From Aestuariivivens sediminis (lineage in GTDB: Bacteria > Bacteroidota > Bacteroidia > Flavobacteriales > Flavobacteriaceae): a stretch of 64,000 bases of DNA. The DNA lies in assembly GCF_022662105.1 (NCBI RefSeq), contig NZ_JAKMCP010000003.1:372001-436000 (forward strand), read 5' to 3'. The notes under the pieces are model-generated. The model saw nothing but the letters and a program-made list of their open reading frames with translations. It was not told where the DNA came from and ran no database searches. Position numbers and translations under genes: made by a program. Below are positions 1-64,000 of the stretch, in pieces. Numbering within the stretch: the stretch's first letter is position 1; each line of letters starts with the position of its first letter.

Positions 1-1071
1 GTCAAAGCGGTCGAGTATTTTATCAAAGAAAAATTTGATGCTTTGGGATTATCGCCATTTAAGGAGTTTATACATTTTGGACTAACATCACAGGATATTA
101 ACAATACAGCCATCCCATTAAGTTTAAAGGAAGCTATTAACCTGATTTACATCCCTGAATACCAAAACCTTTTAGACCGACTCAAGGCATTGACTGAAGA
201 ATGGATGGAAGTACCCATGCTGGCGAGAACGCATGGGCAACCGGCCTCTCCAACTAGACTGGGGAAAGAAATAGAGGTTTTTGTTGTACGAATGGAAGAA
301 CAGTATAATTTCCTTAAAAACATTCCAAATGGGGCCAAATTTGGTGGAGCAACCGGTAATTTTAACGCCCACCATGTGGCCTATCCCGATATGGACTGGA
401 AGGCTTTTGGAACCACTTTTGTACAACATAAATTAGGACTACATCATTCATTTCCGACCACACAAATAGAGCATTATGACCATATGGCGGCCTTGTTCGA
501 TACCCTCAAGCGCATCAACACTATTGTCATCGATTTAAACAGGGATATTTGGACCTATGTGTCCATGGATTATTTTAAACAAAAAATCAAGGCGGGCGAA
601 GTTGGAAGTAGTGCGATGCCACATAAGGTGAATCCCATTGATTTCGAAAACAGTGAAGGGAACCTTGGCCTGGCCAATGCTATTTTTGAACATCTTTCTG
701 CCAAGCTTCCCATTTCCAGATTACAACGCGATTTAACAGACAGTACCGTATTACGAAACATTGGGGTGCCTTTCGGACATACCTTAATCGGGTTTAAATC
801 AACTTTAAAAGGGTTAAATAAATTATTATTGAATGAGGTCAAATTTGCGGAAGATTTAAATAATAACTGGGCTGTTGTGGCTGAAGCTATTCAAACTATT
901 TTACGCCGCGAGGGCTATCCAAACCCCTATGAAGCCTTAAAAGGTTTAACACGTACAAACGAAAAGATAAACCAAAAATCCATTTCAAATTTTATCGATA
1001 CCTTAGAAGTCTCTAACAACATAAAAGAGGAACTAAAACGAATCACGCCCAGCAATTATACTGGAATTTAA
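1..1071 (+). CDS. purB: Adenylosuccinate lyase, 5'-truncated by window edge
   Basis: Cytosolic lyase of purine synthesis; it releases fumarate from SAICAR and from adenylosuccinate. The reading frame is open from base 1, so the N-terminus lies outside the window. Visible family motifs are the FGLTSQDINNTA segment, the ARTHGQPASPT segment with its active-site His, and the signature loop GSSAMPHKVNPIDFENSEGN. The C-terminus looks complete, ending at a TAA. The next gene starts 2 bases after the stop. Family assignment is secure; only the missing start limits the entry. The other purine gene of the window, purL, sits at the far end and is not in the same transcription unit. Confidence 0.97.
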   Translation, partial: VKAVEYFIKEKFDALGLSPFKEFIHFGLTSQDINNTAIPLSLKEAINLIYIPEYQNLLDRLKALTEEWMEVPMLARTHGQPASPTRLGKEIEVFVVRMEEQYNFLKNIPNGAKFGGATGNFNAHHVAYPDMDWKAFGTTFVQHKLGLHHSFPTTQIEHYDHMAALFDTLKRINTIVIDLNRDIWTYVSMDYFKQKIKAGEVGSSAMPHKVNPIDFENSEGNLGLANAIFEHLSAKLPISRLQRDLTDSTVLRNIGVPFGHTLIGFKSTLKGLNKLLLNEVKFAEDLNNNWAVVAEAIQTILRREGYPNPYEALKGLTRTNEKINQKSISNFIDTLEVSNNIKEELKRITPSNYTGI

Positions 1072-1073
1072 AA

Positions 1074-1301
1074 ATGATACTTAAGGACAATCAATCGTTA
1101 TTACTCTGTGGCATTTTGGTAGCGGGTATATTTGTTTCGGGTATATTTGATATTCTGGATAATTTTATGGTATTGACCCTATTAATCCTTATTTATGGAT
1201 GTATTGTTGCCAATATTATCTATACAAAAAGTAAATCCATTACCAGCACTGTGGATAACCATACTCAAGAAAAAACTCCCAGTGAGCACCGGGAGTTTTA
1301 A
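1074..1301 (+). CDS. Small membrane protein of unknown function
   Basis: A 75-residue protein with two predicted membrane helices (about residues 8-25 and 31-50) and a polar C-terminal tail. I do not recognise a family. It starts 2 bases after the purB stop and is probably co-transcribed with it. Its last codons are built from a hairpin that looks like the operon terminator, so the tail sequence is partly dictated by RNA structure. It could be a fortuitous frame, but the spacing and the helix pattern favour a real gene. Confidence 0.55.
   Translation: MILKDNQSLLLCGILVAGIFVSGIFDILDNFMVLTLLILIYGCIVANIIYTKSKSITSTVDNHTQEKTPSEHREF
1272..1299. terminator. Hairpin terminator overlapping the end of the 75-aa gene
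   Basis: Nine-base arms AAAACTCCC (1272-1280) and GGGAGTTTT (1291-1299) flank a 10-base loop. The right arm supplies the T-run, and the A-run of the left arm gives a T-run on the other strand. It lies between converging genes and could stop transcription both ways. Confidence 0.75.
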
Positions 1302-1323
1302 TGATTTTGTATGCATCAAAATG

Positions 1324-1866
1324 TTATTGAAAGAAATTCATAAGGTCACCCACTTGAGAGGCCTCAAAATTGCTGTCTCTCAAAACACTTGCCAGTGTAA
1401 TCATTTTATCTGGACTCATAGCGTTGCCTAAAACCCGAACAATTGCAAACCCAATACCTTTAGAATTACCAAACACGATAACTTCATCGGCCTCATCATC
1501 ATCACCAACATATTTAACTACAATGTTATTCCCCTTGTCACTAAACTCGATTAAATCGTTGTATTTTTTGTTATTCAAAATCGTCTTCACCTTAGCCAAC
1601 TCGATGTCATACCTCTCTTTGTTATCTTCTTGAGCTTTAAATCCTAAGAAATTTAATCGCTTCACGGATCGATAGGCTTCCATCTGATCATTATTAAATT
1701 TGGATGCATCTACTTTAACCATAGATAATGGGAGATCTTGTGAAATAAAGTTAGCGGACTCCTGGTTATCTACAAAATACCGTTGCAGACTAACGCCATC
1801 GTCACAGCTGGTTAACCAAACTGTGACCATGACGATTGAAAATATATGCTTGATTGTTCGTTTCAT
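1324..1866 (-). CDS. DUF4252 lipoprotein
   Basis: A 180-residue secreted protein. The N-terminus has a signal peptide ending in a lipobox-like WLTSC, so it is probably a lipoprotein. The C-terminal half matches the DUF4252 pattern of Bacteroidota (an acidic DDDEADEVIVF segment followed by a glycine-rich stretch and a terminal helix). It is the last gene of a minus-strand set: ECF sigma factor, membrane protein, DUF4252, DUF4252. The 14-base gap to the upstream DUF4252 gene suggests one transcript. The function of DUF4252 is unknown; the context suggests an envelope protein governed by the sigma factor. Confidence 0.8.
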   Translation of the reverse strand: MKRTIKHIFSIVMVTVWLTSCDDGVSLQRYFVDNQESANFISQDLPLSMVKVDASKFNNDQMEAYRSVKRLNFLGFKAQEDNKERYDIELAKVKTILNNKKYNDLIEFSDKGNNIVVKYVGDDDEADEVIVFGNSKGIGFAIVRVLGNAMSPDKMITLASVLRDSNFEASQVGDLMNFFQ

Positions 1867-1880
1867 GATTGATTTCCAGT

Positions 1881-2441
1881 CTATTTATCCTTTTCCAAAT
1901 GTTGACCACCGGGAATGTTCATTTTTTGGGTCAGTTTAGAGATTTCATTCAAATCAATGTTACCGGTAAGGGATACTACAACCGTTTCTATTTTACGCGC
2001 CTTACCATTAATTTCAATTTTATCCTCCATAACCTTATCAATACCATTAACAAAGATTAAAAGTTCTTCAACATGATCTACGTCTTTACCTTCTTTTACA
2101 TAAAATTTCACTTCACTACCATCATCCTTTACTTCCATAAGTTCTTCCAAGGCACTGGAGCGTGATTTAACCCATTTTGAAATATCAGCAGAAATGCTTT
2201 GGTTATCCGTTACAATGGTTTTAAAACTGGTAATACTTTTAACCATATCCATATAAGCTTTGGCTTCGGCATCATCCGTATCTATTCCAATTTTGGCTAT
2301 CATTTGGAACATCTTTGGTTTAATGTTCACATAGGTTACATCAGGGTTTTCGCTATATTTTTCAAAAACACTATTTTGGGACATACCGGTTAATGGTAAC
2401 ATTACCATGGCCACTAACCATATTGTTAATCTATTTTTCAT
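1881..2441 (-). CDS. DUF4252 secreted protein
   Basis: A 186-residue protein with a cleavable signal peptide (hydrophobic stretch ending near GMSQ). It shares the DUF4252 layout with the following gene: an N-terminal ISAD..KW..S region, a charged middle with a VEELLIFVNG strand, and a C-terminal LTGNIDLNEISKL segment. No lipobox Cys is present, unlike its neighbour, so the two paralogues probably sit in different envelope sites. Function unknown. It belongs to the sigma-factor operon read from 3440 downward. Confidence 0.8.
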   Translation of the reverse strand: MKNRLTIWLVAMVMLPLTGMSQNSVFEKYSENPDVTYVNIKPKMFQMIAKIGIDTDDAEAKAYMDMVKSITSFKTIVTDNQSISADISKWVKSRSSALEELMEVKDDGSEVKFYVKEGKDVDHVEELLIFVNGIDKVMEDKIEINGKARKIETVVVSLTGNIDLNEISKLTQKMNIPGGQHLEKDK

Positions 2442-2473
2442 CGTATTTGTTATTAAAGTTGTTATTGATTTAC

Positions 2474-2944
2474 TTATCTATTTGTTTTAAAAATGATACT
2501 TGTTGTATTTTCTATTTCTGAAAGATACCCTAAAGTAGACGTTCCTTTGTTTACCTCGTTCAGGTATCCTACAGTCGAAGTTCCTTTATTCATTTGATTT
2601 GAAATCATAGCTAACGATTTTGAAATTTCGTTAAAAGCAACTTCGGGATCATCAATGGTACCAACATCGCCGGGTTTGTTGAAAAATATCCCCAACATTA
2701 AAACAACTACTGCTGCGACAGAAATCCACTTGTAAATAAATATTCGCTTAGTTTTTAATGGAATGTCTTTAGTAAATTGTTCTTGTTGATTTACCAAAAA
2801 ATACGTAAACATAGGTTTATACATTTCTAAATGTGGTGCCACCGTGTCACTCGTAAAATAGGTTTTTAACACTTGCTCTTCTTTTAGCGATGTTTCCCCC
2901 TTTTCGTACTTATTCAGTAATTTTTCTATATCATTTAATACCAT
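2474..2944 (-). CDS. Single-pass membrane protein, probable anti-sigma partner
   Basis: A 156-residue protein: a helical cytoplasmic N-terminal part (about 1-68), one membrane helix (about 72-88) and a periplasmic tail. The gene overlaps the ECF sigma gene by 14 bases, the classic arrangement of sigma and anti-sigma factor. There is no recognisable zinc-binding ASD motif, so the role rests on position and topology. The tail holds two adjacent 13-residue repeats (119-131 and 132-144, pattern NKGTSTxGYLxEx). I infer that it tethers the sigma factor and that the tail senses an envelope signal. Confidence 0.65.
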
Positions 2945-3440
2945 AATTATGTGTATTAGTTAATTTTTCTCGTATTGTTTTTCTGGCTCTGGACAGGTTA
3001 ACACGCACAGCGGTTTGGTTCATACTTAACATTTCTGCGATTTCATCATAATCATACTCCTCAATATCCCTTAATTGTATGATCAATTTTTGCTGTTCTG
3101 GGAGGTCTTCTATTATTTTTGCCACCCAATTAACGCTGTCATTTAGTTCTATCTGCTTTTGAAGCGCAGTTTGTTTATCTTCATAATTACTATGAACAAT
3201 CTTTAAATTTTGTGATTGTTTTGACTTTAATTTATCAAAACAAAAATTCTTTGTCATGGTCATAGAAAAGGCTTCAACATTTTTATACTCTGCTATCTTT
3301 TCTTTATTGTTCCATAACTTTAAAATGATCTCTTGCGTGGCGTCTTCAGCTTCCTCTGTAGAAATAAGTAATCGTTTAGCTAATCGAAATACTTTATCCT
3401 TAAAAGGCATTACAATATTTAAAAACTCACTTTGAGTCAT
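2931..3440 (-). CDS. ECF-type RNA polymerase sigma factor
   Basis: A 169-residue sigma-70 family protein with region 2 (about 10-75, including the [11 protein letters not shown] segment that contacts core polymerase and the -10 element) and region 4 (about 110-160, ending in a helix-turn-helix with [18 protein letters not shown]). It heads a minus-strand unit with a membrane protein and two DUF4252 proteins, which are likely its regulator and targets. The promoter was not resolved; 149 bases separate it from the divergent S41 peptidase gene. Confidence 0.92.
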
Positions 3441-3589
3441 TTTTTGGTTATGGTTTAGTTTAAATCGCTTATTACCGCTATTTGAAATTACGACGAATAA
3501 TGAACATATTTGTTACAAAAAATTTTTAAAATACAATAATGTAAGTACTTTTAGGGTTTTATTGACTACTTATAACAAAAGAAATTGTA

Positions 3590-5092
3590 ATGAAAACTCA
3601 GTTAAAAGTCCCCCTTCTACTCCTCTGTTTATTTCTGTTAACCCATAGTTGTTTTCAAGACAATGATGACAATACCATTAGCGCCAACCAAATCAATGAT
3701 TTTATTTGGAAAGGAATGAACTTGTTTTATTTGTACAAGGACAATGTTCCCGATCTCGCCAATGATAGATTTTCTACAACTGGCGAATATGCCGATTATT
3801 TAAACTCATTTTCACAACCTGAAGAATTCTTTGAAAGTCTAATATATCAAAGAGAAAATGTCGATCACTATAGTTGGATTGTAGATGATTACATTGCTTT
3901 AGAGCAATTCCTCGTTGGTTGCTCTGTAATAAATGGGATGGAATTTAGCCTTCTTAAAGCTCCTAATAGTGCGAATAATGTAATTGGTATAGTCCGTTTG
4001 GTTGTGCATGGTAGTGATGCCGAAAATAAAGGAATTAAAAGAGGTGATATTTTTTATGAAGTTAATGGAGTACAACTGTATTATAACTCTGAAACTGATA
4101 ATAATTTTAGTTTGTTTAACTCAAGTTCCTATACCATAGCTCTCGGAGATTATAATGATATGGGAACTCAGGACCCTTCAGATGATAGGATAGATCCGAA
4201 AAACGAATCGATTACCCTCAATAAATTTGAATTTTGTGAAGATCCCATCCATGATACTAATATCTTTACTGTTGGAACAAAAAAGGTGGGATATATTTTG
4301 TATAATGGATTTAATCCTGATTACGACTCAGAATTAAATGCCATTTTTGGTGATTTTAAATCTAATGCTATTGATGCTCTCATTGTGGATTTACGGTATA
4401 ATCCGGGTGGCTCCGTAAATTCGGCCATTCTTCTGGCGAGTATGATTACAGGGCAATTTACGGGAGAAATTTTTAGTACTGAAGAATGGAATAGTGAATT
4501 TCAACAAGCCATTGAAAGTGAAAATCCGGAATATCTTATCAATCGATTTGTTAATAATGATGAAGGCTCCAGCCTAAATAGTCTTAATCTGGATAAGGTG
4601 TATATTTTAGCAACAAATTATTCAGCTTCAGCAAGTGAATTGGTTATTAATAGCCTGGATCCTTATGTTGACGTTATACACATCGGCGAAAATACCGAGG
4701 GCAAGTATCAAGCGTCTATAACGCTTTATGATTCTGACGATTTTACCAGAGAAGGTGTTAACCCGAGTCATGCCTATGCGATGCAACCATTAATTTTTAA
4801 GTCATTAAATAGCGTTGGTTATACCGATTATAACAATGGATTAACTCCAGACATCAGTTTGGAAGAGGATTATTTAAATCTTGGTGTCTTAGGCAATGAA
4901 AATGAACCTCTTTTGGCTGCTGCATTATTTGAAATTGAAAATGCATCGGGAAAATTATCTGATATTAAATCCAAACAACGACTTCAGTTGCAATTACTTG
5001 AAGACAATAACTATCTTTCTCCAATACGAAGGGGTATGTATGTTGATAAACCCTTACCTTCTGAATTGTTAAATAAATTTCTTTTTGAATAA
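3590..5092 (+). CDS. S41 family carboxy-terminal-processing-type peptidase, lipoprotein
   Basis: A 500-residue serine peptidase relative. The N-terminus is a lipoprotein signal (LLTHSC), so it is anchored in the envelope. A PDZ-like segment lies at about 130-165 (GIKRGDIFYEVNG). The S41 core shows DLRYNPGG near residue 265, the nucleophile context NYSASASE near 345, and the TEGK lysine near 371, giving a probable Ser-Lys dyad. Its stop overlaps the start of the next gene by 8 bases. The substrate is unknown. This lipoprotein PDZ-S41 form is common in Flavobacteria. Confidence 0.88.
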   Translation: MKTQLKVPLLLLCLFLLTHSCFQDNDDNTISANQINDFIWKGMNLFYLYKDNVPDLANDRFSTTGEYADYLNSFSQPEEFFESLIYQRENVDHYSWIVDDYIALEQFLVGCSVINGMEFSLLKAPNSANNVIGIVRLVVHGSDAENKGIKRGDIFYEVNGVQLYYNSETDNNFSLFNSSSYTIALGDYNDMGTQDPSDDRIDPKNESITLNKFEFCEDPIHDTNIFTVGTKKVGYILYNGFNPDYDSELNAIFGDFKSNAIDALIVDLRYNPGGSVNSAILLASMITGQFTGEIFSTEEWNSEFQQAIESENPEYLINRFVNNDEGSSLNSLNLDKVYILATNYSASASELVINSLDPYVDVIHIGENTEGKYQASITLYDSDDFTREGVNPSHAYAMQPLIFKSLNSVGYTDYNNGLTPDISLEEDYLNLGVLGNENEPLLAAALFEIENASGKLSDIKSKQRLQLQLLEDNNYLSPIRRGMYVDKPLPSELLNKFLFE

Positions 5093-5801
5093 ATTTAAAA
5101 CCTACTTCAACTGGAGCTCTGGTAAGGATTCTGCTATTGCTCTTTTTTACTTGTTACAAGATGCGCGTTTTAGCATTGAAAAACTTATAACTACTATAAA
5201 CAGTCATTATAATAGAGTGTCCATGCACGGGCTCAGAACAGAACTTTTGGTGGCCCAGTTCCAGGCGGTCAAAATTCCCTATAGCTTTGTAGAGTTACCT
5301 GAAATGCCAGATATGGCCCGTTATGAGCAAATAATAGGAGAAACCGTAGAGCGCTTAAAAATGGAGGGATTTACTCATAGTGCCTTTGGAGATATTTTTC
5401 TAGAAGACCTCAGAAACTATCGTGAACACCAACTTGCCCGCCAGGGAATCAAAGCTGTTTTTCCCATTTGGAACAGGGATACCAAGGAACTCCTGCAAGA
5501 ATTTCTCGATTTAGGCTTTAAATCCATTGTGGTTTGTGCCAATTCAAAATTCTTTAATGAGGACTTTGTTGGTACTGTTATGGACAAGGATTTTGTTAAA
5601 AGACTTCCACAAGGCGTAGACCCTTGTGGTGAAAATGGTGAGTTTCATACGTTTTGCTTCGATGGCCCCATTTTTAATAATCCTGTTAGCTTTGATATTG
5701 GAGAAAAAGTATACCGGGAATACGACAATCCTAATACGGGTGATAATTCGAACGGTCCGCAAGATCCCTATGGAGTTTGGTATTGCGACTTAAAACCCTG
5801 A
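5085..5801 (+). CDS. DUF71/COG2102 ATP-pyrophosphatase, probable B12-salvage subgroup
   Basis: A 238-residue PP-loop ATPase of the Dph6 (diphthine-ammonia ligase) family. Visible are the PP-loop SSGKDS (residues 11-16), a central SAFGDI segment and the C-terminal GEFHTFCFDGP motif. Bacteria lack diphthamide, and comparative genomics of DUF71/COG2102 predicted a bacterial subgroup acting in cobalamin salvage; the adjacent riboswitch-controlled BtuB-like gene supports that subgroup. I chose the TTG at 5085: the PP-loop follows within 12 codons and the next ATG is far inside the domain. It overlaps the S41 gene by 8 bases. The exact reaction is unknown. Confidence 0.82.
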   Translation: MNKFKTYFNWSSGKDSAIALFYLLQDARFSIEKLITTINSHYNRVSMHGLRTELLVAQFQAVKIPYSFVELPEMPDMARYEQIIGETVERLKMEGFTHSAFGDIFLEDLRNYREHQLARQGIKAVFPIWNRDTKELLQEFLDLGFKSIVVCANSKFFNEDFVGTVMDKDFVKRLPQGVDPCGENGEFHTFCFDGPIFNNPVSFDIGEKVYREYDNPNTGDNSNGPQDPYGVWYCDLKP

Positions 5802-5804
5802 AAA

Positions 5805-5827
5805 ATGCCTCCTTGTTTTGGAGGCAT
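5805..5827 (-). terminator. Terminator for the BtuB-like gene
   Basis: Perfect 8-bp arms ATGCCTCC (5805-5812) and GGAGGCAT (5820-5827) with a 7-base loop. The A-run at 5801-5805 gives a T-run only on the minus strand, so it mainly ends the receptor transcript, though it also lies just after the plus-strand DUF71 gene. Confidence 0.75.
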
Positions 5828-5859
5828 GGATTCATTCCATAAGGGTCCGATAATCTATT

Positions 5860-7716
5860 TTATAACATAATATGCAAACCTAAATTAACATTTCTACCCT
5901 TGGTTGTGTAATAATAAATTTCAAAATAATCTTCATTGAGTACATTGGTTACACTAGTAAAAAGTTTTATTTTATTTTTTATGATCTTCATACTAAAATA
6001 AAAATCTATTGTCGAAAATGCGTCAAGCTTAACATTCCCGATATCCATTCTGCTATCTACAAATTGATATTGTAATGAGGCATATGTGTTTTTACTACAG
6101 TCATATCCCAATCCAACATTTACTTTATGCTTTGGAATTCTTAAACGATATCCCTCCTTGAATTCGGTAAAGGTATAATTCGTAACGACAGACAGATCCT
6201 GCGCTAAATCAAATTCACCCTCTACTTCAACACCATGAACTCTTGCATCTTCATCGGCGTTTACATAGCCCGTGGTATACACAATTGTGTTTGTTTCCTT
6301 TCTATTATAATAGACCCCGCTTAAACGCACTCCTGATTTTGAGTTAAATTCCAAACCACTTTCAATGGTTCGGTTCTCTTCTGGTTCCAAATTGGGATTG
6401 GCACCAAAATAACCAAATAGTTCAGACAAATTAGGGGCTATAAAAGAAGTGGCATAAGAGCCGAAAACTTTAATATAACCCTGTTGTAAATCAACTGTAT
6501 AGGACGGATTTAAACTATATACAAAGTGCGAACCATACTCACTATGGTTGTTTAACCTCCCTCCCGCATTTAAGTTCAAACCGAAGTCAGAAATATAAAC
6601 CAGATTTAAAAATGGATCAGTATTTGTAAAACGTCTTTCTTCTGAAAATTGACTTTTATAATCACCATAATTTATACCAACAATGGTATAAAACATATCA
6701 TCAAAAACATATTTATTATAAGCATCAACGATATAACTCTTAGCCTTGTGGACAGATCCAAAATCCGAAATGGTTTCTCTGTTCAATTCTGTATAAGCCG
6801 CATTAAATTGAAAACTGCCATTATTATAACTAAACTTAGGAGACACTCCTACCCGTTTTTGCTTGGAAATATAGCTGTCATTAGTATCCGCAAATGCATA
6901 TAACGGTGCCGGGTAACCATCAATGTCCGTTTTAAGTTTATCATAACTTACAAAAGCATTCACACTAAAAACCTTATTGCTTTCATAACCCAATTTCACA
7001 CGGGTGTTAAATCTTGAAAACATATCTTTTTCAGGGTCCATAGTTTTTGCTGCAGACATTCCATCCACGTATCTATTGGCAAAACTGGCCAAATAATTAA
7101 ACTTTTCAATGCTACCACTAACAGAAACATTATTGGTGAAACTGGAAACATCATAATTTAAATCATCCTGAGGTTGATTGGTACCAACAACGGTTAAAAA
7201 ACTTCCAGATATGTGGTCCTTGGAGGCCTTTTTTGTTGTGATATTAATCACTGCGGTAGCTGCGGCATTTCCATATAATGTACTTGCTGCACCCTTAATA
7301 ATCTCAATGGATTCCACCGTGTTTAAATCTAAAAGGCGTAAATCGAAATCGTTGGCCACAGTTGATGGGTCATTTACCTGTATCCCATCTATTAATACAA
7401 GTACCTGTCTATTGTTCCCACCACGAATAAAATTACCAAGGTTTTGTCCTTCCACACTCCTACTGCCATTAATCTCAATGCCGGATTTAGTGTTAATTAA
7501 TTCTGAAATTGTCCTTCCCTGATTTCTTTCAATTTCCTGATTTGAAATCTTAATGACCATCTTTCCTGAATTTTCTCGCTTTAAGGTAAAACGTGAATCC
7601 GTAACAACAACTTCGTTCAATTGCTCTACTGTTGTTGAATCGATTTGCTGCTGCGCAAATCCAAACAAGGATATACCCAAAAAAAGTATACCAAAAGACT
7701 TTGTTTTTTTGTTCAT
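5860..7716 (-). CDS. TonB-dependent outer-membrane receptor, BtuB-like, cobalamin uptake
   Basis: A receptor of about 618 residues. From the chosen ATG at 7716 it has a clean signal peptide ending near FGFAQQ; an upstream ATG at 7752 would add 12 residues before it and is unlikely. A TonB-box-like LNEVVVTDSR is followed by the plug domain (RGGNNRQVLVLIDGIQVND, then VESIEIIKGAASTLYGNAA) and a beta-barrel ending in an aromatic-rich strand. The size and plug are BtuB-like rather than SusC-like. The cobalamin riboswitch in its leader makes B12 or another corrinoid the very likely substrate. Confidence 0.92.
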   Translation of the reverse strand: MNKKTKSFGILFLGISLFGFAQQQIDSTTVEQLNEVVVTDSRFTLKRENSGKMVIKISNQEIERNQGRTISELINTKSGIEINGSRSVEGQNLGNFIRGGNNRQVLVLIDGIQVNDPSTVANDFDLRLLDLNTVESIEIIKGAASTLYGNAAATAVINITTKKASKDHISGSFLTVVGTNQPQDDLNYDVSSFTNNVSVSGSIEKFNYLASFANRYVDGMSAAKTMDPEKDMFSRFNTRVKLGYESNKVFSVNAFVSYDKLKTDIDGYPAPLYAFADTNDSYISKQKRVGVSPKFSYNNGSFQFNAAYTELNRETISDFGSVHKAKSYIVDAYNKYVFDDMFYTIVGINYGDYKSQFSEERRFTNTDPFLNLVYISDFGLNLNAGGRLNNHSEYGSHFVYSLNPSYTVDLQQGYIKVFGSYATSFIAPNLSELFGYFGANPNLEPEENRTIESGLEFNSKSGVRLSGVYYNRKETNTIVYTTGYVNADEDARVHGVEVEGEFDLAQDLSVVTNYTFTEFKEGYRLRIPKHKVNVGLGYDCSKNTYASLQYQFVDSRMDIGNVKLDAFSTIDFYFSMKIIKNKIKLFTSVTNVLNEDYFEIYYYTTKGRNVNLGLHIML

Positions 7717-7800
7717 TTTAAATGATGAATTACTCGAGAATCGCATGTGCATTCATACGCAAACTTTTATCCCGAAAGTTTAACTAATTTGTTTTGAAAA

Positions 7801-8045
7801 TGGCAGGTCTCCTGACTTATTACACACTAATTATACCTTCCCATCACGATATGCCGTAACAGTGGTCTAGAAGAATTAGTGTCCCTCTTAAAGGAATGCC
7901 CTATAACAATCGGACATGAAATTTACAGTTGCGGGAACAGTTCCGGATTTACACCGGATTCCCTTTTAATCAGTAATGCTTTTATAAGCCCAAATAAGAA
8001 GCGCTTTGACGCTAAAAAGTGCTTAGTACATTACCAAACCAAATT
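7801..8045 (-). promoter_or_regulatory. Cobalamin riboswitch
   Basis: On the minus strand the leader contains the conserved core GGGAATCCGGTG..AATCCGGAACTG followed by CCCGCAACTGTAA (the B12 box, about 7923-7966 on the plus coordinates), and ends in the pattern GTCAGGAGACCTGCC (7802-7816). These are diagnostic of the AdoCbl riboswitch class. It lies 85 bases before the receptor start, which suggests control of translation initiation or early elongation. The outer boundaries are approximate; the 5' limit is set from a -7 element just upstream. Confidence 0.93.
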
Positions 8046-8051
8046 TCTTTA

Positions 8052-8059
8052 CAAATGTA
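8052..8059 (-). promoter_or_regulatory. Probable -7 element for the riboswitch/BtuB-like transcript
   Basis: TACATTTG on the minus strand fits the Bacteroidota -7 consensus TAnnTTTG and lies directly upstream of the riboswitch. A TTG at 8087-8089 is 27 bases away, longer than the usual spacing, so the -33 element is uncertain. Confidence 0.5.
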
Positions 8060-8096
8060 ATCATCATTTTTATTTTACTGTTAGAACAATTAATAT

Positions 8097-8104
8097 TATT
8101 TTTG
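8097..8104 (+). promoter_or_regulatory. Probable -7 element for the 164-aa membrane protein gene
   Basis: TATTTTTG matches TAnnTTTG and lies 17 bases before the ATG at 8122, implying a very short leader that does not contain the divergent riboswitch. No convincing -33 TTG was seen. Confidence 0.4.
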
Positions 8105-8121
8105 AATATAAATTAAGACGC

Positions 8122-8616
8122 ATGAAAAAGTTTCTCAATACATCACAAGGGATTATTATTTTATTTATAGTGGTTGCAGCCGGCTTTAGATTGGTTCCGC
8201 ATTTACCCAATGTTACCCCTATTACGGCCATGGCTCTTTTTTCAGGCGTTTATTTTAACAATAAAAAATTGGCCTTAACTGTACCGCTATTAGCAATGGC
8301 TCTATCCGATTTATTTTTAGGCTTTACGAGTATTAGCCTATTTGTGTACATAGCTTTTATTTTAGTTGGGGTAATTGGTATGGCTATGAAGAAAATGAAT
8401 ATTAGATCCATTCTTCTAAGTAGTATCTTATTTTTCTTAATCACCAATTTTGGTGTGTGGTTACTCTCTTATCCAAAAACATTGAACGGAATAATAGAAT
8501 GTTATACCTTGGCAATTCCATTCTTTAGAAATGCATTAATTGGCGATTTCTTCTTCGCGGGAGTTATGTATTACGGTTTTGATATCGTTTCTAAAAAGTA
8601 TTTAAAGACCATATAG
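8122..8616 (+). CDS. DUF6580-type putative transport membrane protein
   Basis: A 164-residue integral membrane protein with five or six hydrophobic helices. The pattern PNVTPITAMALFSG...PLLAMALSDLFLG resembles the DUF6580 family and S-components of ECF vitamin transporters. The frame extends upstream to 7879, but that extension would run antisense through the riboswitch; the ATG at 8122 begins a normal N-terminus. It diverges from the cobalamin receptor, so an inner-membrane role in corrinoid uptake is attractive. That role is an inference; no energising module is nearby. Confidence 0.72.
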   Translation: MKKFLNTSQGIIILFIVVAAGFRLVPHLPNVTPITAMALFSGVYFNNKKLALTVPLLAMALSDLFLGFTSISLFVYIAFILVGVIGMAMKKMNIRSILLSSILFFLITNFGVWLLSYPKTLNGIIECYTLAIPFFRNALIGDFFFAGVMYYGFDIVSKKYLKTI

Positions 8617-8650
8617 CATTATTGATTTTTATTTACCGATTAATAAAAAC

Positions 8651-8676
8651 AAAACGCTTTCCGGCGTTTTTTTTAT
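8651..8676 (+). terminator. Intrinsic terminator
   Basis: The short stem AACGC..GCGTT (within 8652-8668) is followed by an uninterrupted T-run at 8667-8674, 35 bases after the stop of the membrane protein gene. Confidence 0.75.
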
Positions 8677-8721
8677 TTTTAAAATAGTAATTTTATAAAC
8701 ATTAATTTTAGTCTGATTTCA

Positions 8722-9921
8722 ATGAACGATGGTCTATTTTTTTTATACTTAATAATTTCTGTGGGTATAGGAGCCTTGGCAGGTGTCCTATTTATGAAAT
8801 TAAAGAATAAAGGTCTTACAGATTTGTGGCATGAGCGAATGGCTCAAAAAGACAAAGACTTAGGGTCTTTAGAAATGGCTATGAATAAAGAGATCGACCA
8901 TTATAGATCGGAAATAAAAGTATTACAGACCAAGTTAACGGATTTCGATGCTTTGAAAAATGAAAAATCAAAGCTTGAAGTTGAACTAAAAAATACCGAA
9001 AAAGAAAAAAATGCGCTTAAAGATGAAAACACGTCTTTAAAAAAGGATGAACAAAACAGAATTCGGGATCATCAAAAAGCCATAGAAGCAACCATTACCC
9101 TTCAAAGTTCACTTGAAAAAGAAAAAGAACGATTAAATGATGAAAGGGTACAACAAGAAAAAGAGAGATTGGAAGCCCTTAGAGAGACTTGGGCCAATCA
9201 TGAAAAAGATGTGGAAAACCATATTCGATTAATTTGTAAAAACAACGTCATTACTTATATAGAGCAAAATGACTTCCCATATGCCGGTAGAAAGCCAGAT
9301 AATACCATTGAAATCTTAGACCAACTAATCATTTTTGATGCCAAAAGTCCGGCTAATGACGATCTGAAAAATTTTCCTAAATACATAAAATCTCAAACTG
9401 AAAACCTGAAAAAATATACCAAACATGAAAATGTTAAGAATGATATTTTTTTAGTTATTCCATCAAACACACTTCAGGTAATTAAAGACGTGATTTACAA
9501 CATTGGTGATTACAATGTATATATTATCTCGAAAGACGCCTTAGAACCAATTATTTTAAGTCTTAAAAAAATTGAGGACTATGAATTCGCTGATAAATTG
9601 AGCCCTGAAGATCGTGACAACATTTGTCGTATCATTGGAAAATTTGCCCATACCACAAAACGGAAAATTCAAATAGAACAGTTTTTTGCCAGTGAATTTC
9701 TGGACATTCTTCAAAAATCTAAAACCTTACTTCCAACAGAAATACTCAAAAGTGTTATTGAATTTGAAAATGCCGAAAAACTTAATCCCCCGATGGAAAA
9801 AAGGAAAAAACCTATTTTAACCAAGGATTTAATAGACCAAACTAATCAACTAAAAAAAGAAATTGAATTAAGAAATATTCCTCAAATTGAAGCTAAAATC
9901 ACATTCAAAGAAGATCATTAA
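8722..9921 (+). CDS. rmuC: DNA recombination protein RmuC
   Basis: A 399-residue protein: an N-terminal membrane anchor (about 3-27), a long charged coiled coil (about 45-165) and the RmuC nuclease-like domain, with the conserved YAGRKPDNTIEILDQLIIFDAKSP region near residues 192-215. RmuC limits recombination at inverted repeats in E. coli. The length is in the family range. It stands alone between a terminator and the triple-palindrome promoter of the satD-family gene. Confidence 0.9.
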   Translation: MNDGLFFLYLIISVGIGALAGVLFMKLKNKGLTDLWHERMAQKDKDLGSLEMAMNKEIDHYRSEIKVLQTKLTDFDALKNEKSKLEVELKNTEKEKNALKDENTSLKKDEQNRIRDHQKAIEATITLQSSLEKEKERLNDERVQQEKERLEALRETWANHEKDVENHIRLICKNNVITYIEQNDFPYAGRKPDNTIEILDQLIIFDAKSPANDDLKNFPKYIKSQTENLKKYTKHENVKNDIFLVIPSNTLQVIKDVIYNIGDYNVYIISKDALEPIILSLKKIEDYEFADKLSPEDRDNICRIIGKFAHTTKRKIQIEQFFASEFLDILQKSKTLLPTEILKSVIEFENAEKLNPPMEKRKKPILTKDLIDQTNQLKKEIELRNIPQIEAKITFKEDH

Positions 9922-9926
9922 ACTTT

Positions 9927-10002
9927 TATCACAATAAAGTGTGATATATTTGTTTATCACATAATTATGCGATATATTTGTTTATCATGTAATTATGTGA
10001 TA
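9927..10002. repeat. Three 20-bp near-palindromes with a 28-bp period, probable operators
   Basis: Sites at 9927-9946, 9955-9974 and 9983-10002, each opening with TATCA and closing with GATA. The first has perfect 7-bp arms (TATCACA/TGTGATA), the second is palindromic over 20 bp apart from one mismatched pair, and the third has two mismatched pairs. The starts are exactly 28 bp apart and the two 8-bp spacers are identical (TATTTGTT). The array ends 2 bases before the ATG of the satD-family gene and covers its promoter, as expected of cooperative repressor sites. Confidence 0.85.
9950..9980 (+). promoter_or_regulatory. Promoter inside the palindrome array
   Basis: A -33 TTG (9950-9952), a 20-base spacer and a -7 TATATTTG (9973-9980) fit the Bacteroidota consensus. 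The middle palindrome fills the spacer and the third covers the expected start point, so binding there should block transcription of the satD-family/DUF3307 pair. A second TATATTTG lies at 9945-9952. Confidence 0.7.
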
Positions 10003-10004
10003 TA

Positions 10005-10625
10005 ATGACAACAAGTGTAATAACAGGCGATATTATTAAATCAAGGACAAATCTAAATCCAGATGTTTGGATTTCTGCCTTAAAAGAAGCCCTATCCTAT
10101 TTAAGTCCCAATAATAAATATTGGAATATTTATAGAGGGGATAGTTTTCAATTGGAATTAAGCAATTTTACGGAAAGCTTTAAAGCTGCAGTTTACATTA
10201 AAGCCTGTATTAAATCTTTCAGAGGGTTGGATGTACGCATTTCCATTGGAATTGGTGAGAAAACCTATGAGGGTAATAATGTTATGGAATCGAATGGAGA
10301 GGCTTTTGTGTTCTCGGGAGAAACATTAGAAACTTTAAAGAAAGAAAAACAAAATCTTCGAATTAAAACAAACCATAAAGCACTAGATGATGAACTTAAT
10401 TTGTGTTTTAGATTAGCACTGATCGCCATGGACAAATGGACCGTAAATGCAGCTGAGATCGTTAAGCTAACCATGGAACACCCTAAAGCCCTCCAAAGTG
10501 AATTAGGACAGCTGGTTGGTATAAACCAAAATGCCGTAAGCAGCAGACAAAAAAGAGCACATCTGGAAGAAATATTTGCCTTAAACAGATTATATCAAGA
10601 AAAAACAACCCATTATTTAAAATGA
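10005..10625 (+). CDS. SatD-family protein with C-terminal helix-turn-helix
   Basis: A 206-residue cytosolic protein resembling the SatD family. The N-terminal part (about 1-120) carries ITGDIIKSR, RGDSFQ and a VRISIGIGE strand, a spacing reminiscent of class III nucleotide cyclase palm domains; this resemblance is my inference. The C-terminal part (about 155-190) is a helix-turn-helix (QSELGQLVGINQNAVSSRQK). The gene starts 2 bases after three phased palindromes, suggesting autoregulation. It overlaps the next gene by ATGA. SatD was named in a streptococcal acid-tolerance operon; its molecular function is unknown. Confidence 0.78.
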   Translation: MTTSVITGDIIKSRTNLNPDVWISALKEALSYLSPNNKYWNIYRGDSFQLELSNFTESFKAAVYIKACIKSFRGLDVRISIGIGEKTYEGNNVMESNGEAFVFSGETLETLKKEKQNLRIKTNHKALDDELNLCFRLALIAMDKWTVNAAEIVKLTMEHPKALQSELGQLVGINQNAVSSRQKRAHLEEIFALNRLYQEKTTHYLK

Positions 10626-11323
10626 TATTAATAAAACTCCTTTTGGCACATCTTATTGGCGATTTTTTTCTGCAACCCCGAAAATGGATAAAGGAGAAAG
10701 AAAAGAAAACCATTAGATCACCAAAACTCTATTGGCACGTTCTATTACATATGGTATTACTTTTCATAGTATTATGGGATATGACACTTTGGCCCCTTGT
10801 TGTTATTATAGGGGTTTCCCATTTTGCAATTGATGCCTTAAAGCTTATCCTACAAAAGAAAAATACAAAACGATTGTATTTCTTCATTGACCAGGGGCTT
10901 CATATTTTGATACTGTTAGGTTGCTATGCTTACCTGTCGGGAGATTCTTTTTTTGAAAATCTCCATATACCAGAACAGGGATTATTACTTCTGGTTTGTC
11001 TGGTGTTTTTAACAATTCCAGTATCCATAATTATGAAAATGATTTTTTTAAAGTGGAATATTTCAAAACTCACCAAAAATAAACAATCCCTTGAGGATGC
11101 CGGGAAATATATTGGTATTTTAGAACGCATTTTAGTGTTCATTTTCATTATTACCTCTCATTGGGATGCCGTTGGTTTTCTCATAGCGGCAAAATCTGTT
11201 TTTAGATTTGGGGATTTAAGGGAATCCAAAGACAGACAACTTACGGAGTATGTATTAATAGGCACTTTAATGAGTTTCGGCATTGCCATTGTAACTGGTA
11301 TAGTTTATAATCATATAACTTAA
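10622..11323 (+). CDS. DUF3307 membrane protein
   Basis: A 233-residue protein with about six hydrophobic helices. The N-terminal pattern LLAHLIGDFFLQP and the histidine pairs WHVLLHMV and ISHFAIDALK are typical of DUF3307. It overlaps the satD-family gene by four bases, and the two are probably translated together; the pairing suggests that the SatD-type protein regulates or signals to this membrane protein. Function unknown. The next gene starts 5 bases later and could share the transcript. Confidence 0.82.
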   Translation: MILIKLLLAHLIGDFFLQPRKWIKEKEKKTIRSPKLYWHVLLHMVLLFIVLWDMTLWPLVVIIGVSHFAIDALKLILQKKNTKRLYFFIDQGLHILILLGCYAYLSGDSFFENLHIPEQGLLLLVCLVFLTIPVSIIMKMIFLKWNISKLTKNKQSLEDAGKYIGILERILVFIFIITSHWDAVGFLIAAKSVFRFGDLRESKDRQLTEYVLIGTLMSFGIAIVTGIVYNHIT

Positions 11324-11328
11324 ATGTT

Positions 11329-11865
11329 ATGTATAAAAATATAAAGGACTCACAGGTAACCATCACCCAACTCATGTTACCTTCCCATTCGAATTTTAGC
11401 GGAAAAATTCATGGGGGATATATACTGAATTTAATGGATCAAATTGCATTTGCATGTGCTTCCAGGCATTCACAACACTATTGTGTAACGGCTTCTGTTA
11501 ACAAGGTGGATTTTTTACAGCCCATCGATGTGGGTGAATTAGTAACCCTGAAGGCTTCCGTAAATTATACGGGACGCACGTCAATGGTTGTAGGCGTCAG
11601 GGTAGAAGCCGAAAATATTCAGACCGGAGAAATCAAACACTGCAATTCTTCCTATTTTACAATGGTCGCCAAAGACGACAAGGGCAAGAATGTGCCCGTA
11701 CCGGGTTTAATCTTAGAAGACCACCAAAGCATCAGGCGGTTTTCCAGAAGCATTGCCCGACAAGAACAGGCTAAGCACAGAACGACCAAATTCAAGTCCT
11801 CTGAGTTTAAAGTTGAAGATCATTTGGACGTCATTAAAAATCAGAATGCTAAAATTGCTATATAA
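11329..11865 (+). CDS. Acyl-CoA thioesterase, hotdog fold
   Basis: A 178-residue cytosolic thioesterase. The HGGYILNLMDQIAFACASRHS segment (about 29-49) contains the hotdog helix and catalytic Asp region; a second segment (VNKVDFLQPIDVGELV, NYTGRTSMVVGV) completes the single hotdog domain. It hydrolyses acyl-CoA to free acid and CoA; the chain-length preference cannot be read from the sequence. A basic C-terminal tail of about 40 residues follows. It is the last plus-strand gene before the convergent receptor gene. Confidence 0.87.
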   Translation: MYKNIKDSQVTITQLMLPSHSNFSGKIHGGYILNLMDQIAFACASRHSQHYCVTASVNKVDFLQPIDVGELVTLKASVNYTGRTSMVVGVRVEAENIQTGEIKHCNSSYFTMVAKDDKGKNVPVPGLILEDHQSIRRFSRSIARQEQAKHRTTKFKSSEFKVEDHLDVIKNQNAKIAI

Positions 11866-11875
11866 CTCTCTATGC

Positions 11876-11914
11876 CCTTAAAGTCCCTTTACTCATACTG
11901 CATAGACTTTAAGG
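11876..11914. terminator. Inverted repeat between convergent genes
   Basis: Perfect 10-bp arms CCTTAAAGTC (11876-11885) and GACTTTAAGG (11905-11914) with a 19-base loop. There is no clear T-run on either strand, so it is a weaker terminator candidate; its position between converging genes suggests a transcription barrier. Confidence 0.5.
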
Positions 11915-11933
11915 TGTAATTATGTTCAAGGCT

Positions 11934-14450
11934 TTAAAAGTCAATTCGTAAAAAAGCGTTAGGCGTAATCCCTAATGAAAACTGTAGTGTTTGGATGGGC
12001 ATATCCTCTTTAATGCTATAAAAATCGTTAAGTTCATTTTTTCTATTCAACAGGTTCCAAACAGATACCCCTGTATGGATTTTGGTGCCTTCAGTTAACT
12101 TAAAGTTATAAGTTGCCGACAGATCAATGCGCAGATAATCCTGCAAAGCTGACCTATTTGGATGATCAAAATTAACTTCATTATCCACTATTTCATTACC
12201 TTCAACAGGTATCGTCGCGGGCCTGCCAGTGCGCCATTGCAGTCCGGTCGATAATTTTAAATGGTTTATGGCATAACTGGTGCCAACATTTACGTTATGG
12301 GTAATATGGTAATTACTCGGAAACGATTCCTTTTGCAAGGTCTTAAATTGATAGGTATTATCCATATAGGAATAACTGAACCACATGCTTAATTGTTTTA
12401 TTTGCTTTCTCAAAAGAAAATCCATACCATATGCCGAGTAATTACCGTGAGTTTTTACAAATTCATATTGATTTTGAAAGCCTTGACTCTGTGAGGTTAT
12501 CCCTTTTATCCTCTTAAAATAGGTGTCGGCATTAAGTAGCCATCCTCTTTTGTTATAGGTTATACCCGCCGAAATTTGCTTTCCTCTTATTATAGGAATA
12601 TCCACATTATTTGCGAGCTGCCAGCGCCGCTTTTCAATCCCTAAAAAGTCATTTTGAAAGTTTATGATCTGTGAGGTGTTTTGATGCTTAAATTCACCTA
12701 ACACTTCAAACGTAAAACCATCGAGAAATTTTTGGTTAAAACTCAGTCTTGGCTCCCAAATGTCCTTGTTAAATTTACCGATATAATTAAACCGCAATCC
12801 GGCATTCAAGACTGTTTTTTTATTTAAAGATCTGTAGTTAAGCTCAGTAAAAACACCGTGGCTTCTTATAACTTCCGAACGTAAATTTCGATATAATGGG
12901 TTATCCACATCGTCCAAATTGGTCACTTCTGTCTCCACGAAATGATACCCATTCAACCAATGCAATTTTGAACTTACTTTATAAAAGGATTTTACCTTAA
13001 TACTACTTTCAGAAACCGTATTTTTTTGCAAAAACCTCTGATTGTCCTGAATATTCACATTGATGGCCTTTAGGTCATAATCCGATTCATAGAATTCTAA
13101 AGTGGTTTTAAATCTGTCGTTCCATATGCGATTATAATGTAATCCTTCGGCAATACTATGTTGCACCAAACTGCTCCCTCGCGATTCAATGATCTGATTT
13201 TCAATTAGATTTTCATCAAACATCAGTTCATTATGAGCATAAATAAAATTAACCTGCAATTGGTCTTTTTCTCCAATATTATAGATCCACCTGAATGAGG
13301 TGTCGTAAAAATCAAAATTTTTATTCGTATTACCCTCAGTAGTGGTATTTGTACTCAATTCGGTATTTTGGGAAATCCTGTCGAAAAAAGCGGTATAGGT
13401 TGGTGTTTTAATAAAATCGTTAATCGATTTTCGCGCCGCTATTTGTATGGAAGATTTATTCCCCAAAGGCATATCCAAAAACCCATTGAGGTTGGTGAGA
13501 TTAATTCCTAAACTTCCCTTAAAGTTTGAATTAATCTTTTTTTCTGTCCGCATTTCTATGGTCCCCGATACCCCATCTGTCAATGCGGCGGAACTCCCGT
13601 TTTTACGTAAAAAGACATTTTGGGTAATTTGAGGGTTGTACATGGAAATTAATCCAAAAAAATGACCGGATTGATACATTTTAATGTTATCCCACAATAT
13701 TAAATTTTGGTCGTGCGACCCTCCTCTAATATTAATATTAGAAACGGTTTCATTTGTACTTTGAATACCAGGTAAAGCCTGGACAGAATGCAGGACATCA
13801 GTATCCGTAAGTCCCGGAAGGATTTTAAAATTTGAAAAATCGATTTCAAAAGATCCATCATTTATTCTATTAATCCCGCTAATTAAATAATTTGATATTA
13901 CGATTTCGGAAAGGGTTTGGAAATCTTGTTCTAAAAAAATGTCCCTGCAACCATCTTCGGAAAAGGATGACGCGATCATGGTCTCGGTTTTATATCCCAG
14001 GCAACTTATAATAATTGTTTCGTTTAGATATATATCGGATAACTGAAAAAAACCATTTTCATTACTAATCAGGGAATTTCCAACACCGGTAATTACGGCG
14101 TTAGCAATAGGCTCCAAACTACTTTTATCTCTAATAGTACCGCAAAACAAGGGTTGTTTGTCGGGGGTGATAAGTATAATATTTTGTCCAAGAAATTTAA
14201 AGGTTAATGGCGTTTGGTTTTCTAAAATTTCCAAGGTATCCGCAAGGGATTTGGAATCATCGGGCAAGAACACCTCAACCTGAGCAATAATGTCTTCCGC
14301 ATAATTAAACTTTATTTCATATTTGGACTCTAAAATGGCTAAGGTTTCGGACAAGGACTGCTTTGAATGGATATCTTGTGCAGAAATGATGTCGGCAAAT
14401 AAAAGCGTTAATAAAATTAGTGTTGTTAAGCGACTAATTATTTTTCCCAT
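11934..14450 (-). CDS. TonB-dependent receptor with N-terminal signalling domain (FecA-like)
   Basis: An outer-membrane receptor of 838 residues from the ATG at 14450, chosen because a normal signal peptide follows; the ATG at 14483 would add 11 residues. Order: an STN secretin/TonB short N-terminal domain (two LxxLA/LEILE..Y.F repeats, about 30-95), a carboxypeptidase-D-like regulatory beta domain (about 105-175), the plug (GIQSTNETVSNINIRGGSHDQN) and the barrel. The STN domain and the upstream fecR and fecI genes make a three-part cell-surface signalling system. The ligand is unknown; iron chelates or glycans are both possible. Confidence 0.9.
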   Translation of the reverse strand: MGKIISRLTTLILLTLLFADIISAQDIHSKQSLSETLAILESKYEIKFNYAEDIIAQVEVFLPDDSKSLADTLEILENQTPLTFKFLGQNIILITPDKQPLFCGTIRDKSSLEPIANAVITGVGNSLISNENGFFQLSDIYLNETIIISCLGYKTETMIASSFSEDGCRDIFLEQDFQTLSEIVISNYLISGINRINDGSFEIDFSNFKILPGLTDTDVLHSVQALPGIQSTNETVSNINIRGGSHDQNLILWDNIKMYQSGHFFGLISMYNPQITQNVFLRKNGSSAALTDGVSGTIEMRTEKKINSNFKGSLGINLTNLNGFLDMPLGNKSSIQIAARKSINDFIKTPTYTAFFDRISQNTELSTNTTTEGNTNKNFDFYDTSFRWIYNIGEKDQLQVNFIYAHNELMFDENLIENQIIESRGSSLVQHSIAEGLHYNRIWNDRFKTTLEFYESDYDLKAINVNIQDNQRFLQKNTVSESSIKVKSFYKVSSKLHWLNGYHFVETEVTNLDDVDNPLYRNLRSEVIRSHGVFTELNYRSLNKKTVLNAGLRFNYIGKFNKDIWEPRLSFNQKFLDGFTFEVLGEFKHQNTSQIINFQNDFLGIEKRRWQLANNVDIPIIRGKQISAGITYNKRGWLLNADTYFKRIKGITSQSQGFQNQYEFVKTHGNYSAYGMDFLLRKQIKQLSMWFSYSYMDNTYQFKTLQKESFPSNYHITHNVNVGTSYAINHLKLSTGLQWRTGRPATIPVEGNEIVDNEVNFDHPNRSALQDYLRIDLSATYNFKLTEGTKIHTGVSVWNLLNRKNELNDFYSIKEDMPIQTLQFSLGITPNAFLRIDF

Positions 14451-15345
14451 GAATGACAACTTCGTTTGAACTTCTAAATTCATAGATCAAATTCAGTGGT
14501 TCGGTAATGGCTGTTAATGCATTTTCTAAATTGTCGTGTTCAAACGCTCCGGTAAAAAGCCTGTTGGAATCTGTGTCTGTTAAAGTAATCTCAATGTGAT
14601 ACTGTCTTTCTAACTCCGACAAGACTTCCTCGAAAGGCACAGACACAAAGGTACTCATCCCATCAATCCAAGATGGCTTCGACGCTGATATTCTTTCCTG
14701 TGAAAACGAACCATTAATCATTTTAAATACATCACCTGCATGTAATACTCTGGTAATCGAATCTGACTCGACCCTAACGGCACCTTCATAACATTTTACC
14801 TCAAAAAAATGCTCTCGTTGATTCACATTAAACTTAGTCCCAACAACGGAAACTATTCCATTATCGGTAGTAACCCTAAAGGGTTTACCTTTTGAAACCT
14901 CAAAAAACGCCTCTCCCTTAAGGTTTAAAGTTCTAACTTTAGACCAATCACTGGCATCATAAACAATTTCAGAACCTGCATTTAATTCCACTATCGTGTG
15001 ATCTGGAAGTTCAATGGTTAACTTTTGATTCTCTAAAGTTATTATTTTCTCCGAATCACCAGAAAAAAAAGTGAAATAAATCCCAAGGGATATGATCAAT
15101 ACACTCGCTATTTTGAGGAAATAGTTGCTAAAAGACTTTCTCGTAGACCCTTGTCTTCTAACTTTATAATGGGCTTTGAATTCTGAGAAATCCTCAACCT
15201 TAAAAAATTCATCTGCCTTAAATCGTTGGGCCGAATGGATAATGTAATGGTTAAGCTGGGCATCATCCAAAGCAGTGAACATGTCCTTTTCAGCTTCACT
15301 CAAGTCATTATTCAACCATTTTCTAATTAAGTCTTCCTTGTCCAT
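14434..15345 (-). CDS. FecR-family anti-sigma regulator
   Basis: A 303-residue protein: a cytoplasmic N-terminal sigma-binding part (about 1-80), one membrane helix (about 83-100), the periplasmic FecR domain (pattern LPDHTIVELNAGSEIVYD...GEAFFEVSKGKPFRVTTDNG) and a C-terminal DUF4974-type domain (FEEVLSELERQYHIEITL). It should hold the upstream sigma factor until the receptor's STN domain signals. It overlaps the receptor gene by 17 bases and follows the sigma gene by 46 bases. Confidence 0.93.
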   Translation of the reverse strand: MDKEDLIRKWLNNDLSEAEKDMFTALDDAQLNHYIIHSAQRFKADEFFKVEDFSEFKAHYKVRRQGSTRKSFSNYFLKIASVLIISLGIYFTFFSGDSEKIITLENQKLTIELPDHTIVELNAGSEIVYDASDWSKVRTLNLKGEAFFEVSKGKPFRVTTDNGIVSVVGTKFNVNQREHFFEVKCYEGAVRVESDSITRVLHAGDVFKMINGSFSQERISASKPSWIDGMSTFVSVPFEEVLSELERQYHIEITLTDTDSNRLFTGAFEHDNLENALTAITEPLNLIYEFRSSNEVVIHGKNN

Positions 15346-15391
15346 TTAACTTTATTTATTATTAAAACAACTTAAAAGGGCTTTCTCCTGA

Positions 15392-15916
15392 TTATTTTAT
15401 TTTAAAACCGGCTAACTCCTCTTTTAATAGTTTAAAGGCACTGTAAATTCTGTATTCCACAACTTTTTGGGTCACATCCAATAATTCGGCGATTTCACTG
15501 TGCTTCTTCCCCTCTACTTTACTCAGCATGAATGCCACACGCTGTTCTTCACTGAGTCTTTCCAGGACCTTCTTATACTGTTCTAAGAATTGCTTTTCCT
15601 CTATAATAAACTCTGGAGTTTCGTAGTTATAGGACTTTGACTTTCTCCGGCTGTATTTTAAAACTACTTTTTGATGCTTAATTTCATTGAGCATTAAATT
15701 GTTGGCTACAGTATATAAAAATGCTTTCGCTTTACTGGGTTTGATCTTTTTACAGTTATTCCATAATTTAATATAGGCTTCCTGGACCTTATCTGTTGGA
15801 TGATACGCTGCACCGTACTTATAGTACAAAAAGTTTTGCAAATCTTGGGCATACTTCTCATAAAGGTGAGTAAAAATACGTTCAATACAGATACTCGTGT
15901 TAAGTTCTTTAGGCAA
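15392..15916 (-). CDS. FecI-like ECF sigma factor
   Basis: A 174-residue sigma-70 family protein with region 2 (DKVQEAYIKLWNNCKKI) and region 4 (SEIAELLDVTQKVVEYRIYSAFKLL, the DNA-reading helix-turn-helix). It is first in the FecI-FecR-receptor order on the minus strand and should direct transcription of the receptor gene once released by FecR. The start follows the first ATG with a normal sigma N-terminus. Confidence 0.92.
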   Translation of the reverse strand: MPKELNTSICIERIFTHLYEKYAQDLQNFLYYKYGAAYHPTDKVQEAYIKLWNNCKKIKPSKAKAFLYTVANNLMLNEIKHQKVVLKYSRRKSKSYNYETPEFIIEEKQFLEQYKKVLERLSEEQRVAFMLSKVEGKKHSEIAELLDVTQKVVEYRIYSAFKLLKEELAGFKIK

Positions 15917-16029
15917 AATATTGAATATTTAATTTTTAAAGTTAACTAAAAATTTTATTAAAATTTTTGGGGTATTTGCATAATGACTTGTTATATAATA
16001 AAACCCCCACTATTAATTTATCCATTGCT

Positions 16030-16212
16030 ATGAAGTCCCCTACCCGCCCCAATCCACTCATTTGGTCCTCAAAAGATCAAGAAATCACCTACCTAAGAAA
16101 GACCATTGTCCAACTTTCAAAATCCTTAGTCGAGCATCCCGAAGAAACCACATTAGCCATTAGACTCAAAATTTCCCTGAAAAGACTGGAAACCTTATTA
16201 AATGTGGAATAA
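16030..16212 (+). CDS. Small helical protein, hypothetical
   Basis: A 60-residue charged, helical protein. I set the start at the ATG at 16030; the frame is open further upstream, but only with a TTG start. The C-terminal half aligns without gaps to the following small protein (pattern [HN]P[EQ]..T...R.[KR][IL]...R[LF]E.L), so the two are probably distant tandem paralogues. No family is recognised and no function can be given. Confidence 0.55.
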   Translation: MKSPTRPNPLIWSSKDQEITYLRKTIVQLSKSLVEHPEETTLAIRLKISLKRLETLLNVE

Positions 16213-16242
16213 AACTTGAATGCTTAAAATACGCCCAAAAAC

Positions 16243-16479
16243 ATGACTGAACATTTAAACAAGCTGGTTAATCAAATCTATACTTTAAAAGAAAGGGAAA
16301 TCATGGAGGCTATTGAAAAAATGAACAGTTTGACAATTTTAATGTATACCAATCCACAAAATAAGACCTACACTTACAGACACAGGTTAGTGAAATCAAG
16401 GTTCGAAAATCTCATTCGTACTACGAAACAATTAAAGTATTTACAACATGAAATAAATGGTTTAAATAAAAAAATCTAA
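16243..16479 (+). CDS. Small helical protein, hypothetical, paralogue of the previous gene
   Basis: A 78-residue charged, mostly helical protein beginning 30 bases after the preceding small gene. The segment NPQNKTYTYRHRLVKSRFENLI corresponds position by position to the end of the neighbour. No signal peptide or membrane helix is visible, so it is probably cytosolic. Function unknown. Confidence 0.6.
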   Translation: MTEHLNKLVNQIYTLKEREIMEAIEKMNSLTILMYTNPQNKTYTYRHRLVKSRFENLIRTTKQLKYLQHEINGLNKKI

Positions 16480-16535
16480 TGTTTTTTCAGGATTTTTTGA
16501 ATTGAGATTGTTATTACATAAAGAGGCCAGCTATA

Positions 16536-17606
16536 ATGTTAAGTTCAAGAATCGTAATAATCATAATAATGTTCTTAGCAGTTTGTATAAGTTCATGCCG
16601 AACAGAAGAAGAAGAACTTATTCAAACTCCTGAGGAGTTGTTACTTACTGCTAATTCCACCGTGGCTAATCTTATGCTTAAGACGGTCAGTAATGACGGC
16701 TCAAACGACAATATTTTGGATAGATCCAATTGCTTTAATTTAAAACTTCCTCTTAAAGTCACGGCAAATAACCAGGAAATTACCATAAATGCTGTTGAGG
16801 ATTACAAAATTGTAGAGTACATTTTTGACGATGAAGACGACGATATCGATAACCTGGACATTTCCTTTCCTATTACCCTGGTATTTGCTGATTATTCGGA
16901 AACGATGATAAACAGTATGTCCCAATTAAGCAGCTATTCCAATAATTGCAATGGTGAAAATGAAGTGGATAATGATATCGAATGCCTTGATTTTAATTAT
17001 CCCATTTCGGCATCGATCTTTAATACCACTAATGATCTCATTTCTACCCAATCCGTGACCGACGATTCCGAATTTTTCGAGTTTATTAAAAACATAGACC
17101 CAAACCAAATCGTAAGCATCCAATTTCCAATAACTGTTGTATTATTTGACCAAACGGAATTGACCATACATAATTTAAAAGAATTAGAAAGCGCTATTGA
17201 AGACCATAAAAATGATTGTGATGAGGACGATGATTTTGATTATAATGATGATGATTGTGATGATTGTGCTACCGACCAATTGACGGCGTATTTAGTAAAT
17301 TGTTCCAATTGGACGGTGGATAAGTTAGAACGCTATGGCCAGGACTACGATGACGCCTATTATGGGTACATATTTAACTTTTCCAATAATGGAGACATCT
17401 CGGTGTATTGGTCTGGAATAACCGCCTATGGTACCTGGGCTGCCACGGGTTCAGGAAACAACATAACCGTTACCATTGATATTCCGGGTTTACCCTATTG
17501 CAATAACGATTGGGTTTTACATGAAATATCAGAATACACAGAAACTAAAATAGATTTAAGAGTTGGAGATAACGACAGAATTCGTTATGAAAACTATTGC
17601 AACTAA
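16536..17606 (+). CDS. Secreted lipoprotein with an internal duplication, unknown function
   Basis: A 356-residue lipoprotein (signal peptide with ISSC at Cys21). Two related segments of about 70 residues follow: one from Cys66 (LP..V..., then FPITLVFADYSETMINS) and one from Cys140 (YPISASIF..., then FPITVVLFDQTELTIHN). A very acidic Asp-rich linker (about 218-234) could bind calcium. The C-terminal part (about 237-356) has aromatic and Asn-rich strands, like lipocalin-type domains of Bacteroidota lipoproteins. I cannot assign a function. Confidence 0.75.
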   Translation: MLSSRIVIIIIMFLAVCISSCRTEEEELIQTPEELLLTANSTVANLMLKTVSNDGSNDNILDRSNCFNLKLPLKVTANNQEITINAVEDYKIVEYIFDDEDDDIDNLDISFPITLVFADYSETMINSMSQLSSYSNNCNGENEVDNDIECLDFNYPISASIFNTTNDLISTQSVTDDSEFFEFIKNIDPNQIVSIQFPITVVLFDQTELTIHNLKELESAIEDHKNDCDEDDDFDYNDDDCDDCATDQLTAYLVNCSNWTVDKLERYGQDYDDAYYGYIFNFSNNGDISVYWSGITAYGTWAATGSGNNITVTIDIPGLPYCNNDWVLHEISEYTETKIDLRVGDNDRIRYENYCN

Positions 17607-17696
17607 AATATAAGCTAGTAGAAATAGTATGTGAAAAAGAAAAATTTCGATGGTCAAAATAATACTTCCCCAAGTATGAATTTGACGCTAGCTAAA

Positions 17697-17727
17697 ACAG
17701 CTTCAGCGTAAAGCTGAAGCTGTTATT
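17697..17727 (+). terminator. Intrinsic terminator
   Basis: Perfect 11-bp arms ACAGCTTCAGC (17697-17707) and GCTGAAGCTGT (17713-17723) with a 5-base loop, followed by TATT. It separates the lipoprotein gene from the following operon. Confidence 0.75.
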
Positions 17728-17741
17728 AAAAAACACACAAC

Positions 17742-18119
17742 ATGAAGAAATTAATTGTAATTGTTGTCGTCATCATTGTAACTATTGTTATTGGCTACAA
17801 TTATATTTATCAAGACCACAGAAATATTGAAAAAGAGCAACCCACTTATCGTGCAGAAGCCAAATTGCTAGCCGAGGAATTTTCTGCAACCCCTGCAGCT
17901 TCCGAAAAAAAATACCTTAACCAAACCATAGAAGTCAGCGGTATAATTACTGCAATAAGTGATAATACCATTACCTTAGATAAAACCGTCTATTGTCAGT
18001 TTTCAATGAACATCAGTGGATTGCAGGAACACAATCGAATACAGGTTAAAGGTCGTTTTATAGGCTATGATGATTTGTTGGAAGAAATCAAATTAGATCA
18101 ATGCAGTATTTCGAACTAA
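17742..18119 (+). CDS. OB-fold (tRNA_anti-like) membrane-anchored protein
   Basis: A 125-residue protein with an N-terminal membrane helix (about 2-22) and a C-terminal OB-like domain (LNQTIEVSGIITAISDNTITLD...IQVKGRFIGYDD...EIKLDQCSI), typical of the tRNA_anti-like family. Despite that name, the anchor places it on the outer side of the inner membrane. It starts a run of five close plus-strand genes encoding envelope proteins (cargo protein, barrel, cytochrome, YceI). The ligand is unknown. Confidence 0.75.
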   Translation: MKKLIVIVVVIIVTIVIGYNYIYQDHRNIEKEQPTYRAEAKLLAEEFSATPAASEKKYLNQTIEVSGIITAISDNTITLDKTVYCQFSMNISGLQEHNRIQVKGRFIGYDDLLEEIKLDQCSISN

Positions 18120-18132
18120 ATAAACTTTTATA

Positions 18133-18846
18133 ATGAAAAGCCAACTATTAGTCCTGTATTTATGTGTTTGTTGTTTAAAAGTCATTTCAGCACAAACCAT
18201 TTGGACCGGATCACATACCACGTTTACGAAAGCTAATTTTGCAGATCCCGCTTTAGAGGCCAATCAAGATCGAATTACAGACCATGTTTGGATAACAAGA
18301 GGCGATATACAGGGGATCTTCAACATTAAAAAGGAAGGTGCTTATTCCAAGACTACCGGCATCTCTCCCATCGATACAGAATGGGCCTTTGGAACAACGG
18401 ATAACTGGGAAAGCTTGACATACAATACCTGGGTAGCAACCATTGAAAACAATCCACCCGATATGCTAAACAGGAATATGGTACTTCACTTAATCACCGA
18501 TGATATCTATATAGACCTTGAATTTACCGCATGGTCCATAGGCAGTACCGCTGGTGGAGGCTTTAGTTACCATCGGTCTACAGACTCAAGTTTAAACATT
18601 GACGATTACGATTCCATTATCGGGATACAAATTTATCCCAATCCTGCGCAGTCGTTTATACATTTTAAACATGCTAACAGGTTTGACATCCAATCCTTAA
18701 AAATTACGACTATATTAGGTCAACAAATTTTTAATTACACCATTTTAGAATCTGGTATAGAGGTCTCACATTTAAAAAACGGTGTCTATTTTTTGCATAT
18801 CACCACCATTTCAGAAAAACAGGTCAAACGATTCATAAAACAATAA
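18133..18846 (+). CDS. Type IX-secreted protein with C-terminal sorting domain
   Basis: A 237-residue protein: signal peptide (cleaved near VISA/Q), an N-terminal beta-rich domain (about 25-150) and a C-terminal type A sorting domain (IYPNPAQSFIHF, then LKNGVYFLHI and a basic end). It should be exported by the type IX system. Neighbours encode a barrel protein, a c-type cytochrome and YceI; 13-base gaps suggest one operon. The N-terminal domain is not recognised. Confidence 0.85.
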   Translation: MKSQLLVLYLCVCCLKVISAQTIWTGSHTTFTKANFADPALEANQDRITDHVWITRGDIQGIFNIKKEGAYSKTTGISPIDTEWAFGTTDNWESLTYNTWVATIENNPPDMLNRNMVLHLITDDIYIDLEFTAWSIGSTAGGGFSYHRSTDSSLNIDDYDSIIGIQIYPNPAQSFIHFKHANRFDIQSLKITTILGQQIFNYTILESGIEVSHLKNGVYFLHITTISEKQVKRFIKQ

Positions 18847-18858
18847 CCCATCTAAATT

Positions 18859-19707
18859 ATGAAACACTTCTTATTCTTACTGTGCTTAATCCCTTTAACC
18901 CTTTTTAGTCAAGATGATTTACTGGATGAAATCGACACAGATTCCACCTGGTCTGATTATGCAGAAGCTACCTTTAAAGGCTTAAAGATTGTAAATTTTG
19001 AATCCACAAAATTAGTGGCGAAAAAAGAGTTTACCTTAATTGTTTCCCATAGATTTGGCAGTTTGGAAAATGGATTTGATAATTTTTTCGGTCTGGATGA
19101 GGCCGTTACCCGCTTGAATTTTGTTTACGGACTATCGGATGGATTAAATATTGGGTTTTCAAGGAGTTCATTTCAAAAAATCTATGAATTTTCATTAAAA
19201 TACCGATTATTACGACAGAAAGAAAACGGATTTCCATTTACTGTGGTTGGGTTTAACGAAATACTTATAAACACCGCCCTTGATGAGGATAACCTGCCTT
19301 TATTGGAGTTCAAGCACCGACTTAGTTACGTGGCACAACTATTAATTTCGAGAAAGTTAAGTTCCAATTTTTCTTTGGAGTTAGCCCCAACCTTTTTCCA
19401 TGATAATTTTGTGTATTTGGATGAACAGGATAATTCACAGTTTGCTTTGGGATTTGGCGGTCGGTATAAATTAGGGAAGCGCTGGTCCATTAATGCGGAC
19501 TATGGCTGGCACATGAACAGAGCCGATAATTCCCCATTTAAAAATCCCTTTTCTATAGGATTCGATTTGGAAACCGGAGGGCATGTCTTCCAGATGCATT
19601 TTACCAATGCACAAGGCATGAATACCAATACCTTTTTGGGTCAGGGTTCCGGAGATTGGGGCGATGGAAATATCTATTTTGGATTTAACTTAAGTAGACG
19701 TTTTTAA
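18859..19707 (+). CDS. DUF5777-type outer-membrane beta-barrel protein
   Basis: A 282-residue secreted protein with a cleavable signal peptide (ends near LFSQ) and alternating amphipathic strands finishing in a terminal aromatic residue (NLSRRF), as outer-membrane barrels do. Segments such as VSHRFGSLENGFDNFFGLDEAVTRLNFVYGL and AQGMNTNTFLGQG match the DUF5777 family of Bacteroidota. The transported molecule is unknown. In this operon it sits between a type IX cargo protein and a cytochrome. Confidence 0.85.
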   Translation: MKHFLFLLCLIPLTLFSQDDLLDEIDTDSTWSDYAEATFKGLKIVNFESTKLVAKKEFTLIVSHRFGSLENGFDNFFGLDEAVTRLNFVYGLSDGLNIGFSRSSFQKIYEFSLKYRLLRQKENGFPFTVVGFNEILINTALDEDNLPLLEFKHRLSYVAQLLISRKLSSNFSLELAPTFFHDNFVYLDEQDNSQFALGFGGRYKLGKRWSINADYGWHMNRADNSPFKNPFSIGFDLETGGHVFQMHFTNAQGMNTNTFLGQGSGDWGDGNIYFGFNLSRRF

Positions 19708-19742
19708 TTAGAATGATTTTATTAACCTAAATTATGTACGCT

Positions 19743-20108
19743 ATGAATTTTAAAAATTTAACTTTTATTTTGTCTCTGGTCTTTCTTATATGGGGATGTT
19801 CCAGCAGCAGCACTGATGATTTAACCAACAATCCGGATCCAGACCCCAATCCCGATCCAGATCCCATAACCTATAACGCCGATATTGCAAGTATTATAAG
19901 CAGTAACTGTATAGGTTGTCATGGTAATCCGCCTACTCAGAACGCTCCATTTTCTTTAACAACTTACAACGAAGTAAAAACTAGAGTCAGCACAATAATC
20001 AGCAGAATAAATAATACAACTAATCCCATGCCACCAACTGGTCTTATGCCGCAAACCAATAGAGATTTAATACAACAATGGAAAGATGATGGTCTATTGG
20101 AAAACTAA
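19743..20108 (+). CDS. c-type cytochrome lipoprotein
   Basis: A protein of about 121 residues from the ATG at 19743 (an ATG at 19734 is also possible). Lipoprotein signal (WGCS), an Asp-Pro repeat linker, then a compact domain with one CIGCH haem c-binding site and a downstream NPMPP segment that can supply the axial Met. It resembles single-haem domains of Bacteroidota (cytochrome c, planctomycete-type). Its place between a DUF5777 barrel and YceI suggests an envelope electron-transfer role. Confidence 0.85.
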   Translation: MNFKNLTFILSLVFLIWGCSSSSTDDLTNNPDPDPNPDPDPITYNADIASIISSNCIGCHGNPPTQNAPFSLTTYNEVKTRVSTIISRINNTTNPMPPTGLMPQTNRDLIQQWKDDGLLEN

Positions 20109-20154
20109 AAAGGCGTTTGGTACCGTTTTTGACATCCATACTAAAAACAAAATC

Positions 20155-20697
20155 ATGAAATATTTCGTTTATCTCCTTTTCTTTATAAGTGCCTCACTAT
20201 TGTCGCAAACCAAATACCTTACAAAAAATGGGGTAGTTGGATTTGAGGCTTCGGTCCCTTCATTTGAAGAAGTAAAAGCCAGTAATAACGCCGTCACCGC
20301 CATACTGAATGCGGATAATGGCGAGTTTGCCGCTCTGGTCCTGGTAAAAGGCTTTCGGTTTAAAAATGCGTTAATGGAAGAACATTTTAACGAGAATTAT
20401 GCAGAATCCGACATCTATCCCAAGGCAACATTCAAAGGGACCCTGAAGGACTTTGACAAATCCAGACTAAACAGTGGGTCAAAATTTAAAATAACGGGCG
20501 AACTGATGTTTCACGGGGTTACGAAAACATTTGATGATATTGATGTATCTTTATCCTCAAAAGGCAATGAAATCCAAATGTCCGGAAAATTTCAAACTTT
20601 AGCATCTGATTTCGATATCAAAATACCTAAAATTGTACGGAACAAAATTGCTGAGACCATAGATGTCGACTTTAATTTTAAATTGCAATTAAAATAA
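20155..20697 (+). CDS. YceI-family lipid-binding protein
   Basis: A 180-residue secreted protein starting at the ATG at 20155, where the signal peptide begins. The YceI beta-barrel pattern is clear: FEASVPSFEEVKASNN, FKNALMEEHFNENYAESDIYPKATFKG and ITGELMFHGVTKT. Some YceI relatives bind polyisoprenoid chains inside the barrel. It ends the operon of envelope genes, but only 16 bases separate it from the nucleotidyltransferase of the next cluster, so read-through is likely. Confidence 0.92.
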   Translation: MKYFVYLLFFISASLLSQTKYLTKNGVVGFEASVPSFEEVKASNNAVTAILNADNGEFAALVLVKGFRFKNALMEEHFNENYAESDIYPKATFKGTLKDFDKSRLNSGSKFKITGELMFHGVTKTFDDIDVSLSSKGNEIQMSGKFQTLASDFDIKIPKIVRNKIAETIDVDFNFKLQLK

Positions 20698-20713
20698 ATA
20701 TAAAAACCCATTG

Positions 20714-21622
20714 ATGGACGTTTTAAAAACCATACTATATTTTTCCATTTTCAATTACCCGGTAACCAAAGATGAGGTTTTAAAATTTTCGAATTGTAAA
20801 ACTTTAGAAGAAGTACATCTTGAACTGGAAAATCTTCTGGAAGCCCGTATCATTTGTAAAATTGGTGATTATTATTCAAAAACCAATAATTCCCAATTTA
20901 TTGAAAAAAGAGAAATGGGAAATCGTATGGCCAAAAAGGTGATGCCCAAAGCCTTAAAAAGAGCTTATTTAATATCTCAATTTCCATTCGTTAAAGGGGT
21001 TGCCTTTTCCGGTGCGTTTTCCAAAGGGTACTTTGACCAAGACGGAGATATTGATTTTTTTATTATCACCGAAGCCAACAGGTTGTGGGTGGCCAGAACC
21101 CTGCTAATACTCTACAAAAAACTATTTTTATTAAACTCGAGAAAGTATTTTTGCGTTAATTATTTTCTCAGTGAAAGTGCTCTGAAAATTTCAGAGCAAA
21201 ATAGATTCACGGCCATGGAAATCGCAACCTTAATTCCCCTGCATGGACAAACGCATTTTGATCTGTTTTTTAAAAAAAATAACTGGTTTTTAAATTACTT
21301 TTCAAATATTTCCACACAAGATAAAATAAGGGAAATTTGTGATATTCGTCCCGCATGGCCCAAACAATTCGTTGAATTTACATTGCGTTCAAAACTTGGA
21401 GATCTGTGGGAAAATTGGTTTCGGAAAATGACCCTTCTGAGATGGAAATCAAAATTCCCTGAATTACCGGATGAAGACTTCAAATTAGCCATGAAATCCA
21501 CCAAAGACGTATCCAAGCACCATCCTAAAAACTATCAGAAGAAAGTAATAAATTCTTTGAATGAGTTATATGTACAGATTAATGAATCCCATCAAATTGT
21601 TTTAGACCCTGAACATGCTTGA
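20714..21622 (+). CDS. Nucleotidyltransferase-fold protein with N-terminal winged helix
   Basis: A 302-residue cytosolic protein. The N-terminal part (about 1-60) looks like a winged helix (ILYFSIFNYPVTKDEVL). A nucleotidyltransferase core follows at about 95-125, with GAFSKGYFDQDGDIDFFIIT containing the two metal-binding Asp residues. The acceptor is unknown; such enzymes activate or label small molecules or proteins. The ATG at 20714 is preferred to the adjacent TTG. It overlaps the first radical SAM gene by 8 bases and heads the cluster. Confidence 0.78.
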   Translation: MDVLKTILYFSIFNYPVTKDEVLKFSNCKTLEEVHLELENLLEARIICKIGDYYSKTNNSQFIEKREMGNRMAKKVMPKALKRAYLISQFPFVKGVAFSGAFSKGYFDQDGDIDFFIITEANRLWVARTLLILYKKLFLLNSRKYFCVNYFLSESALKISEQNRFTAMEIATLIPLHGQTHFDLFFKKNNWFLNYFSNISTQDKIREICDIRPAWPKQFVEFTLRSKLGDLWENWFRKMTLLRWKSKFPELPDEDFKLAMKSTKDVSKHHPKNYQKKVINSLNELYVQINESHQIVLDPEHA

Positions 21623-23084
21623 TGTCTTGTTTTCACATTCATATTATTATAAATTAGATCCCAAGCAGTGGAGTAATCAAAATCCTTATCCCCCTTTGGG
21701 GACACTCTTTGCGGCATCACTTCTTAGAAAAAATAACTATTCCGTTGGACTATTCGACACCAATTTAAAAGATGGGCCGGAATCCATTGAAAAGGACCTG
21801 CTCACATTACAGCCTAAATTTTTGGTCCTGTATGATGATGGATTTAATTATTTAACCAAAATGTGCCTGACCAATATGCGTGACGCTGCATTTAAAATGA
21901 TTGGTATCGGGAAAAAACAGGGGTGCGTGGTTGTTGTAAATAGTTCCGATGCCACAGATCACTATCAAAAATATTTGGATCAAGGCGCCGATTTTGTCAT
22001 TCAAGGTGAGGGAGATCAAACTTTGTTAGAACTCATTGATGGATTACAGAAAAATAATGACATTAGCAATCTTAAAGGTTTAATCTTTTTAAGTGAAAAC
22101 AAAACCATTGTTAATCCAAAACGAGAGGTATTAAGAGAACTAGATACCTTGCCTTTACCCGCCTGGGATCTCGTGGATATGGCCAGTTATAAAGAGGTGT
22201 GGAAAAAAAGCGGGAAACCATTCACCTTAAATATGGCTACCACGCGAGGTTGTCCCTTTAAATGTAACTGGTGTGCAAAGCCTATTTATGGTAATCGATA
22301 TAATTCACATTCCCCAAAATATGTGGTTGAACACCTTAAAGTTTTAAAGGAGACCTATGATGTAAAACGGTTTTGGATGTGTGATGATATTTTTGGTCTT
22401 AAACCCAATTGGGTACAGGAGTTTAACAGAATCCTTAAACGTGAACAGTTATCGATTTCATATTATATTCAAAGTAGGGTTGATCTCCTTTTAAAAGATG
22501 ATACCATTAATGCTTTGGCGGAAAGTGGATTGGAAGAAGTCTGGGTGGGTGCCGAAAGTGGATCGCAAAAGATTTTGGATGCCATGGATAAAGGCATCAC
22601 CGTAGAACAGATAAAAGAAGCCACAAAACGCTTAAGAAAAAGGGGCATTCGTGTTTCATTTTTTATTCAGTATGGCTATTTGGGCGAGACCCAAGAGGAT
22701 ATTCAAAAGACCATAGACATGATTAAGGATTTATGTCCTGATAATTTGGGTATCTCTGTTTCTTATCCTTTGCCGGGCACAAAATTTTACAACAAGGTAA
22801 AGGAGGAATTAAACATCAAATCCAATTGGACAGACTCCGATGATCTTGCCATGCTGTTTCAGGGAACTTATAACAGTAGATATTACAAAACATTACACAG
22901 ATACACACATAAAGAATATAGAAAAAGTCAGGCTTTAAAAAATTTGAAATCGTTTGTTCAAAATCCCTTTACCCTTTTTGCCCAATCACGGTTGCGATCC
23001 ATGTCATTATATCTGTACTATGTCCTTTCCGCTTGGTTCTATAAATTTCAACTCAAAAGCATACAGATGAGCGATGGAAAATAG
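21615..23084 (+). CDS. B12-binding-type radical SAM enzyme 1
   Basis: A 489-residue protein with an N-terminal Rossmann-like B12-binding domain (NPYPPLGTLFAASLLRKNNY, then QGEGDQTLLELI) and a radical SAM barrel whose cluster-binding CxxxCxxC is Cys213, Cys217, Cys220. The AESGSQKILDAMDKG motif follows. No DxHxxG lower-ligand motif is seen, as in many members of this class. Members methylate unactivated carbons or rearrange rings; the substrate is unknown. It overlaps a methyltransferase gene by 11 bases. Confidence 0.9.
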   Translation: MLDVLFSHSYYYKLDPKQWSNQNPYPPLGTLFAASLLRKNNYSVGLFDTNLKDGPESIEKDLLTLQPKFLVLYDDGFNYLTKMCLTNMRDAAFKMIGIGKKQGCVVVVNSSDATDHYQKYLDQGADFVIQGEGDQTLLELIDGLQKNNDISNLKGLIFLSENKTIVNPKREVLRELDTLPLPAWDLVDMASYKEVWKKSGKPFTLNMATTRGCPFKCNWCAKPIYGNRYNSHSPKYVVEHLKVLKETYDVKRFWMCDDIFGLKPNWVQEFNRILKREQLSISYYIQSRVDLLLKDDTINALAESGLEEVWVGAESGSQKILDAMDKGITVEQIKEATKRLRKRGIRVSFFIQYGYLGETQEDIQKTIDMIKDLCPDNLGISVSYPLPGTKFYNKVKEELNIKSNWTDSDDLAMLFQGTYNSRYYKTLHRYTHKEYRKSQALKNLKSFVQNPFTLFAQSRLRSMSLYLYYVLSAWFYKFQLKSIQMSDGK

Positions 23085-23856
23085 TTTTGATGCAGTTGCA
23101 GTAGATTATGACCAATCATTTACCAAATCCCAAATTGGTAAATTCCAACGTGAAATGGTCTACAGCTATGTCCTGAATTTTATACCCAGGAATACGAAAT
23201 TGCGTATATTGGAAATTAACTGTGGTACCGGCGAGGATGCCATTTGGTTTGCCGAACAGGGACATGAGGTATTGGCAACGGATATTTCCCCTGTGATGTT
23301 GGACATGGCCAAAATCAAAACCAAGTTAAAAAATTTACGCTTTCAACAATTAGATATCAAAGCTATTGATCAACTAAGCCCTGAAAAAAAATACGATATA
23401 TTATTTTCCAATTTTGGAGGATTAAACTGTCTTTCTCCGAGTGAACTAAAACAGTTTTACCAGACATCGAGAAAACTACTTAAGGACGATGGAAAAATGA
23501 TCCATATTATTATGTCCAAATGCTGTATTTGGGATAATATCTACCTTTTTTTTAAAGGTAAATGGAAATCATTATTCAGAAGAAATACGACTAACCCCGT
23601 TGCTGTGAATATCAATGGCTGTTCCATACGGACATGGTATTACAATCCTTCTGATATTGTCTCGTATACCAGAGACGTATTTAATTTGGAAACCTATTAC
23701 CCGATTGGATTCTGTATTCCACCGTCCTACCTGGAACACTTTTTCTCCAAAAAAAAAAGTGTATTGCTTTTGTTGGTCTGGTTGGACCGTCACTTGCAAT
23801 TTAGTATAATTTCGAAATATGCCGATCATTTTATCATTAGTCTAAAAGCCAAATGA
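23074..23856 (+). CDS. Class I SAM-dependent methyltransferase A
   Basis: A 260-residue cytosolic enzyme. Motif I (LRILEINCGTGEDAIWFAEQG), the acidic end of strand 2 (ATDISPVML) and motif IV (DILFSNFGGLNCL) define the SAM-binding fold. The substrate is unknown. It overlaps the preceding radical SAM gene by 11 bases and the next radical SAM gene by four, so all three are translationally coupled. A C-terminal hydrophobic patch may contact a lipid substrate (inference). Confidence 0.88.
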   Translation: MENSFDAVAVDYDQSFTKSQIGKFQREMVYSYVLNFIPRNTKLRILEINCGTGEDAIWFAEQGHEVLATDISPVMLDMAKIKTKLKNLRFQQLDIKAIDQLSPEKKYDILFSNFGGLNCLSPSELKQFYQTSRKLLKDDGKMIHIIMSKCCIWDNIYLFFKGKWKSLFRRNTTNPVAVNINGCSIRTWYYNPSDIVSYTRDVFNLETYYPIGFCIPPSYLEHFFSKKKSVLLLLVWLDRHLQFSIISKYADHFIISLKAK

Positions 23857-25226
23857 ACATACTATTAACACATGGGTATTACTTGAATGAGGATAAAAAG
23901 GAGGCAAAAATAATGAAGCCTTATCCGCCTTTGGGATTACTGTATGTTTCGTCCTTTTTAAAGGAAAACGGACTTAAAAATAAGGTGTTCGATAGCACTT
24001 TTTCCTCACTTGAAAAACAACTTCAATGGATTGCGGAAAACCAACCAAAAATTGTTGGCATTTATACGAATCTTATGACGAAAATAAACGTTATAAAGCT
24101 GGTAAAACTCTTAAAGAATAATCCTGAATTTGGCTTACCTCATATTATTCTCGGTGGGCCCGATGTGACCTTCAATTGTAAAAACTACTTAAACTCTGGA
24201 GCTGATTTTTTGGTAATTGGCGAAGGTGAAGAAACCATGTATGAACTGTGTTCGGCATTGATAACCAATGACGAATACCAATCCATTAAGGGTATTGCTT
24301 ATCTGGTAAACGGACAGCTTATAAGGACGTCAACACGTTCCAAAATAAAGGATTTAAAAAATTTGCCCTTCCCAAACCGAGCAGCTATTGATTTCAAACC
24401 CTATTTAGATACCTGGGAAACCTATCATGGTAAAAGCTCTATGACCATAAGCACCCAACGGGGCTGCCCTTATACCTGTAAATGGTGCAGTACAGCGGTC
24501 TACGGACAAAGCTATCGCAGACGTCCTGCTAAACAGGTCGTAGAAGAAATAAAATTAATATTAGATACCTATCACCCGGACGCCCTGTGGTTTGTGGACG
24601 ATGTATTTACTGTAAGTCATAAATGGATTGATGAATTCCATAAAGAAATGACCACAAATCATCTGAATGTTCCCTTTGAAATAATTACCAGAGCCGAACG
24701 CCTTAATGAAAGGGTGCTTAAACAGCTTAAAGACATAGGGTGTTTTAGAATTTGGATTGGTGCGGAAAGTGGCTCACAAACAGTCATTGATGCGATGGAC
24801 CGACGTGTTGAGATTGAATCCGTTAAACAAATGATTCAACAGACCAATGCATTTGGAATGGAAACAGGCACATTTATTATGCTGGGTTATCCCGGGGAAA
24901 CGGAAGCCGATATAAAAGAAACCATTCAATACCTTAAAGAGGCTAATCCAACACATTACACCATTACGGTGGCATACCCCATTAAAGGGACAAGCTTATA
25001 TGAGGACATTGAGGATCGCATTATCCATCAACCCCATTGGGAAACTTCAACAGACAGGCAAATCGATTTTAAAAGGACCTATAGAAGGAAATATTACGAT
25101 TATGCGGTAAAAAAAGTCATTAATGAGGTGGAATTCGAAAGAACAAAAACCTTTTCCAGAGCTTTAATTCACAAAGTCAAATCAACGCTGTTGAGTCTGA
25201 TCATGTTATCCTTAAAATATTCTTGA
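23853..25226 (+). CDS. B12-binding-type radical SAM enzyme 2
   Basis: A 457-residue paralogue of the first radical SAM gene: B12-binding domain (MKPYPPLGLLYVSSFLKENG, then GGPDVTFNCKNYLNSGADF and GEGEETMYEL), CxxxCxxC at Cys205, Cys209, Cys212, and an AESGSQTVIDAMDRR motif. The similarity extends through the whole length, pointing to duplication and divergence inside the cluster. The substrate is unknown. It is followed one base later by another methyltransferase gene. Confidence 0.9.
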   Translation: MNILLTHGYYLNEDKKEAKIMKPYPPLGLLYVSSFLKENGLKNKVFDSTFSSLEKQLQWIAENQPKIVGIYTNLMTKINVIKLVKLLKNNPEFGLPHIILGGPDVTFNCKNYLNSGADFLVIGEGEETMYELCSALITNDEYQSIKGIAYLVNGQLIRTSTRSKIKDLKNLPFPNRAAIDFKPYLDTWETYHGKSSMTISTQRGCPYTCKWCSTAVYGQSYRRRPAKQVVEEIKLILDTYHPDALWFVDDVFTVSHKWIDEFHKEMTTNHLNVPFEIITRAERLNERVLKQLKDIGCFRIWIGAESGSQTVIDAMDRRVEIESVKQMIQQTNAFGMETGTFIMLGYPGETEADIKETIQYLKEANPTHYTITVAYPIKGTSLYEDIEDRIIHQPHWETSTDRQIDFKRTYRRKYYDYAVKKVINEVEFERTKTFSRALIHKVKSTLLSLIMLSLKYS

Positions 25227-25227
25227 A

Positions 25228-25986
25228 ATGAAAAAATCGTTTCAGGAAATAGCGTATTTAACCCCTCGTGATCATGCCAGTGCGTTTACTGAATTGTACA
25301 TTGCCGTTAGAAAAAAGGAGAACAGGGTATTGTCAGATGAGGAGGTTTTAGAATTGCCAAATGTTTCCAAAAGAGTTTTCAACTACAAAGAATGGAGGGT
25401 TCGAAAAAAATCAGCCCATAGATTTTTAAATTATCTGTCTCAACAAAAAAAGATCCGTTCTGTTTTGGACCTTGGTTGCGGTAATGGTTGGTTTTCCAAC
25501 TGGATTGCGAAATCTTTTTCTTCCATAACTGTTACGGGGTTAGACATAAATGAAATCGAACTGGAGCAAGCGAATAGAGTGTTTCAAAGCACCAATTTAA
25601 AATTTGCTTATGCGGATATTTTTAAATTAGAACCCAGTGCTGAAAATAAATTTGACCTGATTGTATTAAATGCAAGTGTTCAATATTTTTCGGATTTTAC
25701 AGCACTCATTTTAGTATTGAGGACCTTTTTAGAACCAAATGGAGAAATCCATCTTATAGACAGTCCGTTTTACAACGATCATCAAATATATAAAGCTCGC
25801 GAAAATACGAAAAGCTATTTCAAAAAACTGGGGTTTCCGGAGATGTCCAAATACTATTTTCATCATAATGTAAAAAAGCTTCATGCCTTTAATATCCTTT
25901 ACAGACCTGAAAAAAGACCTGTAGATCTATTATTAGGCAGAACAGATTCTCCTTTTATGTGGTTAAGACTTAAAGATTCAACATGA
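25228..25986 (+). CDS. Class I SAM-dependent methyltransferase B
   Basis: A 252-residue enzyme with a glycine-rich motif I (VLDLGCGNGWFSNWIAK), an acidic strand-2 residue (TGLDINEIELEQAN) and a motif IV-like DLIVLNASVQYF. It starts one base after the second radical SAM gene. The N-terminal 70 residues form a charged helical extension. The substrate is unknown. A 111-base gap follows, the only sizeable gap in the cluster. Confidence 0.87.
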   Translation: MKKSFQEIAYLTPRDHASAFTELYIAVRKKENRVLSDEEVLELPNVSKRVFNYKEWRVRKKSAHRFLNYLSQQKKIRSVLDLGCGNGWFSNWIAKSFSSITVTGLDINEIELEQANRVFQSTNLKFAYADIFKLEPSAENKFDLIVLNASVQYFSDFTALILVLRTFLEPNGEIHLIDSPFYNDHQIYKARENTKSYFKKLGFPEMSKYYFHHNVKKLHAFNILYRPEKRPVDLLLGRTDSPFMWLRLKDST

Positions 25987-26097
25987 TTGAGGCATTTTAA
26001 GCGTTAGAAAACATGAATGACGCCATGGTACACAGGAGCAGATGATACATCATATTTTTAATATGGAATATAGATATAAGGGCCTTCCTGTCATAGT
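25987..26097. other. Gap within the biosynthetic cluster
   Basis: The only gap longer than 11 bases inside the cluster. I see no ORF, hairpin or clear TAnnTTTG element in it. It could hold an internal promoter or a degraded small gene. Confidence 0.3.
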
Positions 26098-27303
26098 ATG
26101 GAGCAAAATAATTATGAAAGATCAAAATTGAACAAAAAATTAGCGTATAGAGGATTATATATTATTAAAAGCGGAGTTCGCAGCTTCTTACCGGCTATAT
26201 TTTCAGTAGTACTTTCTGTACTGATTATAAAACTTTTTTCGAAAGCGCTTTGGGGCGATTTTGTTAAGTATAATATATACCTTTTAAGCTCAAGCATGAT
26301 ATATTCATTTGGAAATAAAGAATTTTTACTTAAAGAATTTAGTAAAACCCCTTCCAAAATCAAGTTGCTTTTTAATGAGGCTTTCACGTCCCGTCTTCCA
26401 TTTCTTTTTTTAACTATGCTGGGAGCGGTAATTCTGTATCCTCAGTCCTCACATTTGGCTTTTATGATATTACTGTTGTCCGGATATGTGTGCAATGCTT
26501 TCAGTACACTGGTCATTTATAACAAAAACTTTAGTACAGCCATTCTTATCGAGCTTCTCGCCTTTTCAGTGTTCGTAAGTTTAATTTGGATATCTAAACC
26601 CTCTACCATTGTTAGCCTCTTTAATTTATTTGCCATCCAATATGGCCTTAAAATGGCACTTTATATGTTACTCATTAAAAATATGGGTTTGCAACTATCT
26701 CCATTAAACTTTTCTTTTCACTATATCAAAAAAACCGTCCCATTTTTCCTTATTGGGCTCATTGGATTTATTAACACAAAAGTGGATCTGTTTTTAATTA
26801 TATATTTTGAAAAAAATGAAACCATTGCACTATATCAAATTATTACTAATTTCTTTATTATGGTACAATCCTTATCTGTAATTATTTCTTTACCTTTTAC
26901 CAAACATATTTATCGTCTGAAATATGACCTATTGCTCAAAATTGAAAACAGGATTAGACTATTTGCACCACTGTTTATAACCCTATGTTTACTTTTCACC
27001 TATTTTATCATAGTCCTGGTCTATGGTTTTAATTTTAATGCCTTGTTCTATGTGTTTGGTTTCTTTATCATATTTCCCTCCTATTGGTTATTAATCAGAT
27101 ATTTTGTCCTTTTTAAAAATGGAAAGGAAATGCTAATTTCGAAGATTAGTTTAATTTCAGTCCTCATAAACTTTATGAGCTCCTTAGTATTATTAAAATT
27201 AGGCTATGGCATGCTGGGCGTTATTGCAGGCAGTGCTTTAGCTTCAGTGGCCACAGTTTTTATGTTCTTTTTAATTAAAAAAAGCACCTATGAAAGGAAA
27301 TAG
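26098..27303 (+). CDS. Wzx/MATE-type membrane flippase
   Basis: A 401-residue integral membrane protein with about 12 hydrophobic helices and few charged loops, resembling oligosaccharide flippases of the MOP superfamily (an N-terminal IIKSGVRSFLPAIFSVVLSVLIIKLFS pattern and central KVDLFLIIYFEKNETIALYQ). It is shorter than most Wzx proteins. It would move a lipid-linked or amphipathic product across the inner membrane. It overlaps the next methyltransferase by 14 bases. No glycosyltransferase gene is present in the cluster, so the cargo may not be a glycan. Confidence 0.82.
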   Translation: MEQNNYERSKLNKKLAYRGLYIIKSGVRSFLPAIFSVVLSVLIIKLFSKALWGDFVKYNIYLLSSSMIYSFGNKEFLLKEFSKTPSKIKLLFNEAFTSRLPFLFLTMLGAVILYPQSSHLAFMILLLSGYVCNAFSTLVIYNKNFSTAILIELLAFSVFVSLIWISKPSTIVSLFNLFAIQYGLKMALYMLLIKNMGLQLSPLNFSFHYIKKTVPFFLIGLIGFINTKVDLFLIIYFEKNETIALYQIITNFFIMVQSLSVIISLPFTKHIYRLKYDLLLKIENRIRLFAPLFITLCLLFTYFIIVLVYGFNFNALFYVFGFFIIFPSYWLLIRYFVLFKNGKEMLISKISLISVLINFMSSLVLLKLGYGMLGVIAGSALASVATVFMFFLIKKSTYERK

Positions 27304-27982
27304 CCAACACTATTACGATAGTATCGCGAACAACTATGAATCACTTCTTGAGGAATACAAGGCCCATAAGTCCATTAGGTCTATGGTTCAAAAGGAATTT
27401 ACCAGGACCGTTCCTCAGAGTAGCAAGGTTTTGGATTTTGGTGGTGGTACCGGATTAGATTTGGATTGGCTGGTTAAAGATTACAGGGTTACGTTTTGGG
27501 AGCCCTCACAAAAAATGAGAGCCATCGCGAAAATGAAAATCAAATCAAATGATTATAGGAATATAATCTGTATTGACAATCGCAAAAATGATCTGGACTC
27601 CTTAATAAAAACCGTGGGCAACCTTACATTTGATGCTGTTTTAGCGAATTTTGCCGTTTTAAATTCTATTCAAGACCTCCACCATTTGGCCACGAAACTG
27701 CAAGTTATGACCTCAGAGCGTTGTGATTTATTTTTTCTCGTTCTTTATCGGTTTCCTCATACACGTGTTGGCAGGCTAAGGGATTATTATTTTAATATGA
27801 GATTTTATTGCCGTTTCCACCCTAAAAGGTTTCATATTACTCATAATAATATCGTCCATGATATATTTGTTCATCCTTTAAATCATATAAAAAGAAGTTT
27901 TAATTCCAGTTTTAAACTAATTTCGGTGAAACAGATAAATAATTCGTATTTCAAGTTGTTGCATCTTAAAAAGAAACCATGA
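27290..27982 (+). CDS. Class I SAM-dependent methyltransferase C
   Basis: A 230-residue enzyme with motif I SKVLDFGGGTGLDLDWLVKD, an acidic FWEPSQKM at strand 2 and DAVLANFAVLNSI at motif IV. It resembles methyltransferases A and B in layout (YYDSIANNYES N-terminus, typical of small-molecule methyltransferases). It overlaps the flippase gene and abuts the flavin-reductase-like gene. The substrate is unknown. Confidence 0.87.
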   Translation: MKGNSQHYYDSIANNYESLLEEYKAHKSIRSMVQKEFTRTVPQSSKVLDFGGGTGLDLDWLVKDYRVTFWEPSQKMRAIAKMKIKSNDYRNIICIDNRKNDLDSLIKTVGNLTFDAVLANFAVLNSIQDLHHLATKLQVMTSERCDLFFLVLYRFPHTRVGRLRDYYFNMRFYCRFHPKRFHITHNNIVHDIFVHPLNHIKRSFNSSFKLISVKQINNSYFKLLHLKKKP

Positions 27983-28855
27983 ATGTCCCAGTTTAAATTT
28001 ATAAAAGAATTTATTCCTATTGCTTATGATAATCACGTATATCAGGCCGTACTACATGTTGGTGAAAAGGTCATAGATATTACAAATTCAGAAAATATTT
28101 TAAGCATTTCCCCCAACATCTTTGGATTTTATTACGAGGAGCACAATTATGATTTCAGCGAGAAAACCAGTGTGGTTTTAAAATATTTCAAAAAGAATTC
28201 CCTGCTGTCATCCAATAAATTGACCTATAGTGAAAAAATCAAACTAACGGAAAAGGGGTATTTATTCTTATTTAAAGTTAAAAATACCTCTTATAAAAAT
28301 TTCCAAACGATTAAAATTTCTGTTTTTAACCTCCTGTTATTTTTAAAAAAGAAAGGGAAAATGGAAGTCAGTTTTAACCAAAACAAACAAATAATATCTT
28401 TTTTCTCCATTCCAAGAACGGTCTATTTATGTTCATTCACTTCAATGGAAAACCAAAGCTGTATTTTTCCAATTGATCTGGTTATTGATAAATCCGATGA
28501 GGATTTGATGATTTTCTCAATTAGAAAATCAAATAGGATTGTGCCAAAACTTAGTCAAGAAAAAAAAGCTGTTATCATATGCAGTAGTTACATCAATAAA
28601 AGAGAAATTCTTAAACTGGGTAAATATCATTCGAAATCATTTCCGAAAATTTCAGATTTGGAATTTAAAACGTTTAATAGTAAGATTTTTAATTATAATA
28701 TTCCTTGTTTCCTCGATAGCTATATGGAATTGGAAATTAGAATCGAAAAAGACATCGGGCAGCAAATTGTATTTGTTGGAAAGGTAATTCACAAAAAAAC
28801 AGGCGCATCTAAAGATCCTCCATTAGCACATATACATTCACTTTTTCATTCTTGA
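27983..28855 (+). CDS. Flavin-reductase-like protein with unassigned N-terminal half
   Basis: A 290-residue protein. The C-terminal half (about 145-285) follows the flavin reductase-like FMN-binding split barrel: PRTVYLCSF, then DLMIFSIRKSNRIVPKL, then LKLGKYHSK, and a strand QQIVFVGKVI. The N-terminal half (1-140) is beta-rich and not recognised. The family binds FMN and either supplies reduced flavin or acts as an oxidoreductase. The protein sits between two methyltransferases in a cluster with three radical SAM enzymes and could be a redox partner or a tailoring enzyme. The assignment is from pattern only. Confidence 0.65.
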   Translation: MSQFKFIKEFIPIAYDNHVYQAVLHVGEKVIDITNSENILSISPNIFGFYYEEHNYDFSEKTSVVLKYFKKNSLLSSNKLTYSEKIKLTEKGYLFLFKVKNTSYKNFQTIKISVFNLLLFLKKKGKMEVSFNQNKQIISFFSIPRTVYLCSFTSMENQSCIFPIDLVIDKSDEDLMIFSIRKSNRIVPKLSQEKKAVIICSSYINKREILKLGKYHSKSFPKISDLEFKTFNSKIFNYNIPCFLDSYMELEIRIEKDIGQQIVFVGKVIHKKTGASKDPPLAHIHSLFHS

Positions 28856-28859
28856 TTCA

Positions 28860-29546
28860 ATGCCATTAAAAGGTTTTATACAGCAAAAAAAGCTATTCCG
28901 TTTTTACAAAACACTCATTAATAAAAATGATTTGTGTTTTGATATAGGAGCCAACCTTGGAAGAAAAAGTAAAATTTTTCTATCATTGGGGGCGAAGGTT
29001 ATCGCTTTTGAACCCCAAAGTTCCTGTTCTAAAGCCTTACTTAAAATTCAAAATAAAAATAAAGATTTTACTTTTATTCGTGCCGGTGTTGGGGAAAGTA
29101 ACGGTTTGGAAGAATTATTTATTGGGAGTCATATTGAAGTTTCGACTTTTTCAAAAAAATTCATGCGTTTTTTTGAAAATGAGGCCATTTACTGGCCCCG
29201 TTCGGAACCCATTGAGGTCATGACATTAAATACCATTCTAAAGACTTATGGGGTGCCCGATTATTGTAAAATAGACACTGAAGGTTATGAGCTCAAAATT
29301 CTTGAATCCCTGAATCAACCTATACCATTCATTGAGTTTGAATTCACTTCGGGTTTTATGGATGAAACGATACAAATCATTCATAAACTCTCAAGTCTTG
29401 GCCCCACTAAATGGAACTATATTTTAAATGAAAACCCTATATTTAAACTATCTAATTGGGTATCCTCCCATGAGATGATGGCCCTATTTGAAACTTTACC
29501 ACAATATCGATTGCATGGCAACCTGTATGTAAAAACCGAAATATAA
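28860..29546 (+). CDS. FkbM-family methyltransferase
   Basis: A 228-residue enzyme with the FkbM layout: DLCFDIGANLGRKSKIFLSLG as motif I, VIAFEPQSS at strand 2 and the FkbM-typical YCKIDTEGYELKILESL near residue 140. FkbM enzymes O-methylate sugars or polyketide-like products. It lies 4 bases after the flavin-reductase-like gene and 11 before the third radical SAM gene. Confidence 0.9.
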   Translation: MPLKGFIQQKKLFRFYKTLINKNDLCFDIGANLGRKSKIFLSLGAKVIAFEPQSSCSKALLKIQNKNKDFTFIRAGVGESNGLEELFIGSHIEVSTFSKKFMRFFENEAIYWPRSEPIEVMTLNTILKTYGVPDYCKIDTEGYELKILESLNQPIPFIEFEFTSGFMDETIQIIHKLSSLGPTKWNYILNENPIFKLSNWVSSHEMMALFETLPQYRLHGNLYVKTEI

Positions 29547-29557
29547 TAGTTTATCCT

Positions 29558-31075
29558 ATGACCCCTAAGGTGTTAATATTCAACCCGCGCAGTGCTAACA
29601 GCAAACACCGCATTCCCAACTCGATTCTTCAGGTTGGAGCTTCCATTCATGGGATATATGATTATGTGTTCGTGGACGGGAATTTGGAAAAGGATCCTTG
29701 GTTAAAACTAAAAACCTTCTTTACATCGGGTAGGATAAAATATTTCTGCATTACGGTTATGCCGGGACCACAGTTAAAACAAGCCATACCATTTTCTAAA
29801 CGTATAAAGGAACTGTTTCCAAAAACAATCGTTATTTGGGGTGGCTACTTTGCATCCAATCAATATAAGGTGTCCTTAGATTCAGGGTTTGTCGATTATA
29901 TTGTTAGTGGCCCCGGTGACCATGCATTTCCACGTTTATTAGATTGTTTGGAAAGCGGCGAGTTTCATAAACTTGAAACGATTCAAAATCTCATCTATAA
30001 AGCATCCCATAAAATCATTAAAACAGCTAAAGAACCCTTACTGGACCAGGATGCCCTGCCACCATTACCCTATGAATATCTCAACACCTTTTATCCTCTG
30101 GAACAGTATCTGGGCAAAACATTTCTGGGTAAAAAAACATTCGCGTATCATTCTAGCTTTGGCTGTCCATTCACTTGCTCTTTCTGTGCTGTTGTACCCA
30201 TTTATAACGCCCGGTGGAAGGGAAAATCGGCAAAAACCATGTACGATGATATTTCCTATTTCAAAAAAAATTATGGGATTGATGCCATCGAATTCCATGA
30301 TAACAATTTTTTCACTTCAAGAAAACGGGTGGTGGAATTTTCGAAATTGATTTTAAATGATGGCATTTCATGGTGGGGAGAAGGCCGAATAGATACCATT
30401 AATCAATATTCGGACGACGATTTAATACTGATGCGAAAAGCAGGCTGCAAAATGATTTTTCTGGGTGCAGAAACGGGTAATGACGAGGTGTTGAAGCAAA
30501 TGGACAAAGGCGGGCAACAAACCGGACAAATGATCAAAGACTTTGCCGTTCGGATGAAAAGAATCGGGATCATCCCGGAAATGTCTTTTGTACTTGGATT
30601 ACCTGCCGATTCAAAGGATAAAGTCATGGATCAAATTGACATGGATATTGAATTCATAAGAAACATAAAAGCTCTTAATCCGGATACTGAAATCATCATT
30701 TATCTTTACAGCCCTGTACCATCTGAAGGCTCGGAATTGTACCAACAAATTGTTGCTGCCGGTTTCACTTTTCCAAAACATTTAGAAGCCTGGATTTCAC
30801 CCGATTGGGAACATTTCGATTTGCGTAAAAACCCATTAACCCCTTGGTTAACCCCATCTATGGTCGATAAAATTAAAAATTTTGAGACCGTTTTAAACGG
30901 GTACTACCCCACGGTATCCGATTTTAGGCTTAGAGGTTTAAAACGGAAAATTATTAAACAATTGTCTGCATTTAGATATAAAAATAACCTCTATGCATGT
31001 CCTTACGAGATTAAGCTGTTACAAAAGCTTTGGAAATACCGTCAACCCGAAATAGAAGGCTTTTACCTGGAATAA
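29558..31075 (+). CDS. B12-binding-type radical SAM enzyme 3
   Basis: A 505-residue radical SAM protein, more diverged than the first two. The N-terminal B12-like domain keeps the VIWGGYFAS and SGPGDHAFPRLL segments; the cluster-binding residues are Cys203, Cys207, Cys210. The SAM-side motif is GAETGNDEVLKQMDKGG. The length and the C-terminal EAWISPDWEHFD region set it apart, so it probably catalyses a different step. Its stop codon overlaps the next ATG (TAATG). Confidence 0.9.
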   Translation: MTPKVLIFNPRSANSKHRIPNSILQVGASIHGIYDYVFVDGNLEKDPWLKLKTFFTSGRIKYFCITVMPGPQLKQAIPFSKRIKELFPKTIVIWGGYFASNQYKVSLDSGFVDYIVSGPGDHAFPRLLDCLESGEFHKLETIQNLIYKASHKIIKTAKEPLLDQDALPPLPYEYLNTFYPLEQYLGKTFLGKKTFAYHSSFGCPFTCSFCAVVPIYNARWKGKSAKTMYDDISYFKKNYGIDAIEFHDNNFFTSRKRVVEFSKLILNDGISWWGEGRIDTINQYSDDDLILMRKAGCKMIFLGAETGNDEVLKQMDKGGQQTGQMIKDFAVRMKRIGIIPEMSFVLGLPADSKDKVMDQIDMDIEFIRNIKALNPDTEIIIYLYSPVPSEGSELYQQIVAAGFTFPKHLEAWISPDWEHFDLRKNPLTPWLTPSMVDKIKNFETVLNGYYPTVSDFRLRGLKRKIIKQLSAFRYKNNLYACPYEIKLLQKLWKYRQPEIEGFYLE

Positions 31076-31737
31076 TGAACCCCATTCTCAAAAAAATAAC
31101 GAGTCCTGTATTGCAGTGGTGTTATAAAAAATACTATTCAAAACCGCGTCCTTTTCGCTACAAGGATATACATATTATCATCTATCCAGGTGTTTTTGCC
31201 CCGCAATTCACATTTAGTACAAAATTACTTCTGAATTATATGGAAGGTCTGGATCTCAAGGGCAAACGATTTTTAGAGCTAGGCTGTGGCTCCGGCATTA
31301 TAGCTTTGAATGCTTCAAAAAAAGGGGCTTTTGTGACGGCTTCCGACATCAATAAAAACGCTATATCCCAACTTCAACAGTCAGCCGTCTCTAACCACCT
31401 GGAATTAAAAACCATCATATCCGATTTATTCAATGCCATTACTGAGCCTCACTATGATTATATTTTCATCAACCCGCCCTATTACCCCAAAACGCCCCAA
31501 ACTATTGAGGAGCATGCCTGGTATTGTGGACCCCATTTCGAGTATTTTAAAAAACTTTTTGAACAGCTTTCAACCTATGTCGCCTCCAAAAGCGAAATTA
31601 TTCTTATCCTTTCTGAGAATTGCGATATTATAAGCATCCGGACCATTGCCCATACCAACCATCTGGATTTACATCTTATAAAAATTGAAAAAAATATATG
31701 GGAACGCCATTACCTGTTTAGGGTCGTGAAAAAATAA
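31075..31737 (+). CDS. Class I methyltransferase D (small-domain, NPPYY type)
   Basis: A 220-residue enzyme from the ATG at 31075, which overlaps the preceding stop. Motif I (FLELGCGSGIIALNASKKG), DINKNAI at strand 2 and FINPPYYPKTP, the NPPY motif of methyltransferases acting on planar nitrogen such as glutamine or nucleobases (HemK-like fold). In this setting the target may be a small molecule. It ends the cluster, 2 bases from the convergent carB stop. Confidence 0.85.
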   Translation: MNPILKKITSPVLQWCYKKYYSKPRPFRYKDIHIIIYPGVFAPQFTFSTKLLLNYMEGLDLKGKRFLELGCGSGIIALNASKKGAFVTASDINKNAISQLQQSAVSNHLELKTIISDLFNAITEPHYDYIFINPPYYPKTPQTIEEHAWYCGPHFEYFKKLFEQLSTYVASKSEIILILSENCDIISIRTIAHTNHLDLHLIKIEKNIWERHYLFRVVKK

Positions 31738-31739
31738 TT

Positions 31740-34592
31740 TTATTTACTCAAATACATCTTCCTTCTGGAATACAAATCGTAAAATTCATCATCCTTCAAG
31801 CTATCGATAAACAAGATACTTTCTCCGGTGCTCTTCATTTCCGGCCCTAATGTTTTATCGACATTTGGGAATTTATTAAACGAGAAGACCGGTTGCTTAA
31901 TGGCATAACCCTCCAATTTGGGATTAAAGGTAAAATCTTTAACCTTCTTTTCACCGAGCATCAATTTAGTGGCATAATTTACGTAAGGTTCTTTATAGGC
32001 TTTTGCAATGAATGGAACCGTTCTGGATGCCCTTGGATTTGCTTCTATAATATAGACCGTATCATCTTTTATGGCGAACTGAATATTTATTAAACCAACC
32101 GTTTTAAGTGCCAGCGCAATTTTTTTGGTATGATCCTTTATCTGTTGCATGACAAATTCCCCCAGATTGAACGGTGGTAGAGTTGAATTACTGTCACCGG
32201 AATGGATGCCGCATGGCTCAATGTGTTCCATGATTCCAATGATGTATACCTCTTCTCCATCACAAATGGCATCTGCTTCAGCTTCAATAGCACCATCTAA
32301 ATAATGATCCAGGAGCAATTTATTATTAGGTATTTTTCTTAAAAGATCAACAACATGTTCTTCCAGTTCCTGCTTGTTAATTACAATTTTCATCCCCTGG
32401 CCTCCCAATACATAGGATGGTCTCACCAAAATTGGAAAATCCAATTTATCAGCCACCTGAAGCGCCTCTTCAGCCGTTTCGGCCGTATCAAATTCCGGAT
32501 AAGGAATGTTGTTCTCCTTTAGCAAGGTTGAAAAACTTCCACGATCTTCTGCCAAATCAAGGGATTCAAAACTTGTACCTATAATTTTTATACCATATTT
32601 TGTTAACTTCTCAGCCAATTTTAAAGCCGTCTGTCCTCCCAACTGAACAATTACACCCTCTGGTTTTTCGTGTTTAATGATATCGTAAATATGCTCCCAG
32701 AATACAGGTTCGAAATACAACTTATCAGCGGTATCAAAATCGGTTGAAACGGTTTCCGGGTTACAATTAATCATAATGGTTTCATATCCACACTCTTTAG
32801 CGGCATACACACCATGAACGCAGCAATAATCGAATTCTATCCCCTGCCCAATCCTATTAGGTCCCGAGCCTAAAACCACAATTTTTTTCTTATCACTCAC
32901 CACACTCTCATTTTCCGCATAACGTGTGCCATCGGCTGTTTCCATATCACTTTCAAATGTCGAATAGTAATATGGCGTCTGGGCCTTAAATTCGGCTGCA
33001 CAGGTATCGACCAGTTTATACACCCGATTAATCCCCAATGCTTCACGCTTATTATATACCTGGCTTTCCAGGCAACCTAACATATGTGCTATTTGTCTAT
33101 CGCCATATCCTTTTTGCTTGGCTTCCAACAGAAGATCCTTTTCGATGGTGTCGATCGTATAGGTCGAGATCTCCTTTTCCAGGAAAAATAATTCCTCATA
33201 TTGCTTTAAGAACCACATGTCTATCTTAGTGATTTCGTGAACGCGACTTAACGGAATTCCCATTTTTATGGCATCGTAAATAATAAATACCCGATCCCAG
33301 GAAGCATGTGTGAGCTTTTCAATAATTTGATCATATTTGGTATTTTCCTTACCGTCGGCACCCAAACCATTGCGCTTTATTTCGAGAGACTGTGTGGCTT
33401 TATGCAGAGCTTCCTGGAAGGAACGTCCAATTCCCATGACTTCACCTACCGCTTTCATTTGTAGTCCCAAAGTCCTATCAGAACCTTCAAATTTATCAAA
33501 ATTCCAACGTGGTATTTTTACAATGACATAATCTAAAGTAGGCTCAAACAATGCCGAAGTTGATTTTGTGATTTGGTTGTTCAATTCATCCAGATGATAG
33601 CCGAGTGCAAGTTTTGCAGCTATTTTTGCTATCGGATATCCGGTTGCTTTACTCGCCAAAGCAGAAGACCGAGATACCCTTGGGTTAATTTCAATAGCAA
33701 TAATATCTTCTTTTTCATCCGGACTTACTGCAAATTGTACGTTACAACCTCCTGCAAAATCTCCTATGCTACGCATCATGTGGATAGCCATATCGCGCAT
33801 ACGCTGGTAGGTTCTGTCACTCAAGGTCATAGCAGGAGCAACCGTAATGGAGTCACCCGTATGGATTCCCATGGGATCCATATTTTCTATGGAGCAAATA
33901 ATAACCACATTATCATTGGAATCACGAAGCAATTCCAGCTCATATTCTTTCCAACCAATTAACGCTTTATCGATCATGACCTCATGAATAGGAGAAATTT
34001 CCAGGCCACGACGCAATAGCTTATCGAAATGTTCCTCTTCATAAACTATGGCCGCACCCGCACCACCCAGGGTAAAGGAAGAACGAATGCATAAGGGAAA
34101 TCCAAATTCCTGGGCAATTTCCTTGCCTTTTAAAAAGGAGCTTGCCGTGGCTTGCGGGGCCATGGGTATTCCAATTTTTTCCATTAATTCCCTAAATTGT
34201 TCTCTGTCTTCTGTAATGTTAATCGCGTTAATATCCACACCAATCAATGCGACACCAAAATCTTTCCAAATCCCTTTCTCATCTGCCTCAATACAGAGGT
34301 TTAATGCCGTCTGGCCACCCATAGTGGGTAAAACGGCATCTATTTGGGGATGTTCAGTTAATATTTTTATTATGGATTTGGTATTTAGTGGTAGCAAGTA
34401 TACATGATCGGCCATAGAGGGATCGGTCATAATGGTTGCCGGATTCGAATTAATAAGTATGGTTTCAATTCCATCTTCCCTTAATGACCGTAACGCTTGA
34501 GACCCGGAATAGTCAAATTCACAAGCTTGCCCAATAATAATAGGACCTGAACCAATAATTAGTATAGATTTAAGATTAGATTTTTTTGGCAT
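31740..34592 (-). CDS. carB: Carbamoyl-phosphate synthase large subunit, no allosteric domain
   Basis: A 950-residue enzyme that makes carbamoyl phosphate for pyrimidine and arginine synthesis with the CarA glutaminase. Two ATP-grasp halves are complete (LIIGSGPIIIGQACEFDYSG at the start, VVLGSGPNRIGQGIEFDY in the second half). It stops after the second synthetase unit, so the C-terminal MGS-like regulatory domain (about the last 135 residues of the 1073-residue E. coli enzyme) is absent. This short form is, as I recall, usual in Flavobacteria, and the ending is a clean stop, not a frameshift. Its stop faces that of the cluster across 2 bases. Confidence 0.97.
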   Translation of the reverse strand: MPKKSNLKSILIIGSGPIIIGQACEFDYSGSQALRSLREDGIETILINSNPATIMTDPSMADHVYLLPLNTKSIIKILTEHPQIDAVLPTMGGQTALNLCIEADEKGIWKDFGVALIGVDINAINITEDREQFRELMEKIGIPMAPQATASSFLKGKEIAQEFGFPLCIRSSFTLGGAGAAIVYEEEHFDKLLRRGLEISPIHEVMIDKALIGWKEYELELLRDSNDNVVIICSIENMDPMGIHTGDSITVAPAMTLSDRTYQRMRDMAIHMMRSIGDFAGGCNVQFAVSPDEKEDIIAIEINPRVSRSSALASKATGYPIAKIAAKLALGYHLDELNNQITKSTSALFEPTLDYVIVKIPRWNFDKFEGSDRTLGLQMKAVGEVMGIGRSFQEALHKATQSLEIKRNGLGADGKENTKYDQIIEKLTHASWDRVFIIYDAIKMGIPLSRVHEITKIDMWFLKQYEELFFLEKEISTYTIDTIEKDLLLEAKQKGYGDRQIAHMLGCLESQVYNKREALGINRVYKLVDTCAAEFKAQTPYYYSTFESDMETADGTRYAENESVVSDKKKIVVLGSGPNRIGQGIEFDYCCVHGVYAAKECGYETIMINCNPETVSTDFDTADKLYFEPVFWEHIYDIIKHEKPEGVIVQLGGQTALKLAEKLTKYGIKIIGTSFESLDLAEDRGSFSTLLKENNIPYPEFDTAETAEEALQVADKLDFPILVRPSYVLGGQGMKIVINKQELEEHVVDLLRKIPNNKLLLDHYLDGAIEAEADAICDGEEVYIIGIMEHIEPCGIHSGDSNSTLPPFNLGEFVMQQIKDHTKKIALALKTVGLINIQFAIKDDTVYIIEANPRASRTVPFIAKAYKEPYVNYATKLMLGEKKVKDFTFNPKLEGYAIKQPVFSFNKFPNVDKTLGPEMKSTGESILFIDSLKDDEFYDLYSRRKMYLSK

Positions 34593-34626
34593 TTTTTTTT
34601 GTTATGTATTGTGTTTTAAACTTTTA

Positions 34627-34634
34627 CAAAAATA
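34627..34634 (-). promoter_or_regulatory. Probable -7 element for carB
   Basis: TATTTTTG on the minus strand matches TAnnTTTG, 34 bases before the carB start. No -33 TTG at proper spacing was seen; that position would fall in the rpmH terminator. Confidence 0.4.
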
Positions 34635-34649
34635 GTAATCAAGAGATAT

Positions 34650-34681
34650 AAAAAAAGGCGTTACGCTTAAGTAACACCTTT
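34650..34681 (-). terminator. rpmH terminator
   Basis: On the minus strand GGTGTTAC pairs with GTAACGCC (34657-34664 and 34671-34678, one G-U pair) around a 6-base loop, followed by a T-run from 34656 down to 34650. Confidence 0.8.
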
Positions 34682-34704
34682 ATATTATCAACAATTGTTA
34701 ATCA

Positions 34705-34866
34705 TTATTTTTTATGTCTGGCTTCCGATGACACCGATAATTTTTTTCTTCCCTTAGCTCTTCTGCGTGCTAAAACTTTTCTGCCATTGGCAGAAGCCAT
34801 TCTTTCTCTAAAGCCGTGCTTATTTTTTCTCTTTCTTTTAGAAGGCTGAAATGTTCTTTTACTCAT
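34705..34866 (-). CDS. rpmH: 50S ribosomal protein L34
   Basis: A 53-residue, highly basic protein read from the ATG at 34866. It begins [19 protein letters not shown] and continues with [19 protein letters not shown], the L34 signature. It has its own promoter and terminator and is not next to rnpA here. Confidence 0.97.
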
Positions 34867-34937
34867 TATCTCGTGTCTTTAAAATCTAAAATTGTAAAAC
34901 CAGTGCAAATCGTTTTGCGCTTTTCCAAAACTGAGGG

Positions 34938-34967
34938 CAAATATACGAACCCTTTATTACTTTGCAA
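34938..34967 (-). promoter_or_regulatory. Consensus promoter of rpmH
   Basis: On the minus strand a TTG (34965-34967), a 19-base spacer and TATATTTG (34938-34945) fit the Bacteroidota promoter well. The expected leader is about 65 bases. Confidence 0.8.
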
Positions 34968-35137
34968 ATCATTTTTATAAAATATTTTTTAATATTTATT
35001 TTTCCTGGTAATATTCGTTTAGCCCTTTATTTATTTGAGATAAACACATTTTTTGTTTCATCAATATGGGTCAATTTTGATTAAATTTTAGTTTATTTGC
35101 AGTCTAATTAACTGTCGGAGTTTCTTTTTTTAATGAA

Positions 35138-35145
35138 TAACTTTG
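35138..35145 (+). promoter_or_regulatory. Probable -7 element for the TPR membrane protein gene
   Basis: TAACTTTG matches TAnnTTTG and lies 24 bases before the ATG at 35170. The rest of the 303-base gap between rpmH and this gene holds the rpmH promoter and nothing else I can identify. Confidence 0.5.
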
Positions 35146-35169
35146 TAAAATTGCATCAAATATAACCTT

Positions 35170-35748
35170 ATGTACAATAAAATCATAAAACTTATAATAG
35201 CCCTTGGTATTGTTGCTTATGCCGTTTATCAATTTACTGAAGGATATGTTGGCAATGGTATTATGTATATATTTTTGTCGTCCATTTTTATATTCCTTTA
35301 CTTTAAAAACGAGTTCATTTTATTGGCATTCTTAAGATTGCGTAAACAAGATTTTGACGGTGCAAAAAAATGGCTTGGTAAAATTAAAAATCCTGAAAGT
35401 GCTCTGGTTAGAAAACAACAGGGATACTATAACTACCTTCAAGGAATTATGGTGTCTCAGAGCAATATGAATGAGGCCGAAAAATATTTTAAGAAGGCCG
35501 TGGCATTGGGTCTAAATATGAAGCATGATTTAGCTATGGCTAAGTTGAACCTTGCCGGAATTGCGTTCTCCAAGCGCAGAAAACAAGAGGCTAAACAATT
35601 GCTTTCCGAGGCTCAAAAATTAGATAAACAGGGCATGCTTTCAGAACAAATAAAAATGATGAAACAAAATATGAAACGTGCGCAAATGCCAAATCAGCAT
35701 TATGGCACCGGTGGTTCATTACGGGCACAAAAACGCAGATCTAAATAA
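35170..35748 (+). CDS. TPR-containing membrane protein
   Basis: A 192-residue protein with two N-terminal membrane helices (about 5-22 and 28-46), then TPR-like helices (KQQGYYNYLQGIMVSQSNMNEAEKYFKKAVALG and LAMAKLNLAGIAFSKRRKQEAKQLLSEAQKL) and a basic tail ending KRRSK. The topology suggests a cytoplasmic scaffold anchored in the inner membrane. The partner is unknown. Confidence 0.75.
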   Translation: MYNKIIKLIIALGIVAYAVYQFTEGYVGNGIMYIFLSSIFIFLYFKNEFILLAFLRLRKQDFDGAKKWLGKIKNPESALVRKQQGYYNYLQGIMVSQSNMNEAEKYFKKAVALGLNMKHDLAMAKLNLAGIAFSKRRKQEAKQLLSEAQKLDKQGMLSEQIKMMKQNMKRAQMPNQHYGTGGSLRAQKRRSK

Positions 35749-35766
35749 GGAATCCTTTATAAAAAG

Positions 35767-36687
35767 CTATTGATAATAGCCTTCCCGGGGAATTTCAATT
35801 TCGTATAATTTTCTTGATTTGTTGTTTAAGTGTGGTTCCCTCAACCAAGGATTGTGCAGTTTAAGAATTTTATAATTAATTCCAAACTGTTCTGCAAATT
35901 TAGTGAAATCGGTTACTGCGGTATCCACCTCTACTTTAAAGGTTGGCACACTATGATACAAATCTTTATCCCTGAAATTAAAGCCGTATTTACCGGGGTG
36001 ATTTAAAATTTCTTTAAATGCTACTATCCTAAAGATATAGCGACCTGTTTCCTCTCCAAGGAGCAAATCGTAATAATTGGTTACCTCTTGTTCCTTTAAT
36101 CGCCTTGAAATACCCGCATTACCGGCATTGTAAGCCGCAGCAGCTAGCGTCCATGACCCAAGTTCCTCTTTCGATTTTAACAGGTACTTACTCGCCACCT
36201 CGGTAGCCATTTCCAAATTGTACCGTTCATCAACGTTTTGGTTTATCTCTAATCCATTTTCTTGTCCCGTGGACTTCATGATCTGCCAAACGCCCCGCGC
36301 TCCTGCAGGCGAAACCGCATTGGTAAGGCCACTTTCTATAACCGCAAGATATTTGAAATCGTCTGGAACACCATATTTTTCCAAAATGGGTTCTATAATG
36401 GGAAAATACTTTTTGGCTCGCTTAAACATGAGTAGTCCATTGGATTGCCAATAGGTATTCACCAGGAGTTCCCTATCCATTCGTTCGTGGATATCCGGAT
36501 TCTTTAGAGGCATAGGTTCACCTGCAAAATCCAAATATTCCGGAATTTGTAAGGCGTAAACATTATAGTCATTAATTATTTTTTTTTCTAGATTTTCATC
36601 GGTAGGAGCATCCTGGAGGGCATGAATAAATAAGAAACACAAACTTAACAATCCCACAAACGCGAGTCCCTTTTGTACTGTCTTCAT
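35767..36687 (-). CDS. Lytic transglycosylase, SLT domain (MltD-like)
   Basis: A 306-residue periplasmic peptidoglycan-cleaving enzyme with an N-terminal signal (about 1-27). The SLT domain spans about 100-230: LAVIESGLTNAVSPAGARGVWQIM contains the catalytic Glu (in VIES) and AAAAYNAGNAGISRRL the second conserved segment. The C-terminal part resembles a LysM-like or linker region. It cuts the glycan to anhydromuropeptides. The start follows from the signal peptide. Confidence 0.9.
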   Translation of the reverse strand: MKTVQKGLAFVGLLSLCFLFIHALQDAPTDENLEKKIINDYNVYALQIPEYLDFAGEPMPLKNPDIHERMDRELLVNTYWQSNGLLMFKRAKKYFPIIEPILEKYGVPDDFKYLAVIESGLTNAVSPAGARGVWQIMKSTGQENGLEINQNVDERYNLEMATEVASKYLLKSKEELGSWTLAAAAYNAGNAGISRRLKEQEVTNYYDLLLGEETGRYIFRIVAFKEILNHPGKYGFNFRDKDLYHSVPTFKVEVDTAVTDFTKFAEQFGINYKILKLHNPWLREPHLNNKSRKLYEIEIPREGYYQ

Positions 36688-36737
36688 CGCAAATAAGTTT
36701 TGTCTAAAATTATAAAAAATATTTGAACAAATCTTAA

Positions 36738-37403
36738 CTATCCCTCTAAAATTATAGTGGGCAGGTGCGTATTAAACCATCTGAATTTATTTATAATCAT
36801 AACATGCGTACCGCCTTTTATGGTCATACAATCACTAATGTGTTTTATAGGAAAAACATGATCGTGATCGCCATGGATATGAACGATTTTTGGAATCACC
36901 TCCTGTTGATTCCAACAGACCAATTGCTCAATAGCCCACTTTAAATATTCCGGCTGGTTAAACGACAGGTATCTTTTATAAAGATCCAGTCGCCGCTTCA
37001 CATTTTCACCAAAAGCATATTTCGAAAACAGTTTAATATTCGAAATCCATTTTGTAGGCAACAGTTTATAGGCCCTGGTCCATTTTAGAAGTAAAAAACG
37101 CTTGGGCAATTCGGATGATGATTTGACACTCGATACAATAATCAATTTTTTCACCTTAATATGCCTGCTCATTTCCTGCACCAAAATTCCTCCAAAAGAC
37201 ACCCCTAATAATACAATTTGGTCATGATGAATATGCTGATTCATTCGAAGAGCATAGGCCTTAAGGGTCTCATTTTCAATGGGAAGCATCCATTCTAAAT
37301 AATGGATTTGAAATTGCTCATTGGGCAATTTAATATATTCGAAAATTTGAGGGCTGGCAGCCATTCCCGGCATGAGATACACATGTATTAACTCTTGACT
37401 CAT
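36738..37403 (-). CDS. Alpha/beta hydrolase
   Basis: A 221-residue alpha/beta hydrolase: an oxyanion-type LMPGMAASPQIF at the start, the nucleophile elbow GVSFGG (residue about 69-74), and the late Asp/His pair in HGDHDHVFP and GGTHVMI. The substrate is unknown; possible roles are esterase or lipase-like. It is 50 bases upstream of the lytic transglycosylase gene on the same strand. Confidence 0.8.
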   Translation of the reverse strand: MSQELIHVYLMPGMAASPQIFEYIKLPNEQFQIHYLEWMLPIENETLKAYALRMNQHIHHDQIVLLGVSFGGILVQEMSRHIKVKKLIIVSSVKSSSELPKRFLLLKWTRAYKLLPTKWISNIKLFSKYAFGENVKRRLDLYKRYLSFNQPEYLKWAIEQLVCWNQQEVIPKIVHIHGDHDHVFPIKHISDCMTIKGGTHVMIINKFRWFNTHLPTIILEG

Positions 37404-37447
37404 AAGCTTTTAACCTTATTTCCCTTTTATTATGTGGATTTTTTTTG

Positions 37448-37455
37448 TACTTTTG
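37448..37455 (+). promoter_or_regulatory. Probable -7 element for the GNAT gene
   Basis: TACTTTTG matches TAnnTTTG and lies 68 bases before the ATG at 37524. Confidence 0.5.
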
Positions 37456-37523
37456 CATAACAAATTTATACAAATAGTTTTCACTATTTATTACTCCTAA
37501 GTAAATTAATTAAAACACTTACC

Positions 37524-37820
37524 ATGTTTGATGTAGCAGAATTAATTGACAATGATTTTTTACGCCAATACGAATTAAAAATTGATAATCATTTAGCTAA
37601 AATTGAGTACTCTCTACAAGAGCGCAAGATCTTTTTAACAAAACTTGTCATTCCCAGCGAAATCAATAATGATGTCTTTAAAAAGCAATTTTTAGCCGCT
37701 GTATTTGATCAAATTGAAGAACGCAATTTAAGCATTGTCCCTACCAGTCCGGAGATTGCCCGATTTGTAAGAAGTAACCGCAAATACAAACGTATGCTTC
37801 CGGTTGGGGTAAGGATCTAA
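37524..37820 (+). CDS. Short GNAT-type N-acetyltransferase
   Basis: A 98-residue protein matching the short GCN5-related family (often annotated as GNAT or Acetyltransf_CG): the strand KIEYSLQERKIFLTKLVIP, the helix FKKQFLAAVFDQIEERNLSIVPTSP and the end RFVRSNRKYKRML. It presumably acetylates a small molecule or protein with acetyl-CoA; the acceptor is unknown. It has its own terminator. Confidence 0.8.
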   Translation: MFDVAELIDNDFLRQYELKIDNHLAKIEYSLQERKIFLTKLVIPSEINNDVFKKQFLAAVFDQIEERNLSIVPTSPEIARFVRSNRKYKRMLPVGVRI

Positions 37821-37843
37821 ATTATAACAATGAACGGTTAAAC

Positions 37844-37876
37844 AAAAACTCCGAAGTGTACTTCGGAGTTTTTTTA
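37844..37876 (+). terminator. Intrinsic terminator of the GNAT gene
   Basis: Arms AACTCCGAAG (37847-37856) and CTTCGGAGTT (37861-37870) with a TGTA loop, followed by a T-run to 37875. The A-run on the left could also serve the minus strand. Confidence 0.9.
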
Positions 37877-37901
37877 TGAACTATTCCCTTAATTTATGAT
37901 C

Positions 37902-38270
37902 CTAATAATACCTTGAATAATCATTCGATACTTTTAAAAACCGCAAATTGGAGGGACTTAAAACCAATTCACCTTCTGCATTTATACTGTAGTTTCTCTG
38001 CATCGTATTACCATCCGTTATCACTATATCCTTGTTATTGACCATCCAACTAAAGGAAATGGCGCTAGAGGTGACTTCGGCATCGTTGGCCATGGTTTCT
38101 ATACTTAAACCGGTATTATGTTCTCCAAATACCAAAGTGTACGTATGACTGGAAACCGTGGTTTCCCATACTCCGAGAATATTATGATCTTCATGGATTT
38201 CCTCTTCTGAACAAGACGTGAAAAATGAAATAAGAATAAAACCAACGAGCAACTTTAAGTAGTTTTTCAT
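37902..38270 (-). CDS. Lipocalin-like lipoprotein
   Basis: A 122-residue lipoprotein (signal with FFTSC) followed by a small beta-barrel-like domain (ILGVWETTVSSHTYTLVFGE, then ISFSWMVNNKDIVITDG and LVLSPSNLRFLKVS), as in lipocalin-like proteins of Bacteroidota. The ligand is unknown. It is separated from mtaB by 125 bases and reads alone. Confidence 0.72.
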   Translation of the reverse strand: MKNYLKLLVGFILISFFTSCSEEEIHEDHNILGVWETTVSSHTYTLVFGEHNTGLSIETMANDAEVTSSAISFSWMVNNKDIVITDGNTMQRNYSINAEGELVLSPSNLRFLKVSNDYSRYY

Positions 38271-38395
38271 AACTAATAGATTTGGGTTCTTTAGTATTGA
38301 AATATAATTTCACCTCAAACCTACTTTAGTCTTGCGGAGCCATCAAATAAATCCGATTAAAATCAATAAAACCAACCTAAAAGGTCATTTTTATC

Positions 38396-39727
38396 TTAAT
38401 GGACCAGGATTTTGGCATTTAAAAATTCAAATCGCATACAACCATCATCGTCAATATGAGTTAATTCTACCTCTTGTAAAGTGTTGACCAATTCAGGATT
38501 CCATGGGGTTTTTACTTTGACATAGTTTTCTGTAAATCCATGAATATAGCCGTCCTTATTCTCCCCTTCAAATAAAACGGTTCTGCTGGTTCCTATTTGA
38601 CTTTCATAAAAGGCACGGCGTTTTTTAACCGATAAACCGCGTAACATTTTACTCCGTTTACGCCTTACGGCTTTAGGCACCACGCCATCCATGTCAACCG
38701 CCTCAGTACGGTCGCGCTCCGAATAGGTAAAGACATGCAAATAGGCTACATCTAGAGCATTTATGAAATGATAGGTTTCCAAAAAATGGGCATCAGACTC
38801 CCCAGGAAAGCCTACAATCACATCAACCCCAATACAGGCATGTGGCATCAATTCTCTTATTTTTGCAACTCTATCCACATACAATTCCCTTAAATACCGA
38901 CGTTTCATCCTTTTTAAAATGGCATTACTGCCAGACTGCAGTGGAATATGAAAATGTGGCACAAAAGCTCTGGATTTCGCTACGAGTTCGATGGTTTCGT
39001 TTTTTAATAAGTTAGGTTCAATCGAAGATATACGCAAGCGTTCAATGCCCTCAACTTTATCCAGTTGGGATACCAAATCCAAAAAGGTGTGTTCGTGCTT
39101 TTTGTTTCCAAACTCTCCTTTACCGTAATCACCAATATTTACGCCGGTCAATACAATCTCTTTAATATTCTGTGAAGAAATCTCCCTGGCGTTTTTTAAA
39201 ACATTGCCCATAGTGTCACTGCGTGATATACCGCGAGCCAACGGAATAGTACAATAGGTACATTTGTAATCACAGCCATCCTGCACTTTTAAAAAGGCTC
39301 GCGTTCTATCGCCTATAGAATAAGACCCCACATAAAAATCGGCTTCCTCAATTTCACAGGAATGCACTTCTCCAAAATCATTCTTGCTTAAATCGTTTAT
39401 ATAATCGGTAATTTTAAACTTTTCTGTTGCGCCCAGGACCAAATCGACGCCATGAACATCAGCCAATTCCTCCGGTTTTAACTGCGCATAACAGCCAACT
39501 GCTGCAATAAATGCTTTTGAATTGGCTTTTTGAGCTTGTTTCACTATGGTTTTAAAACGCTTATCGGCATTTTCAGTAACAGAGCAGGTATTAATAACAT
39601 AGATATCTGCCTGTTCCGAAAAATCAACGCGATCGAAACCCTCATTTAAAAAACCTCTTGCAATGGTTGATGTTTCAGAAAAATTAAGTTTACAACCTAA
39701 TGTATAAAATGCAACTTTTTTGTTCAT
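38396..39727 (-). CDS. mtaB: tRNA t6A37 methylthiotransferase MtaB
   Basis: A 443-residue radical SAM enzyme that adds a methylthio group to t6A at position 37 of tRNA. Order: an N-terminal MTTase domain (YTLGCKLNFSETS, with Cys for the second cluster), the radical SAM motif CDYKCTYC near residue 150, the barrel and a TRAM domain (about 375-435). The YTLGCKLN start and CDYKCTYCTIPLARG are typical of the MtaB rather than the MiaB branch. Confidence 0.93.
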   Translation of the reverse strand: MNKKVAFYTLGCKLNFSETSTIARGFLNEGFDRVDFSEQADIYVINTCSVTENADKRFKTIVKQAQKANSKAFIAAVGCYAQLKPEELADVHGVDLVLGATEKFKITDYINDLSKNDFGEVHSCEIEEADFYVGSYSIGDRTRAFLKVQDGCDYKCTYCTIPLARGISRSDTMGNVLKNAREISSQNIKEIVLTGVNIGDYGKGEFGNKKHEHTFLDLVSQLDKVEGIERLRISSIEPNLLKNETIELVAKSRAFVPHFHIPLQSGSNAILKRMKRRYLRELYVDRVAKIRELMPHACIGVDVIVGFPGESDAHFLETYHFINALDVAYLHVFTYSERDRTEAVDMDGVVPKAVRRKRSKMLRGLSVKKRRAFYESQIGTSRTVLFEGENKDGYIHGFTENYVKVKTPWNPELVNTLQEVELTHIDDDGCMRFEFLNAKILVH

Positions 39728-39817
39728 TTGTGCTTTTATGTCTCCTAACTTGTATCAGCCGGTTATAACATTTATATTTACTGTTAAAAGACTGCAAATT
39801 TACAACTAATAAGTTAT

Positions 39818-41437
39818 ATGTTAAAACCTACTCAAAAACATTTAAAGAACTATTTTTCAATTGGTTGTATTTCAATATTTCTCTTATCATGCACAGGGGA
39901 CCTGAATTCCAACAGGGATCATTTGGTTTTTCGATACAATGAATACGCGAACTTAAACACCTTAGACCCGGCTTTTTCCAGAACATTACAGGACAATTCG
40001 GCGTGCAATCAACTGTTTAACGGATTGGTTCAATTTGATCAAAATCTTAACATTCTTCCATCAATTGCAAAGCACTGGACAGTTTCCAATGATGGGATCT
40101 ATTATAAATTCACCTTACGTAAAGATGTGTTTTTTCATAAGCACCCCTTATTCGGAAAAGATTCTACAAGATTGGTCACTGCCGAGGATTTTACCTATAG
40201 TTTAAATCGACTAAGGAATCCCAAAATAGCTGCGCCCGGAAGTTGGGTACTTAACAAAGTGGATGATTTTGAAGCCCTTAGCGATACGGTCTTTCAAATT
40301 AAATTAAAACAACCGTTCCCTGCTTTCATTGGTTTATTGACCATGAAATATTGTTCGGTGGTCCCTAAGGAAATTGTGGATTACTATGGGGATGAATTCA
40401 GGTCACATCCTATTGGTACCGGTCCTTTTAAATTCAAACGATGGGAAGAAAACATAAAGTTGGTTTTTAGAAGAAATGAACTTTATTTTGAAAAGGATAG
40501 TCATGGGCAAGCCATACCTTATTTGGAGGCCGTGGCTATTACGTTTTTACCCGATAAGCAGAGTGAGTTTTTGCAGTTTGCACAGGGAAACATTGACTTT
40601 TTAAATAGTTTGGACGCGTCCTATAAGGATGAATTGTTAACGGCTGATGGTAATCTAAGAACCTCCTATGCAAAACAGGTTAATATGATTCGTGGCCCTT
40701 ATTTAAATACGGAGTATCTGGGCTTTTATTTAGACTCCGAAACTCCTGAAATACAGTCGGAATGGATACGCAAAGCCATCAACTATGGTTTTGATAGAAA
40801 AAAAATGATGATTTATTTGCGTAACGGCATTGGAAATCCGGCTAACGGAGGTTTTATACCCATCGGACTTCCCGGATACAGCCAGGCCATAGGGTATACC
40901 TACCAACCCGAAAAAGCCAAACAGCTTATCGAAAAATTTAAGACCGAAACAGGAATTCTAAACCCGGAAGTTACTTTAAATACAACCAGTAATTATTTGA
41001 GTTTTTGTGAATTTATACAACGGGAACTTCAAAAAGCAGGATTAAAAATAAATGTCGATGTCATGCCGGAGGCCACCTTGAGAAGTGCACGATCCAATGG
41101 TAAGGTCGATCTGTTTAGAAGTTCCTGGATTGCCGATTATTTGGATGCCGAAAACTACTTATCCATTTTTTACAGCAAAAATTTTGCCCCTTATGGATCG
41201 AATTATTTTCATTTTAAAAGTGACCTGTTAGATAGTTTATATAACAAAGCATTTACCATTACCCATATTGAGGAACGCAAATTACTCTATACCAAAATGG
41301 ATTCCATCGCCATGCAAAAGGCCATCATGGTGCCGTTATATTATGATGAAGTGGTACGCTTCACCAGAAAAAATGTGAAGGGTTTGGGTATTAACCCTAT
41401 TAATTTATTAGATTTAAGATATGTTAGAAAAGACTAA
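39818..41437 (+). CDS. ABC transporter substrate-binding lipoprotein, SBP_bac_5 (peptide/nickel type)
   Basis: A 539-residue lipoprotein (signal with LLSCT). The SBP_bac_5 fold shows LNTLDPAFSRTLQDNSACNQLFNGLVQFD, the DFTYSLNRLRNP helix, the IGTGPFKFKRWE motif and a C-terminal MPLYYDEVVRF strand. It binds a peptide or metal chelate for import. No permease or ATPase gene is adjacent, so it is an orphan here. Confidence 0.92.
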   Translation: MLKPTQKHLKNYFSIGCISIFLLSCTGDLNSNRDHLVFRYNEYANLNTLDPAFSRTLQDNSACNQLFNGLVQFDQNLNILPSIAKHWTVSNDGIYYKFTLRKDVFFHKHPLFGKDSTRLVTAEDFTYSLNRLRNPKIAAPGSWVLNKVDDFEALSDTVFQIKLKQPFPAFIGLLTMKYCSVVPKEIVDYYGDEFRSHPIGTGPFKFKRWEENIKLVFRRNELYFEKDSHGQAIPYLEAVAITFLPDKQSEFLQFAQGNIDFLNSLDASYKDELLTADGNLRTSYAKQVNMIRGPYLNTEYLGFYLDSETPEIQSEWIRKAINYGFDRKKMMIYLRNGIGNPANGGFIPIGLPGYSQAIGYTYQPEKAKQLIEKFKTETGILNPEVTLNTTSNYLSFCEFIQRELQKAGLKINVDVMPEATLRSARSNGKVDLFRSSWIADYLDAENYLSIFYSKNFAPYGSNYFHFKSDLLDSLYNKAFTITHIEERKLLYTKMDSIAMQKAIMVPLYYDEVVRFTRKNVKGLGINPINLLDLRYVRKD

Positions 41438-41569
41438 ACGGCCTTCGGTTCCCCAATACTCAGCGGTCATACCAAACCACAATGGATCGTCCTAAACCCA
41501 TATGGAATACGATACGCGCTTCCACGAACAGTAATGGGATGCAGGACCAGATTATCGAATCGTTTAACC

Positions 41570-42478
41570 TTAAGGTTTGGCGAAATAATAAATATCATCA
41601 TCCCCTTTACCCCCATCTCGCTTAGACACAAAGAATCCCGAGCGATTATCGGCATTCATAATTAACGAAAAGTCATCTTTATCACTGTTTAGTGGTTTGG
41701 GGAGTTTTTCGGCCTTTTCGTAAGTACCATGTTCATTCATCTTAGACTTATACATATCAAATCCCCCATAGCCCGGTCGGTTTGAAGCAAAGTATAAGGT
41801 ATTGTCAGGACCCACAACCGGAAACATTTCACGGCTATATGAATTTATATTGCTTCCCATATTGGCGGGGGCACTATAGGTATTATGATCCACAATATCA
41901 ACCTTAAAAATATCCGATCCCCCTTTTGTCGTTTCCTTACCTCCTCTCAGGTTAGCAATAAAAAAAAGGGTTTTTCCATCGTTACTGAACGCAGGATGCC
42001 CATAGGAATAACGGGGTTCACAAAACGGGAGTACTTTAAAATTAGTCCAACCAAGTCCTTCCTTATATGCCCCTATTTCCAAATGAAAATTGGTGTCTTT
42101 AAAATCGCCTTGGGGTTTGGTTTTATGAGTGTACTGTGTGGTGATAATCAGATGTTGGCCGTCAGGTGATACTGCAGCACTCGTTATGACAGAAAGGTTG
42201 GCCTCCGGATCTATTGCAACGGGACTTACAGCCGTAATGTTACCTCCCGGATTTACAACCCCTTCGTATAGGGTCAAGACAGGATGACCGCCTACCGATT
42301 CCACCTTGCCTCTTTTATTTATAGCATAGGAGATATAGAGTATTTTACCCTTTGGGGTTTCCATTAAACCAAAATGTGGATATTCCGTATTACTATCCAA
42401 ATTCGAAATGGTATAATCCGGGGTTTGAGTGAAACCATAGACACTCAATACAAAAACTAACAAAGGAAACGGGTTCAT
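41570..42478 (-). CDS. PD40 beta-propeller secreted protein
   Basis: A 302-residue protein with a signal peptide (about 1-17) and several WD40-like PD40 repeats (AAVSPDGQHLIITT, PAFSNDGKTLFFIANLRGG, PDNTLYFASNRPGYGGFDMYKS). It ends just after GDDDIYYF, where related PD40-OmpA proteins continue; there is no OmpA domain here. Probably a secreted or outer-membrane-associated propeller. The 132-base gap to the upstream convergent gene contains no recognisable feature. Confidence 0.78.
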   Translation of the reverse strand: MNPFPLLVFVLSVYGFTQTPDYTISNLDSNTEYPHFGLMETPKGKILYISYAINKRGKVESVGGHPVLTLYEGVVNPGGNITAVSPVAIDPEANLSVITSAAVSPDGQHLIITTQYTHKTKPQGDFKDTNFHLEIGAYKEGLGWTNFKVLPFCEPRYSYGHPAFSNDGKTLFFIANLRGGKETTKGGSDIFKVDIVDHNTYSAPANMGSNINSYSREMFPVVGPDNTLYFASNRPGYGGFDMYKSKMNEHGTYEKAEKLPKPLNSDKDDFSLIMNADNRSGFFVSKRDGGKGDDDIYYFAKP

Positions 42479-42559
42479 GACGTAGGTTATATTTGATACG
42501 TATCAAATATAACATTTTGCAGGAAACAGCATGAAAATATGGGTTAAGGTTCTTAAAAA

Positions 42560-43735
42560 TTAAGATCTTCTGTAAGATTTGGTCAATTCAAAAACCTGTT
42601 CTAAAATATGTTGTTCTTGAGCCGTAAACTCTAATCCGCGTCTGGAAAATACGCGTTCAGCAACTTCAAAGGCCCTTTTGGTTTGGTAGGTGGTAAAGCC
42701 GCTACTACCGCCCCAACTGAAACTAGGAATGAAATTCCTGGGAAATCCCGAACCAAAAATATTAGCACTTACGCCAACAACGGTTCCGGTATTAAACATG
42801 GTATTTATACCACATTTACTATGGTCGCCCATCATTAATCCGCAAAATTGCAAACCCGTTTTAGCAAAATTCCCGGTATCATAATTCCACAAACGTACTT
42901 CAGCATAATTGTTTTTTAAATTGGAACTATTGGTATCGGCACCCAAATTACACCATTCCCCGATCACCGAATTGCCAAGATAGCCTTCATGTCCTTTATT
43001 GGAATTGGCAAAAAATACCACATTCTTCACTTCTCCACCCACTTTACAATACGGTCCTATGGTGGTAGCGCCATAAATTTTAGCGCCCATTTTAGTGCCA
43101 GCTCCTTCACATAAGGCCAATGGTCCTCGAATAAGGGTCCCTTCCAAGATTTCGGTATTTTTACCAATATAAATGGGTCCCGTACTCGCATTTAATGTGG
43201 CAAATTCCAAAACAGCGCCTTCTTCAATAAAAATGTGCTCTGCACCAATAACCTGATTACTTGATGGAATTGGTTGAGAGATTCGATCTTTGGTCAAAAG
43301 ATTAAAATCCTCCTGGATAGCCTCATCATTTTTTGAAAAAATATCACAAATATGTTCTATTTTTATAATGTCTTCGTTAAACTCTAAGGCTTCAAAACGA
43401 CTAAAATCAATATCCTCCTGAGCTTCTTTGGTATAAAATGCAATGATATCTTCATCTTTAAAAATGGCCTGGTTTTCCTGAAGCTCCCTAACCATTTCCA
43501 CCAATTCTAAATTGGGCAGAAAAGCGGCATTAATCATGATGTTTTCATCCATTTCCACCATGGGATACTTATCGGACAAGTAATCTTCAGTAACGGTTGT
43601 TGTAGTCGTCTTTAAATAAACTTCCCACTTTTCGCGAATCGTCAATATACCGACTCTAATATCTGCTACGGGTCTGGTAAAAGTAAACGGTAACAAATTG
43701 TTACGTGACGGACCATCAAAAAGTATGTAATTCAT
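42560..43735 (-). CDS. GlmU-like sugar nucleotidyltransferase/left-handed helix protein
   Basis: A 391-residue protein annotated in Flavobacteria as GlmU family. The N-terminal part (MNYILFDGPSRNNLLPFTFTRPVADIRVGI) and the C-terminal left-handed beta-helix (repeats such as GPIYIGKNTEILEGTLIRGPLALCEGAG) are visible. It lacks the usual GlmU pyrophosphorylase signature LxxGxGTRM at the start, so the exact reaction is unclear. Gene order with rpmE2 upstream is common in Flavobacteria. Confidence 0.82.
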   Translation of the reverse strand: MNYILFDGPSRNNLLPFTFTRPVADIRVGILTIREKWEVYLKTTTTTVTEDYLSDKYPMVEMDENIMINAAFLPNLELVEMVRELQENQAIFKDEDIIAFYTKEAQEDIDFSRFEALEFNEDIIKIEHICDIFSKNDEAIQEDFNLLTKDRISQPIPSSNQVIGAEHIFIEEGAVLEFATLNASTGPIYIGKNTEILEGTLIRGPLALCEGAGTKMGAKIYGATTIGPYCKVGGEVKNVVFFANSNKGHEGYLGNSVIGEWCNLGADTNSSNLKNNYAEVRLWNYDTGNFAKTGLQFCGLMMGDHSKCGINTMFNTGTVVGVSANIFGSGFPRNFIPSFSWGGSSGFTTYQTKRAFEVAERVFSRRGLEFTAQEQHILEQVFELTKSYRRS

Positions 43736-43808
43736 AAGTCGTAATTTCTAATGATAGCAAGGAACCTTAAAGGTATGCAAATGTGTTCGAAAACATCATA
43801 GGCATACA

Positions 43809-43840
43809 TAAAAAAAGCCTTTCAAAGGTATTGAAAGGCT
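43809..43840 (-). terminator. rpmE2 terminator
   Basis: On the minus strand AGCCTTTCAA (43831-43840 in plus coordinates) pairs with TTGAAAGGCT (43816-43825) around a 5-base loop, followed by a T-run from 43815 to 43809. Confidence 0.85.
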
Positions 43841-43863
43841 CTTTATTCGTATTCAAACTAAAC

Positions 43864-44115
43864 TTATTTTTTAAATTTAGCATATTTGTTTTTAAACTTA
43901 TCAATACGACCGGCCGTATCTACCAATTTAGATTTACCGGTATAGTAAGGATGCGATGTTCTTGAAATCTCCATTTTTACAAGTGGATACTCAACACCAT
44001 CAACCTCTATCGTTTCATTTGTGTTAGCTGTGGATTTTGATATAAACACATCATCGTTAGACATGTCTTTAAACGCTACCAATCTATAATTTTCCGGATG
44101 TATGCCTTTTCTCAT
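43864..44115 (-). CDS. rpmE2: 50S ribosomal protein L31 type B
   Basis: An 83-residue L31 of the zinc-free B type: it begins [20 protein letters not shown] and has the [20 protein letters not shown] end. There are no CxxC zinc motifs, which is why type B is called. It has a consensus promoter and its own terminator. Confidence 0.96.
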
Positions 44116-44148
44116 CGCTTTAAACTTTTCTTTTCAAATTTCGAGCTG

Positions 44149-44178
44149 CAAATTTAAATATTTTTTATTAATGAACAA
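44149..44178 (-). promoter_or_regulatory. Consensus promoter of rpmE2
   Basis: On the minus strand TTG (44176-44178), a 19-base spacer and TAAATTTG (44149-44156). The spacing is the same as at the rpmH promoter. Confidence 0.8.
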
Positions 44179-44224
44179 TGGTTTTTTATTGTTTTTTATT
44201 TACTGCAAGCATGTAACGAATTAG

Positions 44225-44232
44225 TATCTTTG
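44225..44232 (+). promoter_or_regulatory. Probable -7 element for the DUF4199 gene
   Basis: TATCTTTG matches TAnnTTTG and lies 35 bases before the ATG at 44268. No -33 TTG is well placed. Confidence 0.5.
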
Positions 44233-44267
44233 AATACTAACCACTAAGAACTCATAAATTATTATTA

Positions 44268-44801
44268 ATGGAAAAATCATCAAACGCTTCGGCTAAGGAT
44301 TATGGCTTCTATTTAGGTGTCGCTTTAGCCCTTTGGACCGTTATTGCTTACGCTTTAAATTTAGAATTATTGGTAAATTTCTGGATAAATTTGCTCATCC
44401 TTCCTATAGTTATTGTTGCAGCCGGCGTGGTCGCTACCGCAAAATCAAAACAACTTCAAGGGGGCTTTATCTCCTTTAAAGGCGCCTTTACGAGCTATTT
44501 TATTACCGTCGTAATCGGTATTCTCATTAGTTTTATGGTAAGTATTATTTTGTTTAACTTCATTGATACTGAAGCCGCAAATACCGTTAAAGAAATTGCT
44601 GTTGAAAAAACCATTTCGATGATGGAAGGATTTAATACCCCTCCGGAAAAAATTGCAGAACAAGTCGATGCCATGGAAAACCAGGATATTTTTTCTTTAA
44701 AAACCCAGGTATTCCAAATAGCACAAAGCATTATTCTTTTTACCATATTGGGTTTAATTGTTGCAGCCATTATGAAAAAAACCAACCCGGACGCTCAATA
44801 A
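44268..44801 (+). CDS. DUF4199 membrane protein
   Basis: A 177-residue membrane protein with four hydrophobic helices, the second pair flanking a loop with QLQGGFISFKGAFTSYFITVVIG, characteristic of DUF4199. A helical periplasmic segment (about 100-145) separates the last helix. Function unknown; such genes often lie next to a GT2 glycosyltransferase in Flavobacteria, as here. Confidence 0.88.
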   Translation: MEKSSNASAKDYGFYLGVALALWTVIAYALNLELLVNFWINLLILPIVIVAAGVVATAKSKQLQGGFISFKGAFTSYFITVVIGILISFMVSIILFNFIDTEAANTVKEIAVEKTISMMEGFNTPPEKIAEQVDAMENQDIFSLKTQVFQIAQSIILFTILGLIVAAIMKKTNPDAQ

Positions 44802-44817
44802 ATGCTGTATTTTTCTT

Positions 44818-44864
44818 AGTAAACTTAAATTTTGTACCCGAAATTCACAAAATTTAAGTTTACT
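44818..44864. terminator. Perfect 18-bp inverted repeat, possible terminator
   Basis: Arms 44818-44835 and 44847-44864 (AGTAAACTTAAATTTTGT and its complement) around an 11-base loop, 16 bases after the DUF4199 stop. The stem is AT-rich and lacks a following T-run, so it is unusual for an intrinsic terminator. Confidence 0.6.
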
Positions 44865-44936
44865 TCGGGAACCGCTTCATGAGTACACGATTTTCCCCAT
44901 GCATTTGAGATGCATTTATAAATAAAAAAAATCATG

Positions 44937-44944
44937 TACTTTTG
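44937..44944 (+). promoter_or_regulatory. Probable -7 element for the GT2 gene
   Basis: TACTTTTG matches TAnnTTTG and lies 24 bases before the ATG at 44969. A TTG at 44905-44907 is 29 bases upstream, longer than usual. Confidence 0.45.
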
Positions 44945-44968
44945 AAATGTTAAATTTCCATTACCCTT

Positions 44969-45916
44969 ATGAATTTATCTGTAGTTATACCGCTGCTCAA
45001 CGAGTATGAGTCCTTACAGGAATTAAATGATTGGATTGTGAAGGTTATGGCAGCCAATCATTTTTCGTATGAAATTATTTTTATTGACGATGGCAGTACG
45101 GATAACTCCTGGCAAATTATTGAAGCTCTTTCTACAGAAAACCCTAACATTAAAGGTATCCGATTTTTAAAGAACTATGGAAAATCGCAGGCGCTGCATG
45201 CGGGGTTTGAAAAGGCACAGGGTGATGTGGTGATAACCATGGATGCCGATTTACAAGATAATCCGGATGAAATCCCTGAACTTTACCGCATGATTGTAAA
45301 TGATGGCTTCGATTTGGTATCGGGATGGAAGAAAAAGCGCTATGACGCCATGCTTTCAAAGAACCTGCCCTCTAAACTATTCAATTGGGCAGCCAGAAAA
45401 ACTTCCGGGGTAAAATTACACGATTTTAATTGTGGTCTGAAAGCCTATAATAAAGAGGTTGTAAAAAATATAGATGTTAATGGGGAAATGCATCGTTATA
45501 TCCCCGTACTCTCAAAAAATGCGGGATTTACCAACATAGGTGAAAAGGTTGTTCTCCACCAGGCAAGAAAATATGGGGAGACCAAGTTTGGCATGGATCG
45601 TTTTATACACGGGTTTCTGGATTTAATAACCATTTGGTTCTTATCGCGTTTCGGTAAACGTCCCATGCATTTATTTGGTGCTTTAGGGGTACTCATGTTT
45701 GCCATTGGTTTTGCTTTTGCCGTTTATTTGGGCATCGATAAATTATTTTTAAATCCAACAGGAAGGCTAATTACACAACGCCCACAGTTTTATCTTGCCC
45801 TGTCAACCATGATTATTGGAACACAGTTTTTTGTTGCTGGTTTTTTAGGCGAAATTATTTTACGTACAAAGGATAGCAAAAAAAGGTATCTCATAAAAAA
45901 TAAGTTGAATTTTTAG
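44969..45916 (+). CDS. GT2 glycosyltransferase, polyprenyl-phosphate type (GtrB/DPM-like)
   Basis: A 315-residue inner-membrane enzyme. The GT-A domain (about 1-225) has VVIPLLNEYESLQEL, IIFIDDGSTDNSW and the metal-binding DADLQDNPDEIPEL. Two C-terminal membrane helices (about 233-252 and 268-292) anchor it. It probably transfers a sugar to undecaprenyl phosphate. The substrate sugar is not readable from the sequence. Confidence 0.9.
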   Translation: MNLSVVIPLLNEYESLQELNDWIVKVMAANHFSYEIIFIDDGSTDNSWQIIEALSTENPNIKGIRFLKNYGKSQALHAGFEKAQGDVVITMDADLQDNPDEIPELYRMIVNDGFDLVSGWKKKRYDAMLSKNLPSKLFNWAARKTSGVKLHDFNCGLKAYNKEVVKNIDVNGEMHRYIPVLSKNAGFTNIGEKVVLHQARKYGETKFGMDRFIHGFLDLITIWFLSRFGKRPMHLFGALGVLMFAIGFAFAVYLGIDKLFLNPTGRLITQRPQFYLALSTMIIGTQFFVAGFLGEIILRTKDSKKRYLIKNKLNF

Positions 45917-45962
45917 TCAAACTATTCCATTTTCTCTCCAGTTTCCTAGAAAATATCAAAAT

Positions 45963-45996
45963 TTGAAAAGTATTATTTTTCAATTGTTTAATTTTG
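45963..45996 (+). promoter_or_regulatory. Promoter of the phosphohexomutase/ABC operon
   Basis: TTG (45963-45965), a 23-base spacer and TAATTTTG (45989-45996), 19 bases before the ATG at 46016. Confidence 0.65.
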
Positions 45997-46015
45997 TACA
46001 TATTTCATAGATATT

Positions 46016-47746
46016 ATGATAAAGATAGAACCAAAAATCCTCGAACGTATAAATACATGGTTAACCCCGGTATTTGATGATGAAACTCAATCGACTATTA
46101 AAGAAAGTATTGCGCACAAGCCAAAGGACATCCAGGAGAGCTTTTATAAGGATCTGGAGTTTGGAACCGGTGGTATGCGTGGTATTATGGGCGTTGGTAC
46201 CAATAGAATCAATAAATATACGCTTGGTAAAAGCACTCAGGGTTTAAGCCTGTATTTAAAAGAACAATTTCCCGATGAAACGCTAAAAACAGTGATTGCC
46301 TACGACTGTAGGCATAACAGTAAAACCTTGGCCAAAGTGGTGGCCGATGTATTTTCCGCCAATGGTATTGAGGTTTTTTTGTTTGAAGATTTACGCCCAA
46401 CACCGGAACTGTCATTTGCACTGAGGCATTTGAATTGCCATTGCGGTATTGTGCTTACCGCATCACACAATCCGCCGGAATACAATGGCTATAAAGTGTA
46501 TTGGCAAGATGGAGGACAATTGGTGCCTCCTCATGATAAGGCCGTAATAGATAGGATAAACGATATCCAATATGCCGACATCAAATTTGAGGCCAATAAT
46601 AAGCTTATCACCTATATCGGAACAGCTGTTGATGAGAAGTTTATTGAAGCCGCTGTTAAAAATGGCTCGGTTGGAGCAACCCAAGAGGCTAAGGACAACC
46701 TTTGCATAGTCTTTACCTCACTGCATGGCACCTCCATTACAGCCGTTCCGGAAACCTTAAAACGTGCCGGGTATAAAAACGTACATATCGTAAAAGAACA
46801 GGAAGTGCCCAATGGTGACTTCCCAACGGTCGAATCCCCGAATCCTGAGGAACCAGCCGCATTAAAAATGGCATTGGAACTCGCTGAAAAAGTGAATGCT
46901 GATATTGTCATTGGAACGGATCCCGATTGTGACCGATTGGGCGTTGCAGTACGTAATAACGAAAACAAACTGCAACTGTTAAATGGCAACCAAACCATGT
47001 TGATGATGACCGATTTCCTGTTGAAACAATGGAAATCTGAGGGCAAAATAAAGGGGAAAGAATTTATTGCCTCTACTATTGTTTCAACACCCATGTTAAA
47101 TAAACTTGCAGAAGCATATGATGTTGAAAGTAAGATTGTATTAACAGGATTCAAATGGATAGCCAAATTAATTAAGGATCATCCCGAACTTCATTTTATT
47201 GGAGGCGGGGAAGAAAGTTTTGGATATATGGTCGGTGATTTTGTTCGCGATAAAGACGCTGTAACATCCACCCTATTGGCTTGCGATATTGCCGCGATCT
47301 CAAAATCAAACGAAAGTTCGTTTTTTAATGAACTCATAAAACTTTATATGAAACACGGCTTCTATAAAGAAAAATTAGTGTCCCTTACCAAAAAAGGTAT
47401 TGAGGGCGCCCAGGAGATTAAGCAGATGATGGTCGACGCCCGTGAAAAGCCTTTTAGCGTAATCAATGGCTCAAAGGTGGTGAAAATTGAAGATTATGAC
47501 ACGTCCATAACCAAAAATAGGGTAACCGGAGAGGAAATCAAACTGGATATTCCTAAATCCAACGTATTGATTTATTATACGGAAGATGGCAGTCAGGTGG
47601 CCTTGAGACCTAGCGGAACAGAACCAAAAATCAAATTTTATGTTAGTGTAAACACGGCGTTACATGCCGTTGAAGCCTTTCATGAAACAGAGGCCCTTCT
47701 GGACGCCAAAGCAGAAGCCATTTTAAAAGACATGAACCTTATTTAA
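46016..47746 (+). CDS. Phosphohexomutase (phosphoglucomutase/phosphomannomutase)
   Basis: A 576-residue alpha-D-phosphohexomutase. Domain 1 has the phosphoserine loop [13 protein letters not shown]; domain 2 the metal loop [10 protein letters not shown]; domain 3 [10 protein letters not shown]; domain 4 the phosphate-binding [12 protein letters not shown]. It interconverts hexose 1- and 6-phosphates for glycogen, cell wall or glycan precursors. Length and loop pattern resemble PgcA of Gram-positive bacteria. Its stop overlaps the start of the ABC transporter gene. Confidence 0.94.
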
Positions 47747-49575
47747 TGAATCATTTTTTTAATATTTTAAGGTACGCAAGACCTTATAAACATTTTGCCA
47801 TAGGACACATTATTTCTAATGTGTTTTTTGCTTTATTTGGAGCTTTGTCTTTCGTGGCATTAATACCCATGTTGGATATTTTGTTTGAGAAAAAGGATGA
47901 AGCCTTTCAAATTGTAAAACCGGTTTATCAGGGCCTTAGTAATTTAAAGGATTTTTACAAAGACTATTTGGCCTATCAGTTGAGCATCTATGCCGATGAC
48001 GAGCCACAAAAAGCCCTGCTTTTGGTGGTTGGACTTATCATTTCCCTTTTCCTTTTAAAAAATATATTTGGCTATTTAGCTAATTATTTCATGGTGTTTT
48101 TAAGAAATGGGGTTGTTCGCGATTTAAGGAATGCCGTATATGAAAAAACCATGGCGTTACCACTTTCGTATTTTTCAGAGCAAAGAAAAGGAGACATCAT
48201 GTCGCGAGTTACCAACGATGTATTTACCTTACAATATTCTATGTTGCCCGTTTTAGAGCTGATTGCCCGAGAACCTCTCATGATTATCTTTACGATAATT
48301 ATGATGCTTATCATAAGTTTCAAGCTCACCTTATTCGTTTTTATTTTTATACCATTGTCCGGGTTGATCATTTCGAGAATTGGTAAAAGTTTAAAACGTA
48401 AATCCGACCGTGTACAACGTGAACAAGGAACCATACTGTCTATTTTGGAAGAAACCTTAACCGGCTTACGAATCATTAAGGGATTCAATGCGGAAGAAAA
48501 ATTCACAACGAGATTTTTTGAATCTTCGAACCGCTTTTATCATTTTTCAAATAAATTATTAAACCGTCAAAACCTGGCCTCTCCAACCAGTGAGTTTTTA
48601 GGTATTTTAGTCATTTCCATCTTATTATGGTATGGCGGTCAGTTAGTTTTGGTAGACCATTCCCTTGATGGTGCCTCATTTATTGCCTATATGGGTCTGG
48701 CCTATAATATCATGGTACCTGCCAAGGCCATATCAAGAGGCCTCTATAATATTAAGCAAGGGAATGCGGCAGCCGAACGTATTCAGGAGATTATTGATGC
48801 CGAAAACCCGTTGAAGGATAAAGTGAATGCCATTGAAAAGCTCAGCTTTGATAAAAACATCGTATTCGACCATATTTCTTTTAAGTACGATAAGGAAAAT
48901 GTACTGACCGATTTTTCATTGACTATCCCAAAGGGAAAAACTATTGCTCTGGTGGGACAGTCCGGAAGTGGGAAGTCGACTATTGCCAATCTTATTACCC
49001 GGTTTTATGATGTTAATAAAGGCCATATATTTATTGATGGTGTTGATATTAGAGACTTATCCATACGGTCGCTCAGAGGACTTCTGGGTATCGTTACCCA
49101 AGATGCCCTTCTATTTAACGACAGCATAAAAAATAACCTGAAATTGGGCAATGATGCGGCAACCGACAAGGACATCATTGAAGCCCTTAAAGTGGCCAAT
49201 GCCTGGGAATTTGTCAAAGATCTCGATGGTGTACTGGATTATAATATCGGTGATGCCGGTGCTAATCTGTCAGGAGGTCAGAAGCAGCGTTTAAGCATTG
49301 CCCGTGCTGTATTAAAATCCCCTCCCATCATGGTTTTGGATGAAGCGACATCTGCATTGGACACCGAAAGCGAGCGACTGGTGCAGGAAGCCCTGGAAAA
49401 CATGATGAGAAACAGGACCTCCATCGTTATTGCGCACAGGTTATCCACCATTCAAAATGCAGATACCATCATTGTCCTTCACAAAGGTAAAATAGTAGAA
49501 CAAGGCAAGCATAACGACCTCATTTCTGAGAACGGTGTCTATAAAAAATTAGTGGCCATGCAAAGTTTCGATTAA
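47746..49575 (+). CDS. MsbA-like ABC exporter (fused permease-ATPase)
   Basis: A 609-residue half-transporter. Six membrane helices (about 1-330) precede a nucleotide-binding domain with the Walker A GQSGSGKS, the signature LSGGQKQRLSIARA, the Walker B IMVLDEATSALD and the switch His in VIAHRLST. It probably exports a lipid or lipid-linked molecule. It is translationally coupled to the phosphohexomutase (TAATG). Confidence 0.93.
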   Translation: MNHFFNILRYARPYKHFAIGHIISNVFFALFGALSFVALIPMLDILFEKKDEAFQIVKPVYQGLSNLKDFYKDYLAYQLSIYADDEPQKALLLVVGLIISLFLLKNIFGYLANYFMVFLRNGVVRDLRNAVYEKTMALPLSYFSEQRKGDIMSRVTNDVFTLQYSMLPVLELIAREPLMIIFTIIMMLIISFKLTLFVFIFIPLSGLIISRIGKSLKRKSDRVQREQGTILSILEETLTGLRIIKGFNAEEKFTTRFFESSNRFYHFSNKLLNRQNLASPTSEFLGILVISILLWYGGQLVLVDHSLDGASFIAYMGLAYNIMVPAKAISRGLYNIKQGNAAAERIQEIIDAENPLKDKVNAIEKLSFDKNIVFDHISFKYDKENVLTDFSLTIPKGKTIALVGQSGSGKSTIANLITRFYDVNKGHIFIDGVDIRDLSIRSLRGLLGIVTQDALLFNDSIKNNLKLGNDAATDKDIIEALKVANAWEFVKDLDGVLDYNIGDAGANLSGGQKQRLSIARAVLKSPPIMVLDEATSALDTESERLVQEALENMMRNRTSIVIAHRLSTIQNADTIIVLHKGKIVEQGKHNDLISENGVYKKLVAMQSFD

Positions 49576-49660
49576 TCATCCCATCTCCGGATTTTATCCT
49601 GTATTTCACAAGGTTAAAACCAACGAAACGTTCAAAACAAATAAAGACGTGTAAAAATAA

Positions 49661-49694
49661 AAAAGGATAGAGATTTGGGCATCTATCCTTTTTA
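49661..49694 (+). terminator. Intrinsic terminator of the ABC operon
   Basis: Arms AAAAGGATAG (49661-49670) and CTATCCTTTT (49683-49692) with a 12-base loop and trailing T residues. It lies 85 bases after the stop. Confidence 0.75.
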
Positions 49695-49785
49695 TCGTTC
49701 ATTGTTAGATTTGGGGACAACTAACAACATAAGTAGGTTTCTGTTACAAACATAGTACAAAACCTAGTAGCAAGCAAGAAAAATT

Positions 49786-49817
49786 TGCATTTTATCGCCT
49801 AAATATGCATTTTATCG
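49786..49817. repeat. 12-bp direct repeat upstream of the ECF sigma gene
   Basis: TGCATTTTATCG occurs at 49786-49797 and 49806-49817 with starts exactly 20 bp apart, about 100 bases upstream of the ECF sigma gene at 49918. It may be a regulator-binding pair. Apart from the ABC terminator, nothing else was identified in the gap 49576-49917. Confidence 0.5.
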
Positions 49818-49917
49818 ATTTTTACAAAACTATGTTGTTAATTATCAACCTTTTAAGGATTGCGGTAAATTGCATTTAAACTTTTAATATATTTAGAGGT
49901 CCAATAAGAAAAATTAA

Positions 49918-50460
49918 GTGACTAACGAAGAAGATTTAGTTAAACAGCTGCAATCCCCTATCCATCAAGAAAAAGCCTATAGAGCTTTAGTGCACCTCTA
50001 TAAAGAACGCTTGTATTGGCACATACGACATATCGTGAAGCTGCATGACGATGCCGACGACGTCTTACAAAATACCTTTATTAAGATATTTAAAAATATC
50101 CATAACTTTAAGGGAGATAGTAAATTGTTTTCCTGGATGTATCGCATTGCAACCAATGAAGCCTTAACCTTTATCAGTAAAAAGGCCAACAGATTGCAAA
50201 TTACAAGTGAAGCCGTCCAGCAACGTGCTATTAGCCATTTAAAGTCTGATGTTTATTTTGAAGGAAATGATATCCAATTAAAATTACAAAATGCCATCGC
50301 TACATTGCCGGAAAAACAACAATTAGTATTCAATATGAAATATTTCGAAAATTTAAAATATAAGGATATGGCGATAATTTTAGGGACCAGCGAAGGCGCA
50401 CTTAAAGCATCATACCATATTGCCGTAAAAAAAATTGAAACCTATTTAACTCAAAATTAA
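49918..50460 (+). CDS. ECF-type RNA polymerase sigma factor
   Basis: A 180-residue sigma-70 family protein that begins with GTG. Region 2 has DADDVLQNTFIKIFKNI and region 4 has LKYKDMAIILGTSEGALKASYHIAVKKIE, the DNA-reading helix-turn-helix. It heads a three-gene unit with a membrane protein and a secreted helical protein, as in conserved envelope-stress loci of Flavobacteria. Confidence 0.92.
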   Translation: MTNEEDLVKQLQSPIHQEKAYRALVHLYKERLYWHIRHIVKLHDDADDVLQNTFIKIFKNIHNFKGDSKLFSWMYRIATNEALTFISKKANRLQITSEAVQQRAISHLKSDVYFEGNDIQLKLQNAIATLPEKQQLVFNMKYFENLKYKDMAIILGTSEGALKASYHIAVKKIETYLTQN

Positions 50461-50494
50461 ACTATTAAATAAAAAAAGAGTCTTATTTAATACT

Positions 50495-51007
50495 ATGGGA
50501 AAAAAGCGTATACATCATATCACTGAAACCGGATTTAAAACGCCCAAAGGGTATTTTACGACTTTGGAAGATTCGACTTTAAATCGCATGAAAGCCGGGG
50601 AATTCGTTCGGAATCCTGGTTTTAAAACCCCCGATCACTATTTCAGTACTCTGGAGGATCGGGTTATGGAAAACGTGATCAAAAAAGAAGCTTCACCCGT
50701 TATTTCCATATTCAGTAAACAAAAACTCATCTATGCTTCCAGTATTGCAGCCGCGATAGCATTGCTTCTCATCTGGCCCATTTTTAAAGCCGAATCGAAT
50801 ATCTGGAACCATTTAGATACCGAAACTGTGGAAAATTATTTTATTGAAGAAAATATGGGAACTTATGAGATCGCCACGTTGTTATTGGAAGAAGACATCA
50901 AAGAAGAGGAAATTGTCGATTACCATTTAAACGAAGATCAAATTGAATCGTATTTATTGAACCATACCGAGGTTGAAGATTTAATCCTTGAAAAAAATAA
51001 CTATTAA
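50495..51007 (+). CDS. Membrane protein of the ECF locus, possible anti-sigma
   Basis: A 170-residue protein with a cytoplasmic N-terminal part containing two copies of a 14-residue motif (residues 13-26 and 42-55, GFKTPxxYFxTLED), one membrane helix (about 75-95) and an acidic periplasmic tail. It is 34 bases after the sigma gene. No anti-sigma domain is recognisable; its role as the sigma partner is an inference. Confidence 0.65.
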   Translation: MGKKRIHHITETGFKTPKGYFTTLEDSTLNRMKAGEFVRNPGFKTPDHYFSTLEDRVMENVIKKEASPVISIFSKQKLIYASSIAAAIALLLIWPIFKAESNIWNHLDTETVENYFIEENMGTYEIATLLLEEDIKEEEIVDYHLNEDQIESYLLNHTEVEDLILEKNNY

Positions 51008-51009
51008 CC

Positions 51010-51459
51010 ATGAAACGCTACATTCTTTTCATATTCCTTGTCATTCACTCCTTCAGTAATTATGCTCAACCGAAAAGAGAGCAAATTAAGGCGCTTAAAA
51101 TTTCATTTTTAACCGAAAGGCTGGACCTAACAGCAAAGGAAGCCCAGGAATTTTGGCCTGTTTACAACACCTATGAACAAAATACCATACAAATAAAACA
51201 CAAAGAGCTCAGGAGCATTCGTAGAGAGATTAAAGAAAACCTGGACACGCTTTCCAACGACCGGGCCAATACCTTATTAGACAGATTAATTTCTGCTCAT
51301 GACCAATTGCATAAAGAAAACGAGCTCCTTTTTTCTAAATTAAAAAACATACTCCCTGCTCAAAAAATTTTGTCACTAAAAGTGGCCGAGGAAGATTTTA
51401 ATAGAAAACTTTTCGAACAGTACAAAAGGCATAGACCATCACGTCCTGACAAAGATTAA
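51010..51459 (+). CDS. Secreted helical protein (sensor/Spy-like) of the ECF locus
   Basis: A 149-residue protein with a signal peptide (cleaved near YAQ) and a helical, charged body. The motif LDLTAKEAQEFWPVY resembles the LTxxQ region of Spy/CpxP-like periplasmic proteins. It starts 2 bases after the membrane protein gene. A chaperone or sensor role in the envelope stress response is likely but unproven. Confidence 0.72.
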   Translation: MKRYILFIFLVIHSFSNYAQPKREQIKALKISFLTERLDLTAKEAQEFWPVYNTYEQNTIQIKHKELRSIRREIKENLDTLSNDRANTLLDRLISAHDQLHKENELLFSKLKNILPAQKILSLKVAEEDFNRKLFEQYKRHRPSRPDKD

Positions 51460-51483
51460 AAAGAGCGAAAGCTCTTTTTTTTA
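51459..51483. terminator. Bidirectional terminator
   Basis: Arms AAAAGAGC (51459-51466) and GCTCTTTT (51471-51478) with a GAAA tetraloop, followed by a T-run on the plus strand; the left A-run gives a T-run on the minus strand. It serves both converging genes. Confidence 0.85.
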
Positions 51484-52521
51484 TTCCCTAAAGGTCAACA
51501 TGGATATACGACCTCGGCCCCCGGCATAGGCTGTACTATCATTTAAAAATCGAATGGTGTAAAAGGACGCATCACTTAAATGCTTCCATGAGGTACCGGA
51601 GTCACTGCTGTAATCAATTCCCTGAAATCCAACAGCAACCAATTCTTTTCCTGCGCTACCCGGTACATATTGCACACAGCTTCTATAACCGGGGATCTGG
51701 TCTTTAGCCACCAAATGCCAGGTTTTACCGCCATCCATAGTTCTTATTTTGTTCGCGGCATGGGCATCGGGGTTGGTATAATCACCCCCAATAGCAAAGC
51801 CATTCAAGTCATCATAAAAATCAATGGCATATATTCCTTCAGTATCCTTTTCCTTAACGATAGGCGTATCATAAACCACCCAGGTTTTTCCTTTGTCGGA
51901 GGAATGATAAACGCGTCCGGCCGTTGTGGCTACCCAGGTCTGGTTTCCAACGATTGCAATATTGGTATTACTGGCAGCAAAGGCCCCTTCATGCGCCAAC
52001 CCCTCGGGTAAATCGCGGCATGGGGTTTTCATCCAGGTATTTCCTCCATCTCGAGTTATAATAACGGACAAACACCCATCAACACTATCCCCAATGGCCA
52101 GTCCTTCCAGATCGTTCCAAAAGGTCATGGCATCATAAAAAACGCCATCGGCGATCTCTTTGTAAACGAGTTCCATCTTACCTTCATCTCCCGTTTTAAA
52201 CAACAAAGCCGGGGATGCAATGCTCAGCATAAAAAAATCTTCACCCGTATGGGCCACCGCTCTAAAATGGGGGCGCAGTGAATCTTGTTTTTGTACTGAG
52301 GTCTGCCATAATCCGGTTTTGGGATTGTACAACCCAAATACCCCTCCATTCGCCGCAAAAGTCAAACTTTTGTCATTTAACAATTCAATGGCCCGTATAC
52401 TTAAAAGGGAATCTTCTAAAATAGTATGAATTTCAACTGTATTCATATTCCGCGATACAAATTTATTTTCCTTCCTACAGGAAAAACAGACTACAACTAT
52501 AATTACGATAAAACGTGTCAT
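51481..52521 (-). CDS. BNR/sortilin-like beta-propeller lipoprotein
   Basis: A 346-residue lipoprotein (VVCFSC) with BNR-type repeats (ITRDGGNTWMKT, HSSDKGKTWVV, RTMDGGKTWHLV, YSSDSGTSWKH), the pattern of glycosidase-like or photosystem-assembly (YCF48-type) propellers. There are no sialidase catalytic residues, so it is probably a binding or scaffold propeller. It ends the minus-strand run from the sulfatase gene; a 92-base gap separates it from SCO1. Confidence 0.82.
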   Translation of the reverse strand: MTRFIVIIVVVCFSCRKENKFVSRNMNTVEIHTILEDSLLSIRAIELLNDKSLTFAANGGVFGLYNPKTGLWQTSVQKQDSLRPHFRAVAHTGEDFFMLSIASPALLFKTGDEGKMELVYKEIADGVFYDAMTFWNDLEGLAIGDSVDGCLSVIITRDGGNTWMKTPCRDLPEGLAHEGAFAASNTNIAIVGNQTWVATTAGRVYHSSDKGKTWVVYDTPIVKEKDTEGIYAIDFYDDLNGFAIGGDYTNPDAHAANKIRTMDGGKTWHLVAKDQIPGYRSCVQYVPGSAGKELVAVGFQGIDYSSDSGTSWKHLSDASFYTIRFLNDSTAYAGGRGRISMLTFRE

Positions 52522-52613
52522 TATTTTTTTTTATAAAAATAGAAAAAGCCTCAAGAACTGGCATGAATCCCTGTCAAAAAAAAATCTTATACCAATTTTA
52601 AACTCCGGACCCT

Positions 52614-53246
52614 TTAAATTTCATTCAGCAACACCCTTACATGTCGCTTCAATCGTTCTACATCAACTTCTAATGTCCCATTATAAACGCCACGTATAAA
52701 CCCTTCTTTATCCACTAAAATAAAGTTTTCGGTATGTATAAAACTGCTTTCATCCTGGGTTTTTGTAAAATCTTCATCGGCTAAATACCCCTCCCTCGCT
52801 ATGGAATAAATAGCCCCTTTATCGCCGGTTACCAAATGCCATTTTTTAACATTTACTTGATTCTTTTTTGCATACGTCTTTAGCAGGGGTATGGAATCTT
52901 TCCATGGCATAACGGTATGCGACAGCAATAAAACTGTATCGTTATCGGCATAGGTGTCTTGCAGTTTACCCATATTCTTTGTGAGTTTTGGACATATACC
53001 GGGGCAACTTGTAAAAAAGAAATCGGCTATATAAATTTTACCCTTGAAGGTTTCGTTGGAAATGATACCGCCATTTTGATTCACAAAGGCAAACTGTGGA
53101 ATTTTATGTGCCGCTACTTCCCAGTCGGGCGTAAAATCGGCCGTATTGAAATAAGGTAATTTAAGCGTAACATCTTTAGTTTCGTTGGCTCCATGCTTAC
53201 AAGAAACCAGGATAAATAACATGAGTAGTATCGCTGTAAATTTCAT
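52614..53246 (-). CDS. SCO1/SenC family copper-thioredoxin protein
   Basis: A 210-residue lipoprotein (LVSCKHG) with a thioredoxin-like fold. The copper site is visible: CPGICP and the distal HTENF His. The SCO family matures the CuA site of cytochrome c oxidase or acts as a thiol reductase. I start at the ATG at 53246 where the signal begins; an upstream ATG at 53333 would overlap the neighbour by 23 bases. Its neighbour YHYH is often found with SCO genes. Confidence 0.92.
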   Translation of the reverse strand: MKFTAILLMLFILVSCKHGANETKDVTLKLPYFNTADFTPDWEVAAHKIPQFAFVNQNGGIISNETFKGKIYIADFFFTSCPGICPKLTKNMGKLQDTYADNDTVLLLSHTVMPWKDSIPLLKTYAKKNQVNVKKWHLVTGDKGAIYSIAREGYLADEDFTKTQDESSFIHTENFILVDKEGFIRGVYNGTLEVDVERLKRHVRVLLNEI

Positions 53247-53310
53247 CCTCATGCCTTTACAGTATCCGGAAGGTTCCCGATACCTATCTGGACTGTAAAT
53301 CCATGCATAA

Positions 53311-53880
53311 TTAGTTAAGTTCATCTTGACCACCCTTTACCGTATAACACTTTTTTAAACCGATTAAACCAAACCGTTCGCCATGAACCACATGGTAATT
53401 TGCCTTGATGGTGCCATCTGATTTCCACAAATGCTGAGGTCCGTCCTCTTGCCCCCTCGTATAGTTAAAATAACGATATAATCGACCCGATTTGTACCAT
53501 TCCTTAACAACGCCATGAAATTCTCCCTTTTCATTAAAATGGTATTCAAACTTTGGTCTGCCGTCCTTCCACCACGATTTGTGTATTCCTGTTTTTATCC
53601 CCTTTGTGTAATGGCGTTCTTCCGATAATCTACCATCAGAATACCAGTGCCTCTCAAACCCGATCTTCCGACCATCTTTATATTCAATATCAGATTTAGG
53701 ACTTTCATCTAAATATTTTGAAACCAAATGCCCGGTATAAGGTTTTTTATGATAAAACAAGACCCCATTTTCTAGTTTCAATCCACCATTGGAGGCATCA
53801 ACATAGGACAAAGAGGTATTATCCCGACATGAAAAACACATCAACAACACACCTATTGTATATATCCATTTACTTTTCAA
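53311..53880 (-). CDS. YwqK-like MORN-repeat lipoprotein
   Basis: A 189-residue lipoprotein (signal with MCFSC) with several MORN-like repeats (DGRKIGFERHWYSDGRLSEERHYTKG, DGRPKFEYHFNEKGEFHGVVKEWYKSGRLYRY). Databases often call this a YwqK-family antitoxin, but no toxin is near and the protein is exported, so I do not call it an antitoxin. Function unknown. It abuts the YHYH gene. Confidence 0.8.
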   Translation of the reverse strand: MKSKWIYTIGVLLMCFSCRDNTSLSYVDASNGGLKLENGVLFYHKKPYTGHLVSKYLDESPKSDIEYKDGRKIGFERHWYSDGRLSEERHYTKGIKTGIHKSWWKDGRPKFEYHFNEKGEFHGVVKEWYKSGRLYRYFNYTRGQEDGPQHLWKSDGTIKANYHVVHGERFGLIGLKKCYTVKGGQDELN

Positions 53881-54669
53881 TTACTGTGAAATATTTCCTG
53901 GTACACCATAGTAGCCGTTACCATTTAAATACGGATCTTCACCCGTAATATGATAATGGTAGATACCCTCCGGGAAATCTGGTGTTACAGAGGTATGTCC
54001 ATGATACATATCCAAATCGTCATTCGTTATTGTTATCCCATTTTCAATAGGGCCGTAAACAGGGAAGCCATCGGCCAACAAACCTAAAAAGGCCTCATCC
54101 CCAAATTGTGAGGTCAAAAAGGCAGGTTCTATATGGTAATGATAGATTCCTATACGTTGGGGATGCCCCAACCACTGATCAAAAGAATTGATCTCATTGG
54201 TCAATGGCTCATCAGGTCCGGCATACTGATTGAAAAACACAATTCCATTTCTGGATATTCCAATGGGCCCCAAAGGTGTCGCTTGTTTATTGGACGCCTC
54301 CTCCGGGTGAAGCGGAATGGTAAACATTATATTTTGTGTTCTGATTTCATTTGGGTTTTGTCTCCAACTTGAGTTCGTGCCATTGTAATCTTCATAAAGT
54401 GGGTTGTCGACGGGCCAATACGGGCTGGTGTGGTTTGGCAAATCCTGGGTGGTGAATATTACGGTATTCCCGCTGACCTCATAGGATAAACCTGTACCTT
54501 CAAATTTTAACAAGATAGAACTAATGTCATAGCTTGTTGCTTCATTCCCTTCCTCTTGCTTTTCAGTTACCTGATCATCTCCACCTGAACAAGCAATAAT
54601 GAGCAAAAAAAACAGTGATCCAATTTTAAAAACATATCGAAATACGAGCATATAAATAGATTTTAACAT
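53881..54669 (-). CDS. YHYH-domain lipoprotein
   Basis: A 262-residue lipoprotein (IIACSGG) with the YHYH domain: IGIYHYHIEP, LLADGFPVYGP, DLDMYHGHTSV and EGIYHYHITGEDPY. The His-rich motif may bind metal. The ATG overlaps the stop of the sulfatase gene (TAATG), which supports this start and an operon. YHYH and SCO1 genes recur together in Bacteroidota, which suggests a copper or redox context. Confidence 0.88.
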   Translation of the reverse strand: MLKSIYMLVFRYVFKIGSLFFLLIIACSGGDDQVTEKQEEGNEATSYDISSILLKFEGTGLSYEVSGNTVIFTTQDLPNHTSPYWPVDNPLYEDYNGTNSSWRQNPNEIRTQNIMFTIPLHPEEASNKQATPLGPIGISRNGIVFFNQYAGPDEPLTNEINSFDQWLGHPQRIGIYHYHIEPAFLTSQFGDEAFLGLLADGFPVYGPIENGITITNDDLDMYHGHTSVTPDFPEGIYHYHITGEDPYLNGNGYYGVPGNISQ

Positions 54670-55982
54670 TATAATTTTAATTTTCCGAGTTCATTCTTTA
54701 AGTTAGCCAAGGCAGTAGCCTCGGCTTGAGTAAGAGGACTTTGGGGAACCTCAAGTAAATTTTCAGTTTCCAGTGGATCCGATTTTAGATTGTAAAAGGC
54801 TTCATCACCATTAGCAAAGGTTATATACTTGTAGATTTCATCTCTTATGGCACAATCCAGATCTCCCGCCCCATTGTCCCATTCTGCATAGGCATAATCC
54901 CTAACTTTCAGATTTGGTGAACCCAGCAAGGACTCAAAATTTTTACTGTCGTTAATATCGCTAACATTCACTCCAGCTATAGAGGCTATAGTTGCATATA
55001 AATCGGTGGTATTTAACAAGGCCTCTTCATACCTGCCCTTTCTATTTACATTTTTTCCAGAAATGACCATGGGTACCCTGATACCGCCTTCGTAAATACT
55101 GTTTTTGGCATGACGCCTTGAAAAGTCCTGAACCACATTATTTGGAGTTCCATTATCCCCTATGAATATAATCACCGTATTCTCTAAATCTTCCGCACTT
55201 AACGCGTCCAATAGCCTTCCCATTTCGGTATCCATAGCTTCCAGCATCGCCATATAATAAGGCAGGGGATTGGCTTCGATGCTCATGTCATCTGAAGGCA
55301 GGGTATCCTCATAATGCAAATCGCTTTCAGGTAAATGAAACGGCGTGTGTGGCGCATTGTAGGCCAACCATAAAAACCACGGTTGATCTTGATCTATTAT
55401 CCAATCAATGGCCAAATCCGTAAGCTTTGTGGTATTATACACGGTCGAATTATGGGTCTGTCCGTTTTCCACCAAATCCCAATTCCAATAGGATCGTAAT
55501 CCACCACCTATCACCCCTGAAAACGTACCTATCCCCATACTAAGGGGGTGGTTCACCTGGGAAGAAAGATGCCATTTCCCTATCACAGCATGCGAATAGC
55601 CCGAATTTGACACATCCAAAAACTTTTGCAGGGACATTTCTGAAGTCGATAAGGTCTGTCCTACCCGGGTTACTTGAGTCCTAAAACCATATTTACCTGT
55701 TAATATACTCGCTCGAGCAGGCGTACAAACGCCATAAGACCACACATTGTTAAAACGAATACCCTCGTTCATGAGTAATTCCAAATTTGGCATATGGGGT
55801 TTAACCGACCCCAAACTGTAGCCCGGCATGGCGTCAATACCTAGATCGTCAGCAATCACCAATAGGATATTGGGTTTTTTTATTAGCTCGAGTTCATCAT
55901 TCATATTTTCGGCCACATCCATATTTTTGGTACACGACAACCACAAAACGAGCACTATAAAAATGGAAAAGCTTTTTTTCAT
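54669..55982 (-). CDS. Sulfatase lipoprotein
   Basis: A 437-residue secreted type I sulfatase (start at 55982, with signal LWLSC). The metal-binding DD is in IADDLG, the formylglycine site is CTPAR (CxPxR type), followed by SILTGKYGFRT; GKWHLS and NAPHTPFH provide further active-site residues. It needs a maturase to convert the Cys. The substrate sulfate ester is unknown; this type often acts on sulfated glycans in marine Flavobacteria. Confidence 0.93.
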   Translation of the reverse strand: MKKSFSIFIVLVLWLSCTKNMDVAENMNDELELIKKPNILLVIADDLGIDAMPGYSLGSVKPHMPNLELLMNEGIRFNNVWSYGVCTPARASILTGKYGFRTQVTRVGQTLSTSEMSLQKFLDVSNSGYSHAVIGKWHLSSQVNHPLSMGIGTFSGVIGGGLRSYWNWDLVENGQTHNSTVYNTTKLTDLAIDWIIDQDQPWFLWLAYNAPHTPFHLPESDLHYEDTLPSDDMSIEANPLPYYMAMLEAMDTEMGRLLDALSAEDLENTVIIFIGDNGTPNNVVQDFSRRHAKNSIYEGGIRVPMVISGKNVNRKGRYEEALLNTTDLYATIASIAGVNVSDINDSKNFESLLGSPNLKVRDYAYAEWDNGAGDLDCAIRDEIYKYITFANGDEAFYNLKSDPLETENLLEVPQSPLTQAEATALANLKNELGKLKL

Positions 55983-56065
55983 GGACCACATTTTGATTTT
56001 AGACATCCCTCATTTTAAAAGGTTTAAAGCCTGGTGATTTAATGTCAAGTAAATGACTTTATGAC

Positions 56066-56073
56066 TATCTTTG
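56066..56073 (+). promoter_or_regulatory. Probable -7 element for the RsmB-like gene
   Basis: TATCTTTG matches TAnnTTTG. Transcription would begin around 56080, which favours the ATG at 56092 over the one at 56083. Confidence 0.55.
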
Positions 56074-56091
56074 CACCTTTAAATGAATTAC

Positions 56092-57303
56092 ATGCGATTA
56101 CACAGAAATTTATGCTTTGCGGTTATTGATGGATTAACCCAAATATTTAATGACCACCAATATGCCGATAAGGTCATCCAACAACTGCTAAAACGCGACA
56201 AACGCTGGGGTTCCCGTGATCGCTCCTTTGTTGCTGAAACCACCTATGATATCGTTCGCTGGAAGCGCCTGTATGCGGAGATTGCAGAAGTGAAAGAACC
56301 CTTTGACCGGGATAACTTATGGCGCATGTTTGCGGTTTGGGCGACTTTAAAGGGTCTTAAATTACCCGATTGGAAATATTTTGAAAATACGCCTACCCGA
56401 AAAATAAAAGGGCGATTTGACGAATGGTCTAAAATCAGAGCCTTGAGAGAATCCATTCCGGATTGGCTGGATACTATGGGAGAGACAGAATTGGGCGAAG
56501 CGCTATGGACCAAAGAAATCGCGGCATTAAATACACAGGCCGATGTTATTTTAAGAGTGAATACCCTTAAAACCTCTAAAGATCAATTACAGTCCGAGTT
56601 ATTCGATTTAGATATTGAAACCGAATTTTTAAAAGACTATCCCAACGCTCTAAAACTCAAAGAGCGTACTAATGTATTTACAACCGAAGCCTTTAAAAAT
56701 GGTTATTTTGAAGTACAAGATGCGTCATCCCAACTGGTCGCCGAATTTCTGAATGTCAAACCGGGAATGCGTGTCGTGGACGCCTGTGCGGGCGCCGGGG
56801 GTAAAACCCTGCACATAGCGGCCTTGATGGAAAACAAAGGGCAAATTATAGCTCTGGACATTTATGCCAACAAACTGCAAGAATTAAAACGAAGGGCCAG
56901 ACGCAATGGCGCTCATAACATCGAAACCCGTCATATCGACTCCACAAAAGTGATAAAAAAATTATACGATAAAGCGGATCGTGTATTAATTGATGCCCCC
57001 TGCTCCGGACTCGGGGTGTTAAGGCGAAATCCAGATGCCAAATGGAAATTAGAGCCTCAGTTTTTGGATAATCTAAAACGGACACAGCAGGACCTTTTGC
57101 AACAGTATTCCAGAATGGTTAATGTGGGCGGACAATTGGTGTATGCGACATGCTCAATCTTACCCTCAGAAAATCAAAACCAAATAGAGGCATTCCTGAA
57201 ATCAGAGTCCGGAGCACCTTTCAGTTTAATAAAGGACCAAACCCTATTGGCACATACGTCGGGCTTCGACGGATTTTATATGGCGCTATTGGAACGGAAT
57301 TAA
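56092..57303 (+). CDS. RsmB/NOP2-type rRNA cytosine-C5 methyltransferase
   Basis: A 403-residue enzyme starting at MRLHRNL. The N-terminal RNA-binding part (about 1-130) resembles NusB-like domains; the methyltransferase core has VVDACAGAGGKTLH, ALDIYANKL and DAPCSGLGVLRRNPD plus YATCSILPSENQ, the two cysteines of m5C enzymes. It modifies a cytosine in 16S rRNA. The start at 56092 fits the usual N-terminus better than 56083. Confidence 0.93.
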   Translation: MRLHRNLCFAVIDGLTQIFNDHQYADKVIQQLLKRDKRWGSRDRSFVAETTYDIVRWKRLYAEIAEVKEPFDRDNLWRMFAVWATLKGLKLPDWKYFENTPTRKIKGRFDEWSKIRALRESIPDWLDTMGETELGEALWTKEIAALNTQADVILRVNTLKTSKDQLQSELFDLDIETEFLKDYPNALKLKERTNVFTTEAFKNGYFEVQDASSQLVAEFLNVKPGMRVVDACAGAGGKTLHIAALMENKGQIIALDIYANKLQELKRRARRNGAHNIETRHIDSTKVIKKLYDKADRVLIDAPCSGLGVLRRNPDAKWKLEPQFLDNLKRTQQDLLQQYSRMVNVGGQLVYATCSILPSENQNQIEAFLKSESGAPFSLIKDQTLLAHTSGFDGFYMALLERN

Positions 57304-57304
57304 T

Positions 57305-57333
57305 AAAAAAGCGACCGTTCTGGTCGCTTTTTT
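57305..57333. terminator. Bidirectional terminator
   Basis: Stem GCGACC (57311-57316) and GGTCGC (57322-57327) with a 5-base loop, a T-run after it on plus and the A-run at 57305-57310 giving a T-run on minus. It lies between the RsmB-like gene and the big convergent gene. Confidence 0.85.
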
Positions 57334-57344
57334 ATATCTATGAT

Positions 57345-60300
57345 TTAATTCTTTATGAGTTTACCGGTTAATTTCTCACCCCCATAATTTAAAATGTAAA
57401 TAAGTAACGACGGATTATAAGAAAATCCTCTGGCCTCAAAAGTATGTATGCCTTTGGTAAGGGCTCCTTCATAGACCGTCTGCACAACTTGTCCCTGCAG
57501 ATTCACTAACTTAAGGCTTGCCTCGGTATCCTCGGGAATATCCACCACAAACTTCACAGAGTCCCTGAACGGATTCGGGTACGCCCTGATCAAGGCATTT
57601 TTCGGATTCAATTTCGTTTTAGTTGGTGCTGCTTTTGCAGGAGCCGGACTCAGATCACAGGACATCGTGGCTATGTTACCGCTTTCATCAATGGCGGTCC
57701 AGTTTCTACTTGATCCATTATCCCGGTAATATCTCGTGATATTCGGTTCGGAAGAACAGTTGTCCGAAAATGTCGCATTGCCTTCGGTGGTGCACGTAAT
57801 AGTGGGTGCTTCAGTATCTCGAACAATAATATATTGTACACATTGTGTTGAATTACCACAAACATCGGAAGCGGTCCAAGTTCTTGTAATAATTGATTGA
57901 CACCCATTATCAACCTGACTGTCTGAGTATGTAGGTGTGACATCATCACAGTTATCGGTTGCGGTTGCACTACCTGTATTGGCAGGTAGGATCGAGTCAT
58001 CACATTCCAAAGTAATATCTGATGGACAATAATCAATTACCGGATCAGTATCATCACCTCCACTATAGGTAATGTCTACAGCCGTTGCATAGTTACCGCA
58101 CTTGTCCGCTATCGTATAATTGTAGGTAACGCTCCATGAACAGTCATCCCCAGTAGGTGAACCCGTCTTAACAACGGTAATGCTACCACCACAACCATCG
58201 GTATATTGATTGGCTATATCACTTTCCGTCGGACCGGCCGGTGCATTGGCTATGCAATCATCAATACCCGTCTGGCCTGAGGGAATCGAACCTGTCAAGC
58301 TCGGAGCCGTGTCATCACCACCACTATAAGTAATGTCTACAGCCGTTGCATAGTTACCGCACTTGTCCGCTATCGTATAATTGTAGGTAACGCTCCATGA
58401 ACAGTCATCCCCAGTAGGTGAACCCGTCTTAACAACGGTAATGCTACCACCACAACCATCGGTATATTGATTGGCTATATCACTCTCCGTCGGACCGGCT
58501 GGTGCATTGGCTATGCAATCATCAATACCGGTTTGGCCCGAGGGAATCGAACCTGTCAAGCTCGGAGCCGTGTCATCACCTCCACTATAGGTAATGTCTA
58601 CAGCCGTTGCATAGTTACCGCACTTGTCTGCTATCGTATAATTGTAGGTAACACTCCATGAACAGTCATCCCCAGTAGGTGAACCCGTCTTAACAACGGT
58701 AATGCTACCACCACAACCATCGGTATATTGATTGGCTATATCACTCTCCGTCGGACCGGCCGGCGCATTGGATATACAATCATCAATACCGGTTTGGCCC
58801 GAAGGAATCGAACCTGTCAAGCTTGGAGCCGTGTCATCACCACCACTATAAGTAATGTCTACAGCCGTTGCATAGTTACCGCACTTGTCCGCTATCGTAT
58901 AATTGTAGGTAACACTCCATGAACAATCATCTCCCGTTGGAGATCCACTCTTTACGACACTTATGGCCCCTCCACACCCATCGGTATATTGATTGGCGAT
59001 ATCACTTTCCGTCGGACCGGCCGGTGCATTGGCTATACAATCATCAATACCTGTCTGACCTGAAGGAATGGATCCTGTTAAAGTAGGTGCTGTATCATCT
59101 CCTCCACTATAAGTAACTGTTGGAGATGGCGAATAAGAATTACCACAATTGTCAGTAACCGCATAAGTATAGGTGACACTCCATGAACAGTCATCTCCCG
59201 TTGGAGATCCACTCTTTACGACACTTATGGCCCCTCCACACCCATCAGTGAACTGGGCAGCGATGGTGGCCTCGGTCGGACCAGTTGGTACATTTGCAAT
59301 ACAATCATCAATACCTGTCTGCCCCGAAGGAATGGTTCCTGTTAAAGTTGGTGCTGTACTATCAATAACACTTACAATTTTACTACAAGATGTTACAAAA
59401 ATATCGGCATCTGTTCTAATGGTTAAAGTCAAGGTATAGCTTCCATTACATGAACTTCCGGCAGTAACGGAAACTGTTGGGCCATCTGAATTGGGAGGGA
59501 TACTTCCATCTCCGGATATACTCCATTCATAATTATAGCCATCCGGAATGACACTTGGATCCATAATGGCATTGTTTTGATAAACATGACCTGTTGAACT
59601 AGGACATACCGGATCAGGCCCAGTAATTTCACAGGGAGGCGGGTCTATAACGGCTGCAGCAGAAAGTGAACGGTCCTGGTTACCTACAGAACTAAATACA
59701 TCGTCATCGTTAGGACTCCATTGCAGTACACGCGTATGGTAGGGTGACCCGCTCACGGCTTTGGCAGAATTACCGATTCCCCAAGTGTCCTCAGTGGCAA
59801 TATGACCAGACCATGAAAGAATAACTGTAGCGGCTGTACTGGTAAAATGAATTCGAAGCATGGTAGTAGAGGAGGCATCAATAAGGGATCCTTCTGATAT
59901 GTAGGCCATCGAATTAATGGTTCCATTCCAAATGGTCATTCGCTCTTTCATTGCCAAAGCTAAATCATCAAATAAATTATCAGGGGCTGCTGGTAACGTT
60001 GGTATTGGAATATTACCATAATTCGGTCCTGAGACAATGGATGCTCCATATCCGTCGGTCGGATCGATCGGTTCTGGCTCATGGCCGAAACTTGCGGCAT
60101 GGGAACCAATCGGGTAATTCAAAAGTTCATAATAACTTATAAAATCAATGGCATGTTTATCGGAGTGTTTGATGTCCCAGGCGATATCCACCGAATGATT
60201 GCCATCTGTAAGATTGGTAAAGATAAGTCGATATGGAATGCCCCAGCCTTCCACATAATGGGCATTGGAGGCCCCGGCATTTCCGTTTTGCCATTCAACG

Positions 60301-60632
60301 GAGCCTAAAACAGATCCATCTCCATCCCTCACCTGTTCCAGGCTGAGTTTTGTGGGTGGCATTACGGCATTGTTCAATACCGAACTTCCCGATAGCTCAT
60401 AGGTGCTTATGGTATGCCAATTGGTATCATTTGTATAGATATTGGCTGTTTTCGAAGTTATGCCTTCAAGATAATAGGTAAAAAAATCGGTGATAAAAGA
60501 CGGTTCATTATGATGGCTCATGGCGCTTTGAGCAGAACCCGGATTAAAAATGCATAAGACACTAAAAACGAGCATCAAATGTAGCGCAGTTTTACAGGTC
60601 ATTAAAACACGAAAGGGTGTTTTAGTCGACAT
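57345..60632 (-). CDS. Large type IX-secreted repeat protein (HYR-like repeats)
   Basis: A protein of 1095 residues from the ATG at 60632 (an ATG at 60683 is possible), with a signal peptide ending near GSAQ. Order: an N-terminal domain (about 35-325), a PKD-like segment (CEITGPDPVCPSSTG), five 87-88-residue units (TAPxLTGxIPSGQTGIDDC...GGDD), one different HYR-like unit, a Ser/Thr-rich piece and the type A sorting domain (AYPNPFRDSVKFV, LLIYILN). It is probably a cell-surface adhesin or structural protein. Paired Cys in each unit suggest disulfides. Confidence 0.88.
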   Translation of the reverse strand: MSTKTPFRVLMTCKTALHLMLVFSVLCIFNPGSAQSAMSHHNEPSFITDFFTYYLEGITSKTANIYTNDTNWHTISTYELSGSSVLNNAVMPPTKLSLEQVRDGDGSVLGSVEWQNGNAGASNAHYVEGWGIPYRLIFTNLTDGNHSVDIAWDIKHSDKHAIDFISYYELLNYPIGSHAASFGHEPEPIDPTDGYGASIVSGPNYGNIPIPTLPAAPDNLFDDLALAMKERMTIWNGTINSMAYISEGSLIDASSTTMLRIHFTSTAATVILSWSGHIATEDTWGIGNSAKAVSGSPYHTRVLQWSPNDDDVFSSVGNQDRSLSAAAVIDPPPCEITGPDPVCPSSTGHVYQNNAIMDPSVIPDGYNYEWSISGDGSIPPNSDGPTVSVTAGSSCNGSYTLTLTIRTDADIFVTSCSKIVSVIDSTAPTLTGTIPSGQTGIDDCIANVPTGPTEATIAAQFTDGCGGAISVVKSGSPTGDDCSWSVTYTYAVTDNCGNSYSPSPTVTYSGGDDTAPTLTGSIPSGQTGIDDCIANAPAGPTESDIANQYTDGCGGAISVVKSGSPTGDDCSWSVTYNYTIADKCGNYATAVDITYSGGDDTAPSLTGSIPSGQTGIDDCISNAPAGPTESDIANQYTDGCGGSITVVKTGSPTGDDCSWSVTYNYTIADKCGNYATAVDITYSGGDDTAPSLTGSIPSGQTGIDDCIANAPAGPTESDIANQYTDGCGGSITVVKTGSPTGDDCSWSVTYNYTIADKCGNYATAVDITYSGGDDTAPSLTGSIPSGQTGIDDCIANAPAGPTESDIANQYTDGCGGSITVVKTGSPTGDDCSWSVTYNYTIADKCGNYATAVDITYSGGDDTDPVIDYCPSDITLECDDSILPANTGSATATDNCDDVTPTYSDSQVDNGCQSIITRTWTASDVCGNSTQCVQYIIVRDTEAPTITCTTEGNATFSDNCSSEPNITRYYRDNGSSRNWTAIDESGNIATMSCDLSPAPAKAAPTKTKLNPKNALIRAYPNPFRDSVKFVVDIPEDTEASLKLVNLQGQVVQTVYEGALTKGIHTFEARGFSYNPSLLIYILNYGGEKLTGKLIKN
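58050..59357 (-). repeat. Five tandem 261-264-bp coding repeats
   Basis: Unit 5 is 58050-58310, unit 4 58311-58571, unit 3 58572-58832, unit 2 58833-59093 and unit 1 59094-59357. Units 3-5 are nearly identical in DNA. Unit 2 is a mosaic: its front and middle share long identical stretches with unit 1 (AISVVKSGSPTGDD part), its end with units 3-5. Confidence 0.93.
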
Positions 60633-61096
60633 TTTATAGTTCCTGACTACAAAATGTTTGGTTAGGGTAATTGTTGTTCTCATTAGTTGTAATGGTTTAT
60701 TAATACGTTACAGTTTTACGAATAACAACGGTGAGTAAGGTGAAATAGATTGAGCGTCAAAAAACTCAAAACAAAGCGGCAATGGATAAAAAATTATTGT
60801 ACAAAGTACTTCAAACTTTTACATACCAGACAAACCCAAAGTAGAGGGACATGACATTGCTAAATTTGCTATTAATACTAATTGGAGAAGATGGTTAATA
60901 CATTATAAACCAGTATAATAAGATACGAAAAACAATTAATATTTTAAACACATCTTTATTAATATCGACAAATGTCATTTTTTACCGATTAATAGTTAGT
61001 TATTTTATTTTTGCTGTATCCATAATGCAAGGAGAAGGAATAACTATTTTCATTCAGTGTTCGCTTTAATTCATTGTTCTTTAATATTTTTAGGTT
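60633..61096. other. Intergenic region without recognisable features
   Basis: About 460 AT-rich bases between divergent genes. I see no ORF of note, hairpin, tRNA or clear TAnnTTTG element. It must carry promoters of both flanking genes. Confidence 0.6.
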
Positions 61097-61957
61097 ATGG
61101 AAATAATTCTGAAAGCACATCTATCTCATATTTTAAATAATACTATTCATAACATTATACCAGTTTCAGGTGGCGATATCTCCAGTGCCTACCGCATTGA
61201 AACGGCCGAAGGGAATTATTTTTTAAAATCCAATACGGGTAAGACTGCTTTGGAGATGTTCCAGGCTGAAGCCAGGGGACTGGAATGTATTGCTAAAACA
61301 AATACCATTCGGACCCCTAAGGTGTATGCTTGCAGCAGCATGGGAAAAAACGCCTTTTTACTATTAGAGTACATTGAAAGTAAATTACCGTCATCTCAGG
61401 ATTTTGGTAATTTAGGGGACCAATTGGCCCAATTACATCACTATACCACCGCCCCTTTTGGTTTGGACCATAATAATTTTATCGGTAGTTTACCGCAAAG
61501 TAATCCACAAAAAGAGCATTGGGCAGACTTTTATACCGAAGCCCGTTTGTTGCCCCAACTCCAATTGGCGAAACAAAACCATTTACTCCGTCCTGGTGAA
61601 TGTCCCACAAAAGAAACGATTCGCCATACTTTGGAAAAACCGCTGCAACAGGTCAGGCCCTCTTTACTTCATGGCGATTTGTGGAGTGGTAACTATTTGA
61701 TTTCAACATCAGGTATTCCCTACCTCATTGATCCGGCTGTGTACTACGGAGATCATGAAGTCGATATCGCCATGTCCAAACTATTTGGTGGTTTTGGGAA
61801 AACCTTTTACGACGTTTACTTTGATCATATGCCTACAGACCGCTATACCACCACTAGAATAGCGATTTACCAGTTGTATTACCTCCTGGTTCATTTAAAC
61901 CTCTTTGGACGGTCTTACCACGGTTCGGTAGTTTCCATATTAAGATCGTATTTTTAG
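61097..61957 (+). CDS. Fructosamine kinase family protein
   Basis: A 286-residue small-molecule kinase of the fructosamine-3-kinase/APH fold. Visible are the ATP-site strand YFLKSN, the catalytic LLHGDLWSGN (HGDLxxxN) and the metal site IDPAVYYGDHEVDIAM. In bacteria it phosphorylates ribulosamines or related glycated amines. The start follows the common family N-terminus. A 203-base intergenic segment follows, with the purL promoter. Confidence 0.93.
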   Translation: MEIILKAHLSHILNNTIHNIIPVSGGDISSAYRIETAEGNYFLKSNTGKTALEMFQAEARGLECIAKTNTIRTPKVYACSSMGKNAFLLLEYIESKLPSSQDFGNLGDQLAQLHHYTTAPFGLDHNNFIGSLPQSNPQKEHWADFYTEARLLPQLQLAKQNHLLRPGECPTKETIRHTLEKPLQQVRPSLLHGDLWSGNYLISTSGIPYLIDPAVYYGDHEVDIAMSKLFGGFGKTFYDVYFDHMPTDRYTTTRIAIYQLYYLLVHLNLFGRSYHGSVVSILRSYF

Positions 61958-62120
61958 CACACTTTATAGATCCATAGTCGTGAGCGATCTGCGCACATTA
62001 AAACCATAACCATTATTGCACGTTATTGACCCATCTTATCCGTTCCGGGGTTGTTAAAATTCCTGTTGATAACCCCTGCTCCTTTTTATAGAAAATCATA
62101 TATTAATGCTTAAAATTGTG

Positions 62121-62128
62121 TAATTTTG
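62121..62128 (+). promoter_or_regulatory. Probable -7 element for purL
   Basis: TAATTTTG matches TAnnTTTG, 31 bases before the purL ATG. No well-placed -33 TTG. Confidence 0.5.
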
Positions 62129-62159
62129 CATTTTCAAAACGCAACATAATACCTCTACA

Positions 62160-64000
62160 ATGATTCATTTCTTTGGAAACGTTAACCGCAAGATTTTTGC
62201 TGTTCAAACCACAAAAGAATTATCACCTGAAACCATCTCGAAACTAACATGGTTATTTGGCAACCAACCCAAAATAGAACAATCCGCCCTGGCGGATTTT
62301 TTTGTTGGTCCACGGGCCGCCATGATTACCCCGTGGAGCACAAATGCCGTGGAAATAACGCAAAATATGGGTGTTTCAGACATCATCCGAATTGAAGAAT
62401 TTAAAGTCGTTTCAAAGGATTTTGAAGATTACGACCCCATGATTTTTGAGAAATTCAAAGGTTTAGATCAAGACTCGTTTACCATAAACATTACCCCTGA
62501 ACCTGTTTTGAACATTGAGGACATTGCGGCTTATAATGTTCAAGAAGGATTGGCTTTAAGCGATGAAGAGATTAGCTATCTGGAAGGCGTGGCGAAAAAA
62601 ATTGGCAGACCGTTAACCGATTCTGAAGTCTTTGGTTTTTCACAAGTGAATAGTGAACATTGTCGTCATAAAATTTTTAATGGAACTTTTGTTATTGATG
62701 GTGTGGAAAAACCCTCTTCACTGTTCAAATTAATTAAAAAAACGTCAGAAACCCATCCCAATGACATTGTATCCGCTTATAAAGACAATGTCGCCTTTAT
62801 AAAGGGCCCTAAGGTAGAGCAGTTTGCTCCAAAACGGGCCGATATTCCGGACTATTATACCTCTGAAGATTTTGAGTCGGTCATCTCCTTGAAGGCCGAG
62901 ACCCATAATTTCCCGACTACCGTAGAGCCCTTTAATGGTGCCGCAACAGGATCGGGTGGTGAAATCCGCGATCGGCTGGCAGGCGGAAAAGGATCCATTC
63001 CCTTGGCAGGAACGGCGGTTTACATGACCTCCTATTCACGATTGTTGGAAAACCGTCCATGGGAACAGGCCTTCGCCGAACGTGACTGGCTGTACCAAAC
63101 CCCCATGGACATCTTAATTAAAGCGTCTAATGGGGCTTCAGATTTTGGGAATAAATTCGGGCAGCCTTTAATTTGTGGATCGGTATTGACCTTTGAACAT
63201 GAAGAGGACACCAGGAAGCTGGGTTTCGATAAAGTCATTATGCTTGCCGGTGGAATTGGTTACGGCAAAAAAGACCAGGCAATAAAAGGAACCCCAAAAA
63301 AAGGGGACAAAATAGTTATTTTAGGTGGTGATAATTACCGTATTGGAATGGGAGGTGCTGCCGTTTCCTCGGCCGATACGGGTGAGTTCGCCTCCGGTAT
63401 CGAATTAAATGCCGTTCAGCGCTCCAACCCCGAAATGCAAAAGCGTGCGGCCAATGCGGTTCGTGGCATGGTGGAAAGTGAAAACAATTATATCGTTTCG
63501 ATTCACGACCATGGTGCCGGTGGGCATCTTAACTGTTTATCGGAATTGGTGGAAGACACCGGTGGGATCATCGACCTGGATGCATTACCTGTTGGCGACC
63601 CAACCTTGTCTGATAAGGAAATAATAGGTAACGAATCCCAGGAACGTATGGGATTGGTTATTGCCGAAAATCATCTGGACACCTTGCATAAGATTGCCGA
63701 TCGCGAACGTTCACCCATGTATACGGTAGGTGATGTCACGGGAGATGATCGCTTTACTTTTACATCCAAATCCAAGGGCAATACCCCTATGGATCTGGCC
63801 TTGGAGGACATGTTTGGCAGTTCCCCAAAAACCATTATGACGGATAACACCGTTAAACAGAACTACGTGGATCTTGCTTACAGTTCGGACAAATTTCAAG
63901 ACTATTTGGAGCAGGTGCTGCAATTGGAAGCTGTGGCCTGTAAAGACTGGCTCACCAATAAAGTAGACCGATGTGTAGGTGGCAAAGTGGCAAAACAACA
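62160..64000 (+). CDS. purL: Phosphoribosylformylglycinamidine synthase, 3'-truncated by window edge
   Basis: The 5' part (613 codons) of a large single-chain FGAM synthase (FGAR plus glutamine and ATP to FGAM, purine step 4). Visible: the N-terminal domain, a VFGFSQVNSEHCRHKIFNG-like segment (the SEHCRHK motif), LKAETHNFPTTVEPFNGAATGSGGEIRD and the HDHGAGGHLNCLSEL segment. The C-terminal glutaminase lies beyond the window. The frame is open to base 64000. Confidence 0.97.
   Translation, partial: MIHFFGNVNRKIFAVQTTKELSPETISKLTWLFGNQPKIEQSALADFFVGPRAAMITPWSTNAVEITQNMGVSDIIRIEEFKVVSKDFEDYDPMIFEKFKGLDQDSFTINITPEPVLNIEDIAAYNVQEGLALSDEEISYLEGVAKKIGRPLTDSEVFGFSQVNSEHCRHKIFNGTFVIDGVEKPSSLFKLIKKTSETHPNDIVSAYKDNVAFIKGPKVEQFAPKRADIPDYYTSEDFESVISLKAETHNFPTTVEPFNGAATGSGGEIRDRLAGGKGSIPLAGTAVYMTSYSRLLENRPWEQAFAERDWLYQTPMDILIKASNGASDFGNKFGQPLICGSVLTFEHEEDTRKLGFDKVIMLAGGIGYGKKDQAIKGTPKKGDKIVILGGDNYRIGMGGAAVSSADTGEFASGIELNAVQRSNPEMQKRAANAVRGMVESENNYIVSIHDHGAGGHLNCLSELVEDTGGIIDLDALPVGDPTLSDKEIIGNESQERMGLVIAENHLDTLHKIADRERSPMYTVGDVTGDDRFTFTSKSKGNTPMDLALEDMFGSSPKTIMTDNTVKQNYVDLAYSSDKFQDYLEQVLQLEAVACKDWLTNKVDRCVGGKVAKQ

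Follow-up and report, generated by a model that had tools for sequence, protein, structure and literature searches.

An eleven-gene cluster with cobalamin-type radical SAM enzymes is best read as one version of a serotype-like glycoconjugate export locus of Bacteroidota

This stretch of DNA raises the question of what kind of molecule would be made by an operon that combines three radical SAM (rSAM) enzymes with five methyltransferases and a putative flippase and that contains no glycosyltransferase. The eleven open reading frames (p1 to p11) lie on the + strand at positions 20714-31737 of the window, by which the whole analysed stretch of 64,000 nucleotides is meant, and each of them runs from an ATG to a stop codon. 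Their coordinates and their Pfam and NCBIfam assignments bear out the original prediction of an eleven-gene operon on one strand. With spacings from p1 to p11 of -8, -11, -4, 1, 111, -14, 0, 4, 11 and -1 bases, the predicted short overlaps and gaps and the single gap of 111 bases were recovered as well, whereas the largest overlap is 14 bases and not at most 11, and the eleventh gene starts at 31075. The left conserved end consists of p1 (20714-21622), a winged-helix and nucleotidyltransferase-fold protein (NT; PF01909, 18 vs. a cut-off of 21 bits), p2 (rSAM1, cobalamin-type; 21615-23084; PF04055, 86 bits), p3 (MT1; 23074-23856; PF13649, 60 vs. 27 bits) and, as a conserved member in Flavobacteriaceae, p4 (rSAM2, cobalamin-binding; 23853-25226; PF04055, 83 bits), followed by the optional left-end gene p5 (MT2; 25228-25986; PF13847, 67 vs. 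27 bits). The variable interior comprises p6, a putative Wzx-like flippase for a lipid-linked product (26098-27303), p7 (MT3; 27290-27982; PF08242, 32 vs. 30 bits), p8, a flavin-reductase-like split-barrel protein that has an extra beta domain at its N-terminus (27983-28855; PF01613, 26.6 vs. 27 bits), and the FkbM-family methyltransferase p9 (28860-29546; TIGR01444, 67 vs. 37.7 bits). The right conserved end is formed by p10 (rSAM3, cobalamin-type; 29558-31075; PF04055, 44 bits) and p11 (MT4; 31075-31737; PF05175, 59.5 vs. 23 bits). All four predicted class I methyltransferases (MT1 to MT4) and the FkbM methyltransferase exceed their cut-offs, and the predicted absence of any glycosyltransferase inside the cluster of the window was confirmed.

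Three of the other assignments deserve a closer look. The assignment of p1 as a putative nucleotidyltransferase falls just below the sequence cut-off and is moderately supported by fold comparison: its predicted model (pLDDT 91.8) exhibits a wHTH at residues 1-61 and an ANT-like fold at about 71-195, which compares with ANT enzymes at a Z of 8.4 over 114 aligned positions. G101, D113 and D115, which would correspond to the catalytic GS/DxD residues of pol-beta-type nucleotidyltransferases, are invariant in 24 sequences; a Foldseek search with p1 yielded no match at E ≤ 0.001. The putative flavin reductase p8 is likewise just below the sequence cut-off, and here the support from the predicted model (pLDDT 75) is clear, with a Foldseek E of 1.7e-9 to 4l82_A over 158 columns. 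The protein p6 is strongly hydrophobic throughout, with many predicted membrane segments, and has no Pfam match itself, while weak matches to Polysacc_synt are seen in four of the 16 relatives aligned (4.9e-5 at best) and a profile of the family gave no match among solved structures. These weak family matches tentatively point to a flippase.

The locus is conserved across several genera, the outcome that had been proposed beforehand as support for a system. Among the 80 loci named here, the 80 top-ranking ones of at least 560 confirmed places and hence biased towards close relatives, the rSAM3-MT4 pair (29558-31737) is intact and adjoining in all 80. Left-end genes (NT-rSAM1-MT1-rSAM2) precede it in 69, sharing its contig and strand; in 44 of these they are in the same order and within 10 kb. 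Of 31 loci examined outside these 44, 25 have rSAM1 at a distance of 11.5-49.4 kb upstream, again with contig and strand in common, and the other six have it on another contig. A few of the 80 loci stem from MAGs, one of them labelled Bifidobacterium breve (L071), and the sample includes duplicates (L022 and L030 are from the same genome, as are L070 and G019). Occurrence of p10 is patchy (6 of 149 genomes of the family and 17 of 395 of the phylum), and p1, present in 9 of 148 family genomes, is also found in all five other family genomes with p10 (hypergeometric 2.3e-7). Eight more families of Bacteroidota also have rSAM3; among 14 loci taken from eight other families, an rSAM1/rSAM2-type gene lies close to rSAM3 in 13 and a glycosyltransferase-like gene is present in 12, these labels often resting on only 22-40% identity. 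As far as gene order can tell, the prediction of a conserved biosynthesis-and-export system is thus in good agreement with its presence in several genera. No description of this locus was found in the open papers searched.

Comparison of the relatives shows that the ends of the locus are near-constant, while the interior is swapped between strains. This is based on 43 complete interiors, that of the window included, whose genes were labelled by BLAST, a procedure by which divergent genes may be missed. A flippase, either Wzx-like or of the ABC type, is present in 42 of the 43 and a glycosyltransferase in 40, the exceptions being the window, L035 and L084. As 40 interiors carry a glycosyltransferase between the same flanks, its lack is a peculiarity of this strain's version, and the earlier view that the cluster fits no standard class for want of such an enzyme found no support. 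The interior genes of the window are less common, with MT3 in three (the window included), the p8-type flavin reductase in five and the FkbM methyltransferase in ten of the 43 interiors. Pfam content of the relatives' interiors includes GT2, GT87, PMT_2, GT1, GT9, polysaccharide deacetylase, GNAT, sulfotransferase, carbamoyltransferase and acyltransferase. As three interiors are devoid of a glycosyltransferase and that of L126 is entirely empty (NT-rSAM1-rSAM3-MT4), the core does not depend on glycosylation.

The two parts also differ in divergence. Mean pairwise identity is 70-76% for the rSAMs, 38% for GT87 and 29% for the flippase, and identities track those of rSAM3 with Spearman coefficients of 0.65 for rSAM1 and 0.60 for rSAM2, compared with 0.31 for GT87 and 0.29 for the flippase. 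The end gene MT4 (0.40), however, does not track rSAM3 any better than an interior lipoprotein (0.44), and at 71% the DPM-like GT2 family C3 equals the rSAMs in conservation. Every interior family's correlation with rSAM3 exceeds all permutations, so that the inheritance of ends and interior is partly shared. In a search of the strain's own genome the best match to the DPM-like GT2 had 25% identity and the heme lipoprotein C1 gave none, a search without a control in which an empty result shows little; the profile of the heme lipoprotein had no credible match among solved structures.

Constant flanks, a variable interior with glycosyltransferases and glycan-tailoring genes, and a flippase slot filled by unrelated types are likewise found in Wzx-dependent surface-glycan loci, such as those for O-antigen or capsule. 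Unlike in these, the constant part consists here of cobalamin-type rSAMs and an NT-fold protein instead of sugar-nucleotide and chain-length genes, and the window's own version is devoid of a glycosyltransferase. Furthermore, and against a reading of this kind, a Pfam scan of 30 relatives' proteins, which covered part of the interior ORFs, found neither a phosphoglycosyltransferase, the classical initiator of glycan synthesis, nor a convincing Wzy-type polymerase, a single EpsG-like match being below the cut-off. Because 40 of 43 complete interiors carry glycosyltransferases, the class resembles variable loci for surface glycans or glycoconjugates, and the reading that fits it best is a serotype-like glycoconjugate export locus rather than an orphan small-molecule cluster. 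That the cluster of the window is one allele of such a locus of Bacteroidota appears quite likely to us. With near-constant B12 radical enzymes flanking swappable exporter, sugar-transferase and tailoring genes, the locus probably serves to make and export a surface compound of sugar or lipid nature that varies between strains, and we infer that this product would be a lipid-linked glycan or glycolipid.

In this proposed pathway, the core at both ends (NT-fold protein, cobalamin-type rSAMs and methyltransferases) would make a shared unusual building block, our best guess being a unit that resembles a sugar or cyclitol and is ring-rearranged or C-methylated, which the interior genes would decorate and then flip across the inner membrane. 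Decoration would in most relatives be carried out by glycosyltransferases together with deacetylase, acyl-, sulfo-, carbamoyl- or methyltransferases, and export by a Wzx- or ABC-type flippase, while the window would use a reduced interior of flippase, MT3, flavin-reductase-like protein and FkbM methyltransferase, without glycosyltransferases. A more far-reaching and rather speculative version holds that the surface glycoconjugates of Bacteroidota include an entire class whose shared first unit would come from a cobalamin rSAM pathway, be it a carbocyclic sugar, a ring-rearranged sugar or a headgroup derived from a nucleoside, and that this is diversified by interior swaps as in O-antigen serotypes; such a glycan class would be defined by radical chemistry and not by a sugar nucleotide. 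If the reading as a glycoconjugate locus is right, an unrecognised serotype-like envelope locus with a B12-dependent radical core would be present in hundreds of genomes of marine and freshwater Bacteroidota. It would offer a gene-defined handle on a surface molecule and on why such bacteria need cobalamin. As phages commonly use variable surface glycans as receptors, the locus might also bear on phage or host recognition.

The rSAMs were all predicted to be of the B12 type. The Radical_SAM domain exceeds the Pfam cut-off in p2, p4 and p10, and the CxxxCxxC motif, present in each, is invariant in the aligned members of all three families (n = 30, 30 and 27 for rSAM1, rSAM2 and rSAM3). A B12-binding domain (PF02310) above the cut-off is confined to p4 (45 vs. 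32.1 bits), whereas p2 and p10 remain below it (19.3 and 23.2 bits); at the family level, however, all 30 and all 27 members, respectively, match PF02310 at E ≤ 0.01. For all three enzymes the best NCBIfam model is BchE, the anaerobic Mg-protoporphyrin cyclase (147, 160.1 and 112.6 bits for p2, p4 and p10), yet these scores are far under the cut-off of 481.35 and the window's cluster contains no tetrapyrrole genes. HpnJ ranks second or third (144.7, 141.9 and 103.3 vs. 577.6 bits), and the P-methylase model PhpK scores close behind BchE. TIGR04295 (B12_rSAM_oligo), a B12-type rSAM model whose name points to oligosaccharide clusters, also matches all three, at 79, 73 and 31 bits vs. a cut-off of 400. 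With every score under the cut-off, membership in the HpnJ, BchE, PhpK and ladderane models was rejected. In each of the three alignments, all family members share at least 48% identity with the copy of the window, rSAM3 reaches a mean pairwise identity of 76% across 81 loci, and the locus yields three coherent orphan rSAM families with a strong genomic context.

Some relatives carry, confined to these loci, two nucleoside-processing enzymes, namely an amidohydrolase (nine genomes) and a purine-nucleoside-phosphorylase-like protein (three short-form loci); they occur in eight of 13 distant loci examined and in three of ten p1-carrying family genomes. The chances are about even that both are scavengers of by-products and not pathway enzymes, in which case they would be uninformative on the product. 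Reactions of rSAMs and methyltransferases release 5′-deoxyadenosine and S-adenosylhomocysteine, the former being described as toxic (PMC6079011, PMC10986504), and the closest models to the amidohydrolase are those of aminofutalosine deaminase and TRZ/ATZ, with scores far under their cut-offs. Yet, only some loci carry these enzymes, although the type of chemistry is the same in all of them. A role of the amidohydrolase in menaquinone synthesis by the futalosine pathway was rejected, as an MqnC-like match is present in five of the nine amidohydrolase genomes, absent in four, and also found in two genomes without the amidohydrolase (G179 and G342).

A less probable, though not negligible, alternative to a glycoconjugate is a lipid or small molecule that is exported and heavily methylated, for which the rSAMs would act as C-methylases and the methyltransferases as O-methylases, with sugars as an optional decoration. 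The gene content of the window itself fits this idea, and cobalamin-dependent rSAMs are mostly methylases according to PMC13142503, but 40 interiors with glycosyltransferases between the same flanks argue against it, and so does BchE, a non-methylating cyclase, as best model of each rSAM, albeit below the cut-offs and with PhpK close behind.

It appears still less likely that HpnJ-like enzymes rearrange a nucleoside- or glucosamine-derived headgroup on a non-hopene lipid, in a cyclitol- or ribose-lipid pathway akin to that of the hopanoid side chain. There, the order is described in PMC12583986 as HpnH (adenosylation), HpnG (phosphorylase), HpnI (glycosyltransferase), HpnK (deacetylase) and HpnJ. 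The ranking of HpnJ for p2, p4 and p10, the recurrence of polysaccharide deacetylase and GT2 genes in the interiors and the nucleoside enzymes of a few relatives are in line with this pathway. However, the scores reach no more than a quarter of the HpnJ cut-off, the nucleoside enzymes may only clear 5′-deoxyadenosine and S-adenosylhomocysteine, and both are absent from the window's cluster, a phosphorylase search of the strain's own genome being empty as well. The hopanoid pathway proper was rejected, as none of 26 genomes contained a squalene-hopene cyclase at E ≤ 1e-20, in a search whose control was weak (one match in 14, to Bacillus subtilis only, below the cut-off). That the cluster is a chance or strain-specific assembly of unrelated genes might fit its patchy occurrence, but is practically negligible given the order conserved in 69 of the best 80 of at least 560 places and a co-occurrence far above chance.

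With regard to the surroundings of the locus, no fixed linkage to YceI/DUF5777 or carB emerged; of 70 loci, only 15 have carB in the vicinity of rSAM3. The Bacteroidota -33/-7 promoter pattern matched nine times vs. 5.2 expected, and its single match in the cluster, at 27430, is located within a coding gene. A GT2 gene of the window lies at 44969-45916, about 13 kb downstream of the cluster.

The eleven-gene plus-strand cluster of the original prediction was borne out at 20714-31737, with spacings of -14 to 111 bases. In order, it encodes a nucleotidyltransferase (p1, NT), a radical SAM enzyme (p2, rSAM1), a class I methyltransferase (p3, MT1), rSAM2 (p4), MT2 (p5), a flippase (p6), MT3 (p7), a flavin-reductase-like protein (p8), an FkbM methyltransferase (p9), rSAM3 (p10) and MT4 (p11). 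The predicted gene classes agreed with Pfam for all but p1 and p8, which fell just below cut-off, and p6, which lacked a Pfam match of its own. Genes p6 (31% GC) and p8 (29%) are the most AT-rich of the cluster (rSAMs: 37-39%), as would be expected if they had been swapped in. The model of p1 (pLDDT 91.8) begins with a winged helix (residues 1-61), after which comes a nucleotidyltransferase-type fold that aligned with aminoglycoside nucleotidyltransferases at a VIA-align Z of 8.4 (114 residues, rmsd 3.3-3.5). As a Z of about 8 can be attained by chance arrangements, support for this predicted fold is moderate. Foldseek yielded nothing for p1 at E<=0.001 (top match AadA, 5.8e-3); residues G101, D113 and D115 are invariant across 24 relatives. 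In the p8 model (pLDDT 75) the C-terminal part matches 4l82_A (Foldseek E 1.7e-9) and is a split barrel of the flavin-reductase type, and model comparison gave no assignment for the N-terminal half.

A scan of named genomes with p10 confirmed at least 560 places, and the best 80 of these were evaluated, mostly in Flavobacteriaceae and including Aquimarina, Kordia, Winogradskyella, Flavobacterium, Lacinutrix, Dokdonia and Mangrovimonas. In all of these best 80, p11 directly follows p10, and in 44 the left-end genes lie upstream within 10 kb on p10's strand, in the order p1-p2-p3-p4. Five of the other 36 are short contigs; a whole-genome search in the remaining 31 found p2 every time, in 25 genomes on p10's contig, always on its strand at an upstream distance of 11.5 to 49.4 kb, and in six on a different contig of a draft assembly. 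The gene-neighbourhood check proposed with the original prediction thus shows an order recurring across several genera, with both ends linked in 69 of the best 80 places and no contradicting case. The widest p2-p10 gap, in Kordia algicida, is at least partly due to unrelated genes, some of them mobile- or defence-like, that set p3 and p4 about 24 kb apart (L143 8004 to L144 13158). Another left end, L100:4132-9260, is broken, with fragmentary p2 and p4 and foreign ORFs in between.

Between these ends the gene content varies. Among 43 loci with both p4 and p10 in hand (42 of the 80 and the window), 42 interiors contain a flippase of the Wzx-like or the ABC-transporter type (best NCBIfam model of the latter PglK, 235 bits against a cut-off of 1000), and 40 at least one glycosyltransferase, the exceptions being the window, L035 and L084. 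Relatives' interiors hold sugar-transfer families (GT87, DPM-like GT2, other GT2, GT1, PMT_2, GT9), tailoring families (polysaccharide deacetylase, GNAT, sulfotransferase, arylsulfotransferase, carbamoyltransferase, acyltransferase) and, furthermore, FkbM and other methyltransferases, GDSL hydrolases and an rSAM-SPASM protein. Of the 43 interiors, 28 also encode a 374-aa lipoprotein whose CxxCH haem motif is invariant and which has no Pfam family (e.g., L025:5292-6413); it is absent from the window and, by one search, from its genome. On average, pairwise identity reaches 70-76% among the rSAMs, 51-56% in MT1 and MT4, 38% in GT87 and 29% in the flippases. The similarity of rSAM3 is tracked more closely by that of rSAM1 (Spearman 0.65) and rSAM2 (0.60) than by that of GT87 (0.31) and the flippase (0.29). 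The picture is not a simple one, however: all families, interior ones included, exceed 499 of 499 permutations, MT4 (0.40) is not ahead of the interior lipoprotein (0.44), and conservation of the DPM-like GT2 (71% identity) equals that of the rSAMs.

Judged from the comparison of loci, the pattern is most likely that of a serotype-like glycoconjugate locus, in which the two ends would supply a common chemistry and the middle genes, with the flippase, would give strain-specific assembly and tailoring. The flippase and the polyprenyl-phosphate-sugar-type enzymes (DPM-like GT2 with GT87 or PMT_2) suggest an exported, lipid-linked product. The individual parts are all members of known superfamilies, and loci with variable flippase and glycosyltransferase genes are an already known kind; the cobalamin-rSAM core is unusual for them, and open full texts, searched partly with strict all-term queries, yielded no description of such a locus with this core.

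The cluster occurs patchily. One sample of the window's family at genus level comprises 149 genomes, of which 10 carry p1 and six carry p10, all six being p1-positive (without the window's genome 5/5, compared with 9/148 overall; hypergeometric 2.3e-7). Across the phylum sample 17 of 395 genomes carry p10; eight other families account for 15 of these. Among 14 loci from other families, a gene of the rSAM1 or rSAM2 type lies close to rSAM3 in 13, p1 is present in eight and a glycosyltransferase-like gene in 12, although many of these gene assignments rest on 22-40% identity; one locus, L126, reads NT-rSAM1-rSAM3-MT4 and has an empty interior. Three family genomes contain a short form, NT-rSAM1-MT without p10, which faces genes for a GT2, for a multi-pass protein and for a purine-nucleoside-phosphorylase-like protein.

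The solved structures nearest in sequence to the rSAMs include AprD4, OxsB, CysS and TokK, which we take to be a mix of rearrangement or deoxygenation and methylation enzymes. BchE is the top NCBIfam model for all three rSAMs, HpnJ ranks second or third, and PhpK scores close by; PMC13142503 assigns BchE and HpnJ to ring formation or rearrangement rather than methylation. Given this mixture, the rSAM sequences fit both C-methylation and ring chemistry, deciding neither, and any core product named here would be a guess.

Two accompanying genes indicate that nucleosides are handled at these loci. An amidohydrolase, nearest to aminofutalosine-deaminase models but below cut-off, adjoins rSAM3 in eight of 13 distant loci examined and occurs in nine of 395 phylum genomes, eight being these same loci; in the ninth (G436) it is surrounded by NT-rSAM1-MT1-ABC flippase-MT4, with rSAM3 absent. 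Among the 149 family genomes, the phosphorylase-like gene appears in three, each time at one of the short-form loci. Both proteins might clear 5'-deoxyadenosine and S-adenosylhomocysteine, which we consider somewhat likelier than the nucleosides being pathway intermediates. The latter might be conceived by analogy to the hopanoid side chain, where, according to PMC12583986, adenosylation precedes a phosphorylase step and the substrate of HpnJ is a glucosamine-bearing lipid. The window's cluster contains neither gene. A search of 26 genomes for a hopene cyclase, with a weak control, was negative. A futalosine-pathway role of the amidohydrolase was rejected, as MqnC occurs in only five of its nine genomes and also in two carriers without it.

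Before the cluster (17742-20697) lie genes for an OB-fold-like small protein, a DUF5777 barrel, a c-type-haem lipoprotein (CIGCH) and YceI. This set also precedes p1 in L017, L019, L020 and L021 and, by ORF appearance, L147, L150 and L151, and is absent there in most p1 loci. Directly 3' lies carB (31740-34592), which 15 of 70 loci of relatives also have close to rSAM3. Elsewhere in the genome, two adjoining rSAM genes (G000:C5:986377-988168; L004, L005) are related to p10 (24-26% identity). The window further contains a minus-strand unit (11934-15916) of an ECF sigma factor and a FecR-like protein, both by eye, with a TonB-dependent receptor (plug domain); it also encodes a sulfatase (54669-56006) and a 1112-aa HYR-domain surface-type protein (57345-60683).
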